A stretch of DNA of 64,000 nt from Caulobacteraceae bacterium (GCA_025450315.1 JANWHQ010000064.1:1-64000); one strand, 5' to 3'; counted from the first letter of the stretch, positions 1-64,000 are shown. Numbers and translations are program-made. The notes: generated by a model from the letters alone, not told the origin.

Positions 1-892
1 CGGCGTCGATGGCGGCGGCAGCCTCGGAGGCCTCGGCCAGGGCGCGTTCGACCGCCTCGGCGGCCTCCTGGATGCGCCGGCTGGCCGGGGCCTCGTCCGA
101 GGCGCCGGCCTGGCGCGTGCGCTCGCGGGCCCGCTCCAGCGCCCTCAGCGCCTGGCCGAGCCGGGCGGGCAGGCCGTCGCCTCCCATGGCGTCGCGGGCG
201 GCGGAGATATCGGCCAGGGCCTTCTCCGCCGAGCCCAGCAGGGCCCGGGTCTCGGCCAGGTCGGTTTCCTCGCCCGCGCGCGGCTCCAGCCGGTCGAGCT
301 CCTGCAGGCGCAGGGTCAGCTCCTCGGTCTCGGCGTCGGCGCGCGCGTTCTGCTCGCGCAGCACCTCGGCCCGCGCGGCGGCCTCGCGCCAAGCCCGCCA
401 GGTGGCGGCCACGGCCGAGGTCTCGGCCGAGAGGGCGCCGAAGGCGTCCAGCAGCGGCCGGTGGGTGCGGGCGTCCAGCAAACCCACGGTCTCGTGCTGG
501 CCGTGCACCTCCAGGAGCAGGGCCCCCAGCTCGCGCAGCACGCCCACGCTGGCCGGCTGGTCGTTGACGAAGGCGCGCGAACGGCCGTCGGCGGACAGCT
601 GGCGGCGCAGCACCAGGTCCTCGTCCGGCTGGTAGGTCAGGCCCTTGTCGTCCAGGTAGGCCCAGACCGGATGGTCACCGGAGGGGGTGAAGAAGGCCGA
701 GGCCGAGGCCTGCGGCCGACCCTGGCGCACCAGGCCGGCGTCCGCCCGCGCGCCGGTGGCCAGGCCCAGGGCGTCCAGGATGATCGACTTGCCCCCGCCC
801 GTCTCGCCGGTGAGCGCGGTCAGCCCCGGCCCGATGGACAGGTCCAGGGCGTCGATCAACACCACGTCGCGGATGCCCAGGCCGATCAGCAT
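1..892 (-). CDS. recN: DNA repair ATPase RecN (N-terminal part, cut by window start)
   Basis: SMC-like ATPase that acts in double-strand break repair. The first 297 residues are present and the C-terminus lies before position 1. The N-terminus MLIGLGIRDVVLID fits the family start. A Walker A motif GETGGGKS lies at about residues 29-36 (most family members have GETGAGKS), and the typical EVHGQHE stretch follows near residue 140. A long Ala/Glu/Arg-rich coiled-coil arm begins after about residue 150. The ATG at 892 gives the usual family N-terminus. It lies downstream of bamD on the same strand, the order usual in Caulobacterales. Identification is by recognised motifs; the ABC signature and Walker B are outside the window. 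Confidence 0.95.
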   Translation of the reverse strand, partial: MLIGLGIRDVVLIDALDLSIGPGLTALTGETGGGKSIILDALGLATGARADAGLVRQGRPQASASAFFTPSGDHPVWAYLDDKGLTYQPDEDLVLRRQLSADGRSRAFVNDQPASVGVLRELGALLLEVHGQHETVGLLDARTHRPLLDAFGALSAETSAVAATWRAWREAAARAEVLREQNARADAETEELTLRLQELDRLEPRAGEETDLAETRALLGSAEKALADISAARDAMGGDGLPARLGQALRALERARERTRQAGASDEAPASRRIQEAAEAVERALAEASEAAAAIDA

Positions 893-1011
893 GGCCGGAA
901 CATGGATGGGAATCTCGCGCGCCTCAACCGCGCTCTCCCCGCCGTGTCGCCCCCGCCGGAGCTGCACAGCGCCGGAGAGCGGGGATCGGGTCGAGCGGCG
1001 GCGCTTGCGGC

Positions 1012-1043
1012 GATCCCGGATTGGCCTCCGGCTGTCCGGGATC
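1012..1043 (-). terminator. Stem-loop in the bamD-recN gap
   Basis: GATCCCGGA (1012-1020) and TCCGGGATC (1035-1043) form a 9-bp perfect stem with a 14-nt loop, just past the bamD stop at 1068. There is no T-run, so intrinsic termination is doubtful. It may be a transcript-stabilising hairpin or a repeat remnant. Nothing else is evident in the 175-bp gap between bamD and recN. Confidence 0.35.
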
Positions 1044-1067
1044 ACAACGCAGGACGGCCTTCCGCCG

Positions 1068-1916
1068 TCAGCCGATGTGCAGCTTCTCGGGCAGGCTGCG
1101 GCCGGTCTTGGGCGGCTCGGAGGGCTTCAGGCCCTTGGAGACCATCAGCCGGTAGGCGTCCGAGTACCAGCGGTCGCCGGGGAAGTTGGCCCCCAGCACG
1201 GCGGCGTTGCGCTGGGCGTCCCGGGCCAGGCCCAGCGACAGGTCCAGCGCCACCAGGCGATAGAGCGCCTCGGGCGTGTGCGAGGTGGTCTGGTAGCGGT
1301 CGATGACGTCCTTGAAGCGGCCCATGGCCGCCACCGGATCGCCGTTCTGCTGGTAGAAGCGGCCGATGGTCATCTCCTTGCCGGCCAGCTGGTCGTTGAC
1401 CATGTCGATCTTCAGCCGTGCGTCGGAGGCGTATTGCGAGTGCGGGAAGCGGCGGGTGATCTCCCGCAGCGCGATCAGCGCCTGGTCGGTCGCGGCCTGG
1501 TCGCGGCCCACGTCGATGATCTGCTCGAAGTAGCAGACCGCCTTCAGATAGTAGGCGTAGCCCGCCGAGGAATTGCCGGGATAGAGCGAGATGAAGCGGT
1601 CGGCGTCGCCGATGGCCTCGTTGTAGTCGCCGTCCTCGTAGTGGGCGTAGGCGGTCATCAGGATCGCGCGGCGGGCCCAGTCCGAATAGGGGTGCTGGCG
1701 CTCCACCTCGCGGAAGTAGTCGACGGCCTCTCCCCACTGGTGGTGGTCCAGCTTGTCGGCGCCGGTGGCGTAGAGGATGTCCACGGGCCGTTCCACATAG
1801 GACAGGTCGGTCTTGTGCTTCTTGAGGCCGGCGCAGCCCGAGACGCCCACCGCGGCGACCGCCAACAGGGCGACCAGGATCGAACCACGAGCGCTAAGCT
1901 TGGAAATCACGGACAT
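1068..1916 (-). CDS. bamD: Outer membrane assembly lipoprotein BamD (ComL)
   Basis: Lipoprotein of the BAM complex that inserts beta-barrel proteins into the outer membrane. It is 282 aa, close to the family length. A signal peptide ends in lipobox VSGC with the lipidated Cys at about residue 28. The rest is TPR-rich, with recognisable family segments AVDYFREVERQHPYSDWA and the AYYLKA region. The start at 1916 (MSVISKL) puts a normal signal peptide at the N-terminus; the reading frame upstream is open but reads like non-coding sequence. It lies between lpxC (67 bp upstream) and recN, matching the division/envelope gene order of Caulobacterales. Confidence 0.95.
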   Translation of the reverse strand: MSVISKLSARGSILVALLAVAAVGVSGCAGLKKHKTDLSYVERPVDILYATGADKLDHHQWGEAVDYFREVERQHPYSDWARRAILMTAYAHYEDGDYNEAIGDADRFISLYPGNSSAGYAYYLKAVCYFEQIIDVGRDQAATDQALIALREITRRFPHSQYASDARLKIDMVNDQLAGKEMTIGRFYQQNGDPVAAMGRFKDVIDRYQTTSHTPEALYRLVALDLSLGLARDAQRNAAVLGANFPGDRWYSDAYRLMVSKGLKPSEPPKTGRSLPEKLHIG

Positions 1917-1933
1917 CCCTCGGTCTGCACGCC

Positions 1934-1961
1934 CCCGCGGCCTTCGGGCCCCAGCCGCGGG
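1934..1961 (-). terminator. GC-rich stem-loop between lpxC and bamD
   Basis: CCCGCGGC (1934-1941) pairs with GCCGCGGG (1954-1961) across a 12-nt loop in the 67-bp gap after lpxC. No clear T-tract follows on the minus strand, so it may attenuate or stabilise rather than terminate. Confidence 0.35.
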
Positions 1962-1983
1962 TGTTCTTACACGAGGCGATAGG

Positions 1984-2931
1984 TCAGGCAAATGCGCCCG
2001 GCCGCCGCGCCGCCGGCTCGGCGTCTTGCCGCGCCGGCGCCAGGGGTTTCAGGCGCCAGGCGTCGGGCTGGGCCAACAGGGCGCGCGCCAGGGCGTTGTT
2101 CAGGGCGTGGCCGGCGCAGCGGCCCTCGTAGCGGCCAATCAGGGGCCGGCCGAGGGTGGCCAGGTCGCCGATGGCGTCCACCGCCTTGTGCCGCACGAAC
2201 TCGTGCGGATGCTTGAGGCCCTCGGGGTTCAGCACCGAATCGCCGTCGACCACGATGGCGTTCTCCAGCGAGCCTCCCTGGGCCAGGCCGGCGCCGCGCA
2301 GCGCCTCGACCTCGTGCAGGAAGCCGAAGGTGCGGCTGCCGGCCAGGATGGCGCGGAAGGCGGCCTCGTCCATGGCCATGTCCAGCCGCTGGCGGCCGAT
2401 GGCGGGCGAGTCGAAGAGGATCTCCACGGCGATCTCGAACCGCCCGGCCGGGACCAGGGCGGCGCGCTTGTCGCCGTCGACGGCCTCGATCGGCCGCAGA
2501 ATCTCGATGGCCTGGCGCGGCGCGTCCTGGCGGCGGCGGCCGGCGCGGTCGATCAGGCTGACGAAGGGCTCGGCCGAGCCGTCCATGATCGGCGCCTCCG
2601 GCCCGTCCAGCTCCACCAGGGCGTTGTCGACGCCCAGGGCGTAGAGCGCGGCCATCAGGTGCTCGACGGTCGCGACCGTGACTCCCTGGGCGTTGCCGAT
2701 CACCGTGGAGAGCCGGGTGCTGGAGACGTTGCCGGCGCGGGCCTCGATGCGGCCTTCGCCCTCCACGTCGGTCCTCAGGAACAGGATGCCGGTGTCCGCC
2801 GGCGCCGGCAGGATGGCGGCGCGCACCCGCCGGCCAGTGTGCAGCCCCACCCCGGCGAACACCGCCGGGCCGGCCAGGGTGTGCTGCTCGGATTCAGGGG
2901 CGCTCTGGCTCAAGGACGGACTCGCTGACAC
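1984..2931 (-). CDS. lpxC: UDP-3-O-acyl-N-acetylglucosamine deacetylase LpxC
   Basis: Zinc deacetylase of the first committed step of lipid A synthesis in the cytoplasm; 315 aa, typical length. Visible family signatures: AGVGLHTG near residue 26, the first zinc-ligand region ATVEHLMAAL (His about 91), and HEFVRHKAVDAIGDL with the His/Asp pair at about 248 and 252 that complete the zinc site. A GHALNNALARAL segment with the catalytic-region His follows near residue 275. The C-terminal tail after about residue 290 is low complexity. It lies 164 bp downstream of ftsZ and upstream of bamD on the same strand. Confidence 0.97.
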   Translation of the reverse strand: MSASPSLSQSAPESEQHTLAGPAVFAGVGLHTGRRVRAAILPAPADTGILFLRTDVEGEGRIEARAGNVSSTRLSTVIGNAQGVTVATVEHLMAALYALGVDNALVELDGPEAPIMDGSAEPFVSLIDRAGRRRQDAPRQAIEILRPIEAVDGDKRAALVPAGRFEIAVEILFDSPAIGRQRLDMAMDEAAFRAILAGSRTFGFLHEVEALRGAGLAQGGSLENAIVVDGDSVLNPEGLKHPHEFVRHKAVDAIGDLATLGRPLIGRYEGRCAGHALNNALARALLAQPDAWRLKPLAPARQDAEPAARRPGAFA

Positions 2932-3095
2932 TGCCGTTCAGCTCTAGGCGCCGTGCTGCAGCGCGGCAAAACAAGAGGGGTTTCGGAGTGTTTCGCCCTG
3001 GAGCGGCGGCCCCTCCACCGCTTCGCGATCCCCTGCACGGGGAGCTGTCGCCCCCGCGGATGCGGGGGTGACCGAGGGGGCGTTCCTGAACGGCC
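2932..3095. repeat. ftsZ-lpxC gap with hairpin-forming GC repeat
   Basis: This 164-bp gap contains CCCCCGC (3051-3057) facing GCGGGGG (3062-3068), a very strong hairpin with a 4-nt loop. It is flanked by further C-run and G-run segments that could extend the pairing. The layout resembles small intergenic palindromic repeats of GC-rich alphaproteobacteria. It could end ftsZ transcription or separate lpxC expression from ftsZ. There is no clear T-run. Confidence 0.4.
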
Positions 3096-4568
3096 TCAGT
3101 TCGCCAGGCGGCGCAGGAAGGACGGGATCTCCAGATCGTCCTCCGGCTCGGCCTCCTCGACCACCTGGGCCGAGCTCATGCTCTTGGCCGCGGTGACCGC
3201 GTTGGAGTTGCGGAACTGCGGCATCGGCGGCTCGTCGGGGACCGGCTCGGGACGGCGCGAGCCGAACAGGCTGAGCCGCCAGCCGCGCTGCTGGGCCTGC
3301 TGGTCCTGGCGCCGCTGCGGAATGACCAGGGCCTCTTCCTCGGGCGCGGCGCGGGCGGCGAGCGGCGCCGGATCGGCCACCAGCTCGAACTCCGGCTCCC
3401 TGGACCCGGCCTCGAAGGCTTCCACGGCCGGATCGACGATCTTCAGCACCGGATCGGCCTGGACCTGGGCGACCTCCAGCACGGGCTCCAGCTCAGGCTC
3501 GGACTCGGTTTCCTCGTGCATCTCCTCGGCCGGCGCGGTCATTTCGGGCGCGCGGACCGGGGCGGTGATTCGCACGGTCCGGGCTTCGATCGCCGAGATC
3601 GAGGCGCCGTCCATGCCGGTGGCGACCACCGACACGCGGATCTTGCCTTCCAGGCTGTCGTCGAAGGCCGCGCCGAAGATGGTGTTGGCGTCCGGATCGA
3701 CCTCGGAGGAGATGGCGTTGCAGGCCTCGTCCACCTCCAGCAGCGTCATGTCGGGGCCGCCGGTGACATTGACCAGCACCGCCTTGGCGCCCTTCAGCGA
3801 AACCTCGTCCAGCAGCGGGTTCTGGATGGCGTTCTGGGCGGCCATCAGGGCGCGATCCTCGCCGGAGGCCTCGCCGGTGCCCATCATCGCCTTGCCCATC
3901 TCGGTCATCACCGTGCGCACGTCGGCGAAGTCGAGGTTGATTAGCCCCGGCAGCACCATCAGGTCGGTGATCGAGCGGACGCCCGAATGCAGCACCTGGT
4001 CGGCCATGGAGAAGGCCTCGGCGAAGGTGGTGCGCTCGTTGGCGACGCGGAACAGGTTCTGGTTGGGGATGACGATCAGGGTGTCGACGTAGCGCTGCAG
4101 CTCGGCGATCCCCGCGTCGGCCAGGCGCATGCGATGGCGGCCCTCGAAGTGGAACGGCTTGGTCACCACGCCCACGGTCAGGATGCCGCGCTCGCGCGCG
4201 CACTTGGCGATGATCGGCGCCGCGCCCGTGCCGGTGCCGCCGCCCATTCCCGCGGTGATGAACACCATGTGCACGCCGTCCAGGTGCTCGCCGATCTCCG
4301 GCGCGGACTCTTCGGCGGCGGACATGCCGATCTCCGGGTGGGCGCCGGCGCCCAGGCCCTGGGTGACGGTCGCGCCCAGCTGGATGCGAAGGTCGGTCTT
4401 GGCGAAGGCCAGCTGCTGGGCGTCGGTGTTGGCGACGACGAACTCGACGCCTTCCAGCCCGGCCTCGATCATGTTGTTGACCGCATTGCCGCCCGCGCCG
4501 CCCACTCCGAAGACCACGATCCGCGGCTTGAGCTCGGTGGGCCGGGGGGCGGAAAAGTGAATGGCCAT
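3096..4568 (-). CDS. ftsZ: Cell division GTPase FtsZ
   Basis: Tubulin homologue that forms the cytokinetic Z-ring. It is 490 aa, longer than in E. coli because of the long acidic, low-complexity linker usual in Caulobacterales. The N-terminal GTPase shows [14 protein letters not shown] (about 23-36), the tubulin signature GGGTGTG (about 110) and the T7-loop region [11 protein letters not shown]. The linker spans about residues 325-475. The conserved C-terminal peptide [10 protein letters not shown], which binds FtsA and other partners, closes the protein. ATG 4568 is chosen over an ATG 21 nt upstream because AGGAG lies about 8 nt before it. A CtrA-type box lies about 85 bp upstream. It is separated from ftsA by about 6.9 kb here. 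Confidence 0.98.
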
Positions 4569-4652
4569 GAGGACCCGTCTCCTGCGCAAAGAGCCCCGGC
4601 GATCATCGCCGGTCGTCCTTCGACGGAATGGTTAAGAAGAGAACCACCAATG

Positions 4653-4667
4653 TTAATCGGTGGTTAA
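4653..4667. promoter_or_regulatory. CtrA-type binding site upstream of ftsZ
   Basis: TTAA (4653-4656), 7 nt, TTAA (4664-4667): an exact match to the full CtrA consensus TTAA-N7-TTAA, 85-99 bp upstream of the ftsZ ATG. A further TTAA sits at 4632-4635. In Caulobacter crescentus CtrA represses ftsZ in swarmer cells, so both location and sequence fit. The site is embedded in an ACCACC/GGTGGT inverted repeat. The rest of 4569-4853 shows no gene. Confidence 0.75.
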
Positions 4668-4853
4668 AGCCATAAGCCGAGTCGCCTGCCCGTCGACGCG
4701 CCGCGCGAGGATTTTTGTCGCAGGCGAGGGGGCTTCGCGGCGTGGGTCTTGGTTAACGCGCGCCGGCCCCGGCCAAGGCCCTCGTGGACGACAAGGGGCC
4801 CGCATCGGTCTAGGATCCGGGCTCGGACGAACGTCGGCGCCGGGGGGCGGGCG

Positions 4854-5639
4854 ATGAACGACAGGGCGGATGCGCCGGCGCGGAACGACTGGCCGACCGT
4901 GGCGGCCGTGGGCCTCCTGGCCATGTGCGTCGTCACCTTCGATCACGAGGCGCTGGGACATGGGAGCGCCTGCCTCCTGCTGCACGGCCACATCCGCCTT
5001 TTGACGTCCTCGCTGTTCCGCTGCGACGTGAAGTCCGGCTGGATCGACCCGGCGGGGCCGGCTGCGAACCTCCTGATGGGCGCCTTGGCGCTCGCCCTCT
5101 CGCGCCTTGTCCCGCGGGGGCGGACGACGCTCAGGCTGTTCCTGATCCTGGTGACCGCCTTCAGCTTCCTCTGGGAAACCGGCTACGTCATGCACGCCAT
5201 GCACCGGCGCGAGGGCGACCTCTACTTCTTCGCCCGGTTCCTGCTGGGGGACGTGACCCTGGCGGAACGCTGGGCCGCCGGCGTCCTGGGGTTCGCCCTC
5301 TATCTCAGCGCCGCCTGGCTCGTCTCGGACCGGCTTTCGGCCTTGTGGCCCGACGCGCGGGTCGCCCGCGCGGTCGCCAGGACGGCGTGGTTCGGCGCCA
5401 CCCTGGGCGCCGCCGTCGCGGCCCTCGCCTACAAGGTCCACGACTGGGGGAATCTCAGGGACGCGGTCCTGGAGATCGGCGCCGCGTCCTGTCCCCTGCT
5501 GTTCATACCCTTGCGCAGCGCAAAGCGCGCGGAGCAGCGGGCGCCCCTGCTCGTCGCGCGCAGCCCGGCCGTCATCGGGCTCGCCGTCGTCGTCTATCTG
5601 CTGTTCGTCGCCAGCCTGGGGCGCGGCCTTCCGGTCTGA
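4854..5639 (+). CDS. Multi-pass membrane protein with HExxGHG motif
   Basis: Unknown function; 262 aa. Hydrophobic segments at about residues 14-32, 75-90, 98-115, 142-165, 183-205 and 238-258 suggest an inner membrane protein with six or so spans. The first span is followed by DHEALGHGSACLLLHGH, a His/Glu-rich stretch reminiscent of HExxH membrane metallopeptidases (M50), but with one residue too many between the Glu and second His for the canonical motif. Later come AGPAANLLMGA, like the second conserved region of M50-type proteins (NPxxN/D), and a WETGYVMHAMH segment. A site-2-protease-like or steroid-isomerase-like membrane enzyme is possible, but this is inference. ATG 4854 is preceded by a G-rich Shine-Dalgarno. 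It is transcribed divergently from ftsZ. Confidence 0.75.
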   Translation: MNDRADAPARNDWPTVAAVGLLAMCVVTFDHEALGHGSACLLLHGHIRLLTSSLFRCDVKSGWIDPAGPAANLLMGALALALSRLVPRGRTTLRLFLILVTAFSFLWETGYVMHAMHRREGDLYFFARFLLGDVTLAERWAAGVLGFALYLSAAWLVSDRLSALWPDARVARAVARTAWFGATLGAAVAALAYKVHDWGNLRDAVLEIGAASCPLLFIPLRSAKRAEQRAPLLVARSPAVIGLAVVVYLLFVASLGRGLPV

Positions 5640-5688
5640 TCGGCGGGTCCGCCCTCGCCGGTCTGGCGGCCGGACCAAGGGCGGGCCG

Positions 5689-6591
5689 CTAGATCCGGCG
5701 CAGGATCATCGAATCCATGGAGTGGTAGCCGAGCTCGTCGTAGGCCTCGACCTCGAAGCCGCTCGCCAGGGCCTGGACGGTGAAGGCCCTGCTCACCGTG
5801 GCCGCGTGCTTGTAATGGCCCTTGCGCTCGGACCAGGACCATCCCTTCTCGGCGTAGTCGCGCCGCTCCTCCTCAGTGAAGCTCTTGCCCGTGCGGATGT
5901 TCTCGTCGCCGTGGACCGTGACGTAGGCGCGGGCGCCGGGCCTCAGCACGCGGCGGATTTCGGCATACCACTCGGCGTGGCGCAGGGGCGGGATGTGGGT
6001 CAGCACGCTGAAGCAGAACAGGCCGGCCAGGCTGGCGTCCTCATACGGCAGGGGCGGCAGGTCGCCGCAGACCTCCACCGCTTTCACCTTCTGGCTGCGG
6101 AGCCAGGCGATGGCGTCCGCGTCGACGTCGCAGCCCCGGTAGTTGAGGTCCCAGGTCCCGACGCCCTTCAGCCAGGTCAGGGTGCGGCCCGATCCGCAGC
6201 CCCAGTCCAGCACCGGCCCGCCGGGATCGGGTCCGAAGACCTCGATCACGCGGCGGGAGGAATCCAGGCCTTGGGCAAGGAAGTTCGCCACCTCGGGCAC
6301 CCGGCCGACATGAACGCGCAGCTCGCGCGGGGGGAGCGGAAGCGCCCCGCTGCGCGCCCTGAGCTCGCCCACCACCTTCTCGAGAGCCCGGATCTGGCGT
6401 TGCCACTCGGTCGCCTCGCGATTCACCAGCCTCAGCTCGCGCCGGGTCCGCTTCAGCTCCGCCGCGATCCGGTCCAGCTGCTGCTGCAGCCGCTCCGACT
6501 TCCGGTAGTAGGGCAGCAGCCGCCGCACGCGCCGCCAACGCACGCCCCCTGCGCCCGGGGCGCCTTGCGCCTGCGTTTCACCTTCAGCCAT
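5689..6591 (-). CDS. Class I SAM-dependent methyltransferase with N-terminal coiled coil
   Basis: Residues 1-90 are basic and then Leu/Arg/Glu-rich coiled coil. From about 125 a Rossmann methyltransferase domain begins, with SAM-binding motif VLDWGCGSGR, an acidic loop GCDVDADAI and the post-motif FCFSVLTHIPP typical of methyltransferase type 11/25. The substrate is unknown; similar proteins often sit in glycan or lipid modification loci, but nothing here identifies one. ATG 6591 is preferred to a TTG 42 nt upstream. It lies 42 bp after the preceding membrane protein gene and is probably last in the four-gene operon that begins at 8097. Confidence 0.8.
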   Translation of the reverse strand: MAEGETQAQGAPGAGGVRWRRVRRLLPYYRKSERLQQQLDRIAAELKRTRRELRLVNREATEWQRQIRALEKVVGELRARSGALPLPPRELRVHVGRVPEVANFLAQGLDSSRRVIEVFGPDPGGPVLDWGCGSGRTLTWLKGVGTWDLNYRGCDVDADAIAWLRSQKVKAVEVCGDLPPLPYEDASLAGLFCFSVLTHIPPLRHAEWYAEIRRVLRPGARAYVTVHGDENIRTGKSFTEEERRDYAEKGWSWSERKGHYKHAATVSRAFTVQALASGFEVEAYDELGYHSMDSMILRRI

Positions 6592-6633
6592 CCCGGCGCC
6601 GTCCCCACCCTGTTCACTCGCACGAGGGTGCAA

Positions 6634-7239
6634 CTAGCGCAGAGACCGGTCCCCTGTCATGCCCGCGCGGTCGACTCCCTGCGGTCCCGTGTGCCCGCCG
6701 CCGGCCGTCGACGCCGTCAGCCCGGCGAACATCGGCCGGGCCATCGCAGCCCCGAAGCCGATCTTGAGCAGTCCGTCGCCGAGGATGAGAACCGGAAGCG
6801 TCAGGCGGAGCATGTCCGCGGACGCGATCCAGGCCAGGGCGGCGAGGCCAAGCCACAGCATCGGCGGCCCGTGCGAAACACGCATCACCAGGAAGTGGAC
6901 GGCGACGATGCCCAGGGCGACGCTCATGCCGGTGCGAACGTCCCAGACGTTGAACCAGCCCGCGGCGGCAAGACCCCAGAAGGCGGCGATCTCCAGCGCG
7001 ATCGCCGTCGTCATCGCCCAGCCCTGGGATCGGGATGGCCGCCCGAACCTCCCTGAGCCCCAGATCCGCGCGGCGATAAGGAACGCCGCTCCCGCGGCCG
7101 CGCCCGCAAGGGTAGGCGCAAGGAAGGCCTGCAGGGCGCCGGTCATGGCGACCGAACCGGCTCCGACGGCGATTCCGGACCCTATGCCGATGAGGAAGGC
7201 GCCGCCCGTCGGCTGCATCGGCCAAGCCGTTCGTTGCAT
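6634..7239 (-). CDS. Hypothetical integral membrane protein (201 aa)
   Basis: About six hydrophobic segments (residues 12-40, 42-62, 75-95, 105-125, 128-148, 150-175) separated by short loops, with a Gly/Thr-rich soluble tail. No catalytic motif is recognised. The ATG at 7239 overlaps the stop of the winged-helix regulator (TGATG), so the two are translationally coupled and the protein is likely under that regulator's control. Function unknown. Confidence 0.65.
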   Translation of the reverse strand: MQRTAWPMQPTGGAFLIGIGSGIAVGAGSVAMTGALQAFLAPTLAGAAAGAAFLIAARIWGSGRFGRPSRSQGWAMTTAIALEIAAFWGLAAAGWFNVWDVRTGMSVALGIVAVHFLVMRVSHGPPMLWLGLAALAWIASADMLRLTLPVLILGDGLLKIGFGAAMARPMFAGLTASTAGGGHTGPQGVDRAGMTGDRSLR

Positions 7240-7547
7240 CACTTGTCCTCCGGGAGGTCGACCGCCTCGACCACTTCGCGCAGGTAGGCGACATGGCTGC
7301 GGAAGGCGCGACGTCCCTCGCCGGTGAGCGCCAGGCGGGTCCGGGGCTTCTTGCCGACGAAGTCCTTCTCGATCGCCACGTAGCCGGCGTTTTCGAGGGT
7401 GGCGAGGTGGCTGCCCAGATTGCCGTCGGTCGCCTCGACGATCCGCTTGAGGCGTGGAAATTCGATCCCGCCGTCTCGCTCGCCGTAGAGCGCGGCCATG
7501 ATCTTGAGCCGCAGGGGCTGGTGGATCAGCTCGTCGAGGCCGCTCAC
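7239..7547 (-). CDS. Winged-helix transcriptional regulator (MarR-like, copy 1)
   Basis: 102-aa stand-alone winged-helix DNA-binding protein of the short type built from one domain. LDELIHQPLRLKIMAAL opens the fold, and DGNLGSHLATLENAGYV is the recognition helix region. DFVGKKPRTRLALTGEGRRAF forms the wing and C-terminal helix. The start is GTG 7547, 1 nt after the stop of the upstream membrane protein. A close paralogue with the same GTG start and the same 1-nt spacing lies at 33561-33887. The regulator probably acts on the CTCTG-N5-CAGAG operators at 8110-8153, which is inference from the shared operator in both modules. Confidence 0.88.
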   Translation of the reverse strand: MSGLDELIHQPLRLKIMAALYGERDGGIEFPRLKRIVEATDGNLGSHLATLENAGYVAIEKDFVGKKPRTRLALTGEGRRAFRSHVAYLREVVEAVDLPEDK

Positions 7548-7548
7548 G

Positions 7549-8097
7549 TCAGGCTCGCATCAGCCAGGCGCCGCCGAGAACCAAGGCGCCCCCGCCCACG
7601 AGGGCCAGCCAGAAATCGATGACGGAACGCAGGTAGAAGAAGCCGAACATGGTCAGCACGAACAGCGCCGCGGCGATCAGCAGGAACCGGGTGAAACGCC
7701 AGCCGCCCAGCACGGCGTAGACGAACGCCAGGACCAGCGCGGGGAAGGCCGCCGCCGGAGCCGGGGAGGACGCCGGAAACAGGGTGTAGGTCGCCCCGAA
7801 GAACAGCCCGACGCTGAGGCCGGTGACGGCCCAGCGCCAGCCGACCGTCCGGCCCTGGCTTCCGCGCAGCCGCACCACGGCGAAACAGAAGAGGATGCCC
7901 GCCAGCACCAGCGCCGGCCACGCGATCGCGGCCCAGCGCGGCTGGAATCCCTCCAGACCGTATCCGATCAGCCAGACCACGCCCCAGCCGATCAGCTGAA
8001 CGCCGCTGGTGCGATAGACGCGCGCATCCAGACTGCGCGCCTCGGCCCTCTCGACCTCGTGCAGGGCCGCCAAGGCGTCGTCCCGTGAAATGCCCAT
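7549..8097 (-). CDS. Five-to-six-span membrane protein paired with regulator (copy 1)
   Basis: 182 aa. A soluble N-terminal helix of about 40 residues (ALAALHEVERAEARSLDARVYR) is followed by hydrophobic segments at about 30-48, 58-75, 90-108, 112-130, 136-155 and a final Gly-rich one ending WLMRA. The gene at 33889-34422 has the same architecture: a soluble helix beginning in the DA-AL...AE region, then SVVGGGGLVLGGVWL at its end versus ALVGGGALVLGGAWL here. Both are followed 1 nt later by a GTG-started winged-helix gene. ATG 8097 has a strong GGAGG 6 nt upstream. The role is unknown; the regulator and membrane protein may form a sensing pair. Confidence 0.75.
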   Translation of the reverse strand: MGISRDDALAALHEVERAEARSLDARVYRTSGVQLIGWGVVWLIGYGLEGFQPRWAAIAWPALVLAGILFCFAVVRLRGSQGRTVGWRWAVTGLSVGLFFGATYTLFPASSPAPAAAFPALVLAFVYAVLGGWRFTRFLLIAAALFVLTMFGFFYLRSVIDFWLALVGGGALVLGGAWLMRA

Positions 8098-8109
8098 GGG
8101 CGCCTCCAA

Positions 8110-8153
8110 CTCTGCGCCACAGAGCACAGGACCGGATACTCTGTCAACCAGAG
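8110..8153. promoter_or_regulatory. Paired operators CTCTG-N5-CAGAG (module 1)
   Basis: Two perfect palindromes CTCTG-N5-CAGAG lie at 8110-8124 and 8139-8153, their centres 29 bp apart, just upstream of the GGAGG and ATG of the 8097 gene. On the minus strand a TTGACA -35-like hexamer (8147-8142) lies in the distal site, and the proximal site falls at the -10 distance. That is an arrangement expected for repression. The same TCTG-N5-CAGA core occurs upstream of the paralogous module (34914-34926). Confidence 0.7.
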
Positions 8154-8233
8154 AACTCTGAGTCGCATGGAATTCGACGACCGGCGAGCTTCCGCCTCGC
8201 CGGGCGGCTCGGCCATGACGGCGGCCGCCGCCC

Positions 8234-9160
8234 TCAGCCCGGATCGGCGTAGGCGCGCTGGACCGACTGGGGAATGTTGCCGAGGCCGGTCCAGCCGGGA
8301 TAGGCGCCCTCCATCTCGGCCTGGATGCGCTTGCCCGCTTCGTCCACCGGCTCGCCCGCCGACCGCGCCAGCCGCGCCCGCCGGTCCAGGTCGGCCAGGA
8401 AGCCGCGCTCCTGGGCCACCAGCGAGCCGTCGCCGAGCTCGCCGTGATCGGGGACCACCAGCTCGGGCTTCAACCGGGCGATGTGATCGACCACCGCGAT
8501 CCATTGGCGGGGGCTGCAGCTGTCGCAGATGATGTTGGGCGAGATGCGGTTCTCGACCACGTCGCCGGGCAGGACCAGCTTGTCCTCGGGCACGTAGATG
8601 ATCTCGTCGCCCTTGGTGTGGGCCGCGCCGAACCAGTAGAGCCGGGCATGGACGCCGCCGAGGTCCAGCGTCGTCTGCCGGTCGTAGAGCACGTCGGCCT
8701 TGCCCACGGTCGCCCCCTTCAGCAGCTCGCCCATCTCGGCGCTGCGCGAAGCGAACAGGTCGATCATCTTCTGGCCGTCCTGCTCGAGCTCCACCTGCTG
8801 GGCCTTGTCGCGGACCACTTCGGTCCCGGGCGGGAAGCCGCCCTGGCCGGCGGCGTGCTCGGGGTGGAAGTGGGTGGTGGTCAGGATCAGCTTCTGGCCG
8901 TGGCCGCCGAGCTTCTGGGCCACCCGCGCCGCCAGGGCGCCGTTGGGGTCGCCGAGGCCGGTGTCGACCACCAGCACCGCCTTGTCGCCCACCACGAAGC
9001 CGACGTTGGGAAAGCCCATGATCACCCAGACGTGGGGCGACACCTGGCGCAGGTTCTTCTCGTCCAGGCGCGGATTGCCGAAGCCCTGCTGGGCCGACGC
9101 CGGCCCCGCCGCCGCCAGGGCCGCCAGCCCCGCCGCGATCCAAGGCGTCCAACGGCCCAT
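8234..9160 (-). CDS. Periplasmic metallo-beta-lactamase-fold hydrolase
   Basis: 308 aa. A signal peptide of about 23 residues ends ASA-QQ, so the protein is exported. The MBL core shows LVVDTGLGD, then THFHPEHAAG. In this last motif the usual Asp of HxHxDH is Glu, a variant seen in a subgroup of MBL proteins. The remaining metal-site segments are GAAHTKGD, LPGDVVEN and PDHGELGD. This is not a recognised antibiotic-degrading lactamase; it resembles secreted hydrolases of unknown substrate. It lies downstream of nothing obvious on its strand and is divergent from the crotonase gene at 9262. Confidence 0.85.
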   Translation of the reverse strand: MGRWTPWIAAGLAALAAAGPASAQQGFGNPRLDEKNLRQVSPHVWVIMGFPNVGFVVGDKAVLVVDTGLGDPNGALAARVAQKLGGHGQKLILTTTHFHPEHAAGQGGFPPGTEVVRDKAQQVELEQDGQKMIDLFASRSAEMGELLKGATVGKADVLYDRQTTLDLGGVHARLYWFGAAHTKGDEIIYVPEDKLVLPGDVVENRISPNIICDSCSPRQWIAVVDHIARLKPELVVPDHGELGDGSLVAQERGFLADLDRRARLARSAGEPVDEAGKRIQAEMEGAYPGWTGLGNIPQSVQRAYADPG

Positions 9161-9261
9161 GCGATCCTCCCGCTCTGCCCTGGGGCAAGCTTAACCGAGC
9201 CGGCGCTTCGACTACAGGGCCCCGCGGGGGCATGATGGTCCGTCCTCGGGAGAGCCGCCGC

Positions 9262-10008
9262 ATGCGCAACGACCTGGTCCTCTATGGCGCCCAAGCCGGC
9301 GTCGCGCGGCTGACGCTCAACGATCCCGACCGCGCCAACGTCCTCTCCGACGCCATGATGGCGGCCTTGTCCGGCGCCCTGGCGGCGGCCGCGGCCGATC
9401 GGGAAGTGCGCGTGATCGTGCTGGGCGCGGCGGGCAAGGTGTTCTGCGCCGGCCACGACCTGGCCGAGCTGCGGGCGGCCGGCGACGCCCGGGCCCTGTT
9501 CGAGCGGTGCTCCAGCCTGATGATGGCGGTGGGGGCGTGCCGCGCGCCGGTGATCGCGCGGGTGCAGGGCGCGGCGGTGGCGGCGGGATGCCAGCTGGTC
9601 GCCAGCTGCGACCTCGCCTACGCCGCCCAAGGCGCGCGCTTCGCCGTCTCGGGGATCAACCTCGGCCTCTTCTGCTCCACGCCGGGCGTGGCGCTGGGCC
9701 GGGCCATCGGGCGAAAGGCGGCGGCCGAAATGCTGCTTACCGGCCGCTTCGTCGACGCGGCCCGCGCCGCCGAGCTGGGGCTGATAAACGCCGCCGTCGC
9801 GCCTGAGCAACACGACGCCGCCGTGGACGAGGCCGCCCGGGCCATCGCCGCCAAGCCGCCCGAGGCCATCGCGCTCGGCAAAGCCGCCTTCCGCCGCCAG
9901 ATCGAGGCGCCGCTGGAGGAGGCCTACGCCATCGCGGGGCTGGCCATGGCCGAGAACCTCGGCTTCGACAGCGCCCGGACGGGCATCGACGCCTTCCTGA
10001 AGCGCTGA
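9262..10008 (+). CDS. Crotonase-fold (enoyl-CoA hydratase/isomerase-like, ECHDC3 type) protein
   Basis: 248 aa crotonase fold. Oxyanion-hole elements are visible: FCAGHDLAEL near residue 66 and AAVAAGCQLVASCDLA near 105. The two catalytic glutamates of true enoyl-CoA hydratases are not there: one position is Gln (GCQL) and the other falls in FAVSGINLGLFCSTPGVAL without Glu. This is the pattern of ECHDC3-like proteins, whose activity is poorly defined, so hydration should not be assumed. ATG 9262 is preferred to ATG/GTG starts 27-30 nt upstream because GGGAGAG precedes it. The next gene, a CoA-transferase, follows after 77 bp on the same strand. Confidence 0.85.
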   Translation: MRNDLVLYGAQAGVARLTLNDPDRANVLSDAMMAALSGALAAAAADREVRVIVLGAAGKVFCAGHDLAELRAAGDARALFERCSSLMMAVGACRAPVIARVQGAAVAAGCQLVASCDLAYAAQGARFAVSGINLGLFCSTPGVALGRAIGRKAAAEMLLTGRFVDAARAAELGLINAAVAPEQHDAAVDEAARAIAAKPPEAIALGKAAFRRQIEAPLEEAYAIAGLAMAENLGFDSARTGIDAFLKR

Positions 10009-10085
10009 GGCGCCCGGCGCCGAACCGGCTTCGAAGATCGGCGCGATGGAGTCATAGTCCTGGGCAAGGTTGGGGGAGGCTGGCC

Positions 10086-11432
10086 ATGGGCGCGAAGCCC
10101 GCCAAGGGAGCCGCACGCAGGATTTCGGCCGAGGCCGCCGCGGGACTGGTGGGATCGGGCATGTGGCTCGATTTCGGCATCACCCTGTGCCAGCCGGACG
10201 TGTTCGACGCGGCCCTGGCCCGGCGCGTCCACGAGCTCGAGGACGTGAAGATCCGCTCGTGCCTGTCGATGAGGCCGCGCGCCTGCGTCGAGGCCGACCC
10301 CTCGGGGCGGCGGCTGCGCTGGTTCAGCTGGCACTTCAGCGGCTACGACCGGGCCAAGCATGACGCGGGGACCTGCACCTACATCCCGCTGAACCTGGGC
10401 GAGGTCACCGACTACTACCGCCGCTTCCTGGAGCCGGTGGACATCGCGGTGATCAAGGCGCGGCCGATGGACCAGGCCGGCTGGTTCAACTTCGGCCCGA
10501 CCAGCCTCTGGCACCGGGCGGTGATCGAGCAGGCCCGCCTGGTGATCGTCGAGACGACCCCTGCCCTGCCCCACGCCCATGGTCCCGAGAACGGCGTGCA
10601 CGTCAGCGAGGTCGACTATCTGATCGACGGCGACGGGGCCGACCTGCCCGAATTGCCCCACGCGCCGCCCAACGCCATCGACGAGTCGGTGGCCCGGCTG
10701 ATCACCGCCGAGATCGAGGACGGCGCCTGCCTGCAGATCGGCATCGGCGGCATGCCGAACGCGGTCTGCGAGCTGATCCGGCAGTCGGGCCAGCGGAACC
10801 TCGGCATCCACACCGAGATGCTGACCGACGGGCTGCTGCACCTCTACCAGAGCGGACAGGTCACCGGCGCGCGCAAGCAGATCGACGTCGGCAAGCTGGT
10901 CTACAGCTTCGCGCTGGGATCGCGCGCCCTCTACCAGGCCATCGACCGCAACCCCGACATGCTGTGCTGCCCGGTGGACCACACCAACCTGCCGCACATG
11001 ATCATGCGGAACGACAAGGTGGTGTCGATCAACTCCACCACCCAGGTCGACCTGCAGGGCCAGGCGGCCTCGGAGTCGGACGGCCACCGCCACATCTCGG
11101 GCACCGGCGGCCAGCTGCAGTTCGTGCGCGGGGCCTATGCTTCAAAGGGCGGCAAGTCGTTCCTCTGCCTGCCCTCGACCTACGAGAAGCACGGCGTGCG
11201 CCGCAGCCGCATCGTGCTGGACCTGACGCCCGGCAACATCGTCACCACCCCACGCACCGACGCCATGTACATCGTCACCGAGCACGGCATGGCCAACATG
11301 AAGGGTCTGGCGGTCTGCGAGCGGGCCCGGGCGATGATCTCGCTCGCTCATCCCGACTTCCGCGAGGACCTGGAACGCCAGGCCCACCAGCACCGGCTGC
11401 TGCCGAGGATGGTCCCGGCGACCGCCCTATAG
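10086..11432 (+). CDS. Acetyl-CoA hydrolase/CoA-transferase family protein
   Basis: 448 aa, the family length. This family moves CoA between acyl groups (for example butyryl- or 4-hydroxybutyrate-CoA:acetate transferase) or hydrolyses acetyl-CoA. Visible features are CLQIGIGGMPNAV, then NLGIHTEMLTDG, whose Glu is the expected CoA-thioester-forming residue, and the late glycine-rich SGTGGQLQFVRGA. The substrate cannot be told from sequence. The strong Shine-Dalgarno GGGGGAGG supports ATG 10086. The gene converges on ftsA; the last 6 bp (CTATAG) encode Leu-stop for both. Confidence 0.88.
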   Translation: MGAKPAKGAARRISAEAAAGLVGSGMWLDFGITLCQPDVFDAALARRVHELEDVKIRSCLSMRPRACVEADPSGRRLRWFSWHFSGYDRAKHDAGTCTYIPLNLGEVTDYYRRFLEPVDIAVIKARPMDQAGWFNFGPTSLWHRAVIEQARLVIVETTPALPHAHGPENGVHVSEVDYLIDGDGADLPELPHAPPNAIDESVARLITAEIEDGACLQIGIGGMPNAVCELIRQSGQRNLGIHTEMLTDGLLHLYQSGQVTGARKQIDVGKLVYSFALGSRALYQAIDRNPDMLCCPVDHTNLPHMIMRNDKVVSINSTTQVDLQGQAASESDGHRHISGTGGQLQFVRGAYASKGGKSFLCLPSTYEKHGVRRSRIVLDLTPGNIVTTPRTDAMYIVTEHGMANMKGLAVCERARAMISLAHPDFREDLERQAHQHRLLPRMVPATAL

Positions 11433-12755
11433 GTTCTCCTTCAGCCAGCCCCAGGCGCGCACCAGCGGCGGGGCGCCGTCGTAGGGGCTGGGGGGCCTGG
11501 GCTTGCCGTTGATCAGGGATTCGGCCGAGACCGCTTCGCGCGGCCCGAAGGCGGCGCGCTGCAGCACGCCGGCGGCGGCGCAGAAGGCCGGGCCCGAGGC
11601 GGCGTCGGCCAGATGCGGGGTCCGGCGCGGCCGGCCGGGCCGCACCGAGCGGTCGAACACCCGCACAGCCACTTCGCGCACCCCGGCCAGCTGGCTGGCG
11701 CCGCCGGTCAGCACGATGCCGGCGCCGGGATCCAAGTGCACGCCGGCCGCCTTCAGCCGGTCGCGCAGCAGCTCGAAGGTCTCTTCCACGCGGGGGGCGA
11801 TGACGCCCTTGAGCAGCGAACGCGGCGCCACCACCGGCCCCGCGCCCTCGTCCTCGCCGCGGGGCGGGGCCTCGATCATCTCGCGGTCCTCGTTGGCCGA
11901 GGCGATGGCCGAGCCGTGCACGGTCTTGATCCGCTCGGCCCCGGCCATGGTGGTCGACAGGCCCCGGGCGATGTCGCTGGTCACGTGCTGGCCGCCGACC
12001 GGCAGGCTGTCGACGTGCACCAGTGCGCCGTCGGAGAACACCGCCACCGAGGTCGAGCCGCCGCCCATGTCGACGCAGATGCAGCCCAGCTCCATCTCGT
12101 CGTCCTCGAGCGCCGACAGGGCCGAGCAGAACGGCGCGGCGACCGCGCCCTCGAACTGAAGGTGCGCCCGCTCCACGCAGTGGCCCAGGGTGTTGAACAT
12201 CGCCTCGCCGATGGTGACCACCAAGAGCTCCAGCCCCAGCACCCGGCCGAACATGGTGCGCGGATCGCGCACGCCCTTCTGGGCGTCGACCGACCAGGAG
12301 ATCGGCAACAGATGGATCGGCCGCCGGCCCTGGGTGCGCATCTGGGCCACGGCCGCGGCGATCGCGCGCGAGCAGTCCGCCTCGACGATCGGGCGCGCGC
12401 CCAGCGACACCGAGCTCATCACCCGGCAGCTCTGCAGCTGGCCGCCCGAGGTCGCCACCGTGACGCCCGAGATCGACACGCCGGCGATGGCCTCGGCCCG
12501 CTCGACCGCCTGGGCGATGGCCTCCACCGCCAACTCGGGATCGACGATGGCCCCGCCGCGCACGCCGCGCGACTGGACATAACCGACGCCGGTCGTCTGC
12601 AGGGTCCGCTGGGCGCGGTTCACCCCGTCGGGCCGCATGATGAAGCACGACACCTTGGAGGCGCCCAGATCGACCGCGGCCACCACCTGCTGGCGCCCCG
12701 TGGTCAACACCTTCAACCCATCACGCGCCTGGCGCAGGTCCTCTAAACGCGACAT
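11427..12755 (-). CDS. ftsA: Cell division protein FtsA
   Basis: Actin-fold ATPase that anchors FtsZ to the membrane; 442 aa. Visible are the phosphate-1 motif AAVDLGASKVSCFI near residue 26, the 1C subdomain region, phosphate-2 CVDMGGGSTSVAVF, and adenosine motif IVLTGGASQLAG. The C-terminus VRAWGWLKENL is the amphipathic membrane-targeting helix. ATG 12755 starts the usual N-terminal segment; the open frame continues upstream as ftsQ antiphase sequence. It lies 68 bp after ftsQ. It converges with a CoA-transferase gene rather than being followed by ftsZ. Confidence 0.97.
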   Translation of the reverse strand: MSRLEDLRQARDGLKVLTTGRQQVVAAVDLGASKVSCFIMRPDGVNRAQRTLQTTGVGYVQSRGVRGGAIVDPELAVEAIAQAVERAEAIAGVSISGVTVATSGGQLQSCRVMSSVSLGARPIVEADCSRAIAAAVAQMRTQGRRPIHLLPISWSVDAQKGVRDPRTMFGRVLGLELLVVTIGEAMFNTLGHCVERAHLQFEGAVAAPFCSALSALEDDEMELGCICVDMGGGSTSVAVFSDGALVHVDSLPVGGQHVTSDIARGLSTTMAGAERIKTVHGSAIASANEDREMIEAPPRGEDEGAGPVVAPRSLLKGVIAPRVEETFELLRDRLKAAGVHLDPGAGIVLTGGASQLAGVREVAVRVFDRSVRPGRPRRTPHLADAASGPAFCAAAGVLQRAAFGPREAVSAESLINGKPRPPSPYDGAPPLVRAWGWLKENL

Positions 12756-12823
12756 CGCCCATTCCCCTTGACCGGTTCTCGGTCGTCTGACGCACCCAAC
12801 TGAGACCTCGGTTCTCGAGGTTT

Positions 12824-13741
12824 TTACGCACCCGCCGCCAGCTGCGCCCCCCCGGGCGGAGCGCTCACGTCGTTCGGCCTCACGGCCACCAAATCCGGAT
12901 CGCGCAGGTCGATGCGCGAGAAGCCCAGGTCCAGGATCCGGGCCTTCTGATCGAGCTGGTCGAGCTGGATCAGGGCCGACTCCTCGCCCTCGGCCGGCAG
13001 CTGGATCAGCCCGCCGTCCTTGAGCCTCAGGTCCCAGCGCCGGTCGTCGACCCTGACCAGGGCCTCCAGGCGCTGCATCAGGCGCGGCCGCGCCCGGATC
13101 ATCGGCAGGATCTGCGGCGCCGCCAGATTGGCGCCCGCGCCCACCACCAGGGGCAGTTCGGCGAACTCGCCGGCGTTGGCTTCCGGGATCGGCCGGCCCT
13201 GGCCGTCGACCACCAGCGAGCGGCCGTCGTGCTGCCACACCGCCGCGGCGTCGCGCTGGACCACCGAGATCACCAGGGAGTCGGGCAACAGCCGCACGAT
13301 CCGCGCGCTCTTGACCCAGCCCACGTGCTCGACCCGCCCGCGCACGGCCTTCAGGTCCAGCCCCAGGATCGGTTCGTCCCGGGTCAGGCCCGAGGCCTTG
13401 AGGATGTCCGCGGACGCCTCGCGCGTGGCGCCCTCCACATGCACGGCCTGCAGCCGGAACCCGGCGCCGGCCAGGCGCAAGGCGGCGCTGTGCTCGCTCT
13501 TGGCCACCAGGTGCTGGAAGCGGTCGCCGGTCACCAGCGCGGCGACGAGGCCGATGGCCACCAGGCCCGCGGAAACGCCGATCGCCCAGCCGGGCGCCAG
13601 GCCCACGCGCCGGGCCGCGCCGATCTTGGCGGGCGCATAGGGCCGCGCCCGGGCGCCCGGCCGCGGACGGGATCTGCTCGCCGGCTTGGGCTGGGACCTC
13701 TGGGCGCCTGCCCGCGGGCCGCCCCGCACTATCGCGGGCAT
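12824..13741 (-). CDS. ftsQ: Cell division protein FtsQ
   Basis: Bitopic divisome protein of the FtsQLB subcomplex; 305 aa. A basic, Pro/Ala-rich cytoplasmic tail (1-45) is followed by one membrane span (about 52-72). The POTRA domain (about 90-165) begins [12 protein letters not shown], and the beta domain contains [10 protein letters not shown]. The ATG at 13741 overlaps the end of ddlB by 13 nt. Another ATG 21 nt upstream is possible. Confidence 0.95.
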
Positions 13742-14655
13742 GACGCGTCCTCCACGATCCACTTGACCAGGTCGTCGTACCCCATACCGAGATAAGCGGC
13801 CTGCTCAGGGACGAGCGAGGTTGGCGTCATGCCGGGCTGGGTGTTGACCTCCAAGAGGACCAGTTCGTCCTTAATATCGTCATAACGGAAATCGCTGCGG
13901 GTAACGCCGCGGCAACCGAGCGCCGCGTGCGCCTGGACGGACATGGCCATGGCTTTTCGCGCCACGCCCTCGGGGATCGGCGCCGGCAGCACGTGCGAGG
14001 AGCCGCCCTCGCCGTACTTGGCCTCGTAGTCGTAGAAGCCGGTGCGCGGCACGATCTCGGTGACCGCCAGCGCCCTGTCGCCCATCACCGCAACGGCCAG
14101 CTCCTTGCCGGCGATATAGGGCTCGATCATCACCTCCTCGCCGTAGGTCCAGCTGGCCTGGGCCAGCTCCTGGGGCGGGGAATTGGCGCCTTCGAACACC
14201 AGGAAGACGCCCACCGACGAGCCCTCGGCGTTGGGCTTGACCACATAGGGCGGGGCCATGACGTGGTCCTTCGCCGCCTCGAAGCGGTTGAACAGGCCGC
14301 CGCCCGGCACGGCGATCCCGGCGGCGGCCAGCACCGCCTTGGCCTTGGCCTTGTCCATGGCCAGCGCCGAGGCCAGGACGCCCGAGTGGGTGTAGGGGAT
14401 GGCCAGCATCTCCAGCACGCCCTGCATGCAGCCGTCCTCGCCCCAGCGGCCGTGCAGCACGTTCAGCGCCACGTCCGGCTTCAGGGCGGCCAGCACCTGG
14501 GCCACGTCGCGGCCGACATCCACCGGCGAGACCTTGGCCCCCAGCCGCCGCAGCGCCGCGACACAGCCCGCGCCGGTCGACAGCGACACCTCCCGCTCGG
14601 AGGACAGCCCGCCCATGAGGACGGCGACATGGATGCCTGAAAGGGTCTCGGCCAC
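13729..14655 (-). CDS. ddlB: D-alanine--D-alanine ligase
   Basis: ATP-grasp enzyme making the D-Ala-D-Ala dipeptide for peptidoglycan; 308 aa. Visible are [17 protein letters not shown] at the N-terminus, LHGRWGEDG, the ATP-binding [13 protein letters not shown], and [21 protein letters not shown] near the C-terminus. This last supplies metal ligands and substrate contacts. It overlaps ftsQ. A 635-bp gene-free stretch separates it from the M28 peptidase gene upstream, so it probably has its own promoter driving ddlB-ftsQ-ftsA. Confidence 0.97.
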
Positions 14656-15291
14656 GGGCGACTCCGGGGTTTCGCCCGTGCTAGCTGGCCGATCGGTAAG
14701 GCCGCGTTAAGGCTGAGCCTAACCCGGCTGTCTGAAATCCGGCGGCGGCCGGCGGCGCGCCGCCGCCCCGCGCTGGGGCAGCGGTAGCTCGCCAGGCGCC
14801 TTGTCCCACAACAGGAGCAACTTCAGCGAGGGCCTTGGGCGGGTCGTGTGAAGGGCTTGGACCATGGCGCGAGCACAGCAGCAGGCGTTCCCTGTCGCTT
14901 GAATCCTGGCGTTGTCCACGGCTCACAGTGGCGTCGGCCTCCGTCCGCCGCCACCGTAGATTCACCGTATTTTGCGGTGGCCGGGCCCCGGACTGCACCC
15001 CCGAGGCGAGACAGCTGAGCCACGGACACGGGTTGGACCGTGGGCCGCCGAATCGCTGGCGACAGCGCCTTTGGCGAGCTCGACGCCTCCAGGGATCGCG
15101 CGCATCCGCCGGAGGCCGGGCGCAAAATGCACATCATGGCGGCTGGCTGCGCCGCTTAGGCAAATTCAAACAGGCTGGTCGCCCCTGCCCGCAGATGCCG
15201 CGGCTCCGCGTCCGTGCGCTTGCGCCCATACATTCCCAAGCGCTCAGTTCGGCGCGGGAGCCTTTCCGCAGGGTTTCCCACGGTCGACGCG
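14656..15291. other. Gene-poor 636-bp stretch between M28 peptidase and ddlB
   Basis: No frame here encodes a recognisable protein; the open frames are Arg/Pro/Ala-rich and lack plausible starts. Near ddlB there is GTTAAGGCT followed by AGCCTAAC (14706-14723), a hairpin with one bulged base. A second possible hairpin, GCCACCG to CGGTGGC, lies around 14955-14985. The stretch probably contains the ddlB-ftsQA promoter. I cannot say whether it also encodes a small RNA. Confidence 0.5.
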
Positions 15292-16659
15292 CTACCGCAG
15301 GGCGCGGAAGTCGATGTCGCTGTCGGCGATCAGCCAGAGGGTGGCGGCCCAGGCGGCGACGTTCTGGTTCAGGGCGGCGGGGTCGACCTTGTCCAGGGTG
15401 TCCAGGGCCGAATGATGCCAGTCGAAATAGCGGCTGAGGTCGGTCTTGAAGTCGATCACCGGCACGCCCTGCTGCTGCAGGCTGGCGAAGTCGGCGCCGG
15501 TCTCGCGCGCCGGGTCGGTCAGGACCGCGACCTTCAGGGGCTCCAGCACCGCGGCCAGCGGCTGGAGCTGCGGGGCGGCCGCGCCGCCGCGCGGCAGGGC
15601 GATGGCGTAGAGGTGATCCGAGCCCGCATCGGCCTCGGAAACGACCACCATGCGCGGAGCCTCGGCGGCGTGGGCGGCCGCGTAGGCCTTGCGCGAGAAG
15701 TCCATCTCCTCGGCCCCGAACAGCACCACGCGGATGGTCCGGCGCGGGCGTATGGGCAGCTGGCCGATCAGGTGCGCGGCGGACATGGAGATGCCGACCC
15801 CGACCCCGTCGTCGATGGCCCCCTGCCCCACGTCCCAGCTGTCGAGGTGGCCGCCGATGGCCACGATCTCGTCCGGGCGTTCGGCGCCGGTGACCTCGCC
15901 CGAGACGGTCCAGGCCGTGGCCGGCGCCTCGGCCGAGTCCAGCACCAGCCGCACGCGCACCGCGCCCTGGGCGGCCAGTGCGGCGAGGCGCTCGGCGTCG
16001 GGCGGGGCCACCGCCGCGGCCGGGATGCGCGCGCCGTCGAAGTGCGCCGCGCCGGTGTGGGCGATGGGGTCCGACGAGGTGGTGGTCGAACGGACCAGGA
16101 AGGCCACGGCCCCGCGCTTTCCGGCCTCCTGGGCGCCGCGCATGCGGCCGCGGCTGACGGCGGAATAGCCGGCGGCGTCGCGGGTGCGCGGCATGGCCTG
16201 GTCGATCAGGGCGATCTTGCCGGTCAGCGATCCGGCCGGCGCGGCGGTCAGCTCGGCGAAGCTGTGGAAGACGGCGATCTCGCCCTCGATCCCGCCGGGC
16301 GGCGTCGGCGCCGCGCCGCCGAGGCCCAGGATGGTCAGCCGCCGGCGCTCGGGCGCCGTGATCTCGGCCTCTTCGCGGCCGCGCGTCCAGGAGGTGATCT
16401 CGAAGGGTTCGACGCGGACGTTCCGGAATCCCAGCCGGGTCAGCTGGGCCACCGCCCAGTCGCGGGCCCTGGCGGCGGCGGCCGAGCCGGCCGGCCGCGC
16501 GCCGACCTCGCTGGCCAGGGAGGTCACCAGCTCATGGGCCAGGGGGTCGTGCAGGGCCTTGTCCCTGAGCGCGGCGGCGGTCTCGGCGGGGGTCGCGGCC
16601 AGGGCGGGCATGATGAGGACGGCCGATGCGATCAGGGCGAGGGCGGCGGCGCGGATCAC
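15292..16659 (-). CDS. Secreted M28-family zinc peptidase
   Basis: 455 aa with an N-terminal signal peptide (cleavage near ALA-AT at 21-22). A PA-like insert lies around residues 130-230. The peptidase core shows the M28 ligands in order: [17 protein letters not shown] (His, Asp), FGAEEMD (Glu pair), SEADAGSD (Asp) and [11 protein letters not shown] (His). Homologues are aminopeptidases or carboxypeptidases. The start is GTG 16659, overlapping the murB stop by 4 nt. A secreted peptidase is therefore translationally coupled to a peptidoglycan precursor enzyme. Whether it acts on wall peptides is inference. Confidence 0.9.
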
Positions 16660-17576
16660 GCGGCCGCGGGCGCGGGCCGCCCGATGCGCTTGATCTCCCA
16701 GTCCAGCTCGACGCCGAACTTCGTCCTGACGTCGGCGCGGACCGCCTCGCCCAGCCCCTCCAGGTCGGCGGCCGTGGCCTCGCCGGTGTTGATCAGGAAG
16801 TTGGCGTGCAGGGGCGAGAACATCGCCTGGCCGAACAGCCTGCCGCGCCAGCCGGCGTCGTCGACCAGCTTCCAGGAGGAATGGCCGGGCGGGTTCTTGA
16901 AGGTCGAGCCGCCGGTCTTCTCGCGGATCGGCTGGGAGGCCTCGCGCCGGGCGGTGATCGCCTCCATGCGCGCCTCGATCCCGGCCGGATCGTCGGGCCG
17001 GCCGCGGAACAGCGCGCCGGTGAAGATCAGATCGCCCCCGGCCGCGGGGGCCGACTTGCGGTAGCTGAAGCCCATCTCGGCGTTGCTCAGGGTGCGCCGT
17101 TCGCCCCGGCGGTCCAGGGCGTAGGCCTCCACCAGCACGTCCTTGGTCTCCGAGCCGTAGCAGCCGGCGTTCATCATGCAGGCGCCGCCGATGGTCCCGG
17201 GCACGCCGCGGTAGAACTCCAGCCCGGCGATCCCGGCCTTGCCGGCCTCGCGGGCCAGCATGGCGTCCAGCGTCGCCGCGCCGGCGTAGATGGCGGAGTC
17301 GCCGCGCGGCTCGACCCTGGCGAAGGCGCGGCCCAGGCGGATCACCACCCCCTCGACGCCGCCGTCGCGGACCAGCAGGTTGGAGCCGACCCCGATTGGC
17401 GTCACCGGCACGGCCGGATCCAGCCCCCTCAGGAAGACGGCCAGGTCGTCCTCGTCCTCGGGCAGGAACAGCGCCTCGGCCGGCCCCCCGACCCGCAGCC
17501 AGGTGTAGGGCGCCAGCACCGCGTCCTTCACGAGCTTGCCGCGGATGGCCGGCAGCCGGTCGCGCCAGTCAGTCAA
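16656..17576 (-). CDS. murB: UDP-N-acetylenolpyruvoylglucosamine reductase MurB
   Basis: FAD enzyme that makes UDP-MurNAc; 306 aa. FAD-binding features are [16 protein letters not shown] and [16 protein letters not shown], followed by [18 protein letters not shown]. The type I signature FSYRKS contains the proton-donor region, and [18 protein letters not shown] contains the catalytic Ser. It follows murC by 43 bp and overlaps the M28 peptidase gene. Confidence 0.97.
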
Positions 17577-17619
17577 CTTCTCTCCTCCCGTGGGGAGAGG
17601 CGATGCGCTGCGAACCCGC

Positions 17620-19041
17620 TCATGCCTCGGCCAGGGCCTTCAGCCCCTCCGGCAGGGCGTAGGCCCATTGGGTGATGTCGCCGGCGCCCAGGCAGACCAC
17701 CAGGTCGCCGTCGTGCGCCTCCTCGGCCACCAGCTCGGCCAGGGCGGCGGGGCCGGCCAGCGGCAGCACATGGCGGTGGCCGGCGCGGCGCAGGCCCTCG
17801 ACCAGGGCGTCGCGGTCCACGCCCTCGATGGGCGCCTCGCCGGCGGGATAGACGTCGGCGACGATCACCGTGTCGGCGTCGTTGAAGCAGCCGCAGAACT
17901 CGTCGAACAGGTCGAGCAGGCGGCTGTAGCGGTGGGGCTGGACCACCGCGATCACGCGGCCATCGGTCATCGAGCGGGCGGCGCGCAGCACCGCGGCGAT
18001 CTCCACCGGATGGTGGCCGTAGTCGTCGATCACCCGCACGCCGCCCACCACGCCGGTGGTGGTGAAGCGCCGCTTGACCCCGGCGAAGGCCTTCAGCCCG
18101 GCGCGGATGGCCTCGTCGGGCACGCCCAGCTCGCGCGCCACGGCGATGGCGGCCAGGGAATTCAGCACATTGTGCCGCCCGGCCATGGGCAGCTTCAGGC
18201 CGTCCAGGCGCACCACCTCGCCGCCGATGGGCGAGATCGCCACGTCGAAGCGGGCGCCGTCGGGGCCCATCTCCAGGTTCAGCGCCCGCACCTCGGCCTG
18301 GGGATTGGTCCCGTAGGTGACGATCCGGCGGTTGGAGACGCGCGCGGCCATGGCCTGCACCTCGGGATGGTCCAGGCACACCACCGCCCGCCCGTAGAAG
18401 GGAATGCTCTCGACGAAATCCTGGAAGGCCCGCTTCACGGCCTCGAAGTCGCCCCAGTGGTCCAGGTGCTCGGGATCGATGTTGGTGACCACCGCGACGG
18501 TGGGCTTGAGATAGAGGAAGGTGCCGTCGCTCTCGTCGGCCTCGACCACCAGCCAGGGACCCTGGCCGGCCTTGGCGTTGGCGCCGTAGGCGTTGATCAC
18601 CCCGCCGTTCATGACCGTGGGGTCCAGCCCTCCGGCGTCCAGGAGGGCGGCGACCAGCGAGGTGGTGGTGGTCTTGCCGTGGGTGCCGGCGACCGCGACG
18701 GAGTATTTCAGCCGCACCAGCTCGGCCAGCATCTCGGCCCGGCGCACCAGCGGGATGCGCAGCTCCTGGGCCGCGACGAGCTCGGGATTGTCCGGCCGGA
18801 TCGCGGTGGAATAGACCACCGCCGCGGCGCCCTCGATGTGGCCGGCGTCGTGGCCGATGAAGATCCGGGCCCCCAGCTTCTCCAGCCGCTCGGTGTTGGC
18901 CGAGGCGCGGGCGTCGGAGCCCTGCACCACATAGCCCAGGGCCAGCATGATCTCGGCATAGCCGCTCATGCCGGCGCCGCCGATGCCGGTGAAATGGATC
19001 GGGCCGATGTCGAAGGGAACAGGCGGACGCGGGCGGCTCAT
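17620..19041 (-). CDS. murC: UDP-N-acetylmuramate--L-alanine ligase MurC
   Basis: Mur ligase adding L-Ala to UDP-MurNAc; 473 aa. The N-terminal UDP-binding fold shows [16 protein letters not shown]. The ATP loop is [12 protein letters not shown] at about 117. The central domain has [12 protein letters not shown] and [11 protein letters not shown]. The C-terminal domain has [14 protein letters not shown] and VVQPHRYSR. It lies 46 bp downstream of murG. Confidence 0.98.
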
Positions 19042-19087
19042 CGGCGCTGCACTAGACCATTTGCGGCGAAGGCCAAAATGGCCGGGG

Positions 19088-20182
19088 TCAGGCCGGCGCG
19101 GCGGTGCGCTCGACCAGGTCGGCCAGCTTCTCGGCCGCGTCGGGGACGGCGACCGAGCGGGCGGCGGCGGCCATCTTCGCCAGTTCGGCCGGATGCTCGA
19201 ACAGCCGCCGCAGGGCGGCGGCCAGGACCTCGGGCGTCAGCTGGTCCTCGGAGATGATCTCGGCGGCGCCGGCGTCCGCCAGCAGCTTGGCGTTCTGGCC
19301 CTGGTCGTCGTCGAGGGAGACCTTCAGCGGAACCAGGATGGCGGGCTTGCCGGCCACGGCGATCTCGCAGCAGGTGGAGGCGCCGGCCCGGCCGATCACC
19401 AGGTGCGCCTCGCCCAGGCGGCTGGCCATGTCGCGGAAGAAGGGGGCGATCTCGGCCTCGACCATGGCCTCGGCATAGCCGGCGCGGGCCAGGTCGATGG
19501 AATCGGTGCGGGTCTGCTGATGCACCTTCAGCCTGGCGCGCAAGGCTTCGGGCAGCAGCTGGATGGCCGTGGGCGGCAGCTCCGAGAGCAGGCGCGCGCC
19601 CTGGCTGCCGCCGGTGATCAACAGGTGGATGGTCTTGGCCGGGCGCCTGTAGGGCCGATCGTACAGCGCCCGCACCGGCGGGCGGATCGGGTTGCCCACC
19701 ACCACCGCGCGGGCGGCCACCGCGGCGGGCGCCTTCTTCAGGGTGGGGAAGGCGCACGCGACGGCGCTGGCGCGGCCGGCCAGCAGCCGGTTGGCCCGGC
19801 CGATCACCGCGTTCTGCTCGTGGATCACGGTCGGGATCTTGCGGGTGAAGGCGGCGAGCATGGCCGGCAGCGAGGGATAGCCGCCGAAGCCGACCACGAC
19901 CGAGGGCTTCAGCCGGCCGAAGGCGGCGTGGGCCTGCAGCACGCCCTGGCCGATGGTCAGGCCGGCGCGGACCATGCCGACCGGATCGCCGCTCCTGAAG
20001 GTCGCGGCCGACAGGCCGATCCGCTCCTCGGCGGGGAAGCCCTCGGCGAAGCGGGCGCCGCGGCCGTCGGTGGCCAGGACGATGCGCCAGCCGCGGGCGA
20101 TCAGGACCTCGGCGAGGGCCTCGGCGGGGAACAGGTGGCCGCCCGACCCGCCGGCGGCGACGACGGCGAGCCGGCCGCTCAT
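19088..20182 (-). CDS. murG: Lipid II synthase glycosyltransferase MurG
   Basis: Peripheral membrane GT28 enzyme that adds GlcNAc to lipid I; 364 aa. Family elements: [16 protein letters not shown] at the start, [40 protein letters not shown] and [25 protein letters not shown]. The ATG at 20182 shares one base with the ftsW stop (TGATG), giving coupled translation. Confidence 0.98.
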
Positions 20183-21363
20183 CAGGCGAACTGGCCGGCG
20201 GGGGCCACCAGGGGCGGGTTGGAATAGGCGCCGGGGCGGCGGCGGGTCAGGGCCATGGCGAAGCCGAGGGTCAGGCCCATCGCCAGCATCGACGAGCCGC
20301 CGTAGGAGATGAACGGCAAGGTCATGCCCTTGGTCGGGATCATCTTCAGGTTCACCGCCACATTGATGAAGGCCTGCTGCCCGACCAGCACGAACAGGGC
20401 CGCGGCGGCCACCTGCTCGAAGGAATCCTGCAGCCGCATGGCCTTGTAGAGGCCGCGGATGACCACGAAGCCCAGCACCGCGATCAGGGCCAGGCTGAAC
20501 ACCAGGCCGTACTCCTCGGCGGCCAGGGCGTAGATGAAGTCGGTGAAGCCGTCGGGCACCTGGCGCTTGAACACCCCTTCGCCGGGACCGCGTCCGAACA
20601 GGCCGCCCGCCCGGATGGCCTCCAGCGCCTTGTCGACCTGGTGGCCGCCCTCCTCGGATCCCTTGCCCAGGAAGGAGTGCACGCGCGTGGCCACGTGCTG
20701 GAAGGTGAAATAGATCGCCACGATGCCGCCCAGCGCCGCCGTGCCCAGGCCCAGGATCCAGCGGATCGGCACCCCGGCCATGAAGAAGGCCGCCCCGAAG
20801 GCGATGGTGACCAGGATGGTCTGGCCGACGTCCGGCTCGATCAGCAGCAGCGCCACCGAGATGGCGTAGAGCCCGAAGGCGATGGAGACGCCCGGCACCC
20901 CCTCGCCCTTCTGGCCCTCGGCGAACATCCAGCCGCAGAGCACGATCAGCGCGGGCTTCATGAACTCGGACGGCTGCAGCGAGAAACCGGAGAACTCGAT
21001 CCAGCGCGAGGCGCCCTTGGCCGAGTGGCCGATGGCCGGCAGGGCCAGCATCATCGCGATGGTCACGCCGTAGATGATCAGCGCCGCCCGGCGCACGCCC
21101 CGGGCCGAGAGCAGCGACACGCTCATCACCACCGCCGCCGCGCCGACGCCGAAGATGGTCTGGCGGATGGCGAAGTGGAACGGATCGGCGATGTGCAGGC
21201 GCGCCGCCTCGGCGGGGCTGGAGGTGAAGGACAGCATCACCCCGGTGACGATCAGCAGCGCCGTGGCGCCCAGCAGCAGGTGATCCACAGTCCACCACCA
21301 GACGCCCACGCGGCTGCGGTCGTTGCGGTTGAAGGCGTGGGGATGGCTGGTCACGGCGGTCAT
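20182..21363 (-). CDS. ftsW: Peptidoglycan glycosyltransferase FtsW (SEDS family)
   Basis: Septal peptidoglycan polymerase partner of FtsI; 393 aa with about ten membrane spans. Signature segments are GASRWIEFSGFSLQPSEFMKPALI, the catalytic-loop region with an acidic residue in LLLIEPDVGQTIL, and the C-terminal PFISYGGSSMLAMGLTLG. ATG 21363 begins only 4 nt past the murD stop (21368-21370). It is followed directly by murG. Confidence 0.97.
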   Translation of the reverse strand: MTAVTSHPHAFNRNDRSRVGVWWWTVDHLLLGATALLIVTGVMLSFTSSPAEAARLHIADPFHFAIRQTIFGVGAAAVVMSVSLLSARGVRRAALIIYGVTIAMMLALPAIGHSAKGASRWIEFSGFSLQPSEFMKPALIVLCGWMFAEGQKGEGVPGVSIAFGLYAISVALLLIEPDVGQTILVTIAFGAAFFMAGVPIRWILGLGTAALGGIVAIYFTFQHVATRVHSFLGKGSEEGGHQVDKALEAIRAGGLFGRGPGEGVFKRQVPDGFTDFIYALAAEEYGLVFSLALIAVLGFVVIRGLYKAMRLQDSFEQVAAAALFVLVGQQAFINVAVNLKMIPTKGMTLPFISYGGSSMLAMGLTLGFAMALTRRRPGAYSNPPLVAPAGQFA

Positions 21364-21367
21364 GGGA

Positions 21368-22783
21368 TTATCCGACAGCTCCGACAGCCGGTTTGCGGGC
21401 GAGGGCGTGGACGGCCGCGCGGAAGGCCTCGCCGCGCTCCTCGAAGTCGGCGAACTGGTCGAAGGAGGCGCAGGCCGGCGAAAGCAGCACCACCGCCTCC
21501 TCGCCCGATGCGGCCGCGTCGGCGAAGGCCCGGGCGGTGGCGGTCTCGATGTCGCCGCACTGCAGGGACGGCGCGCGGCCTTCCAGGGCATGGCCGAACT
21601 CGCCGGCCGCCTCGCCGATCAGATAGGCGCGGGCCACGCGGGGGAAGAGGTCCACCAGGGTGTCGATGCCGCCGGCCTTGGGCTGGCCTCCACAGATCCA
21701 GTAGACCTTGGGATAGGACGACAGGGCCTGGCGGGCGGCGTCGGCGTTGGTGGCCTTGGAATCGTTGATGAAGCGCACGCGGCCGATCTGGCCGACGTTC
21801 TCCATCCGGTGGGCCAGGCCCGGGAAAGTCATCAGCCCCTGGGCGGCGTCCTCGGCGGCCACGCCCAGCGCCCGGGCGGCGGCATAGGCGGCGGCGGCGT
21901 TCTGCCAGTTGTGCCGGCCCGGCAGCGAGCGGGCGCGGGTCAGGTCGCAGACCTCTTCCACCCGCTCTCCGGTGGCGTCGTAGAGGATGCCCTGCAGGGC
22001 GTAGACGCCCCGGCCCAGCGCCTTCTGGGCCGAGATCATGCGGATGGTGCGGTGGTTGGCGGCGGTGATCTCGGTGCAGATCTGCTGGCACCAGGGATCG
22101 TCGACCCCGATCACGGCGGTGTCGCCCTTGCCCTGGTTGAGCAGCACCCGGCGCTTGGCGGCGACATAGCCCTCCATGCCGCCGTGGCGGTCCAGATGGT
22201 CGGGCGAGATGTTGAGCAGGACCGCGGCGTCGGCCTTCAGGCTGGAGGTCAGGTCCAGCTGGTAGGACGAGAGTTCGAGCACATAGACGGCGCCGCCGTG
22301 CATGTCGTCCAGGCCCAGGACGCCGACGCCGATGTTGCCGCCGACGCGGGCGTCCTTGCCGGCGCGGGCGCAGACGTGGCCCAGGAGCGCGGTGGTGGTG
22401 GACTTGCCGTTGGAGCCGGTGATCGCCGCCACCTTGGGCCGCTTGTGCGAGGGCGCGGCGTTCACCGCCCGGGCGAACAGCTCGATGTCGCCCAGGATCT
22501 CGACGCCCGAGGCCTTGGCCTTGTCCACCGTCCAGTGCGGCTTGGGATGGGTCAGGGGCACGCCCGGCGAGAGCAGCAGGGCCGCATAGTTGGACCAGTC
22601 GGCCTGGGAGAGGTCGGCCAGGGCGAAGCCTTCCGCGGCGGCGGCCTCGCGCGAGGCGGCCTTCTCGTCCCAGAGGACGACCTCGGCCCCGCCGGCCTTC
22701 AGGGCGCGCGCGGCCGTGAGGCCGGTCCGGCCCAGGCCGAACACCGCGACGGTCTTGCCCGAAAATCCGCGGACGGGGATCAC
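21368..22783 (-). CDS. murD: UDP-N-acetylmuramoylalanine--D-glutamate ligase MurD
   Basis: Adds D-Glu to UDP-MurNAc-L-Ala; 471 aa. Visible are AVFGLGRTGLTAARALKAGG, ATP loop ITGSNGKSTTTALLGH, NISPDHLDRHGG, the DSKATNADAARQAL segment of the C-terminal domain, and VVLLSPACASFDQFADFEERG. The start is GTG 22783, 13 bp after the mraY stop. Confidence 0.98.
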   Translation of the reverse strand: MIPVRGFSGKTVAVFGLGRTGLTAARALKAGGAEVVLWDEKAASREAAAAEGFALADLSQADWSNYAALLLSPGVPLTHPKPHWTVDKAKASGVEILGDIELFARAVNAAPSHKRPKVAAITGSNGKSTTTALLGHVCARAGKDARVGGNIGVGVLGLDDMHGGAVYVLELSSYQLDLTSSLKADAAVLLNISPDHLDRHGGMEGYVAAKRRVLLNQGKGDTAVIGVDDPWCQQICTEITAANHRTIRMISAQKALGRGVYALQGILYDATGERVEEVCDLTRARSLPGRHNWQNAAAAYAAARALGVAAEDAAQGLMTFPGLAHRMENVGQIGRVRFINDSKATNADAARQALSSYPKVYWICGGQPKAGGIDTLVDLFPRVARAYLIGEAAGEFGHALEGRAPSLQCGDIETATARAFADAAASGEEAVVLLSPACASFDQFADFEERGEAFRAAVHALARKPAVGAVG

Positions 22784-22796
22784 GTCTTGCCGTCTC

Positions 22797-23915
22797 CTAT
22801 CGGATCTTGAGGGTGGCCAGGCCCACCAGGGCCAGGACGATGGAGATGATCCAGAAGCGGATCACCACGGTGGGCTCGGCCCAGCCGAGCTTCTCGAAAT
22901 GGTGGTGGATCGGCGCCATCAGGAAGATGCGCTTGCCCTTGGTCGCCTTGAAGTAGGCGATCTGGATCATCACCGAGCAGGCTTCCAGCACGAACAGGCC
23001 GCCCACGATGGCCAGCACGAACTCGTGCTTGGTGGCCACCGCGATGGTCCCCAGCGCGCCGCCGAGAGCCAACGAGCCGGTGTCGCCCATGAAGATCTTG
23101 GCCGGCGGGGCGTTGTACCAGAGGAAGCCCAGGCCGGCGCCGACGATGGCCCCGCAGAAGGGCAGAAGATCGCCCGAGCCGGAGACGAAGTGCACCTGCA
23201 GGTAGTCGGCGAACTTCACGTTGCCGACGATGTAGGCGATCAGGCCGAAGGCGGCGGCGGCGATCATGACCGGCCCGATGGCCAGGCCGTCCAGCCCGTC
23301 GGTGAGGTTCACCGCGTTGGAGGCGCCGACGATCACCACCGCGGCGAAGGCGATGTAGAACCAGCCGAGGTTCAGCAGCAGGTTCTTGAACAGCGGGAAG
23401 GCCAGCGAGGCGCTGAAGGCCGCCGGCTCGCCGGTGGCCGGATGGGTGGCCCAGACCAGCACCGCGCCGGCCACCAGGGCGATGATGAACTGGATCAGCA
23501 GCTTCATCGATCCGGAGACGCCGGCCGCGGTCTGCTTGGTCACCTTCTTGTAGTCGTCCAGGAAGCCCAGGAGGCCGTAGCTGGCGGTGACCAGCAGGGC
23601 GGTCCAGACGTAGGGGTTCTCCAGGTCGCCCCAGAGCAGGGTGCCGACCACCAGGCCCGCCAGGATCATGAAGCCGCCCATGGTGGGCGTGCCCCGCTTC
23701 TCCAGCAGGTGCCGCTCGGGGCCGTCGCTGCGGATCGGCTGGCCCTTGCCCTGCTTGGTGCGCATCCAGGCGATGAAGTTGTTGCCCATGGCGGCCACCA
23801 CCAGCTGGGCGGTGAACAGCGACAGGCCGGTGCGGAAGGTCAGGTATTTCAGCAGGTTCAGCACGGGCACGTAGTGTCCGTTCGCCGCCAGATGCTGGTA
23901 GATCACATAGAGCAT
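22797..23915 (-). CDS. mraY: Phospho-MurNAc-pentapeptide transferase MraY
   Basis: Integral membrane enzyme making lipid I; 372 aa with about ten spans. Visible are [15 protein letters not shown], the Asp-rich catalytic [42 protein letters not shown] and the histidine cluster [15 protein letters not shown] 23915 overlaps the murF stop by one base. The stop is UAG (22797-22799), evidence that UAG is a normal stop here. Confidence 0.98.
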
Positions 23916-25318
23916 CAGGCCGCCCCCCTGACCGGCGCTGGCGCGCCTTCCGACGCCAGGGCCTGGGCGACCTGCCAGGCCTTGGAGCCGTTGGATCCCT
24001 TGACCACGACCACGTCGCCGGCCCGCAAGGCGCCCTGCACCTCGGACGCCAGCTCGGCCGCCGAGGTGGCCCAGCCGCCCCGCAGCCCAGGCGGCAGCAC
24101 GTCCCACAGCGCGCGCATCAAGGGCCCGGCGCAGAACACCAGATCGATCCCGGCGTCCTGAAGCGGCCCGGCCAGCTCGGCGTGGCGCTGGGCGGCGGCG
24201 GCGCCCAGCTCCAGCATGTCGGTCAGCACCGCGATCCGCCGGCCGCCGGCCGGGTGCGCCTTCAGCGTGGCGAAGGCCGCGCGCATGGACATGGGATTGG
24301 CGTTGTAGCTCTCGTCGATCAGGGTGAAGGCGCCGCCGCCCGGAAGGCCGATCCGGCTCTCGAGCCCGCGCCCCGGCAGCGGTCCGAACCGCGCCAGGGC
24401 CTCGAAGGCCACGTCCAGGTCGACGTCCAGCGCCCGCAGCATGAGCAGGGCGCAGAGGCTGTTCGGGCCCCAGTGCGCGCCGTTCTGGGCGATGGTGAAG
24501 TCGATGTCCCGGCCGTCCAGCCGCGCGCGGACCACCGCGCCCCCGCCGTGCGGCTCGAAGCCGGTCAGGCGGGCGCTGCACCCCTCGCCCGAGCCGAAGC
24601 TCTCGATCCGGGCGCCCTCGGCCTTGGCCATGGCGGAGAGCAGCCCGAACCAGGGGTCGTCGGCGTTCAGCACCGCCGTCCCGCCGGGAACCAGGCCCGA
24701 GAAGATCTCGCCCTTGGCGCGGGCCACGCCCGCTTCGCCGTCGGCGAAGTTCTCGATGTGCACCGGTCCGACCGTGGTCACGCAGGCGGCGTGCGGCTCG
24801 ACCATCCTGGCCAGCGGCTCGATCTCGCCGGCATGGTTCATGCCGATCTCGAACACCGCCCGGCGGGTCCCCTTGGGCATGCGCGCCAGGGTCAGGGGCA
24901 CGCCGACGTGGTTGTTGTAGGACTTCACCGAGCCGTGCGCCGGGCCGGCCAGCTCCAGCGCGGTCTTGATCGCCTGGGTGACGCTGGTCTTGCCGACCGA
25001 GCCGGTGACCGCCCCGCGCAGGGCCGGCGAGCGCATGCGCGCCACCACGCCCATCCGCTCCAGGGCGACGAGGGTGTCCTCGACCTCGATGTGCGGACCT
25101 TCGACGGGCTGGTAGGTCAGGGCCCCGGCCGCGCCCCTCTCGAAGGCGTCGCGGGCATAGACGAAGCCGTCGCGCTCGCCCTTCAGCGCCACGAACAGGT
25201 CGCCCGGCTCCAGGGTGCGGGTGTCGATGCTGACGCCGGCGACCTCGAACTCGGCGCCTTGCAGCAGCCCGCCCGTGGCCGTGCAGATCTCGCTGGAGGT
25301 CCAGAGCGGCTCAGCCAT
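23915..25318 (-). CDS. murF: UDP-MurNAc-tripeptide--D-Ala-D-Ala ligase MurF
   Basis: Adds the D-Ala-D-Ala made by DdlB; 467 aa. Visible are [29 protein letters not shown] loop [37 protein letters not shown] and [18 protein letters not shown] 25318 overlaps the end of murE by 8 nt. Confidence 0.97.
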
Positions 25319-26756
25319 GGGCGTGCTCCCGCCCCAGCGCCTGGGCGGTCTCGGCCACGTCGTCGAAGGGATGCACCTCGGCGCCCACGATCTGGCCCTG
25401 CTCGTGGCCCTTGCCGGCGACCACCAGGACGTCGCCGTCCTCGAGCATCGCGGCGGCGGCGCCGATCGCTTCGCGGCGGTCGCCGATCTCCCTGGCGCCC
25501 GGGGCGGCGGCGAGGATGGCGGCGCGGATGGCGGCGGGCTCCTCGCTCCTCGGATTGTCGTCGGTGACGATGGCGATGTCGGCGAGGCTGGCGGCGGCCC
25601 GGCCCATCAGGGGACGCTTGCCGCGGTCGCGGTCGCCGCCGGCGCCGAACACCACGATCAGCCGACCGCGCGCGTGGGGGCGCAGGGCCTTCAGCACCGT
25701 CTCCAGCCCGTCGGGCGTGTGGGCGTAGTCGACATAGGCCTCGCCGCCCCGCCGCCCTGATCCCACGCGCTGCAGCCTCCCGGCCGCGCCTTCGATGAGC
25801 TCCAGCGCGCCCAGCACCTTCTCGACCGCTTCGCCGGCGCCGATGCAGAGCCCGGCGGCGACCAGGGCGTTGGACGCCTGGAACGCGCCCGCCAGCGGCA
25901 GGCGGACGTCGTGGATCCGGCCCTCGGCCTCGAGCTTCAGCCGCTGGCCGTCGGGAACCAGCTGGCGGCCCGCCAGCCTCAGCCCCTGCCCCGCCTCGCC
26001 CACGGAATAGACGCTCTGGCCACCGGTCACCGCCGCCGAGGCGAAGGCGCCGAAGGCGTCGGAGTCGGCGTTCAGCACCGCCGTCCCGCCGCGCGGCAGC
26101 AGGGCCTCGAACAGCCTGAGCTTGGCCGCCCGGTAGGCGCCCATGGTGCCGTGATAGTCGAGGTGGTCCTGGGTCAGGTTGGTGAAGCCGGCGGCGGTCA
26201 GGTCCACGCCGTCCAGCCGCCGCTGGTCGACGCCGTGCGAGGAGGCCTCCAGCGCCAGGTGGGTGACGCCCTTGGCGGCCAGCTCGGCCAGGAGGCGCGA
26301 GACGTCGGCGGCGTCGGGGGTGGTCAGGCCCGGCGGGGTCAGCTGCTCGCCCATGGCGCGCACGCCGAGCGTGCCCATGCTGGCGCTGCGGCGGCCCAGG
26401 CGTTCGAAGATCTGGCGGCAGAACACCGCCACCGAGGTCTTGCCGTTGGTGCCGGTGACGGCCACGCAGGTCTTGGGCTGGGCGCCGTAGAAGGCGCGCG
26501 CGGCCAGGGCGTAGGCGCGGCGCAGATCCGAGGCGTGCACCACCGGCGCGGACAGCCCCTTCACGTCGTCGGGCGCCAGCACCGCCGCGGCTCCGGCCTG
26601 GATCGCCGCGGGGATGAAGCTGCGGCCGTCGGCCCTGGACCCGGGCAGGGCCACGAACAGGAAGCCGGGCTGGACCTTGCGGCTGTCGGCGGTGACGCCG
26701 CGGATCTCGGGATCGGAGGCCAGGTCGCGCTGGAGGAGGTCGGACAGACGCGTCAC
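25311..26756 (-). CDS. murE: UDP-MurNAc-dipeptide--meso-diaminopimelate ligase MurE
   Basis: Adds the third stem-peptide residue; 481 aa. Visible are VTADSRKVQPGFLFVALPG, ATP loop VTGTNGKTSVAVFCR, LEASSHGV and NLTQDHLDYHG. The motif DNPR (in TDDNPRSEEP) predicts meso-diaminopimelate rather than lysine as substrate. The start is GTG 26756, sharing a base with the TAG stop of ftsI (TAGTG). Confidence 0.97.
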   Translation of the reverse strand: MTRLSDLLQRDLASDPEIRGVTADSRKVQPGFLFVALPGSRADGRSFIPAAIQAGAAAVLAPDDVKGLSAPVVHASDLRRAYALAARAFYGAQPKTCVAVTGTNGKTSVAVFCRQIFERLGRRSASMGTLGVRAMGEQLTPPGLTTPDAADVSRLLAELAAKGVTHLALEASSHGVDQRRLDGVDLTAAGFTNLTQDHLDYHGTMGAYRAAKLRLFEALLPRGGTAVLNADSDAFGAFASAAVTGGQSVYSVGEAGQGLRLAGRQLVPDGQRLKLEAEGRIHDVRLPLAGAFQASNALVAAGLCIGAGEAVEKVLGALELIEGAAGRLQRVGSGRRGGEAYVDYAHTPDGLETVLKALRPHARGRLIVVFGAGGDRDRGKRPLMGRAAASLADIAIVTDDNPRSEEPAAIRAAILAAAPGAREIGDRREAIGAAAAMLEDGDVLVVAGKGHEQGQIVGAEVHPFDDVAETAQALGREHAHG

Positions 26757-28504
26757 TAGTCTTCGCCTCCACCCAGGTCCTGCGGCGAGGTGATGGCCTG
26801 GGCCGCACCGGCCGCCACGGCGACACGCTGAACGCCCAGGAAGGGGGCGATGCGGTCGATCACGCGGCCCGCGGTGGGCGCCGCGTTCCAGGCCCCCTCT
26901 GTCAGGCCGAACGTGTCCTTCGTCGGATGCGGAGAGTCCAGCGTGACCAGGACGAAGTAACGGTGGGCGTCCATCGGCCCGTCGGTGGGGAACACCGAGG
27001 CGAAGGAGGTGACCCGCTCCTTGCCGTAGTGGCCGCCGACGGCCTTCTGGGCGGTGCCGGTCTTGCCGCCGACCCGCAGGCCCGGGGCCAGGGCGTCGGC
27101 CTTGCGGCCGGTCCCCTGCACGGCGTTCAGCCGCATCAGGTCCAGCATGGTGCGCGAGGTGGATTGCTTGACCACCCGCCGGCCTTCGGGAGGCGGCCCG
27201 TCGAGCTTCTTGATGGTCAGGGGCCGGTAGACGCCCCCATCCAGGATCGCGGTCATGCCGGTGGCCAGGGCCAGGGGGCTGACCGAGATCGCCTGGCCGA
27301 AGGACATGGAGGCGATGGTGTTGGCGTCCAGCTTCCTGGAATGCAGCGGCCGGGCGGACTCGGCCAGCTCGCTGGGCGCGGCGGCGAACAGGCCGAAGCT
27401 GCCGAAATAGCGGTTCATCAGGTCGGGGCCGACCATCAGGCCGAGCTTGGCCGCGCCGATGTTCGAGGAATGGGTGAACACCTTCCACAACGGCAGGGTG
27501 GAATCGCCCTTCTCGTCGTCGTGGATGATCCGGCCCGGCAGCACCAGCGGCGTGCGCACGTCGAAGGGCGTGTCGACATTGGCCACCCCGGAGTCGATGC
27601 CCATGGCCAGGGTGAAGACCTTGAACACCGAGCCCGGCTCGTAGACCGTCTGGGCGGCGTGGTTGGTCAGGTTGGCCACCGGGGTCTTGCCCGGCTCGTT
27701 GGGATCGAAGGCGGGATAGCTGGACATGGCGAGGATCTCGCCGGTCTTCATGTCGACCACGATGCCGACCGCGCCTTCGGTCTGGAAGGTCTGGGCGGCG
27801 TTCTTGATCTCCTCGTCCAGCGCCGCCTGCACCCTGAGGTCGATGGACAGGGCCACCGGCTTGCCGTCCGCGCCGTCCTGCAGGATCAGCTTGTCCAGCC
27901 CCCTTTCGGCGCCGGCCAGTCCGCGGCCGCCGGTATCGGTGAAGCCGATCAGGTGCGCGGCGGTCGTGCCCAGCGGATAGACCCGGCGATCCTCCTCCTC
28001 GAAGGACAGGCCGGGCAGGCCGAGGTCGTGCAGCTTGTCCTTCTGCTCGGGCGTCAGGCCGCCGACCAGATAGGTGCGACGGCCGGAGGCGAAGGCCTTG
28101 TCCACCCGCTCGCGCGCCTGGGCCGGCAGGGCCCCCATCAGGGCGGTGCGGGTCTCGCCCACGTCCCAGACGTCGTGCGGGTCGAGGTAGGCGCCGTAGT
28201 GGGTCAGGTCGAGCGCCAGGAGCTGGCCGTTGCGGTCCACCAGGTCGGCGCGGGCGACGGGAAGCGGCGGGGCGCCGGCCGCGTCGCGCGAGCCCATCAC
28301 CAGCGAGGCGGTGACGGCGCCGGCCGCCAGGGTGATGAAGCCGGTGGCGAACAGCACCAGCACGAAGAAGATGCGGTAGCTGGCGTCCTGCTCGCGGCGC
28401 TGGGCGCGGGCGGTTTCGAAGGCGCGGTCCAGGCTCCAGATGCGCTCGCCGAGCCAGGACCAGACCGAAGAGCCGCCGCCCCTGACGAAATCCACCGGGC
28501 TCAT
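26756..28504 (-). CDS. ftsI: Septal penicillin-binding protein FtsI (PBP3)
   Basis: Class B PBP transpeptidase for septal wall; 582 aa. A cytoplasmic tail of about 45 residues and one span (about 46-72) lead to the pedestal domain. The transpeptidase follows with SxxK in YEPGSVFKVF, SxN in THSSNIG, and KTG in GGKTGTAQ. It overlaps ftsL (ATGA) upstream and murE downstream. The UAG stop is used here with the murE start inside it. Confidence 0.97.
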   Translation of the reverse strand: MSPVDFVRGGGSSVWSWLGERIWSLDRAFETARAQRREQDASYRIFFVLVLFATGFITLAAGAVTASLVMGSRDAAGAPPLPVARADLVDRNGQLLALDLTHYGAYLDPHDVWDVGETRTALMGALPAQARERVDKAFASGRRTYLVGGLTPEQKDKLHDLGLPGLSFEEEDRRVYPLGTTAAHLIGFTDTGGRGLAGAERGLDKLILQDGADGKPVALSIDLRVQAALDEEIKNAAQTFQTEGAVGIVVDMKTGEILAMSSYPAFDPNEPGKTPVANLTNHAAQTVYEPGSVFKVFTLAMGIDSGVANVDTPFDVRTPLVLPGRIIHDDEKGDSTLPLWKVFTHSSNIGAAKLGLMVGPDLMNRYFGSFGLFAAAPSELAESARPLHSRKLDANTIASMSFGQAISVSPLALATGMTAILDGGVYRPLTIKKLDGPPPEGRRVVKQSTSRTMLDLMRLNAVQGTGRKADALAPGLRVGGKTGTAQKAVGGHYGKERVTSFASVFPTDGPMDAHRYFVLVTLDSPHPTKDTFGLTEGAWNAAPTAGRVIDRIAPFLGVQRVAVAAGAAQAITSPQDLGGGED

Positions 28505-28935
28505 TGGTCGTCCCCGGCCGCGGGCCCGGACGCCGAGGCGGCGGGCGGCTCGGACGAGGCCGCGGGCGCGGCCTGGGCGGCGTCGGCGTCGGCGGGCTTG
28601 GCCTTGGGATCGGCCGGCCCGCGGGCGATCTGGCCGAGTTCGGCGAGGGTGGCCTCGTGCTTGCCGGAGGTCGGCGCCATGCCGAGGTACTGCTCCGACA
28701 GACGCTCGATCCGCGCGGGCTGCTCCAGATAGGCCAGCTCGGCGTGCAGCAGCCGGATCCTGTGCTGCTCGTCGGCGATCTGCAGCTCGGTGGAGGCGAT
28801 GTCGGCCCGTTCGCCGCCGGCGAAGGTCTTCACCAGGTAGAGGCCGATCACCAGCACCAGCAGGAGGCCCGCGCCCCAGACGTTGACCAGGCGCACGCCC
28901 CGGACCCTGCGGGTGAACAGGCCCGAGACCCTCAT
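28501..28935 (-). CDS. ftsL: Cell division protein FtsL
   Basis: Small bitopic divisome protein that pairs with FtsB and FtsQ; 144 aa. A short basic cytoplasmic part is followed by a span at about 17-37 ([19 protein letters not shown]). A periplasmic coiled coil lies at about 45-85 and an Ala/Pro-rich tail to the C-terminus. The sequence is poorly conserved; assignment rests on topology and on position between rsmH and ftsI, overlapping both by 4 nt. Confidence 0.9.
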
Positions 28936-29885
28936 GCCGCCCTCCGGAACGCCGGGGCGGCGGTGCGCACGCCGGCGCGCAGCTTGGCCGAGCGGGCGCG
29001 GGGGTTGGCGGCCATTTCGGCGGGGCCGGGCGCGCGGGCGCCCTTGAACAGCAGCTCGAAGGTGGGCTCGGGGCCGGCCGCGGAGGGCGGCAGGTGGCGG
29101 GAGCCGGCGGGCAGGCGGCCGGCCCGCTCGGTGAAGAAGGCCTTCACGATCCGGTCTTCCAGCGAATGGAAGGTGACCACCGCCAGCTTGCCGCCCGACC
29201 TCAACACCCGCTCCGCCGCGTCCAGCCCGGCCTCAAGCTCGGAGAGCTCCTGGTTGACCGCGATTCTGAGCGCCTGGAATACGCGGGTGGCCGGGTGGAT
29301 GGGGGCGCCGCGGCGCCCGCCCACCGCCTTTTCCACAGATTCGGCGAGATCGAGGGTGCGTGCGAAAGGTTCAAGGGCCCGGCGGCGCGCCAGGGCGGCG
29401 GCGATACGTCGCGACTGCCGCTCCTCGCCATAGACGAAGAAGATCCGCGCCAGTTCGGCCGGCTCCAAGGTGTTGACCAGGTCCGCGGCGCTGGGACCGT
29501 CGGGGCCCATGCGCATGTCCAGCGGGCCGTCCCTCATGAACGAGAAGCCGCGCTCGGGCTCGTCGATCTGCATGGACGAGACGCCGAGGTCGAGGGCCAC
29601 GCCGTCGCAGTGCTCGCGGCCGATCTCCTGCAGCCGGGCCTGCATCTGCGAGAAGCGGCTCTGGGCGAAATGGAAGCGGCCGTCGAAGGCGGCCGCCAGC
29701 GGCTGGGCGAAGCGGGCGGCGGAAGGGTCGCGGTCGAGGGCCAGCACCTCGGCGCCGGTCTCCAGGATGGCCTTGCTGTAGCCGCCGGCGCCGAAGGTCC
29801 CGTCGATCACCGTCCGGCCGGGCGCCGGGCCCAGGGCCTCCAGCACCTCGGGCAGCAGCACCGGGACGTGCGGCGCCTCGGTCAT
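28932..29885 (-). CDS. rsmH: 16S rRNA (cytosine1402-N4)-methyltransferase RsmH (MraW)
   Basis: SAM-dependent rRNA methyltransferase; 317 aa. Visible are [13 protein letters not shown] at the start, motif [44 protein letters not shown] split over the family signature, and the late [16 protein letters not shown]. It overlaps mraZ (ATGA) and ftsL by 4 nt each. Confidence 0.98.
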
Positions 29886-30349
29886 GCCGCCGAACCCTGT
29901 CGCTGGGCGCGTTGCTGGTTGCGCAGCGCCGCCAGGCCCTCGCGCGCGGCCTTGCGCTGGGCGGCCCGGTGGGCGCGGAAGGCGGCCAGGTCCCAGATCT
30001 GGAAGCGGTCGCCCAGGCCCACCACCGCGACCCAGTCGGTCAGGGCGAAGTCCTGGCAGAGGCTGTCGGGCAGGGTGATGCGGCCGGCGGTGTCGAACGC
30101 CAGGCGGCAGGCGCCGCCGAGGATCGAGGTCTCCAGCGCGGAACGCAGGGGATCGCCGAACGGCAGCTCCTCGATCACCGCCTGATAGCGGTCGAACAGG
30201 GCCTTGCCGCCGGCCTCGATGCAGTCGGCCTCGATGGAGGGGAAGCAGAAGACGCCGTCGAACGGGCCCGACGCCAGGGCGCGGAACTCTTGCGGCACCA
30301 CGATGCGCCGCTTGCCGTCCAGCTGTTTCTCGAACGTCGAGAGAAACAC
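29882..30349 (-). CDS. mraZ: Transcriptional regulator MraZ
   Basis: AbrB-like DNA-binding protein that regulates the dcw operon it heads; 155 aa from GTG 30349 ([19 protein letters not shown]). Two SpoVT/AbrB repeats are seen: [15 protein letters not shown] near the N-terminus and [13 protein letters not shown] near residue 85. The frame is open upstream but that part lacks family resemblance. CAATGACA direct repeats 97-114 bp upstream are its likely autoregulatory sites. A transposon lies 169 bp upstream of the start. Confidence 0.94.
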
Positions 30350-30445
30350 CCGATCGCCCCCACGCCTTGCGGCCAGCCTGACTGCCCCTCGGTCGCGTCC
30401 GGCCTCGACGCGCGGATTTGGGTTAACACGGGATAAATTGGGATG

Positions 30446-30463
30446 CAATGACACCCAATGACA
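30446..30463. promoter_or_regulatory. 10-bp-spaced direct repeats upstream of mraZ (candidate MraZ operator)
   Basis: CAATGACA occurs at 30446-30453 and 30456-30463, a strict 10-bp period. Read on the minus strand this is TGTCATTG repeated. MraZ proteins bind short direct repeats with 10-bp period upstream of their own gene, so spacing and position fit although the sequence is not the E. coli one. On the minus strand TTGGGT-17 nt-TATCCC spans the repeats and may be the promoter. A TTAA-N7-TAAA (30423-30437) nearby is one base from a CtrA site. Confidence 0.5.
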
Positions 30464-30510
30464 TTTGGGGTCCAGAACTGGTCGGATGCGGCCAGAAAGC
30501 TTGGGACGTC

Positions 30511-30518
30511 AAGTTATC
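30511..30518. repeat. Target site duplication, left copy (AAGTTATC)
   Basis: AAGTTATC directly before the left inverted repeat is identical to 33036-33043 directly after the right one. The 8-bp length is what IS1595-family transposition generates. Confidence 0.95.
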
Positions 30519-30541
30519 GGGAACTATCTGGTTGACGTACC
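30519..30541 (+). repeat. Left terminal inverted repeat of IS1595-type element
   Basis: 23 bp starting GGGAACTATC. It matches the reverse complement of 33013-33035 at 22 of 23 positions; the one difference is T versus C at position 11. Confidence 0.95.
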
Positions 30542-30582
30542 GCGCTCAATAGGTAGTATGGGCTCAGCTAAGGACTGAGCCG

Positions 30583-31542
30583 ATGACCGCCCGCAAATCG
30601 AACCTGAAGAACCCGATATATCACGATGACGACGCCGCCCGCGCGCACCTCGAAGCGCTGCTGTGGCCCTACGGCCCGGTCTGCCCGCGCTGTGGCGTCA
30701 CTGGCGACCGGATCACCAAGCTTCAGGGCCAATCCACCCGGCCGGGTGTCCACAAGTGCAAGGATTGCCGCAAGCCCTTCACCGTGACCGTCGGGACCGT
30801 GATGGAGCGCTCCAAGGTCTCTCTGTCGAGCTGGGTCCTGGCCGCCCACTTCATGGCGTCCAGCAAGAAGGGGATGAGCGCCAAGCAACTGCAACGGCTG
30901 ATGGGCTGCACCTACGAAACCGCGTGGTTCCTGTTCCACCGGCTCCGCGAAGCCGCTCGCCCGAGCGATCCCGGTCCGCTGGGCGGTCCCGGCCGCACCG
31001 TCGAAGCCGATGAGACCTACATGGGCGGCAAGGAAGGCAACAAGCACGCGAACAAGCGCGCCAAGGATCGGGCGCTAGCGGCCGACCGCAAGGAAGCCGT
31101 CCTGACCCTAGTCGAGCGTGGCGGCTTCGCCCGCTCGTTCCACGTCGCCAGCGTCACGGCCAAGACCCTGCGTAATGAGATCGTGACCAACGTTCATCGT
31201 TCGTCGCACCTGATGACGGATGGCGCCGCCTACTACGTCACCACTGGACGGGAATTCGCGGCCCATAGCTCGGTTGACCACGTCTCGGGCGAGTACGTTC
31301 GCGGCGAGGCTCACAGCAACACCGCCGAAGGCTACTTCGCGATCCTGAAGCGCGGCGTCTACGGGACGTTCCACCACGTCTCCCCGGCCCATCTGCACCG
31401 CTATCTGGCCGAATTCGATTTCCGATACAGCTACCGGGAAGCCATGGGCGTCGATGATGACATGCGCGCCGCCGAGCTGCTCCGGGGCGCCAAGGGCAAG
31501 CGCCTCTACTACCGACAGCCTGGTCAAGCCGCGCACGCTTAA
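30583..31542 (+). CDS. IS1595 family (ISXO2-like) transposase
   Basis: 319 aa. An N-terminal zinc ribbon shows CPRCG near residue 31 and CKDCRKPF near 60. A helix-turn-helix region follows (MSAKQLQRLMGCTYETAWFLFHRL). The ISXO2-like catalytic domain shows VEADETYMGG (first Asp), SHLMTDGAAYY (second Asp) and EAHSNTAEGYFAILKRG (Asn/Glu region), followed by HHVSPAHLHRYLAEFDFRY. It is full length without interruption. It starts 42 bp inside the left inverted repeat. Confidence 0.95.
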   Translation: MTARKSNLKNPIYHDDDAARAHLEALLWPYGPVCPRCGVTGDRITKLQGQSTRPGVHKCKDCRKPFTVTVGTVMERSKVSLSSWVLAAHFMASSKKGMSAKQLQRLMGCTYETAWFLFHRLREAARPSDPGPLGGPGRTVEADETYMGGKEGNKHANKRAKDRALAADRKEAVLTLVERGGFARSFHVASVTAKTLRNEIVTNVHRSSHLMTDGAAYYVTTGREFAAHSSVDHVSGEYVRGEAHSNTAEGYFAILKRGVYGTFHHVSPAHLHRYLAEFDFRYSYREAMGVDDDMRAAELLRGAKGKRLYYRQPGQAAHA

Positions 31543-31705
31543 GCAGAAGGCGCGGAAGATCCAGCGCCTGCGACATTCTGAGGCGCCTCGCGCTTCTGGC
31601 GACTCCAAATAACCTTGCACGCGCGAGTCGTCTTCTCGCCACGTCCAATCCGAAACCGGCGCCCGCACGGAAGGGGCAACCGGCCCCGGAAAGGAGGTGG
31701 TTCAA

Positions 31706-31834
31706 GTGAAGTACACAACTCGTCGTGTTGGGCGGGATGCCGGTTCCGGCCGGTTTATCCCGATCCCTGAGGCGGTGCGGCGTCCCCGCACTACCGAAGT
31801 GGAAACCATCCGCTATCCGACGAAGACCCGTTAG
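31706..31834 (+). CDS. Small basic protein of the transposon (42 aa)
   Basis: GTG start with a near-perfect Shine-Dalgarno (AAGGAGGTGG) about 7 nt upstream. The protein reads MKYTTRRVGRDAGSGRF... and ends ...VETIRYPTKTR. The GRDAGSGRFIP core and the C-terminal VETI(R/K) segment match a family of very short alphaproteobacterial proteins of unknown function, in my recollection. It is followed 15 bp later by a strong terminator, so it ends a transcription unit within the transposon. Function unknown. Confidence 0.75.
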   Translation: MKYTTRRVGRDAGSGRFIPIPEAVRRPRTTEVETIRYPTKTR

Positions 31835-31848
31835 GGCCTTCTAGGAGG

Positions 31849-31891
31849 GGGCCGCAGTCGGTTTCGACTTGCTGCGGCCCTTTCCCTTTTT
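31849..31891 (+). terminator. Rho-independent terminator in transposon
   Basis: GGGCCGCAG (31849-31857) pairs with CTGCGGCCC (31872-31880), a 9-bp GC-rich stem, followed by TTTCCCTTTTT. It ends the transposase/small protein unit and would also prevent read-through toward the HNH-like gene. Confidence 0.85.
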
Positions 31892-31917
31892 GGTCGGCCT
31901 GTTTGGTTAACCGACCC

Positions 31918-32067
31918 TTAACCGCGTGGAGTCGCGGTCGGAGACTCGACGCTACCTGACGGGGTCTTGGCTTGGCTCCGGTCGCGCCTAGGGCGCGGCT
32001 GGGGCGGTGTCTTGAGTAGCTTCAGCAACAGCGCATCGCGGCGCTGGTCGTCTTCCTGAGCGCTCAT
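31918..32067 (-). CDS. Possible small protein in transposon (49 aa)
   Basis: MSAQEDDQRRDALLLKLLKTPPQPR... with a Pro/Arg/Ser-rich tail. The DALLLKLLKTPP segment resembles short alphaproteobacterial proteins with an amphipathic helix followed by TPP(x)P. The gene would be divergent from the 32079 gene, with only 11 bp between starts, and has no strong ribosome site. Its stop lies in a TTAA-N7-TTAA sequence. Coding status is uncertain. Confidence 0.4.
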   Translation of the reverse strand: MSAQEDDQRRDALLLKLLKTPPQPRPRRDRSQAKTPSGSVESPTATPRG

Positions 32068-32078
32068 GGGGCGATGAT

Positions 32079-32888
32079 ATGTCATCCGCAGGTTCGAAAC
32101 CACCGAAGCCGCCAAAGGTCTGCATCTTCTGCGGCGGCAACAAGCTCACCGGCGAGCACATATGGCCGGACTGGGCAGCCCCCCTGTTCGGGCCACCTTC
32201 CGGGGTCACCGAAGGCTACGGCGTCGGCGGCCATCCATCTGAGATGAACATTCGGAGGAAAACGCGCCAGGGCCACGTCGTTCAGAAGAAAATCTATGCC
32301 GTCTGCGGGACCTGCAATAGCGGGTGGATGTCGAGGTTAGAGAGCGCGGCCAAGCCAGTCCTCACGCAGTTACAGGCCGCCGACAGTTGTTCACTCGATC
32401 TGGTCCGCCAGACGATCCTGGCGAACTGGATCGTGCTCAAGATGATGGTCGTCGAGCACAGCATCCGGAACCAAGCCATTTTCACCCAGGCCGCGCGCAC
32501 CGCGTTCATGGAGCGCCGAGAGATGCCGCCCAATCTGCAAATCTGGCTGTTCCGCTGCGGCAAGGGCCGATGGCGTTCCGGCTACGCCCGCCACGCGTCA
32601 GGCGCACGAAGGATTCCGATTTCAGAACTCCCGAATGTCCCCACGGTCCCCGACAACCCACCCAACGTGAAGTCGGTATCCCTCGGGTTCAATGAGCTGT
32701 TCATCCACGCGAACTTCACCGTCCTCGCCGACTTCAAGCTTGATCTTGAGCACGACAGGTTCGGGGTCCGACTCTGGCCCTTTGGCGGGGGAAGCATCAA
32801 CTGGCCGCCCGCTTTCACCCTCAGTGAGGAGGCGGCGACCGTCATTGCCGAAACCATTCTTCGGCTTCCGCGAATCACCGCGGCCTAG
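32079..32888 (+). CDS. HNH-like zinc-binding passenger protein
   Basis: 269 aa, function unknown. The N-terminus has KVCIFCGGNKLTGEHIWPDW (Cys 15, Cys 18, Glu-His at 26-27) and, after a 50-residue gap, VCGTCNSGWM (Cys 76, Cys 79, Asn 80). Two CxxC pairs with an EH and a CxxCN make the treble-clef core of HNH nucleases. The rest is helical then beta-rich without known motifs. Its codon use looks less GC-skewed than the dcw genes, consistent with transfer. It lies inside the transposon, downstream of the terminator, and could be a defence or targeting nuclease carried as cargo (inference). Confidence 0.75.
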   Translation: MSSAGSKPPKPPKVCIFCGGNKLTGEHIWPDWAAPLFGPPSGVTEGYGVGGHPSEMNIRRKTRQGHVVQKKIYAVCGTCNSGWMSRLESAAKPVLTQLQAADSCSLDLVRQTILANWIVLKMMVVEHSIRNQAIFTQAARTAFMERREMPPNLQIWLFRCGKGRWRSGYARHASGARRIPISELPNVPTVPDNPPNVKSVSLGFNELFIHANFTVLADFKLDLEHDRFGVRLWPFGGGSINWPPAFTLSEEAATVIAETILRLPRITAA

Positions 32889-33012
32889 TCGCGCTCCATC
32901 TTCGGCCACGGCCGGTCATCCCAGCCTCCCTTGTGGATTATCGGGAACTAGCCTTGGGAGGCTCGGGTTGAGCGCCGGCCTGTCAGGGCCGAATCTACCT
33001 CATGTGGCAGAT

Positions 33013-33035
33013 GGTACGTCAACCGGATAGTTCCC
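33013..33035 (-). repeat. Right terminal inverted repeat of IS1595-type element
   Basis: 23 bp ending ...GGATAGTTCCC; reverse complement of the left repeat with one mismatch. It is followed by the target duplication at 33036-33043. Confidence 0.95.
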
Positions 33036-33043
33036 AAGTTATC
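33036..33043. repeat. Target site duplication, right copy (AAGTTATC)
   Basis: Identical to 30511-30518. Removing one copy plus the transposon restores a continuous rnpB-mraZ intergenic region. Confidence 0.95.
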
Positions 33044-33047
33044 CACA
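33039..33047. promoter_or_regulatory. Perfect DnaA box next to transposon insertion
   Basis: TTATCCACA, the strongest E. coli DnaA-box consensus. The transposon duplicated its first five bases, so this copy is intact and the mraZ-side copy is truncated to TTATC. Before insertion it would have lain about 160-170 bp upstream of mraZ. DnaA control of division genes is known in Caulobacter, but a role here is inference. Confidence 0.5.
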
Positions 33048-33123
33048 GAACATACAGAGAACTGATGGTCGCGCCTGATGGTTAACGCCGCGGCGTGGGC
33101 TGGTTCGGGACTGAAATCGAAGG

Positions 33124-33530
<407 letters not shown>

Positions 33531-33560
33531 CCGGCAAGGTGGGCGCCGGTGCGTCCGCAG

Positions 33561-33887
33561 TCAAGTCGGGAAGCCGTCGGCCTCGGCGCCGGCGATCTCC
33601 GCCGCTTCCATGATTTCACGCAGATAGGCGACGTGCGCTTCGAAGCCGCGCCGTCCGGCCGGCGTGATGAAGACCCGGGTCCGCGGCCGTTTGCCGACGA
33701 AATCCTTCTCCATCCGCACGTAGCCGCTCGCTTCGAGCGTGGCGAGATGGGCGCCGAGATTGCCGTTGGTGGCCTCGGTGATCTGCTTGAGCCGGTTGAA
33801 CTCCAGCGGCGCGCCCCGGGCGGCGTTCAAGGCGGCCAGAACCTTGAGCCTGACCGGCTGATGGATGATTTCGTTCGCCGAAGGCAC
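33561..33887 (-). CDS. Winged-helix transcriptional regulator (MarR-like, copy 2)
   Basis: 108 aa, paralogue of the 7239-7547 protein: NEIIHQPVRLKVLAAL versus DELIHQPLRLKIMAAL, NGNLGAHLATLEASGYV versus DGNLGSHLATLENAGYV, and shared KDFVGK(K/R)PRTR and HVAYLRE. It has the same GTG start and the same 1-nt gap after the membrane protein gene. It is last in the unit DUF2141 protein-membrane protein-regulator, upstream of rnpB. It likely binds the palindrome at 34905-34935 (inference). Confidence 0.88.
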   Translation of the reverse strand: MPSANEIIHQPVRLKVLAALNAARGAPLEFNRLKQITEATNGNLGAHLATLEASGYVRMEKDFVGKRPRTRVFITPAGRRGFEAHVAYLREIMEAAEIAGAEADGFPT

Positions 33888-33888
33888 G

Positions 33889-34422
33889 TCAAAGCCTCTG
33901 GAGCCAGACGCCGCCGAGAACAAGTCCCCCGCCTCCGACCACGGACATCCAGAGATCGAATCGCTCGCGGAACCCGAGGTATCCGACAAGGGTCAGGCCC
34001 CCAAGAGCGACGCCGACCAGGCAGAACCTGAAGCCCTTCCAGATCCCCAGCAGCAGATAGGCCGTCGCCGCCACCAGGGCGATGAGCGCGTTCCAGGTCG
34101 CGCCGGTCGGCGGCCCCGAGACGAGGGCGATGGACCATCCGGCGGCCAGCACGACGGCGACCGCCGCCGGGCGGCGCCAGTCCCAGGCCTGGCCGCGCTG
34201 CAGCAACACGCTGGCGACCGCGCCCACGGCCAGCGCCGGGAACCAGATCACGGCCCGATGGCCGGGAATCCAACCGGTCAGGGCGTTCGCCGCCGCCCAG
34301 ACCAGGCCCCAGACGACGAGCGATTGGCCGGCCCTGGCATAGGCCGTGAACGTCTCCGTCCGTTGTTCGGCCCGGCCGATATCCTTCAGAGCCTTGGCCG
34401 CGTCCGCCAGATCGATCTTCAT
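33889..34422 (-). CDS. Membrane protein paired with regulator (copy 2)
   Basis: 177 aa; soluble N-terminal helix (DAAKALKDIGRAEQRTET) then hydrophobic segments at about 35-50, 58-72, 85-102, 108-125, 132-148 and a last Gly-rich one (SVVGGGGLVLGGVWLQRL). It has the same organisation as the 7549-8097 protein, with which it forms a paralogous pair. Function unknown. It begins 9 bp after the DUF2141 gene's stop codon. Confidence 0.78.
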   Translation of the reverse strand: MKIDLADAAKALKDIGRAEQRTETFTAYARAGQSLVVWGLVWAAANALTGWIPGHRAVIWFPALAVGAVASVLLQRGQAWDWRRPAAVAVVLAAGWSIALVSGPPTGATWNALIALVAATAYLLLGIWKGFRFCLVGVALGGLTLVGYLGFRERFDLWMSVVGGGGLVLGGVWLQRL

Positions 34423-34431
34423 CGACGCGGC

Positions 34432-34887
34432 TCAGTTCCGCGAAGGCCCGGCGGCGGCCGTGGCGTAATGCATGGCCACGTCGATCGTGGATTGCGGCTC
34501 GGCCACGTCCACGGCCGTGTCGGCGAAGGCCGGCGGTCCGGCGAGGATCTTCGGCTCCCGGCTCGCCCCCCAGCCTTCCAGCGGCATGCCTATGCTGTTG
34601 AAGTTGAGGTGGCCGTCGGAGTTCTCGTCGTGGAAGACGGTCACCGCGTATCTCCCCGGCGCGACGCCCTGGTAGCGGACCTCCAGATCGCCCGCCTTGG
34701 CCGGAACGAACCGCCGTCCGGGGCAGCTGTAGAGCAGATAACTCTGCTGGTTGCACAGTTCGACCATCACCTGTCCCGCGTCGTTGCGGAGCCCATGCAG
34801 GACGACCACGACAGTGGCGGCCTGCGCCGTGGCCGCCTGAACCAGCAGGCCCGCAGACCCCACGGCGGCGACTATCCATGCACGCAT
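34432..34887 (-). CDS. Secreted DUF2141 family protein
   Basis: 151 aa with a signal peptide (cleavage about ATA-QA, residues 20-22). The mature part has the DUF2141 pattern: VMVELCNQQSYLL, GRYAVTVFHDENSDGHLNFNSIGMPLEGWG and ILAGPPAFADTAVDV. This is a beta-sandwich periplasmic protein of unknown function. It has a strong GGAGGGAGAG ribosome site. It heads a three-gene unit with a palindromic operator 18 bp upstream of its ATG. Confidence 0.85.
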   Translation of the reverse strand: MRAWIVAAVGSAGLLVQAATAQAATVVVVLHGLRNDAGQVMVELCNQQSYLLYSCPGRRFVPAKAGDLEVRYQGVAPGRYAVTVFHDENSDGHLNFNSIGMPLEGWGASREPKILAGPPAFADTAVDVAEPQSTIDVAMHYATAAAGPSRN

Positions 34888-34904
34888 GATGTCTCTCCCT
34901 CCAA

Positions 34905-34935
34905 CCAGATTAGTCTGTGATACAGAGTAATCTGG
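34905..34935. promoter_or_regulatory. 31-bp palindromic operator of module 2
   Basis: Near-perfect palindrome with arms CCAGATTA and TAATCTGG and core TCTG-N5-CAGA (34914-34926). On the minus strand TTGCCA, 17 nt, TATCAC reads as a promoter whose -10 lies inside the palindrome, so a bound repressor would block it. The core is shared with 8110-8153 upstream of the paralogous module. Confidence 0.75.
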
Positions 34936-35030
34936 AACTTGGCAAGGAGGCGGTCCCTGGTCGGTATGGAAGACATTGGATGGGGAGGGCGTCAGCGCGG
35001 TCCAAGGCGCCGAGCGCGGCCGATCCGCCG

Positions 35031-35576
35031 CTATTGGACGTCGTAGCTGAACACCATCTGGCTGATGGTCACCGCCCCGTGCTGGCGGGTCGTCACATTG
35101 CCTGAATTGTGGCTTTCGCCGCCGCCCGATCCGAAGGTCTCGGAGGCGAAGCACTGGTCGCGATTGGTGAGCAGCTCGAACACGACCGTCTTCCGGTTCG
35201 GCTTGTCGGTCACCAGTTCGCAGTTGGCGTTGAACTTCTTCCAGCGCTGTTTCTGGCCGCAGCTGTTGTCGCCGATCAGCCTGAACTGGAAGTTGGTGAT
35301 GACATGGCCCGGCGCGATGGGCGGGGTGCTGAAGCTGTAGGTGGCCCCCGTGCCGTTGCAGCCGGGGCTCTGCCTCAGTCCGGAGGTTTCCTCGTAGTGT
35401 CCGGGCCCGTGCGGCCCAAGGCCACCCGCCGCCGCGGAGGGAGCAGCCGGCCCGTCGGCAGCGGCGGCCGGGGCGGTCATGGCGCAGACGGCGGCCGAGG
35501 CGGTCATGGCGCAGACGGCGGCGGCGAGCGCCGCCAAGGCCGGCTGGCGGACCAGAGCGGACACGCGAGACGTCAT
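35031..35576 (-). CDS. Hypothetical secreted protein with duplicated signal-peptide segment
   Basis: 181 aa. The N-terminus (RQPALAALAAAVCAMTAS...) is a signal peptide in which a 9-residue unit AAVCAMTA(S/P) occurs twice in tandem, encoded by a 27-bp repeat (35473-35499 and 35500-35526). The mature part has four Cys (PGCNG, DNSCGQ, NANCEL, RDQCFA), likely two disulfides, and beta-rich sequence ending QMVFSYDVQ. No family recognised. It stands alone, with small gaps to both neighbours. Confidence 0.7.
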   Translation of the reverse strand: MTSRVSALVRQPALAALAAAVCAMTASAAVCAMTAPAAAADGPAAPSAAAGGLGPHGPGHYEETSGLRQSPGCNGTGATYSFSTPPIAPGHVITNFQFRLIGDNSCGQKQRWKKFNANCELVTDKPNRKTVVFELLTNRDQCFASETFGSGGGESHNSGNVTTRQHGAVTISQMVFSYDVQ

Positions 35577-35631
35577 GACTGTTTCCCCTTCCCCTCCGGC
35601 CGGACGAAACGGCGCCGCCAGAGCAAGGCTC

Positions 35632-35898
35632 CTACATCTTGTAGTCAGTTTTACTCGGCACGTTCGCGGTTGCAAGACCGCTCCTCTGCGGCCGGCCGAA
35701 GGGGGCCGGATCGATCGGCCGGCGCTTTCCGTCCTCGAGGTTCTCGCAGCCCCAGCCAATCCGCTTGCTTCGGGTTTCGGACCTCTTGGCGGACTCGACC
35801 CAGCAGATCCACTCGTTGCGGGCCAAGGGGGTGATGTCCTCCCAGCTCGCCAGCGCCTTCGGCCTGGAGCTCGGGGCCGCGCCCGGATCCGGGGGCAA
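35632..35898 (-). pseudogene. Degenerate YdeI/OmpD-associated-family protein
   Basis: The minus strand encodes ALASWEDITPLARNEWICWV followed by ESAKRSETRSKRIGWGCENL and EDGKRRP. This is the core of short stand-alone YdeI/OmpD-associated family proteins. Family members begin with a Met-started LPxDLxxAL helix and end in CCWPGC; here the start would be TTG 35898 and two of the helix leucines are Pro. After GKRRP the frame runs into an unrelated 32-residue tail. It looks like a gene with a lost C-terminal Cys motif, either by frameshift or decay, but a divergent functional protein cannot be excluded. Confidence 0.55.
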
Positions 35899-35936
35899 GG
35901 CGTGGACCCGGCCGCCGGAGATCGGGGTCTGGCGGG

Positions 35937-36656
35937 TCAGCGCGGCAGGCGCAGCAGGCCCATCAGCCGCGCGCGGGTTTCGCCGTCGGCGATCCCATGC
36001 ACCGCCGAGGGCCGCCAGTGCCGCTGGAAGGCGGCGACCACCTTGGCCAGCCGCTCGTCGTAGTCGCCGGTGCGCTCCACCTCGTAGCCGAGGCGGACCA
36101 GGCCGCTCTGCAGCACCAGCACGCCGGGGCCCACGTCGCCCACCTGCAGGGGCGCGCCCGGCGCCGGCTTGGGCTCGATCCACAGGCCGTGGCCGGCCTT
36201 CGCCAGCCGCTTCCAGGGGAACAGCTCGCCCGGATCCTCCTTGCGCTCGGGCGCGATGTCGGAGTGGGCGACGATGCGGTCGTCGGGGATGGTCCATCGG
36301 GTGCGGATGTCGGCGACCAGCTCCAGCACCCGGTCGATCTGGGCCTTGGGGAAGGCGCGATAGCCGAACTCGTGCCCGGGATTGACGATCTCCACGCCGA
36401 TGGAGACGGCGTTGCAGTCGCGCTCGCCCTGCCAGAACGAAACCCCCGCGTGCCAGGCCCGGCGCGCCTCGGGGACCAGCCGGAAGACGCGGCCGTCCTC
36501 CTCGACCAGATAGTGGGCGGAGACCCTGGCCTCGGCGTCGCGAAGGCGGGCGAGCGCCTCTTCGCCCGTGCGCATGCCGGTGTAGTGCAGCACCAGCATG
36601 TCGGGCGGACTGCGGCGGGCGTCGAAATTGGGCGAAGGCGCCTCGATCAGCTCCAT
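35937..36656 (-). CDS. N-acetylmuramoyl-L-alanine amidase (AmiD/AmpD-like) with peptidoglycan-binding domain
   Basis: 239 aa. Amidase_2 domain at about 15-155: zinc ligand region MLVLHYTG, AWHAGVSFWQG, GVEIVNPGHE with the catalytic Glu, and AHSDIAPERKEDPGELF with the last His. A C-terminal PG_binding_1-like repeat (about 170-235: GPGVLVLQSGLVRLGY, VAAFQRHWRP) follows. No signal peptide is evident, so it acts in the cytoplasm (AmpD-like recycling) unless exported another way. It lies downstream of a small membrane protein gene. Confidence 0.92.
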   Translation of the reverse strand: MELIEAPSPNFDARRSPPDMLVLHYTGMRTGEEALARLRDAEARVSAHYLVEEDGRVFRLVPEARRAWHAGVSFWQGERDCNAVSIGVEIVNPGHEFGYRAFPKAQIDRVLELVADIRTRWTIPDDRIVAHSDIAPERKEDPGELFPWKRLAKAGHGLWIEPKPAPGAPLQVGDVGPGVLVLQSGLVRLGYEVERTGDYDERLAKVVAAFQRHWRPSAVHGIADGETRARLMGLLRLPR

Positions 36657-36690
36657 GGGGCCGATCTAGCCATATTCGCCGGTCTTGGCT

Positions 36691-37002
36691 CTAGCGGCGC
36701 TGGTCCCAGCCGTAGGCGACCCAGGAGTGGCCGCCCACATGCCGCGCCTCGATGACCCCGGGCTCGGGCCGGCGCAGGTTCTTGCGGGCGCGGTAGGCGA
36801 AGCCGCCGAGGCTCAGCAGCGCCAGGCCCAGCATGCCCACCACCACCACCGTGGCGGCGAAGAACACCGCCAGCACGGCGGCGAGACCCACCGCGGCCGC
36901 CGTCGCCAGCGCCCCGCCGATCCAGGCCAGCGGACCCACGCCAAGGCGGCGCATCCCTCCGGCCTTGGGCTGCCGGTCGCCGGAAGCGGCGATGGGCTCC
37001 AT
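36691..37002 (-). CDS. Small two-span membrane protein
   Basis: 103 aa. Two adjacent hydrophobic segments (about 25-48 and 50-68, VFFAATVVVVGMLGLALLSLGGFAY) lie between a polar N-terminus and a basic C-terminal tail ending HSWVAYGWDQRR. No known domain. It lies 34 bp upstream of the amidase gene and 77 bp after the TerB/J-domain gene on the same strand. Confidence 0.65.
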   Translation of the reverse strand: MEPIAASGDRQPKAGGMRRLGVGPLAWIGGALATAAAVGLAAVLAVFFAATVVVVGMLGLALLSLGGFAYRARKNLRRPEPGVIEARHVGGHSWVAYGWDQRR

Positions 37003-37079
37003 CGTGGTCTCCAGACCTCGCGTCTCTCAGTATGTCGGCGCAGGGGGCATTGGCGTCAACGGCCCGCCACCGCAAAAGT

Positions 37080-37766
37080 TCACGCCGGCTCCGCCGCCGT
37101 CCAAGCGTTGCGCTCGCGCATCACCTGATCGTGCGCGGCATTGACGGCCGCAGCCCGGGCCCCGGCGTCCGGTTCGGACATCCCGCGCGCCAGGGCGCGA
37201 TCGGGGTGGACCTGCAGCAGCGCCGCCTTCCAGGCGAGCTGGAGCTCGGCGTCGGAGACGTCGGGCTTCACGCCCAGCACCACATAGGGGTCGTCGGCCG
37301 GCGCGCCGATCTGCTCGGCCAGGATCCGCCGCCAGGTCAGGGGCGACATGCCGAACAGCTCGGCCACCCGCTCCAGGAAGCGCTGCTCCTCGATGGTCAC
37401 CACCCCGTCGGCCTTGGCGACGTGGAACAGGCCTTCCAGCACCTCCTCCAAAACCCCCGGGCAGGCGCGATAGCGCCGGGCGATCTGGCGGGCGTAGCTC
37501 TCGAAGCCGCGGGTGGTCTGCCGCGCCAGGTCGTAGAGCCGCCGCACGTCGCGCGCCGCGGCGGGGCCGGCCATGAACACCTCGGAAAAGGCGACGAACT
37601 CGGTCGGCTCGGCCTGGCCGTCGGCCTTGGCCAGCTTGGCGCCCAGGGCGGTCACCGCCGCCGAGAATCCAGGATCCTCGCCCGGCAGCCCGTCGGGGCA
37701 GTCGGTGCAACCGGCCCGAGCCGGCCGCCGCGCGGCGAGGCTTGTTATGGTGCGCCAGAACTTCAT
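37080..37766 (-). CDS. TerB-like plus J-domain protein (DjlA type)
   Basis: 228 aa. A TerB-like helical domain (about 30-145) contains FSAAVTALGAKLAKADGQAEPTEF and LFHVAKADGVVTIEEQRFL. A C-terminal J-domain (about 160-228) starts PYVVLGVKPDVSDAELQLAW and has the HPD motif in VHPDRALA. This architecture is that of DjlA co-chaperones that stimulate DnaK, but the usual N-terminal membrane span is missing. ATG 37766 is preferred to a TTG 12 nt upstream. It is divergent from the 5-oxoprolinase gene with only 34 bp between starts. Confidence 0.85.
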   Translation of the reverse strand: MKFWRTITSLAARRPARAGCTDCPDGLPGEDPGFSAAVTALGAKLAKADGQAEPTEFVAFSEVFMAGPAAARDVRRLYDLARQTTRGFESYARQIARRYRACPGVLEEVLEGLFHVAKADGVVTIEEQRFLERVAELFGMSPLTWRRILAEQIGAPADDPYVVLGVKPDVSDAELQLAWKAALLQVHPDRALARGMSEPDAGARAAAVNAAHDQVMRERNAWTAAEPA

Positions 37767-37800
37767 GGGAGTATTCAAAGTCTAGGCTCGCGGCGCGGTG

Positions 37801-41478
<3,678 letters not shown>

Positions 41479-41494
41479 CCCGAAAGGACCCCAC

Positions 41495-42070
41495 ATGGGC
41501 TTTGCCGCCTTGCTCTCTTCCCTGGCCCTCCTGGCCTCGGGCCCGTCGCAGCTGACGCTCGCCCAGGCCGACGCGCCCCCCGCCCAGGGACCGGTCTCCA
41601 CCACCACCGGCGCCACCAAGGACGCCCAGGCCGACGCCGACGCGGTGTTCAACGGCGAGGACCCCTTCCCGTCCGGCGCCCCAACCGACGACTACGGCTT
41701 CATGGGCTGGTGCTACGGCGCCCTGGCCGGCCATCTGGCGCTCTACGACAAGGTGCTGCCGCAGGTGCGCCGCATCGAGGGGGAGTTCCCCGACGCCGGC
41801 ACGCCGCTGGACAAGGTGATGGACGGCTATCGCGTGCAGCACCTGCGCGGCGAGAAGATCCTGGCCAGCTACGAGCGGGCGCTCGACGTCCTGGAGGGCA
41901 CCGGCAAGACCGGCGGGGTCGACCGGGCCGCCGCCGTGGCCAAGGGCCGCGAAGCCTGGACGGGCGCCGACACCGCCGAGCCGCGCCAGCTGGCCCAGAC
42001 CTGGATGTCCTGGGCCCTGCCCGACCGCTGCCAGGCCACGGCGGCGCGGCTGGCGCCGAGCGGCGGCTGA
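41495..42070 (+). CDS. Hypothetical secreted protein
   Basis: 191 aa. N-terminal signal peptide (ALLSSLALLASGPSQLTLAQA). The mature part is acidic and helical, with DDYGFMGWCYGALAGHLALYDKVLPQV, and one more Cys near the end (PDRCQA) that could pair with the first. No characterised domain; it resembles conserved Caulobacterales proteins of unknown role. The AAAGGA ribosome site supports ATG 41495. It follows the oxoprolinase by 16 bp. Confidence 0.75.
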   Translation: MGFAALLSSLALLASGPSQLTLAQADAPPAQGPVSTTTGATKDAQADADAVFNGEDPFPSGAPTDDYGFMGWCYGALAGHLALYDKVLPQVRRIEGEFPDAGTPLDKVMDGYRVQHLRGEKILASYERALDVLEGTGKTGGVDRAAAVAKGREAWTGADTAEPRQLAQTWMSWALPDRCQATAARLAPSGG

Positions 42071-42120
42071 TCCGGCCCGCCGGACGACAGCCTCTCGTCC
42101 GCCCTTGCGGCCGGTGAGGG

Positions 42121-43080
42121 CTAAGCGGCCGCAGGCCGGCGGTCGGCGGCCCAGACCTTCACGGTGAGGCCGCCCGGCGCGCTGGCCGGCAAGGTGGTGA
42201 CCTTCGGGCGGCGGAGGCCGGCGGCCGCGAGCCAGCGGGCCATCTCCTCGTCGGGAAAGCCGAGACGGCGGTGCTGATGGGCCTCGCGCAGATACTCCAG
42301 CCCGTGCGGCGCGAAATCGATGACCAGCAGCCGCCCGCCGGACGAGACCAGCCGGGCCGCCTCGGCCACCGCCGCGGCGGGATCGGACAGGTAGTGCAGC
42401 ACCTGGTGCATCACCACCAGGTCCGCCGAGCGGTCGGGCAGGCCCGTCGCGAACACGTCCCCATGCCTCAGCTCGCAATGCTGCAGCCCCGCCTCGGCCA
42501 CCCGCATACGGGCGATGTTCAGCATCTGGTGCGACAGGTCCAGGCCGAGCGCGAACCGGGCCCGCCCGGCCAGCAGGGTCAGCATCCGTCCCGCGCCGGC
42601 GCCCAGATCGACCAGGCAATTGATCGGACCTTCCGGCGTCGCGGCCAGGATGGCGGCCTCCACATCGGCCTCCGACACATGCAACGAGCGGAGCTGATCC
42701 CACAGTGGCGCGTTGCGCTCGAAGTAGGCTTGAGCCTTGGCGCCGCGTTCTGCCCGAACCGCCGCCAATTGGTCGCGATCTCGCGCCAAGGATGCGTCAT
42801 GCTCATCGACGATCGACAGAACACGGTCGAGTATCGCCCGGCGGCCGGGATCGGCGGTGAGTCGATAGAAGGCCCAGCCGCCGTCGGGAAACCGCTCGAC
42901 CAGGCCGCTGGCGGTGAGAAGGCGCAGATGACGGGAGACGCGCGGCTGGCTTTGGTCCATGATCTGGCACAGTTCCATGACCGCCAGTTCCTCACGGGCC
43001 AGGAGCGCGACGATCCGCAGCCGCGAGGGCTCCCCGGCGGCGCGCAGGACTTCGACCCCCTCCTTCAGCCCCATCGACAT
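42121..43080 (-). CDS. ArsR-family regulator fused to SAM methyltransferase
   Basis: 319 aa. N-terminal ArsR winged helix (about 8-85): AGEPSRLRIVALL, QSQPRVSRHLRLLTASGLV, then wing GGWAFYRL. C-terminal class I methyltransferase fold (about 140-300) with motif I LVDLGAGAGRMLTLL, ALGLDLSHQML and VLHYLSDP. Fused ArsR-methyltransferases of this type occur near methionine-cycle genes in alphaproteobacteria and may sense SAM or SAH; no such gene is in the window. The start (43080, or 43074) lies in or beside a 28-bp palindrome, so autoregulation is likely. Confidence 0.88.
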   Translation of the reverse strand: MSMGLKEGVEVLRAAGEPSRLRIVALLAREELAVMELCQIMDQSQPRVSRHLRLLTASGLVERFPDGGWAFYRLTADPGRRAILDRVLSIVDEHDASLARDRDQLAAVRAERGAKAQAYFERNAPLWDQLRSLHVSEADVEAAILAATPEGPINCLVDLGAGAGRMLTLLAGRARFALGLDLSHQMLNIARMRVAEAGLQHCELRHGDVFATGLPDRSADLVVMHQVLHYLSDPAAAVAEAARLVSSGGRLLVIDFAPHGLEYLREAHQHRRLGFPDEEMARWLAAAGLRRPKVTTLPASAPGGLTVKVWAADRRPAAA

Positions 43081-43104
43081 AAAGATATACGGATATCTTT
43101 ATGT
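43077..43104. promoter_or_regulatory. 28-bp palindrome at the ArsR-methyltransferase start
   Basis: Perfect 12-bp arms ACATAAAGATAT and ATATCTTTATGT around a 4-bp centre. AT-rich in a GC-rich context. Form and position are typical of ArsR-family operators, and SAH-responsive ArsR regulators use similar AAAGATAT-type sites. It overlaps the regulator's ATG and lies 21 bp before the mlaA-like start, so it may control both. Confidence 0.8.
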
Positions 43105-43124
43105 AACAGTGTCAAGCTGAGCGC

Positions 43125-43961
43125 ATGAGCGGGTCGATTCGCCTCCCCCGTCGCGTGCTCGGACTGCTGGGCCTGGCCCTGGCGCCGCTGGCGTTCGCCC
43201 CTCCCGCCCTGGCCGCCCCGCCGCCCGTGGACAAGTCCCAGCTGGAGGCCGGCCCCATGGAGGACCCGCTGGAGCCGGTCAACCGGCGGCTGTTCCACGT
43301 CGACCAATGGATCAACACCGTCCTGGCCGGCCGGGGACGGATCATCTTCACCGCCCGGTGGATCCCGGCCCCGGTGCGCGAAGGCCTTTACAACGCCTTC
43401 GACAATCTCGACGAGCCGGACACCGCGGCCAACGACATTCTGCAGGCCAAGCCGAAGCGAGGCGCCAGCTCGGTCGCCCGCTTCGCGGTGAACTCCACCG
43501 TCGGGGTGCTGGGCGTGTTCGACGTGGCCAGCAGGCTCGGGCTGAAGCGCACCCGCGAGGACTTCGGCCAGACCCTGGCCATGTGGGGCATCACCGCGGG
43601 CCCCTATGTCTACATCCCGATCACCGGCCCCACGACCGCGCGCGACGGCGCCGCGGGCTTCGTCGACAACCTGCTGCTGCCCGGCCACTGGTTCCCGATG
43701 ACGGCCTGGGAGCGCCGCGGCCTGCACGTGGTGGCCCTGGTGGTCCAGCCCTCGACCATCGGCATCCGCCAGGTCGCCCGCGGCGCGGCCGAGGCCGGCG
43801 ACACCAAGGACGAGTACGCCACCTTGCGCCAGCTCTATTACGACCAGCGCGCCGACCAGATCGCCGACCGGCCGAACCTGGCCGACAACCCGGTGGCGGC
43901 CTTCCCCGAGAACAGGAAGAAGAAGCCCAAGGCGCCGCCGCCCGCCGCGCCGCCGTCCTGA
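43125..43961 (+). CDS. mlaA: MlaA/VacJ-family outer membrane lipid asymmetry protein
   Basis: 278 aa. Family segments: MEDPLEPVNRRLFHVDQWI, WIPAPVREGLYNAFDNLDEPDTAANDILQ, FAVNSTVGVLGVFDVASRLGL and FGQTLAMWGITAGPYVYIPITGP. MlaA removes phospholipids from the outer leaflet of the outer membrane. The signal peptide ends APPALA-APPP with no lipobox Cys, so this copy appears not to be a lipoprotein, unlike E. coli MlaA. The C-terminal tail is Lys/Pro-rich. It converges with mobA with 1 bp between the stops. Confidence 0.9.
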   Translation: MSGSIRLPRRVLGLLGLALAPLAFAPPALAAPPPVDKSQLEAGPMEDPLEPVNRRLFHVDQWINTVLAGRGRIIFTARWIPAPVREGLYNAFDNLDEPDTAANDILQAKPKRGASSVARFAVNSTVGVLGVFDVASRLGLKRTREDFGQTLAMWGITAGPYVYIPITGPTTARDGAAGFVDNLLLPGHWFPMTAWERRGLHVVALVVQPSTIGIRQVARGAAEAGDTKDEYATLRQLYYDQRADQIADRPNLADNPVAAFPENRKKKPKAPPPAAPPS

Positions 43962-43962
43962 C

Positions 43963-44595
43963 TCAGGGCGCGGGGCGCATCCCGGCCAGACGGCGCGCGG
44001 CGATCTCGAGGTCCTCGCGGGTGTTGACGTTGGCGAAGGCGTCCGGAGGTTCGAACGCCACCTGGACCGCGCCCAGCCCCTCCAGGGCGCGCCAGGTCGG
44101 CGGATGGGCGCCGTCCTTCAGCGCCTCGGCCAGCGACGGCAGGGCGCCCACCGGCCAGACCGCGCAGAGCGGCTGGCGGCCCTCGGAGGTCACCGCCATC
44201 GCCGCCCCCGCCCCGGCGGCCTCGATCAGCCGATCGAACAGGTCGTGGGGCAACAGCGGCGCGTCGCACGGGCTGACGGCCAGGAGGGCCGCCCCCCGCG
44301 CCTTGGCCCAGGCCAGCCCCGCCTTGACCCCCGCCAGCGGCCCGTCCGGATCGCCCGGGGCGTCGTGCAGCACCTGAAGTCCCTCCGCCCGGGCCAGGGC
44401 CTCGGTCTCGGTCCCCGGCCGGGCGTTGACCGCCACCTCGCCGCAGGAGCGCCGCAGCCGGCGCACCGCCCAGAGCAGCAGCGGCCGGCCCTGCAGCAGC
44501 GCCACGGCCTTCTCGCCGCCAAAGCGCGTCGAGCGCCCGCCGGCCACCACCATGCCGACGGCGGTGCCGGATGCGGGGGATGCGGAGGCGCTCAT
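43963..44595 (-). CDS. mobA: Molybdenum cofactor guanylyltransferase MobA
   Basis: Transfers GMP to molybdenum cofactor to make the bis-MGD form used by formate dehydrogenases; 210 aa. Visible are GMVVAGGRSTRFGGEKA (nucleotide-binding, Gly-rich), LLAVSPCDAPLLP, and PPDAFANVNTREDL at the C-terminus. ATG 44595 is chosen; it is divergent from moeA by 61 bp. Confidence 0.93.
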   Translation of the reverse strand: MSASASPASGTAVGMVVAGGRSTRFGGEKAVALLQGRPLLLWAVRRLRRSCGEVAVNARPGTETEALARAEGLQVLHDAPGDPDGPLAGVKAGLAWAKARGAALLAVSPCDAPLLPHDLFDRLIEAAGAGAAMAVTSEGRQPLCAVWPVGALPSLAEALKDGAHPPTWRALEGLGAVQVAFEPPDAFANVNTREDLEIAARRLAGMRPAP

Positions 44596-44656
44596 GGGCC
44601 GATGATAGAGGCCTCGGCCCTGGCCGTCTTCCCGCCCAGCGCTTAAACAGGGCGCC

Positions 44657-45919
44657 ATGTCGGCCGCGCCCTCCAAGCCCCGTTTCGAGCACCCGGATTC
44701 AGGCCTGATCTCGGTGGAGGAGGCGCGCGCGCGCATCCTGTCGGCCCTGCGGCCGCTGGAGGTCGAGACCGTCCCCATCGCCCAGGCGCACGGCCGCGTC
44801 GCCGGCGCCGACCTCGAGGCGCGGCTGAACCATCCCCCCGATGCGGTCTCGGCCATGGACGGCTACGCCTTGAGGGCCGAGGACGCCCGGACGATGCCGG
44901 CGCGGCTGAGGAAGATCGGGGTCTCGCGCGCCGGCGAGCGCTTCAAGGGCCGGCTGACGCCGGGCGCCTGCATCCGCATCTTCACCGGCGCGGTGGTGCC
45001 GGAGGGCGCCGACACCATCGCCCTGCAGGAAGACTCCGAGGAGAGCGGCGAGGAGGTGGTGATCGCCGAGGTTCCGCCCAGGGGCCGCTTCATCCGCAAG
45101 GCGGGCATGGATTTCAGCGTCGGCCAGCTGCTGGTCCCGGCGGGCCGGGCGATCGGCGCCCGCGACCTGGGGCTGCTGGCCTCCGCGGGCCATGGCGAGG
45201 TTCCCGTGCGCCGCCGCCCGCGCGTGGCCATCCTGTCGACCGGCGACGAGCTGGTGGCGCCGGGCTCCGTTCCGGGGCCCGACCAGATCGTCGGCTCCAA
45301 CGGCATCGCCCTGGCCGCGGCGGTGCGAAGCTGGGGCGCCGAGGCGGTCGAGATCGGCATCGCCTCGGACGAGACCCGGGCCATCGCCGAGGCCGCCGAC
45401 CGGGCCAGGGGCGCCGACATCCTGATCACCTCGGGCGGCGCCTCGGTGGGCGACCACGACCTGGTGCAGGCCGGCATCGCCGAGCGCGGCTTCCAGCCGG
45501 ACTTCTGGCGCATCGCCATGCGGCCGGGAAAGCCGCTGATGTTCGGCCGGATCGGCGAACTGCCGGTGCTGGGCGTGCCGGGCAACCCGGTCTCGGCCCT
45601 GGTCTGCGCCATGCTGTTCCTGAGGCCGGCGCTCCGGAAGATGCTGGGCATGGCCGAGACCCAGCCGCAGTTCGAGCGGGCGCGGCTGACCGTCGCCCTG
45701 GGCCAGAACGACAAGCGCGAGGAATATGGCCGGGGGCGGCTGGAGCGCGGGGCCGACGGGACGTTGTTGGTGACGCCCTTCCGCGCCCAGGACAGCGCCA
45801 TGCAGGCCCTGCTGGCCCACGCCGACTGCCTGATCCGCCGCGCCCCGCATGCCCCCGCCGCCGCCGAGGGCGAGGAGGTCGAGGTCATCCGGCTCGATCT
45901 GGTCGAGGGCGGGTTCTAG
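44657..45919 (+). CDS. moeA: Molybdopterin molybdotransferase MoeA (copy 1)
   Basis: Inserts metal into molybdopterin; 420 aa. Visible are SAMDGYALRAEDA, IFTGAVVPEGADTI, VAILSTGDELV, ILITSGGASVGDHD, MRPGKPLMFG and VLGVPGNPVSAL. It is a clear paralogue of the 51073-52329 gene but in a different transcription unit, opposite strand, paired with mobA. Confidence 0.95.
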   Translation: MSAAPSKPRFEHPDSGLISVEEARARILSALRPLEVETVPIAQAHGRVAGADLEARLNHPPDAVSAMDGYALRAEDARTMPARLRKIGVSRAGERFKGRLTPGACIRIFTGAVVPEGADTIALQEDSEESGEEVVIAEVPPRGRFIRKAGMDFSVGQLLVPAGRAIGARDLGLLASAGHGEVPVRRRPRVAILSTGDELVAPGSVPGPDQIVGSNGIALAAAVRSWGAEAVEIGIASDETRAIAEAADRARGADILITSGGASVGDHDLVQAGIAERGFQPDFWRIAMRPGKPLMFGRIGELPVLGVPGNPVSALVCAMLFLRPALRKMLGMAETQPQFERARLTVALGQNDKREEYGRGRLERGADGTLLVTPFRAQDSAMQALLAHADCLIRRAPHAPAAAEGEEVEVIRLDLVEGGF

Positions 45920-46020
45920 AGCGCGTTCCGAAAAGCGGGAACCGGTGTTGGGAACAGAACGCGCGTGAATGCAAAGATCTAGAGCGGCGATCTGATTCCA
46001 TCAGATCGCAACCTGCTCTA
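45920..46020. repeat. Two intergenic palindromes between moeA and mobB
   Basis: First palindrome: GCGCGTTC (45921-45928) facing GAACGCGC (45957-45964), with inner GTTCC/GGAAC pairing. Second: GCGATCTGAT (45987-45996) facing ATCAGATCGC (46000-46009) with a 3-nt loop, bracketed by TAGAGC (45980) and GCTCTA (46015-46020). The mobB stop codon lies in the last arm. The element resembles dispersed repeats of Caulobacterales and could serve as terminator for both convergent genes. Confidence 0.6.
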
Positions 46021-46545
46021 GGGCCGCAGAGGGCGCCAGGCGATCTGGTCCACAGCGACGGCAAGCCGCTCGACCAGGTCGGCGATGGCGGCGACGTCGT
46101 CCAGGCCGACGTGGGGGATCGGCGCCTCGGCCATCACCGGATCGCTGGCGATGGCCGCGATCTGCGCATCGTCCGGAAAGAGCAGCGGCTTGCCCACCGC
46201 CGACCGGTGGATCTCGATCTTCGGGTGCCCCTGGCGCTTGAAGCCCTCGACCAGCACGAGGTCGACCGGGGCCAGGTGTCCCACCAGCTCGGCCAGGTCC
46301 GGCTCGGCCGCGCCGCGATGCTCGTGCATCAGGGCCCAGCGCCGCTCGGAGGAGATCAGCACCTCATGGGCGCCGGCCTCGCGGTGGACGTAGGAATCCT
46401 TGCCCGGCTTGTCGACGTCGAAGGCATGGTGCGCGTGCTTGACGGTCGACACCGTGCGCCCACGCCGGATCAGGGCCGGGATCAGGACGGTGAGCAGGGT
46501 GGTCTTGCCCGAGCCGCTCCACCCGGACAGCCCGATCAGGCGCAC
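46018..46545 (-). CDS. mobB: Molybdopterin-guanine dinucleotide biosynthesis protein MobB
   Basis: GTP-binding accessory factor of MGD synthesis; 175 aa. P-loop GWSGSGKTTLL at residue 8, then STVKHAHHAFDVDKPGKDSY and LVLVEGFK, all family features. The start is GTG 46545, 13 bp after the stop of the FDH1 alpha gene. It is last gene of the receptor-moeA2-FDH1-mobB unit. Confidence 0.94.
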   Translation of the reverse strand: MRLIGLSGWSGSGKTTLLTVLIPALIRRGRTVSTVKHAHHAFDVDKPGKDSYVHREAGAHEVLISSERRWALMHEHRGAAEPDLAELVGHLAPVDLVLVEGFKRQGHPKIEIHRSAVGKPLLFPDDAQIAAIASDPVMAEAPIPHVGLDDVAAIADLVERLAVAVDQIAWRPLRP

Positions 46546-46558
46546 CCGCTGGGCATCC

Positions 46559-49357
46559 TCATTCGGCCGGTTCGACCACCGGCTGTCGCACCGCCTCGAC
46601 CCGGGCGGCGCAGTACTTGAACTCGGGGATCTTGCCGTAGGGGTCCAGCATCGGGTTGGTCAGCTTGTTGGCCGGACTTTCGTTGAAGCAGAAGGGCATG
46701 AAGACCATGTCCTCGGCGACGTCGCGGTCGGCGCGCAGCACCGCCTCGATCCGGCCGCGGCGGGTCTCCACCGCGATCATGTCGCCCGGCGTCAGGTCCT
46801 GGCGCGCGATCGTCCGCGGGTTCATGGCGGCGATGCCCTGGGGCTCGATGGCGTCGAGCACGCCGGCGCGGCGGGTCATGGCGCCGGTGTGCCAGTGCTC
46901 GAGCATGCGGCCGGTGGTCAGCACCATCGGGTACTCGGCGTCCGGAACCTCGGCCGGCGGCAGCAGGTCGGCCGGCACGATGCGGCCGCGGCCGTCGGAG
47001 GTGGGGAAGCCGGAGGTGAACACCACCTCGTCGCCCGGGATGTCGGGGCCGCGGGCCGGATAGATCACCGAGTCCTCGCGCTCCAGCCGCTCCCAGGAGA
47101 TGTTGTTCAGCGACGGCATGGCCTTGCCCATTTCGGCATAGACGTCCGAGACCTGGTCGTAGCGCCAGTCCATCCCGATCCTCTGGCCCAGCTCGACGAT
47201 CAGCTCCCAGTCCTGGCGGGCCTGGCCGGGCATGTCGAGGGCCGGACGGCCGATCTGCACCTGACGGTTGGTGTTGGTGTAGGTGCCCAGCTTCTCGGCG
47301 TGGGCCGAGGCCGGGAAGATCACGTCGGCGTGCCAGGCGGTCTCGGTGAAGAAGATGTCCTGCACCACCAGATGCTCGAGCTTGGCCAGGGCATGGCGGG
47401 CGTGCTGCTGGTCGGGGTCCGACATCGCGGGGTTCTCGCCCATGATGTACATGCCCTTGATCTCGCCCTCGTGGATCGCGTCCACGATCTCGACCACGGT
47501 CAGGCCCTTCTTGGGGTCCAGCGTCTGGCCCCAGAAGTTCTCGTAGAAGCCGCGGATGTCGGGGTTCTCCACCGACTTGTAGTCCGGGAAGTACATCGGG
47601 ATCAGGCCGACGTCGGAGGCGCCCTGGACGTTGTTCTGGCCGCGCAGCGGATGCAGGCCCGTGCCCGGCCGGCCGATCTGGCCGGTGATCAGCGACAGGG
47701 CGATCAGGCAGCGGGCGTTGTCGGTGCCGTGGGTGTGCTGGGAGATGCCCATGCCCCAGAAGATGATCGAGCGCTCGGAGGTGGCGTAGGTGCGCGCCAC
47801 CTCGCGCAGGGTCTTGGCGTCGATGCCGCAGACGTCGGCCATGGACTCCGGCGAGAAGCCCTTGACCTTTTCCTTCAGCGCCTCGAAGCCCGAGACGTTC
47901 GCCTGGATGTACTGCTCGTCGTAGAGCTTCTCCTCGATGATCACGTGCAGCAGCGCGTTCAGCATGGCCACGTCGCTGCCCGGCCGGAAGCGCAGCGAAT
48001 AGGTGGCGTGGCGCATCATGTCCTGGCCGCGCGGATCCATGATGATCAGCTTGGCGCCCTTCTTCACGGCCTGCTTGAAGTAGGTCGCGGCCACCGGGTG
48101 GTTGGTGGTGGGCCGGGCGCCGATGACGATGATGCACTCGGCCTTCATGGCGTCGGTGAAGGGCGCCGAGACCGCGCCGGATCCCACCCCCTCCATCAGC
48201 GCCGCCACCGAGGAGGCGTGGCACAGGCGGGTGCAGTGGTCGACGTTGTTGGTCCCGAAGCCCACCCGCACCAGCTTCTGGAACAGATAGGCCTCCTCGT
48301 TGGAGCCCTTGGCCGAGCCGAAGCCGGACAGCGCCTTGCCGCCATGCGCCTGGCGGAGCTTCACCAGGCCGGCGGCGGCCCGCTCCATGGCCTCTTCCCA
48401 GGTGGCTTGGCGGAAGATGGTCAGGGGATCGGCGCCGCGCAGGTCGGCGTCGCCGTCCTTGGGCGCGTCGTCGCGGCGGATCAAGGGCGTGGTCAGGCGC
48501 TCGGGCGACATGGCGTAGTCGAAGCCGAAGCGGCCCTTCACGCACAGGCGGTTCTCGTTGGCGAAGCCGTCGCGGCCGTCGATCTGGACGATCCGGTTGT
48601 CCTTGACCAGGACCTTGGTCTGGCAGCCCACGCCGCAGAACGGGCAGACGGAATCGACCTCCTTGTCGAACGCCTGGATCTCCCGCCGACGGCTGGTCTT
48701 GTCCATCAGCGACTTCTCGTAGAGCGCGCCGGTGGGGCAGGCCTGGACGCACTCGCCGCAGCTGACGCAGGTCGACAGGCCCATGGGGTCGTGCAGGTCG
48801 AACACCGGCGCCGCGTGGCCGCCGCGCTCGCCCATGCCGATCACGTCGTTGACCTGGACCTCGCGGCAGGCGCGCACGCAGGCCCCGCACGAGATGCAGG
48901 CGTCGAGATTCACCGCGATGGCCGGGTTGGTGATGTCGAACTCGGCGTGGACGTGCGCGTCGGCGAACTTGGACTCGAAGCGGTCCGAGCCGGTGATCCC
49001 CATCGACCCGGCCCAGGTCCAGAACACCGACTGGTTGTCGGGACCTTCCTCGGCCGGGCGCATGTTGCTGGCCAAGAGCTCGAAGACCATGTGGCGGGCC
49101 TTCACGGCGCGCTCGCTCTGGGTCTGCACCTCCATGCCGGCGGTGGGCTTCCTGATGCACGAGGCGGTCAGCACCCGCTCGCCCTTCACGTCGACCATGC
49201 AGGCGCGGCAGTTGCCGTCGGGCCGGTAGCCCGGCATGTCGACATGACAGAGGTGGGGGATCTTGTTCCCCTCGCGCTTGGCGACGTCCCAGATGGTCTC
49301 GCCGGCCTCGGCCGCGACGGTCTTGCCGTCGAGGATGAATTCGATCCGATCGGTCAT
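46559..49357 (-). CDS. NAD-linked formate dehydrogenase alpha subunit, FDH1 type
   Basis: 932-aa molybdo/tungsto-bis-MGD catalytic subunit. N-terminal [2Fe-2S] domain (CHVDMPGYRPDGNCRACMV, then SCIRKP). The His-Cys3 cluster motif of NuoG-like FDHs is absent here, unlike FDH2. Two [4Fe-4S] clusters follow (CISCGACVRAC, CVSCGECVQACPTGA), then CPFCGVGCQTKVLV and the active-site NNVDHCTRLCHASSV with Cys as metal ligand. The C-terminal cofactor domain has TNTNRQVQIG and PFCFNESPANKL. Two-gene FDHs with a fused beta subunit, such as Methylobacterium FDH1, are tungsten enzymes, so W is possible. ATG 49357 begins 3 nt after the beta gene stop. Confidence 0.93.
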   Translation of the reverse strand: MTDRIEFILDGKTVAAEAGETIWDVAKREGNKIPHLCHVDMPGYRPDGNCRACMVDVKGERVLTASCIRKPTAGMEVQTQSERAVKARHMVFELLASNMRPAEEGPDNQSVFWTWAGSMGITGSDRFESKFADAHVHAEFDITNPAIAVNLDACISCGACVRACREVQVNDVIGMGERGGHAAPVFDLHDPMGLSTCVSCGECVQACPTGALYEKSLMDKTSRRREIQAFDKEVDSVCPFCGVGCQTKVLVKDNRIVQIDGRDGFANENRLCVKGRFGFDYAMSPERLTTPLIRRDDAPKDGDADLRGADPLTIFRQATWEEAMERAAAGLVKLRQAHGGKALSGFGSAKGSNEEAYLFQKLVRVGFGTNNVDHCTRLCHASSVAALMEGVGSGAVSAPFTDAMKAECIIVIGARPTTNHPVAATYFKQAVKKGAKLIIMDPRGQDMMRHATYSLRFRPGSDVAMLNALLHVIIEEKLYDEQYIQANVSGFEALKEKVKGFSPESMADVCGIDAKTLREVARTYATSERSIIFWGMGISQHTHGTDNARCLIALSLITGQIGRPGTGLHPLRGQNNVQGASDVGLIPMYFPDYKSVENPDIRGFYENFWGQTLDPKKGLTVVEIVDAIHEGEIKGMYIMGENPAMSDPDQQHARHALAKLEHLVVQDIFFTETAWHADVIFPASAHAEKLGTYTNTNRQVQIGRPALDMPGQARQDWELIVELGQRIGMDWRYDQVSDVYAEMGKAMPSLNNISWERLEREDSVIYPARGPDIPGDEVVFTSGFPTSDGRGRIVPADLLPPAEVPDAEYPMVLTTGRMLEHWHTGAMTRRAGVLDAIEPQGIAAMNPRTIARQDLTPGDMIAVETRRGRIEAVLRADRDVAEDMVFMPFCFNESPANKLTNPMLDPYGKIPEFKYCAARVEAVRQPVVEPAE

Positions 49358-49359
49358 GC

Positions 49360-51036
49360 TCAGATGTCCTCGCGGAAATGGATCAACAGGTGGTTCACCG
49401 GGTTGGGCGCCGCCTGGCCCAGGCCGCAGATGGAGGCGTCCCGCATGACCGCCTCCAGGTCCCGGATCGCCGCCTCGTCCAGGGGGCTCTCCTTCTGCAA
49501 GAGGTCGACCAGCTTGCCCGCGCCTTCGCGGCAGGGGGTGCATTGGCCGCAGCTCTCATGCTTGAAGAACTTCAGCAGGTTGAGGGTTGCGTCCTTGGCG
49601 CTGTCCTTGTCGGAGAACACCACGATAGCGTGCGATCCCACGAACGCGCCCTGTTTCGCCAGCTCGCCGCCGAAATCCAGCGGGATGTCGCCCATCGAGG
49701 CAGGCAGGATGCCCCCCGAGGCGCCGCCGGGCAGATAGGCCTTGAAGGTGTGGCCGTCGGCCATGCCGCCGCAGTAGTCCTCGATCAGCTCGCGCACCGT
49801 GACCCCGGCCGGCGCCTGCTTGACCCCCGGCTCCCTGACCCGCCCGGAGACCGACCAGGAGCGGACGCCGGGATGCTCGGGCTTACCCTGGGCGGCGAAC
49901 CATTCGGGGCCGTTCTCGAGGATGTCGCGGACCCACCACAGGGTCTCGACGTTCTGGTTCAGCGTCGGACGGCCGAACAGGCCCACCTCGGCGATGTAGG
50001 GCGGGCGGTTGCGCGGCAGCCCGCGCTTGCCCTCGATGCTCTCCAGCCTCGCGCTCTCCGCGCCGCAGGTCTAGGCGCCGGCGCCGCGGCGCAGCTCGAT
50101 GAAGCCGGGCGGTGCGATGCCGGCGGCCTCCAGCGCGGCGATCTCGGCGCGCAGGATGTGCAGCACGGCCGGGTATTCGTCGCGCATGTAGAAATAGATG
50201 CGCTCGGCCTCCACCGCGTGGGCGGCGATCAGCGCGCCTTCCAGGGCGCGGTGGGGATCGCGCTCGAGGAACCAGCGGTCCTTGAAGGTGCCGGGCTCGC
50301 CCTCGTCGCCGTTGATCGTCATCAGCCGCGGGCCCGCGAAGCCGCGCACGATGCTCCACTTGCGCCCGGTCGGGAAACCGGCGCCGCCGAGGCCGCGCAG
50401 GCCGCCGTTCTGCAGCGTCTCGATCATGGCCTCGGGGGTGAGCTCGCCCGAGCGCACCCTGGCCAGGGTCCGGTAGCCGCCGCGGACCTGGTAGGTTTCC
50501 AGGCCGATGTAGTCGGGGACCACCACCTCGGTCATGCCCTCCAGGGCCATGTGGCGGAGGCCCTCCACCGTGGCGTGGTCGACCTCGCGGTCGCCGACGC
50601 GGGCGGCCGGCGCGGTGGCGCAGCGGCCGACGCAGGGGGCGCGGACCACCCGCACGTCGGCGGGATCGACGCTGGCGGTCAGGGCCTCGATCAGCTGCTC
50701 GCTGCCGGCCAGCATGCAGGCGATGGACTCGCAGACCCGGATGGTGATCGGCGCGGGCGGGGTCTGGCCTTCGTGCACCACGTCGAAGTGGTCGTAGAAG
50801 GAGGCGACCTCGTAGACCTCGGCCTGGGACAGCCGCATCTCCTCGGCCAGGGCGCGCATGTGGCGGGCGGACAGGTGGCCGAAGCGGTCCTGGATCAGGT
50901 GCAGGTGTTCGATCAGCAGGTCGCGCCGGCGGGGACGGGATCCGAGCAGCTCGCGCACGTCGGCCAGGGCCTTGTCCTCGACCGCCCGGCCCTTGGGGCC
51001 CCGGTCGCGCCGGCGACGCGGAACTTCAGCGTTCAT
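49360..51036 (-). pseudogene. Formate dehydrogenase beta subunit, NuoE-NuoF fusion, with in-frame UAG
   Basis: Diaphorase subunit passing electrons from FDH1 alpha to NAD+. The NuoE-like part (about 1-160) has CESIACMLAG and CVGRCATAP as [2Fe-2S] ligands. The NuoF-like part has RGLGGAGFPTGRKWSIVR, NGDEGEPGTFKDRW and C-terminal HESCGQCTPCREG with a later SICGLG for the [4Fe-4S] cluster. The reading frame is continuous over both parts except for TAG at 50071-50073, at the Tyr of the conserved GAGAY(I/V)CGEE. The next residues read TCGAESARLES where the family has ICGEES(A)MI/LES. Everything downstream is well conserved, so the lesion is either recent or a sequence error. ATG 51036 has GAAGGA upstream. 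Confidence 0.85.
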
Positions 51037-51072
51037 ACCCGTCCTTCTCTCGACCAAGGCCCTGCGCGCGCA

Positions 51073-52329
51073 TCAGAGCAGCGACGAATAGGTCATGAAC
51101 TCGACCATCCGACCCGGCTCTATGGTGGTGATGTCCTCGGATAGCTCGACAAGGCCGTCCGTGTCGATGAGGGACGACAACAGGCCCGCCCCCTCGCGCG
51201 GGAACTTCACCGCCTCCAGCAGGCCGTCCTCGCCGGCGCGCAGGCTCGCGCGGACGTATTCGCGGCGACCGGATTTCTTTCGGTAGCTGAACGCCGCCCG
51301 GACCTGGGCGCCCACGGGCCTGCGCCATTCGGCGCCCGCCAGGGCGAAGATCGCCGGCCGGGCCACGTGGGCGAAGGTCACGAAGCTGGCCACCGGATTG
51401 CCGGGCAGGCCGATGAACGGGCAGCCCTTGATCACCCCCATGGCCACCGGCCGGCCGGGCTTGATGGCCATCCGCCAGAACACCATCGAGCCGACCTGGT
51501 CGATGGCCGCCTTCACATAGTCCGCATCGCCGGTGGAGACCCCGCCGGAGGTCAGGATCAGGTCGTGCCGGGCGGCGCCCTGCTCGAGGATGCCGGCGAT
51601 GGCCCCGGCGTCGTCGGGCAGGATGCCGAGGTCGGTGACCAGGCAGCCGATCCGCCGCAGCATGGCGGCCAGCATGAAGCGGTTGGAATCGTAGAGCTGC
51701 GACGCGCCGCGGGCCCGGCCGGGCTCGACGATCTCGTCGCCGTTGGAGAACACCGCGACCCGCACGCGCCGGCGCACCTCGAGCTCGGTCAGGCCCTGGG
51801 CGGCGGCGACGGCCACGTCCTGAGGCCGCAGCCGCCGGCCGGCCGGCAGGATCGGCCTGCCCTCGGGGATGTCCTCGCCCGCCGGGCGCACGTTGGCGCC
51901 GCGCTTCAGCCCCGCCGGCAGGACCGCGCGGCCCTCCTCGTCGACGGTGACGTCCTCCTGCATGAACACGGTGTCGGCGTCCGGCGGCATGGGCGCGCCG
52001 GTGAAGATGCGGACCGCCTTGCCGGGCGGGACGGGCGCTCCCGCCGACATGCCCGCCTGGGTCCGGGAGGCGACCTCGAAGGGCAGAGCCTCGCCGGCCG
52101 GCAGGTCCTCGCCGCGCACCGCATAGCCGTCGACCGCCGAGTTGGTGAACGGCGGCAGGCTCAGCCGGGCGACCAGATCCTGGACCAGCACCCGCCCGTC
52201 CGCCTCGCCCAGCGCCACGCGCTCGGCGCCGTCCACCGGGCTCAGCTGGGCGACGATGAGGGCGACCGCCTCGTCGACCGACCGCATGGGTCCGCCGAGC
52301 GCGAAGCAGTCATCGGAAAGTTGGGCCAT
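51073..52329 (-). CDS. moeA2: Molybdopterin molybdotransferase MoeA (copy 2)
   Basis: 418 aa. Visible are NSAVDGYAVRGEDL, IFTGAPMPPDADTVFMQED, VAVFSNGDEIVEPG, ILTSGGVSTGDADYV, IKPGRPVAMG and FIGLPGNPVASFVTF. It differs clearly from copy 1 and is embedded between the TonB receptor and FDH1. In organisms using both Mo and W, separate MoeA copies can serve each metal; that this copy serves FDH1 is inference. ATG 52329 is taken; it lies 68 bp after the receptor gene. Confidence 0.94.
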   Translation of the reverse strand: MAQLSDDCFALGGPMRSVDEAVALIVAQLSPVDGAERVALGEADGRVLVQDLVARLSLPPFTNSAVDGYAVRGEDLPAGEALPFEVASRTQAGMSAGAPVPPGKAVRIFTGAPMPPDADTVFMQEDVTVDEEGRAVLPAGLKRGANVRPAGEDIPEGRPILPAGRRLRPQDVAVAAAQGLTELEVRRRVRVAVFSNGDEIVEPGRARGASQLYDSNRFMLAAMLRRIGCLVTDLGILPDDAGAIAGILEQGAARHDLILTSGGVSTGDADYVKAAIDQVGSMVFWRMAIKPGRPVAMGVIKGCPFIGLPGNPVASFVTFAHVARPAIFALAGAEWRRPVGAQVRAAFSYRKKSGRREYVRASLRAGEDGLLEAVKFPREGAGLLSSLIDTDGLVELSEDITTIEPGRMVEFMTYSSLL

Positions 52330-52397
52330 GGGCCAGACATAGTCGGGGCGGCCCACCGATCAAAGACCGGTCGCGCCGTCCCCGAGCCTGCCCCCGG

Positions 52398-54557
52398 TCA
52401 GTAGTCGAACTCCAGGCTGGCCATCACTGTCCGCGGCGGGGCGATGTAGGCGGTGTTGGCGCCGGCGCTGCCCACGATGTTGCCGTCCGCGATGGCGGTG
52501 TAATAGCGGGTGTCCCCCACGTTCATCACCTGCAGCCGGGCCGTCTCGTGGCGCCCGCCGAGCATGGTGCTGTAGCGAAGTCCGAGGTCGACGGTGACAT
52601 AGGACGGCGCGAAGGAATTGTTGGTGTTGGTCGCCGCGCGGTCGCCCTCGAAGTGGATCGCGCCGGTGAAGGCCAGGCCTTTCAGCGACACCGGGTGCAC
52701 GTCCGCGGCCAGGTCGGCCTTCCAGTTCGGCACGCCCACCACGCGCTTGTCGTTGGTATCGGGCAGCAGCGAGCCCTCGAGCCGCGCATCCACATAGGTG
52801 ATGCCGCCCAGCAGGCTGAGGTCGGGGCCGAGGGCGCCCTGGCCATAGACCTCCGCGCCCCAGTTCCGCTGGGTCCCGATGACCTGGAAGAGGTTGGTCG
52901 CCGCAACCGTCTGGGCCAGCGGGCGGGTCATCCGGAACCCGTCGACGGTGACCAGGAAGTCCGGCGTCAGGGCGTACTTGAACCCGGCCTCGTAGTCGGT
53001 GTCGCGGTAGGGGCTCAGGGTGACGTTGACGTTCTTGGAGCCGGCCGGCGCGGTCTCGCCCTGCTCGACGTTGTTGGCGTAGGTCGCGTAGAGGGAGAGC
53101 CGCTCCAGCGGCTTGTAGATCAGGCTGACGGTCGGGCTCCAGACCCAGCTCTCGCTGTTGGAGGCGGTGATCGCGCCGGTCTTCGACCAGCTCGTGGAGT
53201 TCAGGAACGCGGTGCTGACCACGCCCTGCAGCGCCCACTGCGGCGAGAAGTGGATCTCGTCCCCGGCGATCAGCGACTGGACCTGGAGCCGCCCCGACTC
53301 GTATTCGCCGCCGCCCGACGGCGTCGGCTTGGCCGGCAGCACCTGCGGATTGGCCAGGTTGCTCTTCCCCAGGCTGACGGCGATGGAGTTGTGGTTGGAG
53401 TACTGGCCGTTGGTGAAGCCGTTGGTCCCCAGCGTCACGTCGTTGGTCAGGCCGGCCAGGGTCACGTGGCCGTTCAGGGCGGCCATGTTGCTGAAGATGG
53501 TGAAACGCGGGACGGCGTTGAAGTTCTTGGTGACCGTATAGTCGCCGGTGTCGTCGGTCAGCTGGTCGGTGATGCCGTAGAGACCGCGCAGGGCGTCCTC
53601 GTAGAGAAGGCCGAGCTCGAGGTTCCAGCCGTTGCCAAAGTCGTGCTTCAGCTTGCCGAGGCCCAGGTTGCTGGTCAGGTCCGCGCCGGCGCCGGGCTGG
53701 CCGAGGCCGACGGTGGTCGGATCGGGCGCGGGCGGCAGGAAGGTGCTCTTGCCCGAGAAGTAGACGATGCTGCCCGGCAGGCCGGCGATGTTGGTCTCGT
53801 AGTGGCTGGCGTCGAGCTCCAGCACCGTGTGGGGGCCGAGGTGGATATCGAAGTCGCCCTGGACCAGGGTGCGGTTCTCGTGGCTCTGGGCCACCCAGGA
53901 CTCCCCCTCGCCATGCAGGACGTTCAGCCGGTATCCGAAGGCGCCCACGCGGTCGCCGACGTCGGCCTGGCCGGTGAAGACCCCGTCGGAGTCATAGCTG
54001 CCCACCGCGCGCAGCAGCAGCGAATCGGTCGGCCGCTTGAGCTGGTAGTTGAAGACCCCGGCCACCGGCTGGGGGCCGTAGAGGGCGCCGGTGGCGCCGT
54101 TGAGCACCTGGATGCCGGAGAGCCCCTCCCCGGCGTTGGCGGTGGTGCCGACCAGGCTCAACCCGTCCATCCGGGTGTCTTGCGCGATGCTGCCCTGGAA
54201 GCCCCGCGACTGCGGCCGCGACACCTCGTAGCCCTGCTGATTGCGGATGGTCACCGACGGCAGGTAGCGCAGGATGTCGTTCACCGTCCGCGCCTGCATG
54301 TTGACGATCAGGTCCTCGGGGACGGTGGTCACCGACATGGGCGTGTCGAGGATCGCGCGCGAGCCGAGCGGCCCGAGGTCGGCCTGCGGGACGACGTAGC
54401 TCGGGGCCACATAGGGACGCGCCGTCACCACCACCTCGCTGACCTTGGCGGGGCCGGCCGCCGACTGGGCGTCCGCCGGGCCGGCGAGCGCCAGCGCCAG
54501 GCAGGCCAGCGACGCGCCGCCGAGGAAGACCCGGCGAATTCGGAACAGATCAGACAT
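52398..54557 (-). CDS. TonB-dependent outer membrane receptor, candidate Mo/W uptake
   Basis: 719 aa. Signal peptide (cleavage near ADA-QS, residue 30), TonB-box-like EVVVTA, plug domain (about 60-180) with RYLPSVTIRNQQGYEVSRPQSRGFQGS and a beta-barrel ending in the terminal aromatic SLEFDY. It resembles siderophore-receptor types. The operator 19 bp upstream of its ATG is a ModE-type palindrome, and the gene heads a unit with moeA2, FDH1 and mobB. Next upstream is a FecBCD-type importer with the same operator. That context, not the protein sequence, suggests molybdate/tungstate or a metal chelate as ligand. A weak GACCGG/CCGGTC hairpin in the 68-bp gap may partly separate it from moeA2. Confidence 0.9.
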   Translation of the reverse strand: MSDLFRIRRVFLGGASLACLALALAGPADAQSAAGPAKVSEVVVTARPYVAPSYVVPQADLGPLGSRAILDTPMSVTTVPEDLIVNMQARTVNDILRYLPSVTIRNQQGYEVSRPQSRGFQGSIAQDTRMDGLSLVGTTANAGEGLSGIQVLNGATGALYGPQPVAGVFNYQLKRPTDSLLLRAVGSYDSDGVFTGQADVGDRVGAFGYRLNVLHGEGESWVAQSHENRTLVQGDFDIHLGPHTVLELDASHYETNIAGLPGSIVYFSGKSTFLPPAPDPTTVGLGQPGAGADLTSNLGLGKLKHDFGNGWNLELGLLYEDALRGLYGITDQLTDDTGDYTVTKNFNAVPRFTIFSNMAALNGHVTLAGLTNDVTLGTNGFTNGQYSNHNSIAVSLGKSNLANPQVLPAKPTPSGGGEYESGRLQVQSLIAGDEIHFSPQWALQGVVSTAFLNSTSWSKTGAITASNSESWVWSPTVSLIYKPLERLSLYATYANNVEQGETAPAGSKNVNVTLSPYRDTDYEAGFKYALTPDFLVTVDGFRMTRPLAQTVAATNLFQVIGTQRNWGAEVYGQGALGPDLSLLGGITYVDARLEGSLLPDTNDKRVVGVPNWKADLAADVHPVSLKGLAFTGAIHFEGDRAATNTNNSFAPSYVTVDLGLRYSTMLGGRHETARLQVMNVGDTRYYTAIADGNIVGSAGANTAYIAPPRTVMASLEFDY

Positions 54558-54575
54558 ATGAAGCCCCTGACGTAT

Positions 54576-54595
54576 CTATATACAGCTAGATATAG
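54576..54595. promoter_or_regulatory. ModE-type operator upstream of TonB receptor
   Basis: CTATAT (54576-54581), 8 nt, ATATAG (54590-54595), flanked by GCG on the right. This is the geometry of the published ModE consensus CGCTATATA-N6-TATATAACG. It lies just upstream of the receptor's ATG, where binding by Mo-loaded ModE would repress. No modE gene is in the window. Confidence 0.8.
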
Positions 54596-54687
54596 CGCCG
54601 GGTCCGACTGCTACAGCTCGAGAGGAATTTCCAGCCAAAACTTGGCTGTCGGCGCCTTCCAGGGGCCGGCTGTGGCCTGAAGGCCGC

Positions 54688-55497
54688 TCAGAAGGGCCGC
54701 AGGGCGCCTCGATCGCCGTCGCCGCCCGCGGTGGCGGAGAGGAACAGGCCCTCCTCGGCCTCCACCAGCCGCACCTCCACGGCATAGAGCCGGGACAGGG
54801 TCTCGGGCGTCAGGACCTCGCGCGGCGCCCCGTCGCCCAGCACCTCGCCCCCGTGCAGCAGCACCGCCCGGTTGAACCAGCGCAGCGCCAGTTCCGGCTG
54901 GTGGGTCGACATCAGGATGGCGCGGCCCTCGCCCGCCAACTGCGCCAGCAGCCCCATCAGCCGCGCCTGCTGGCCCAGATCGAGCGAGGCGGTGGGCTCG
55001 TCCATCAGAAGGATCTGGGCGCCCTGGGCCAGGGCGCGGGCGATCAGCACCGCCTGCCGCTCGCCGCCCGACAGACCGGCGTAGCTCCGCTCGGCGAACC
55101 CGGTCAGGCCCAGCCGGTCCAGGGCGCCGGAGATGGCGGCCTCGTCCTCGGAGGTCCGCGCCGGACCCCAGCCCGAGGCCGGGGCCCGCGCCATGGCGAC
55201 GATCTCGCGCACCGTATAGGGGAAGGACGGCACATGGGTCTGGGGGACATAGGCGATGCGCCGGGCGATGGCGCGACGGCCGTGCGCGGCCAGGGGGCGT
55301 CCGTCCAGCCGCACCTCGCCCTGGTCGGGGCGCACGAAGCCCAGCAGCGTGCGCAGGAGCGTGGTCTTGCCCGCGCCATTGGCCCCCAGCAGGGCGGCGC
55401 AGTCGCCGGGCCCCAGGGCCAGGCTGACCCCGGCCATCACCTGCCGCTCGCCCAGCCGCAGGCCGAGTCCCTCCGCCTCGAGCACCGCGGGACTCAC
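54688..55497 (-). CDS. FecE/BtuD-type ABC importer ATPase
   Basis: 269 aa. Walker A GANGAGKTTLL, Q-loop YVPQTHVP, signature LSGGERQAVLIARAL, Walker B ILLMDEPTASLDL and switch His in MSTHQPELAL. It is of the FecCDE/BtuCD importer type. GTG 55497 forms a GTGA overlap with the permease stop; GTG 55503 is an alternative. It is third gene of a binding protein-permease-ATPase unit with a ModE-type operator. MolABC of Haemophilus influenzae, a molybdate/tungstate importer, belongs to this same FecCD class. Confidence 0.93.
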   Translation of the reverse strand: MSPAVLEAEGLGLRLGERQVMAGVSLALGPGDCAALLGANGAGKTTLLRTLLGFVRPDQGEVRLDGRPLAAHGRRAIARRIAYVPQTHVPSFPYTVREIVAMARAPASGWGPARTSEDEAAISGALDRLGLTGFAERSYAGLSGGERQAVLIARALAQGAQILLMDEPTASLDLGQQARLMGLLAQLAGEGRAILMSTHQPELALRWFNRAVLLHGGEVLGDGAPREVLTPETLSRLYAVEVRLVEAEEGLFLSATAGGDGDRGALRPF

Positions 55498-56519
55498 ACC
55501 CACCCCCGGCGGATGCGCGGCAGCACCATCAGGAAGATCACCACGCCCAGAAGGTCGCTGACCACGCCCAGCGGAATCTCCGAGGCGGTCAGGGTGCGGG
55601 CCAGGCCGTCGCTGACGATCATGAACACCGCCCCGATGCAGGCGGCGACCGGCATCAGCCGCCGGTGCGTCGGCCCCACCAGCAGCCGCGCCACGTGCGG
55701 GACGATCAGGCCGACCCAGCCGATCACGCCCGCCAGCGCCACGGTCAGGGCGGAGGTCACCGTGGCGGCGGCGATCACCGCCAGCCTCAGGCCGCCGACC
55801 GGCAGGCCGAGGCTGCGCGCCTCGTCGTCGCTGAGCGCCAGGGCGTCCAGGTAGCGGGAGAGGAAGAGCAGCACGACACCCCCCGCCGCCAACACGGGGC
55901 CCACGCGCCAGAGCTCGTGCGGCTGGACGGCCGCGAGGCTCCCCAGCAGCCAGAAGACGATGTCGGGCAGCTGGTTCTCGGGGTCGGCGGCGAACTTCAT
56001 GATCGACAGCAGGGCGGTGAACAGGGCGGTGGAGACCAGGCCTCCGAACACCAGCAGCAGGATGCCCGGGTCGCCGACTCCCCGGCCGTCCCGGCCGAAG
56101 GCGCGGGCCACCACGACGCCGACCACCACCGCCGCCGCGCCCCCCGCGAAGGTCAGCAGCAGCCTGAGCTCGGCCGGGGCCCCGGTCACCACCGCCACGG
56201 CCGCCCCGAACCCGGCGCCGGCCAGGACGCCCAGCAGGCTCGGCGACACCAGGGGGTTGCGGAACACCGACTGGTAGGAGGCGCCGCTCAGCGACAGGCC
56301 CGCGCCGATCAGCATGGCGGCGATCACCCGCGGCGTCCGCTCGGCGAAGAGGATCACCTCGCCGGTGGCGTCCGCGGGCGGCGGGGCGAGACCAAGGCGG
56401 TGGGCCAGGGCCTGCAGCACCTGCGCCGCCGGCAGCGGGTAGCGGCCGACGCAGAGGCCGGCGAAGGCCGACGCGGCCAGCAGCACGAGGCAGACGGGCA
56501 GGATCGTCCGGCGGCTCAT
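55494..56519 (-). CDS. FecCD-type ABC importer permease
   Basis: 341 aa, about ten spans. Family motifs: ERTPRVIAAMLIGAGLSLSGASYQSVFRNPLVSPSLLGVLAGAGFGA split over the first conserved region, and the coupling-helix region ARSLGLPVG. GWVGLIVPHVARLLVGPTHRRLMP follows near the end. It overlaps the binding-protein gene by 4 nt. No substrate residues can be read from sequence. Confidence 0.94.
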   Translation of the reverse strand: MSRRTILPVCLVLLAASAFAGLCVGRYPLPAAQVLQALAHRLGLAPPPADATGEVILFAERTPRVIAAMLIGAGLSLSGASYQSVFRNPLVSPSLLGVLAGAGFGAAVAVVTGAPAELRLLLTFAGGAAAVVVGVVVARAFGRDGRGVGDPGILLLVFGGLVSTALFTALLSIMKFAADPENQLPDIVFWLLGSLAAVQPHELWRVGPVLAAGGVVLLFLSRYLDALALSDDEARSLGLPVGGLRLAVIAAATVTSALTVALAGVIGWVGLIVPHVARLLVGPTHRRLMPVAACIGAVFMIVSDGLARTLTASEIPLGVVSDLLGVVIFLMVLPRIRRGWV

Positions 56520-57478
56520 CGGGCGCCGCGAGGGGGCGGCGGCTCCGCGCCCAGGATGCTGGCGACCTCCCGCGGGATCATCGAATAGCCGAACAGCCGC
56601 CGGTAGAAGTCCCGGGTCTGGCGGACCATGTCGACGTCCCTGAAGCGGTCGGGATGCAGCAGCTTGGCGGTCCACAACAGCTGCAGCGCGAACTCCGGGC
56701 CGTGCCGGTCCCACTGATAGGCGCCGGAGGGGTTGCGGGCGATGCGGTAGCCCTTCAGCGCCGGCACGACGGCCAGGGGATCGTCCTGGACCCGCTCGTC
56801 CTGGCCGCCGACGATGATGATGTCGGGCTTCCAGCGGGCGATCTGCTCGACCGAGATGGGCCGAAGCGTGCCGTGGAGCTCGGCTGCGGCGTTGCGCCCG
56901 CCCGCCCGCCGGATCCAGTCGTCGATCAGGGTGCCCGCGCCGTCGGCCCGCAGCGGGGTCAGGGACCCGATGTGCAGCACCCGCGGCCGGGCGCTCTCGC
57001 GCACCCCCCGGAGGCCGCGATCCAGCCTGCGGACCACGCCGTCGAGATAGGCGTCGTAGGCCCTGGCGCGGGCCCGGGCCGTCGGGTCGCCCAGGGCGTC
57101 GGCGGTCTTGTCGACGCAGCCCCGCAGCGAGGCCATGTCGGTCACGCTGCAGGACATCGAGGGCACGCCCAGGCGCTCCAGGCGCTCGGCCTCGGCGGCC
57201 CGGCCGACGATGGCCAGGTCCACGTGGGCGGCCAGCAGGGCCTCGACATTGACCGGGGTGGCCTGGACCACCGTCGCGCGCCTCAGCGCCGGCGCCAGGC
57301 GGTACATCCAGGGCTGGGCCGAGGGGGAGTCGGTGGTCATCACCAGCCGGTCGGCGGCGCCCAGCATGATCACCGTGGCGTTGTGAGCGTACCAGAGGTC
57401 GGCGATCCGGTGCGCCGGGGCGGCGCTGGCGGGCGCGGCGGCCAGCGCCAGGACGACGAAGAGCCAGCGCCTGATCAA
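56516..57478 (-). CDS. Periplasmic metal/siderophore-type binding protein (BtuF/TroA fold, MolA-like)
   Basis: 320 aa with signal peptide (cleavage near ASA-AP, residue 20). Class III binding-protein features: RLVMTTDSPSAQPWM, then AHVDLAIVGRAAEAERL, a long helix about 125-160, and ISVEQIARWKPDIIIVGGQDE. The start is TTG 57478 with GGGAG upstream. It heads the importer unit directly below a ModE-type operator. Molybdate or tungstate, free or chelated, is the favoured cargo by context; a catecholate siderophore remains possible. Confidence 0.88.
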   Translation of the reverse strand: MIRRWLFVVLALAAAPASAAPAHRIADLWYAHNATVIMLGAADRLVMTTDSPSAQPWMYRLAPALRRATVVQATPVNVEALLAAHVDLAIVGRAAEAERLERLGVPSMSCSVTDMASLRGCVDKTADALGDPTARARARAYDAYLDGVVRRLDRGLRGVRESARPRVLHIGSLTPLRADGAGTLIDDWIRRAGGRNAAAELHGTLRPISVEQIARWKPDIIIVGGQDERVQDDPLAVVPALKGYRIARNPSGAYQWDRHGPEFALQLLWTAKLLHPDRFRDVDMVRQTRDFYRRLFGYSMIPREVASILGAEPPPPRGAR

Positions 57479-57535
57479 TCCGTGCTCCCGGAAACGGCTC
57501 GGGCGCCCGTCCGGGACCGATCGCGGCCTGACGAA

Positions 57536-57555
57536 CTATATTTCCCGATATATAG
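57536..57555. promoter_or_regulatory. ModE-type operator upstream of ABC importer
   Basis: CTATAT (57536-57541), 8 nt, ATATAG (57550-57555): both arms perfect and the same spacing as at 54576. It lies 58-77 bp upstream of the binding-protein TTG, in the 136-bp gap after fdsD. Confidence 0.82.
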
Positions 57556-57614
57556 CCGCGCTTCTATTGCGCGGGCCTGGCGAAGGCAACGAGGGCGGAT
57601 GGGCGGCGACGGCG

Positions 57615-57953
57615 TCAGCCCGCGTCGTCGCCCGGGGCGCGGGCGGTGGGCTGGCCCGTCCGTGCGAGCTCGCGGCGGATCTGGCCCGGAGAGGCCTCGC
57701 GAATGTGGAGGATGGCCTTCAAGGCGATCGGCTTCAGCCCCTCGCCGCCGGCGCCGTCGATGTGACCGAAGATCTGGCGCATCATCGAGGCGCCCCAGTA
57801 GGCCTTGATGTGGTCGGCCGTTCCCGCCACCGCCTTGGGCTCGTCGCCCTGAGAGGCAAAGAAATCGGCGATCTGGTTGGCCATGTAGACCAGCCGCTGC
57901 TCGGTCGACTTGTGGATCTCGGGCTCGGCGTCTTCGTCGGGGAGTCCGCTCAT
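57615..57953 (-). CDS. fdsD: Formate dehydrogenase delta subunit FdsD
   Basis: 112 aa. VYMANQIADFFASQGDEP with a later HIKAYWGASMMRQIF identifies the small FdsD accessory/delta subunit of NAD-dependent Mo formate dehydrogenases. It overlaps the end of fdsA by 4 nt. No such subunit accompanies FDH1. Confidence 0.93.
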   Translation of the reverse strand: MSGLPDEDAEPEIHKSTEQRLVYMANQIADFFASQGDEPKAVAGTADHIKAYWGASMMRQIFGHIDGAGGEGLKPIALKAILHIREASPGQIRRELARTGQPTARAPGDDAG

Positions 57954-60796
57954 TCGGCCGGCTCGACGCTTGCGGCGATCCGTCGGCTGCGCCGCTGCAG
58001 CACCTCGTACTCCTCCTGCCATGCGGTAGGCCCGTTGGACGGCGTGACCTGGACGGCGGTGACCTTGTACTCGGGGCAGTTGGTGGCCCAGTCCGAATAG
58101 TCGGTGGTGATCACGTTCACCTGGGCGTTCGGGTGGTGGAAGGTGGTGTAGACCACCCCTGGCGCGACCCGCTCGGTGATCAGCGCCCGCAGGGTCGTGG
58201 CGCCGGCGCGGCTCTGCAGCTTCACCCAGTCGCCGTCCTTTATCCCGCGGTCCTCGGCGTCGTGCGGATGGATCTCCAGCCGATCCTCCTGGTGCCACAG
58301 CGAGTTGGCGGTACGGCGCGTCTGGGCGCCCACGTTGTACTGCGACAGGATCCGGCCGGTGGTGAGCAGCAACGGATAGCGCGGCCCGATCTTCTCGTCG
58401 GTCGGGATGTATTCGGTGATGACGAAATTGCCCTTGCCGCGCACGAAGCCCCCGACGTGCATCACCGGCGAGCCCATCGGGGCCTTTTCGTTGCAGGGCC
58501 ACTGCACCGAACCCTCGCGCTCCAGCAGGTCGTAGCTCACACCCGAGAAGGTCGGGGTCAGGCGCGCGATCTCGTCCATGATCTCGGACGGATGGCCGTA
58601 GTTCATCTCCAGGCCCATGGCGTTCGACAGCCGCTGGGTGATCTCCCAGTCCGCGTAGCCGTTCTTGGGGCTCATCACCTTGCGCACCCGCTGGATGCGG
58701 CGCTCGGCGTTGATGAAGGTGCCATCCTTCTCGAGGAAGGTGCAGCCGGGCAGGAAGACGTGGGCGTAGTTGGCGGTCTCGTTCAGGAACAGGTCCTGGA
58801 CCACCACGCATTCCATGGCCGCCAGGCCGGCGGACACGTGCTTGGTGTTGGGGTCGGACTGCAGGATGTCCTCGCCCTGGACGTAGAGGCCCTTGAACTC
58901 GCCATCGACGGCGGCATCCAGCATGTTGGGGATGCGGAAGCCCGGATCGGACTGCAGCGCCACGCCCCAGTCGGCCTCGAAGCTGCCCCGCACCTGGTCG
59001 TCGGACACGTGGCGATAGCCCGGGAACTCGTGCGGGAACGAGCCCATGTCGCACGAGCCCTGCACGTTGTTCTGGCCGCGCAGCGGGTTCACGCCGACGC
59101 CTGGCCGGCCGATGTTCCCGGTGGCCATGGCCAGGTTGGCGATGGCGATGACCGCGGTCGAGCCCTGGCTGTGCTCGGTGACGCCCAGGCCGTAGTAGAT
59201 CGCGCCCTCGCCGCCGGTGGCGTAGAGCCTCGCCGCCCCTCGCACGTCGGCGGCCGCCACGCCGGTGAAGACCTCGACCGCCTCGGGGCTGCGCTCGGGC
59301 TGGGAGACGAACTCCGCCCAGTGCCGGAAGGCTTCGACGTCGCAGAAATTCCGGACGAACGCCTCGTCCACGAGGCCCTCGGTGACGATCACATGCGCCA
59401 GCGCCGTCAGGATGGCGACGTTGGCGCCCGGCCGGACCGGCAGGTGGTAATCGGCCTGGATGTGCGGGGTTCGCACCAACTCGGTCTTGCGCGGATCGAT
59501 CACGATCAGCCGCGCCCCCTGGCGCAGGCGGTGCTTCATGCGCGAGGCGAACACCGGGTGGGCGTCCGTGGGATTGGCGCCGATGATCAGCACCACATCG
59601 GTGTGCTCGACGGAATCGAAATCCTGGGTGCCGGCCGAAGTCCCGAACGTCGTCTTCAGGCCGTAGCCGGTCGGCGAATGGCAGACCCGGGCGCAGGTGT
59701 CGACGTTGTTGTTGCCGAAGCCGGCGCGGACCAGCTTCTGGACCAGATAGGTCTCTTCGTCGGTGCAGCGCGAGGAGGTGATGCCGCCGATGGCGTTGAC
59801 GCCGTACTTCCCCTGGATGCGCTTGAACTCCGAGGCGGTGTGGGCGATCGCCTCGTCCCAGCTGACTTCCCGCCACGGCTGGTCGATGGAGGCGCGGATC
59901 ATCGGCTTGAGGATGCGTTCCTTGTGGGTCGCATAGCCCCAGGCGAAGCGGCCCTTGACGCAGGAGTGGCCGCGGTTGGCCTTGCCGTCCTTGTAGGGGA
60001 CCATGCGCACGAGTTCCTCGCCGCGCATCTCGGCCTTGAACGAGCAGCCGACGCCGCAATAGGCGCAGGTGGTGACCACCGAGTGCTCGGGGACGCCGAT
60101 CTCGATGACCGCCTTCTCGTTCAGGGTCGCGGTCGGGCAGGCCTGGACGCAGGCCCCGCAGGAGACGCACTCGGACGAGAAGAAGGGCTCGGACTGGCCG
60201 GGCGACACACGGCTGTCGAAGCCGCGGCCCGAGATGGTCAGGGCCAGGGTGCCCTGCACCTCGTCGCACGCCCGCACGCAGCGCGAGCAGACGATGCACT
60301 TGGACTTCTCGTAGGTGAAATAGGGGTTGGACTCGTCCTTGCCCTCCTGGATGTGGCTGGCGCCCTCGTAGCCGTAGCGGACCTCGCGCAGGCCCACCTG
60401 GCCGGCCATGTCCTGCAGCTCGCAGTCGCCGTTGGCCGAGCAGGTGAGGCAGTCCAGCGGATGGTCGGAGATGTAGAGCTCCATCACCCCCTTGCGCAGC
60501 TTGGCGAGCCTGGGCGTCTGGGTGCGGACCACCATGCCGGGGGCCACCGGCGTGGTGCAGGAGGCGGGCGCGCCCGGCCGGCCATCGATCTCCACCAGGC
60601 ACAGGCGGCACGAGCCGAAGGCCTCCATCATGTCCGAGGCGCAGAGCTTGGGGATCCGGGTCCCGATCTCCGCGGCCGCGCGCATGATCGAGGTGCCCGC
60701 CGCCACGCTGACGGTCTGGCCGTCGATGGTCAGGGTCACCGTGGCCCCGGACTTGGAGGGGGGCGTGCCGTAGTCGATTTCCCGGATCAGAGGCAT
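57950..60796 (-). CDS. fdsA: NAD-dependent formate dehydrogenase alpha subunit FdsA (FDH2)
   Basis: 948 aa. N-terminal NuoG-like domain: [2Fe-2S] (CASDMMEAFGSCRLCLVEI, SCTTP), then DHPLDCLTCSANGDCELQ with the His-Cys3 cluster. Two [4Fe-4S] clusters (CIVCSRCVRACDEV, CVSCGACVQACPTAT), CAYCGVGCSFKAE and active-site NNVDTCARVCHSPTGYGL follow. The MGD-binding C-terminal domain has FLNETANYAHVFLPG and TTGRILSQYNVGAQTRR. Typical of cytoplasmic Mo-FDH of the fdsGBAD type. ATG 60796 has AGGAA upstream. It follows fdsB by 11 bp. Confidence 0.96.
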   Translation of the reverse strand: MPLIREIDYGTPPSKSGATVTLTIDGQTVSVAAGTSIMRAAAEIGTRIPKLCASDMMEAFGSCRLCLVEIDGRPGAPASCTTPVAPGMVVRTQTPRLAKLRKGVMELYISDHPLDCLTCSANGDCELQDMAGQVGLREVRYGYEGASHIQEGKDESNPYFTYEKSKCIVCSRCVRACDEVQGTLALTISGRGFDSRVSPGQSEPFFSSECVSCGACVQACPTATLNEKAVIEIGVPEHSVVTTCAYCGVGCSFKAEMRGEELVRMVPYKDGKANRGHSCVKGRFAWGYATHKERILKPMIRASIDQPWREVSWDEAIAHTASEFKRIQGKYGVNAIGGITSSRCTDEETYLVQKLVRAGFGNNNVDTCARVCHSPTGYGLKTTFGTSAGTQDFDSVEHTDVVLIIGANPTDAHPVFASRMKHRLRQGARLIVIDPRKTELVRTPHIQADYHLPVRPGANVAILTALAHVIVTEGLVDEAFVRNFCDVEAFRHWAEFVSQPERSPEAVEVFTGVAAADVRGAARLYATGGEGAIYYGLGVTEHSQGSTAVIAIANLAMATGNIGRPGVGVNPLRGQNNVQGSCDMGSFPHEFPGYRHVSDDQVRGSFEADWGVALQSDPGFRIPNMLDAAVDGEFKGLYVQGEDILQSDPNTKHVSAGLAAMECVVVQDLFLNETANYAHVFLPGCTFLEKDGTFINAERRIQRVRKVMSPKNGYADWEITQRLSNAMGLEMNYGHPSEIMDEIARLTPTFSGVSYDLLEREGSVQWPCNEKAPMGSPVMHVGGFVRGKGNFVITEYIPTDEKIGPRYPLLLTTGRILSQYNVGAQTRRTANSLWHQEDRLEIHPHDAEDRGIKDGDWVKLQSRAGATTLRALITERVAPGVVYTTFHHPNAQVNVITTDYSDWATNCPEYKVTAVQVTPSNGPTAWQEEYEVLQRRSRRIAASVEPAE

Positions 60797-60807
60797 CGGA
60801 GTTCCTG

Positions 60808-62364
60808 TTATGCCGGTTCGGCGAGGCGCTCGGCCACGACGAAGTCTTCCGGGAAGTGGGTGAGGGCGCTCATCACCGGATAGGGCGTGAAGCCCCCCAG
60901 GGCGCAAAGCGAGCCGAACTTCATCGTCTCGCAAAGGTCCGTCAGGATCTGGCGTTGCAGGGCGGGGGTCTCGCCGCGCGACAGCTTGTCGATGGTCTCC
61001 ACGCCCCGGACCGAGCCGATCCGGCAGGGCGTGCACTTGCCACAGCTCTCGATCGCGCAGAACTCCATGGCGAACCGGGCCTGCTTCTTCATGTCGACCG
61101 TGTCGTCGAAGACCACGATCCCGCCGTGGCCGATCAGTCCGTCCCTGGCGGCGAACGCCTCGTAGTCGAAGGGCGTGTCGAACAGCGCTCGCGGGAAATA
61201 GGCGCCCAGCGGCCCGCCCACCTGCACCGCCCGCACCGGCCGGCCCGAGAGCGCGCCGCCGCCGATGTCGTCGACCAGTTCACCCAGGGTGACGCCGAAG
61301 GCGGTCTCGAACAGGCCGCCGTTCCTGATGTTGCCGGCCAGCTGGATCGGCATGGTCCCCCGCGAGCGGCCCATGCCGTAGGCGCGGTAGGTTTCCGCGC
61401 CCTGGGCCAGGATGAAGGGCGCGGCGGCGTAGGACAGCACGTTGTTGATCACGGTCGGCTTGCCGAACAGTCCCTTGTGCGCCGGCAGCGGCGGCTTGGC
61501 GCGGACCTGGCCGCGCTTGCCTTCCAGGGAGTCGAGCAGCGAGGTTTCCTCGCCGCAGACATAGGCCCCCGCCCCCACGCGCACCTCGAGATCGAAGGCA
61601 TGGGCGGAGCCCGCGATGGTCTCGCCGAGCAGGCCGGCGCGCCGCGCGGTCGCGATCGCCTTCTCCATGGCGGCGACCGCGTGAGGATATTCCGAGCGGA
61701 TGTAGATGAAGCCCTTGGTCGCGCCGACGGCGACGCCGCCAATGGTCATGCCCTCGATCAGGACGAAGGGATCGCCTTCCATGATCATCCGGTCGGCGAA
61801 GGTTCCCGAATCACCCTCGTCGGCGTTGCAGACCACGTACTTGCGCTCGCCGGGGGCATCGGCGGTGGTCTTCCATTTGATGCCCGTGGGGAAACCGGCG
61901 CCGCCGCGGCCCCTGAGCCCGGACTTGGTGATCTCCTCGATGATCCCGGCCGGCCCCAGCGACAGGGCGCGCTCCAGGCCCCGGCAGCCGCCCTGGGCGC
62001 GGTAGTCCTGCAGCGACTGGGGATCGATGACGCCACAGCGCGCGAAGGTGAGGCGCGTCTGGCGCTTCAGGAACGGCAGCTCCTCCGGCCGGCCGACGCG
62101 CTTGGCGTGCGGCCGGCCCTCGAACAGGCCGGCCTCGGCCAGGGCCGGGACCTCCTCGGCATGGACGGGGCCATAGCCGATCCGCCCGTCGGGGGTCTCG
62201 ACCTCGACCAGCGTCTCCAGCTCGAACATCCCGCGCGAGCCGTTGCGAACGATGTGGATCGAGAGGCCGCGCTTGGCCGCTTCGATCGGCAGGGCGGCCG
62301 CCACCTCGTCGGCGCCGACGGCCACCGCCGCCGCATCGCCGGGGACATAGACCTTCACGTTCAT
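60808..62364 (-). CDS. fdsB: NAD-dependent formate dehydrogenase beta subunit FdsB (FDH2)
   Basis: 518 aa; NuoF-like with an N-terminal thioredoxin-like extension. FMN/NADH-binding segments RGRGGAGFPTGIKWK and NADEGDSGTFADRM are present. The GAGAYVCGEETSLLDSLEGKRG segment is intact, in contrast to FDH1 beta. The C-terminal [4Fe-4S] ligands are ESCGKCTPCRIG and SLCALGG. It overlaps fdsG by 4 nt. Confidence 0.96.
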   Translation of the reverse strand: MNVKVYVPGDAAAVAVGADEVAAALPIEAAKRGLSIHIVRNGSRGMFELETLVEVETPDGRIGYGPVHAEEVPALAEAGLFEGRPHAKRVGRPEELPFLKRQTRLTFARCGVIDPQSLQDYRAQGGCRGLERALSLGPAGIIEEITKSGLRGRGGAGFPTGIKWKTTADAPGERKYVVCNADEGDSGTFADRMIMEGDPFVLIEGMTIGGVAVGATKGFIYIRSEYPHAVAAMEKAIATARRAGLLGETIAGSAHAFDLEVRVGAGAYVCGEETSLLDSLEGKRGQVRAKPPLPAHKGLFGKPTVINNVLSYAAAPFILAQGAETYRAYGMGRSRGTMPIQLAGNIRNGGLFETAFGVTLGELVDDIGGGALSGRPVRAVQVGGPLGAYFPRALFDTPFDYEAFAARDGLIGHGGIVVFDDTVDMKKQARFAMEFCAIESCGKCTPCRIGSVRGVETIDKLSRGETPALQRQILTDLCETMKFGSLCALGGFTPYPVMSALTHFPEDFVVAERLAEPA

Positions 62365-62861
62365 GCCCGCGCCTGTGCGATCAGGTCGTCGAGCCGCTGC
62401 TCGTCCAGGCGCGCCACCAGCCGCTCGCCCAGCATGGCCGAGGGGCCCGAGGCGCAGAGGCCCAGGCAGAAGATCTCTTCCAGCGCGACGGAGCCGTCCT
62501 TGGAGGTCTCGCCCATGGCCAGGCCCAGCTTCGCCTCGGCCAGGGCCACGATGGCGTCGCCGCCGCGGGCCTGGCAGGCCTCGGCGCGGCAGAGCTTGAG
62601 CGTCCGCCGCGCCCCCGGCTCGCGCTTGAAGTCATGGTAGAAGGTCACGACCCCGTGCACCTCGGCCCGCGACAGGTTCAGCGCGCCGGCCACGATCCGC
62701 ACCGCCTCGTCCGGCACATGTCCAAAGGCGTGCTGCAGCGCGTGCAGCACCGGCAGGAGGGCGCCGTCCCGATCCACGTGGGCGACGATGATCTCGACCG
62801 CCCGCTCGGGCGTGAACGGTTCGGCTGGGGGCATGGGGGACAATGACTCGGGCGCGGACAT
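62361..62861 (-). CDS. fdsG: NAD-dependent formate dehydrogenase gamma subunit FdsG (FDH2)
   Basis: 166 aa NuoE-like protein. [2Fe-2S] ligands lie in LCRAEACQARGG and CLGLCASGPSAM. HGVVTFYHDFKREPG is the NuoE hallmark. The ATG at 62861 abuts the ModE-type operator; the ATG at 62837 is an alternative that would leave the operator in a short leader. First gene of the fdsGBAD unit. Confidence 0.94.
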   Translation of the reverse strand: MSAPESLSPMPPAEPFTPERAVEIIVAHVDRDGALLPVLHALQHAFGHVPDEAVRIVAGALNLSRAEVHGVVTFYHDFKREPGARRTLKLCRAEACQARGGDAIVALAEAKLGLAMGETSKDGSVALEEIFCLGLCASGPSAMLGERLVARLDEQRLDDLIAQARA

Positions 62862-62881
62862 CTATATCTGGCCGTATATAA
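62862..62881. promoter_or_regulatory. ModE-type operator upstream of fdsGBAD
   Basis: CTATAT (62862-62867), 8 nt, ATATAA (62876-62881): one arm perfect, the other one base from the other sites and equal to the ModE consensus arm. It touches the fdsG ATG. It also lies in the region shared with the divergent MOT1-type transporter gene. Confidence 0.8.
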
Positions 62882-63002
62882 TAATGGTCGCCGCCTGCAA
62901 GTCCGCCCGCGCCGCCGGGCGGCCCAATCGCACGCGGTTCATGGCGGAGGCGCCGACAGCCCACCGCCCGAACAATCCCGACCAGCGGCGCGGCGAACTT
63001 CC

Positions 63003-63010
63003 CGCTATAT
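63003..63010. promoter_or_regulatory. Possible ModE half-site before MOT1-type transporter
   Basis: CGCTATAT matches one arm of the ModE consensus 41 bp upstream of the transporter ATG; the expected second arm is not recognisable. Low confidence alone. Confidence 0.3.
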
Positions 63011-63050
63011 GGCCCCTGGCTGAGCTGCGGGCCGGGCGAAGGCGACACCG

Positions 63051-64000
63051 ATGGCTGAGGAGACGCTGCAGGACGAGCAGGCCCGGGTCCCGGCGGTCCG
63101 CCGGCGGTTCGCCTGGAACCTCGACGAGGTATCCGGCGCGCTCGGCGACCTCGGCACCTTCCTGCCCCACATCATCGGCGCGATCACCGTGGTGGGCATG
63201 AACCCCACCGGCATCTTCGTGACCTTCGGCCTGTTCTACGCCCTGGCGGGCGGTTTCTATGGCGTCCCCATGGCCGTCCAGCCGATGAAGGCGGCCTCAG
63301 CGGCGGTGCTGATCAAGCCGATGGACCCGGGCGCGGTGGCTGGCGCGGGCCTGGCCATCGGGGCCTTCTTCCTGATCGCCGGGGCCTCGGGACTGGTGGG
63401 CCGCATCGCCCGCGCCCTGCCCCCGACCGTGGCGGCCGGCCTGCAGCTGGGGCTCGGCCTGTCGCTGGCCGGGCTCGGCATCCGCTATGTCGGCCATCAG
63501 GTCTGGCTGGGCCTGTTCATGTGCGCCTTCATGCTGGTGCTGATGCGCGTCCCGCGCATGCCGGTGGCCCTGATCGCCGTGATCGTGGGGTCGGCCATCG
63601 GCGTCGTGACCGGCCTCTCGCCGCCGATCCCCCGGCTGGACCTCGGCCTGCATCTGCCGCGCCTGATCTGGCCCAGCCTGGCCCAGGTGCAGGACGGGGT
63701 GATCCACGCGGTGCTGCCGCAGATCCCGCTGACCCTGACCAACGCCATCATCGTGACCGCCGCGGTCTCGCGCCAGCTGTTCCCCGGCCAGGCCCCCCGG
63801 GTGACCGAGCGCAACCTCGCCCTCACCACCGGCCTCGGCAACCTGCTGGCCGCGCCCTTCGGGGGCTATCTGATGTGCCATGGGGCCGGCGGCATGACCG
63901 GCCACTATCGCTTCGGCGCCCGCACCGCGACGGCGCCCCTGCTGATCGGGCTGGTGCTGGTGGCGCTCGGCCTGTTGCTGGGCTCCAGCGGCTATCAGCT
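63051..64000 (+). CDS. MOT1-type molybdate transporter (3' end beyond window)
   Basis: Open frame to the window end, at least 316 residues. Family signatures of the MOT1 (sulfate-permease-related) molybdate transporters: GALGDLGTFLPHIIGAI near residue 30, VPMAVQPMKAASAAVL near 75, PLTLTNAIIVTAAVSRQLFP near 230 and MCHGAGGMTGHYRFGARTATA near 275. About nine spans are visible so far. ATG 63051 with GAAGG upstream. Divergent from fdsG. It gives an inner-membrane molybdate route independent of the ABC importer. Confidence 0.9.
   Translation, partial: MAEETLQDEQARVPAVRRRFAWNLDEVSGALGDLGTFLPHIIGAITVVGMNPTGIFVTFGLFYALAGGFYGVPMAVQPMKAASAAVLIKPMDPGAVAGAGLAIGAFFLIAGASGLVGRIARALPPTVAAGLQLGLGLSLAGLGIRYVGHQVWLGLFMCAFMLVLMRVPRMPVALIAVIVGSAIGVVTGLSPPIPRLDLGLHLPRLIWPSLAQVQDGVIHAVLPQIPLTLTNAIIVTAAVSRQLFPGQAPRVTERNLALTTGLGNLLAAPFGGYLMCHGAGGMTGHYRFGARTATAPLLIGLVLVALGLLLGSSGYQ

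Follow-up and report, generated by a model that had tools for sequence, protein, structure and literature searches.

Our results suggest that a TonB-dependent receptor and an adjacent ABC importer in a Caulobacteraceae bacterium (GCA_025450315.1) form a single, TonB-energised uptake route for group-6 metals under ModE-type control. We consider this reading likely, with the cargo, the transport itself, chelation, the direction of regulation and the hand-over from receptor to importer all being inferred. What is established is the set of operators, the gene order, the homologies, and the conservation of both the operators and the molybdenum/tungsten (Mo/W) neighbours across lineages. All positions refer to the window, by which we mean the whole stretch of 64,000 nucleotides that was analysed (JANWHQ010000064.1:1-64000); the features discussed below are listed in Table 1.

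Table 1. Position, strand and supporting evidence of the operators and genes of the cluster.
Feature	Position	Strand	Evidence and remarks
mobB	46018..46545	-	Pfam MobB 1.3e-50
fdh1A, tungsten-type formate dehydrogenase alpha subunit	46559..49357	-	best PDB match 7vw6 (W-FDH, M. extorquens), 1360 bits
fdh1B, FDH beta subunit	49360..51057	-	Pfam; translation shows in-frame TAG at 50071-50073
moeA, tungsten-signature MoeA1 type	51073..52356	-	Pfam; motif IKPGR..GNPVA; R/A at M. extorquens MoeA1 positions 291/312 (PMC13197769)
TonB-dependent receptor, first gene of operon 1	52398..54557	-	Pfam plug and barrel
ModE-type operator 1 (CTATATACAGCTAGATATAG)	54576..54595	.	perfect match; 18 bp upstream of receptor ATG
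ABC ATPase of importer	54688..55503	-	Pfam; PDB
FecCD-type permease, MolB-like	~55494..56519	-	Pfam; best PDB match MolB HI1471 (2nq2) 6e-56
Periplasmic binding protein, MolA-like (Peripla_BP_2)	56516..57478	-	Pfam; PDB 4ovk, 4hn9, then MolA HI_1472 8.8e-15
ModE-type operator 2 (CTATATTTCCCGATATATAG)	57536..57555	.	perfect match; 57 bp upstream of importer TTG start
fdsGBAD, molybdenum-type NAD-dependent formate dehydrogenase operon	57617..62861	-	Pfam; alpha best PDB match R. capsulatus FdsA family 6tg9/9wxb
ModE-type operator 3	62862..62881	.	1 mismatch; between fdsG and divergent MOT1 gene
MOT1-type molybdate transporter gene	63051..64000	+	PF16983 1.4e-45 (locus L007); extends past window end
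ModE-HTH gene	contig C64:64309-64551	-	ModE-type HTH domain; just beyond window end, follows MOT1 gene

A first-pass annotation had described a TonB receptor and a three-gene FecBCD-type importer lying side by side, each with the palindrome CTATAT-N8-ATATAG at its 5' end, among formate dehydrogenases (FDHs) and Mo-cofactor genes. Pfam domains and coordinates bear out the genes and their neighbours, and both palindromes are perfect. A third copy, which heads the fdsGBAD operon, was absent from that description. "Side by side" also proved to be an understatement, since the receptor leads the same gene run as moeA, an FDH and mobB. The cluster thus has three operator-headed units: receptor–moeA–formate dehydrogenase–mobB, the MolABC-like importer, and fdsGBAD. 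Also borne out was the claim that the palindrome has the arms and spacing of a ModE site, judged against the E. coli consensus ATCGNTATATA-N6-TATATANCGAT (PMC545781); measured by this consensus, the promoters of the cluster fulfil the criterion of an upstream operator.

The palindrome is very rare. With at most one mismatch it occurs in exactly three places of the whole 3.81-Mb assembly, all of them in the present cluster, and at this threshold the number expected by chance in the window is 0.00. The reversed pattern, which served as a control, had no match in the whole assembly at up to one mismatch. If two mismatches are allowed, the assembly yields 8 extra matches for the palindrome versus 7 for the control. 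Because these extras are as few as in the control, only the three operators stand out.

We infer from sequence alone, in the absence of expression or binding data, that a ModE-type DNA-binding protein controls the receptor, the importer and both FDHs through CTATAT-N8-ATATAG. The operators lie close to the start codons, which suggests repression. This is no more than a possible inference from their positions, and both the direction of regulation and the sensing of the metal remain undecided. It would be odd, however, if a Mo-type FDH operon were one of two that are shut off by the metal of their own enzyme.

The earlier claim of control by ModE has to be refined in one respect: the nearby regulator consists of the ModE DNA-binding domain only. 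ModE-type HTH domains are found in the genome in the gene just beyond the window end and on contig C162, in ORFs of about 120–135 aa. No second (TOBE/Mop molybdate-binding) domain was seen in these ModE-HTH ORFs, and no match in the genome reaches the cut-off of the TIGR00637 profile, the local regulator scoring below it. How such an HTH-only regulator might sense metal is not evident. As far as can be inferred from sequence alone, this counts against a simple ModE model.

The route we propose would not be the only one in this bacterium. ModABC is present elsewhere in the genome, which means that receptor and importer are not the sole entry for Mo/W. The MOT1 gene diverges from operator 3. The possibility that ModABC shares the strong box was rejected, its upstream region containing only a weak match (11/16).

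A co-directed run, receptor-moeA-fdh1B-fdh1A-mobB, begins with the receptor and spans positions 54557 to 46018. The spacing of the genes leads us to infer that the run is one transcript. Against TIGR01783 (TonB-dependent siderophore receptor) the receptor scores 197.6 bits, below the cut-off of 223.5. The solved folds nearest to it (AlphaFold (AF2) model, pLDDT 87) are FemA and BauA, both small-siderophore receptors. Four arginines (Arg114, Arg229, Arg324 and Arg640) are invariant in 54/54 members of the receptor's clade and occur in 0–14% of 14 controls. Clade-invariant arginines are compatible with an anionic ligand. They are no proof of one, and the ligand remains merely possible, as it is not established that these residues face the pocket.

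Relatives of the receptor were sought in a class-wide search and a plasmid search. At E<=1e-60 the receptor is absent from every other of 299 Caulobacterales genomes; for lack of relatives in the order at this threshold, we followed conservation through the whole class and outside it. True relatives are separated by a gap in identity (about 35–65%) from generic siderophore receptors (<=30%). They form a clade apart from 14 generic outgroup receptors with an SH-aLRT of 100 (FemA and BauA themselves are not in the tree). The clade ranges over Alpha-, Beta- and Gammaproteobacteria and also has members in Geobacteraceae and Acidobacteriota.

The operator is conserved in this clade well beyond what chance would produce. 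We scanned 460 bp upstream of each receptor. The core TATAT-N8-ATATA, allowing up to one mismatch, occurs there in 23 of 55 genus-groups, where shuffled sequences predict 1.7. If each group is represented by a single member and the window is excluded, the count is 21/54 versus 0.84 expected; random windows of the same size from the same loci contain the core in 4 of 783 cases. The unmodified E. coli ModE consensus (PMC545781) gives a similar picture: 33 of 90 loci match at p<=0.01, window included, where 0.9 would be expected, and there is no match upstream of the 14 control receptors. Near-perfect boxes precede the receptor in Serratia, Kluyvera, Cronobacter, Pantoea, Pectobacterium, Paraburkholderia, Nitrobacter and Bradyrhizobium, and Komagataeibacter and its kin have the form TCTATAT-N8-ATATAGA.

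The genes surrounding the receptor in relatives also point to Mo/W. Neighbours within a few kb were counted with profiles built for the analysis, again in 55 genus-groups including the window. At least one Mo/W link is present in 35 groups. A ModA-type binding protein adjoins the receptor in 12/55, Moco genes lie near it in 12/55, an FDH in 8/55 and a ModE HTH in 4/55. A Peripla_BP_2 binding protein is found near the receptor in 18/55 groups and a FecCD permease in 9/55. Three neighbouring ModA-type proteins were tested and all score above the TIGR01256 cut-off, and 15 control loci gave incidental matches only. Single loci provide examples. In Polymorphobacter the sequence of elements runs ModE-HTH, operator, receptor, ModA; in Pararobbsia the receptor lies between an FdhD gene, which comes first, and a TonB gene; in Lichenicoccus the receptor comes after genes resembling the WtpA/WtpBC tungstate system.

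The first-pass annotation had named the co-occurrence of the receptor with ModE boxes and FDHs as a way to check its proposal, and had held that Fur boxes in place of Mo genes would refute it. At the level of sequence, the outcome favours the proposal on both counts. Homologues elsewhere adjoin modA, moeA, mobA, FDH and ModE genes as well as ModE-type boxes, and a scan of 19 gamma/beta relatives (the window genome was not among them) detected no Fur box in front of the receptor. The signal is not universal. There are 20 of 55 groups with neither a box nor a Mo/W gene nearby. Gluconobacter is one of them: its receptors (12 species) lack the box, and no Mo gene lies closer to them than about 8.5 kb, for which we have found no explanation.

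Which of the two metals is carried? The proposal as first made, for Mo or W alike, can be narrowed for this genome, as the FDH and MoeA of the receptor operon favour tungsten over molybdenum. The product of fdh1A scores 1360 bits against the tungsten FDH1 of M. extorquens (7vw6) versus 538 against the Mo-type FdsA of R. capsulatus; the second FDH of the window, fdsGBAD, is of the Mo type. Where full-length cytosolic-type FDHs adjoin the receptor elsewhere, 7/7 are of the FDH1 type (57–65% vs 35–37%), although these seven loci represent perhaps three independent lineages. In M. extorquens, MoeA1, MobB and FdhD make up a tungsten-specific branch according to a 2026 study, with Arg291 and Ala312 biasing MoeA1 towards W (PMC13197769). 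The operon MoeA reads IKPGR and GNPVA at these two sites and has both W-selectivity residues, whereas the second MoeA of the window (44657-45919) reads RPGK and GNPVS, the canonical Mo form. The receptor shares one gene run with the tungsten branch, because the FDH of the operon is of the FDH1 type and its MoeA carries the W residues. That tungsten is the more probable metal here is an inference, and so is the metal content of the enzyme.

The preference for tungsten does not extend to the clade. The W-type FDH (FDH1) is present in only 11 of 49 receptor-carrying genomes, compared with roughly a third of class genomes. Because of this we dropped the idea that specificity for tungsten is a property of the entire receptor clade. 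In gammaproteobacterial MAGs the MoeA near the receptor is mostly without the W signature; Bradyrhizobium L089 has it.

The importer was proposed to resemble MolABC of Haemophilus influenzae, and this holds for the permease. Among solved FecCD permeases, of which there are few, it is closest to MolB. For the binding protein, MolA comes third or fourth among PDB matches, after proteins whose ligands have not been tested. Neighbouring importer genes have overlapping ends. We call the importer MolABC-like; that it binds molybdate or tungstate is an argument by analogy, without binding data.

From these observations a route can be put together. The receptor would use TonB energy to move molybdate or tungstate across the outer membrane, most likely as an organic chelate. 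By inference, a chelate seems a better candidate than the bare oxyanion: chelates are what the nearest folds bind, and a small oxyanion is expected to pass through porins. In the periplasm the MolA-like binding protein would take up the metal, and the MolBC-like permease and ATPase would carry it into the cytoplasm. There, MoeA1 and MobB from the receptor's own operon are predicted to load it onto the FDH1 pterin. Where a genome encodes ModA next to the receptor, the hand-over may be to this protein instead. The cargo would probably be tungsten in the present genome, and Mo and/or W in the wider clade. The suggestion that the receptor brings Mo/W or a chelate over the outer membrane is thus supported by sequence, with expression, binding and transport remaining inferences. 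A bolder reading is that we are looking at a complete dedicated tungsten pathway from the outer membrane to the enzyme (receptor, importer and MoeA1-MobB-FDH1) with a ModE-type regulator; we regard this as slightly less likely than not.

Some observations do not sit well with our preferred explanation: the nearest folds are those of siderophore receptors, fdh1B contains an in-frame stop, and the regulator lacks metal-binding domains.

One could argue that the protein is an ordinary iron-siderophore receptor that was put under ModE control since FDHs need iron besides Mo/W. Its closest solved structures are indeed ferric-siderophore receptors, and the FDHs of the cluster are full of Fe-S clusters. 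This explanation nevertheless seems unlikely to us: the relatives scanned are without a Fur box, ModA-type proteins and ModE genes adjoin the receptor in unrelated lineages, and the invariant arginines are unlike those of generic receptors. It is similarly unlikely that an organic precursor, for example a pterin or the pre-formed Mo/W cofactor, is carried in place of a metal. The cofactor genes moeA and mobB in the operon would fit such a cargo, and importers of the FecCD family frequently transport organic cofactors, B12 and heme among them. Against it, the bare oxyanion is the ligand of the family to which the neighbouring ModA-type proteins belong, and the permease is closest to MolB, a molybdate/tungstate permease.

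A route for molybdenum only is harder to dismiss; it is a narrower version of our preferred explanation and overlaps with it. The W-type FDH and MoeA would then be incidental, or the FDH would use Mo here. Enterobacteria, Paraburkholderia and Komagataeibacter have boxes and no W-type FDH nearby, the share of receptor genomes with such an FDH is low (11/49, as given above), and the cluster itself includes a MOT1 gene as well as a Mo-type FDH. Nevertheless, the operon MoeA has both tungsten-selectivity residues of M. extorquens MoeA1, and at other loci the FDHs next to the receptor are tungsten-type enzymes, so that on balance we lean against it.

Iron complexes and B12 are established cargoes of TonB-dependent transport, and several other metals as well as sugars have been reported. 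If the preferred reading, an uptake route for group-6 metals, is true, TonB-driven import would gain a new class of cargo in these metals. It would also mean that diffusion through porins is insufficient in many habitats, and hint at environmental or self-made Mo/W chelators. If the bolder tungsten reading is true, the receptor would be, as far as the searched literature shows, the first outer-membrane tungsten transporter, within a broader clade of Mo/W TonB receptors. The receptor could serve as a marker gene for Mo/W-scavenging bacteria and as a handle on how W-formate dehydrogenases, enzymes of interest for CO2 reduction, are loaded with metal.

The open-access literature searched contains no description of a ModE regulon with a TonB receptor. 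Molybdenum and tungsten also go unmentioned in a 2024 review of TonB-dependent transport (PMC11658791). An earlier computational mention cannot be excluded, as older surveys of ModE sites and RegPrecise were outside our coverage. The initial view that molybdate uptake has no dedicated outer membrane receptor needs some refinement, because one outer-membrane route for molybdate has already been reported. In P. aeruginosa, ModA secreted by the H2-T6SS acts with IcmP in a route that is not described as TonB-dependent (PMC8602904). Both systems would provide a path for molybdate at the outer membrane; there it is formed by ModA, which is secreted, together with the outer-membrane metalloproteinase IcmP, and not by a TonB receptor.

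Other known systems resemble parts of the cluster. With FemA and BauA the receptor has the plug-and-barrel fold in common at 22–26% identity, but its clade is separate from generic siderophore receptors and has ModE-type boxes and clade-specific arginines. Compared with the E. coli ModE regulon, the operators agree in arms and spacing, whereas an outer-membrane receptor is among the targets here and the local regulator is a DNA-binding domain alone, without the molybdate-binding domains of ModE. MolABC (HI1470-1472), whose MolA binds molybdate and tungstate (PMC4031551), is likewise a FecCD-class ABC importer and provides the best solved match to the permease. It differs in that the importer here is accompanied by a TonB receptor and a ModE-type operator, and in that the ATPase of the cluster is nearer to FhuC/HmuV than to MolC. 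Finally, the tungsten branch of M. extorquens (moeA1-mobB-tupBCA and FDH1, PMC13197769) has the MoeA1 type, MobB and the W-type FDH1 in common with the cluster. There they go together with TupABC; here a TonB receptor and a MolABC-like importer are found instead.

Among the members of the receptor clade, 12 from Gluconobacter (loci L062-L072 and L074) stand without the ModE-type operator and without Mo/W neighbours. Cargo and regulation may be different in these receptors. A copy of the receptor on E. coli plasmid NZ_CP098222 looks broken: it aligns as three pieces, and no gene is annotated there.

Within the window, fdh1B, the FDH beta subunit gene of the receptor's run, carries an in-frame TAG stop inside the motif GAGA-*-TCG, past which the remainder of the subunit stays in frame. 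This could be a recent lesion or an assembly error. The window also holds an RNase P RNA. Elsewhere in the genome, on contig C162, lies a second ModE-type HTH-only gene. Judged from translations alone, it adjoins an apparent PiuC-type hydroxylase gene as well as the end of a different TonB receptor gene.

Coordinates of the features discussed
Feature	Location	Strand	Source
RNase P RNA, class A	window 33122-33526	-	Rfam
fdh1B in-frame TAG	window 50071-50073	-	
Second ModE-type HTH-only gene	L004 1438-1803 (C162:38746-39006)		
Broken-looking receptor copy	L034 8001-9801		
Lichenicoccus roseus binding protein and fused protein	L056 7146-9849		

In receptor clusters with a Peripla_BP_2/FecCD system, a methyltransferase-like gene is repeatedly present (L030, L096, L101, L105, L115, L077). 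A ModA-type binding protein adjoins the receptor at L058, L089, L109-L120, L029 and L032; at the annotated loci among these, L029 and L032, no ModB/ModC partner was noted for it. In Lichenicoccus roseus, the receptor is immediately preceded by a WtpA-like binding protein and by a permease-ATPase fusion, in which a WtpB/ModB-like part is joined to an ABC ATPase.
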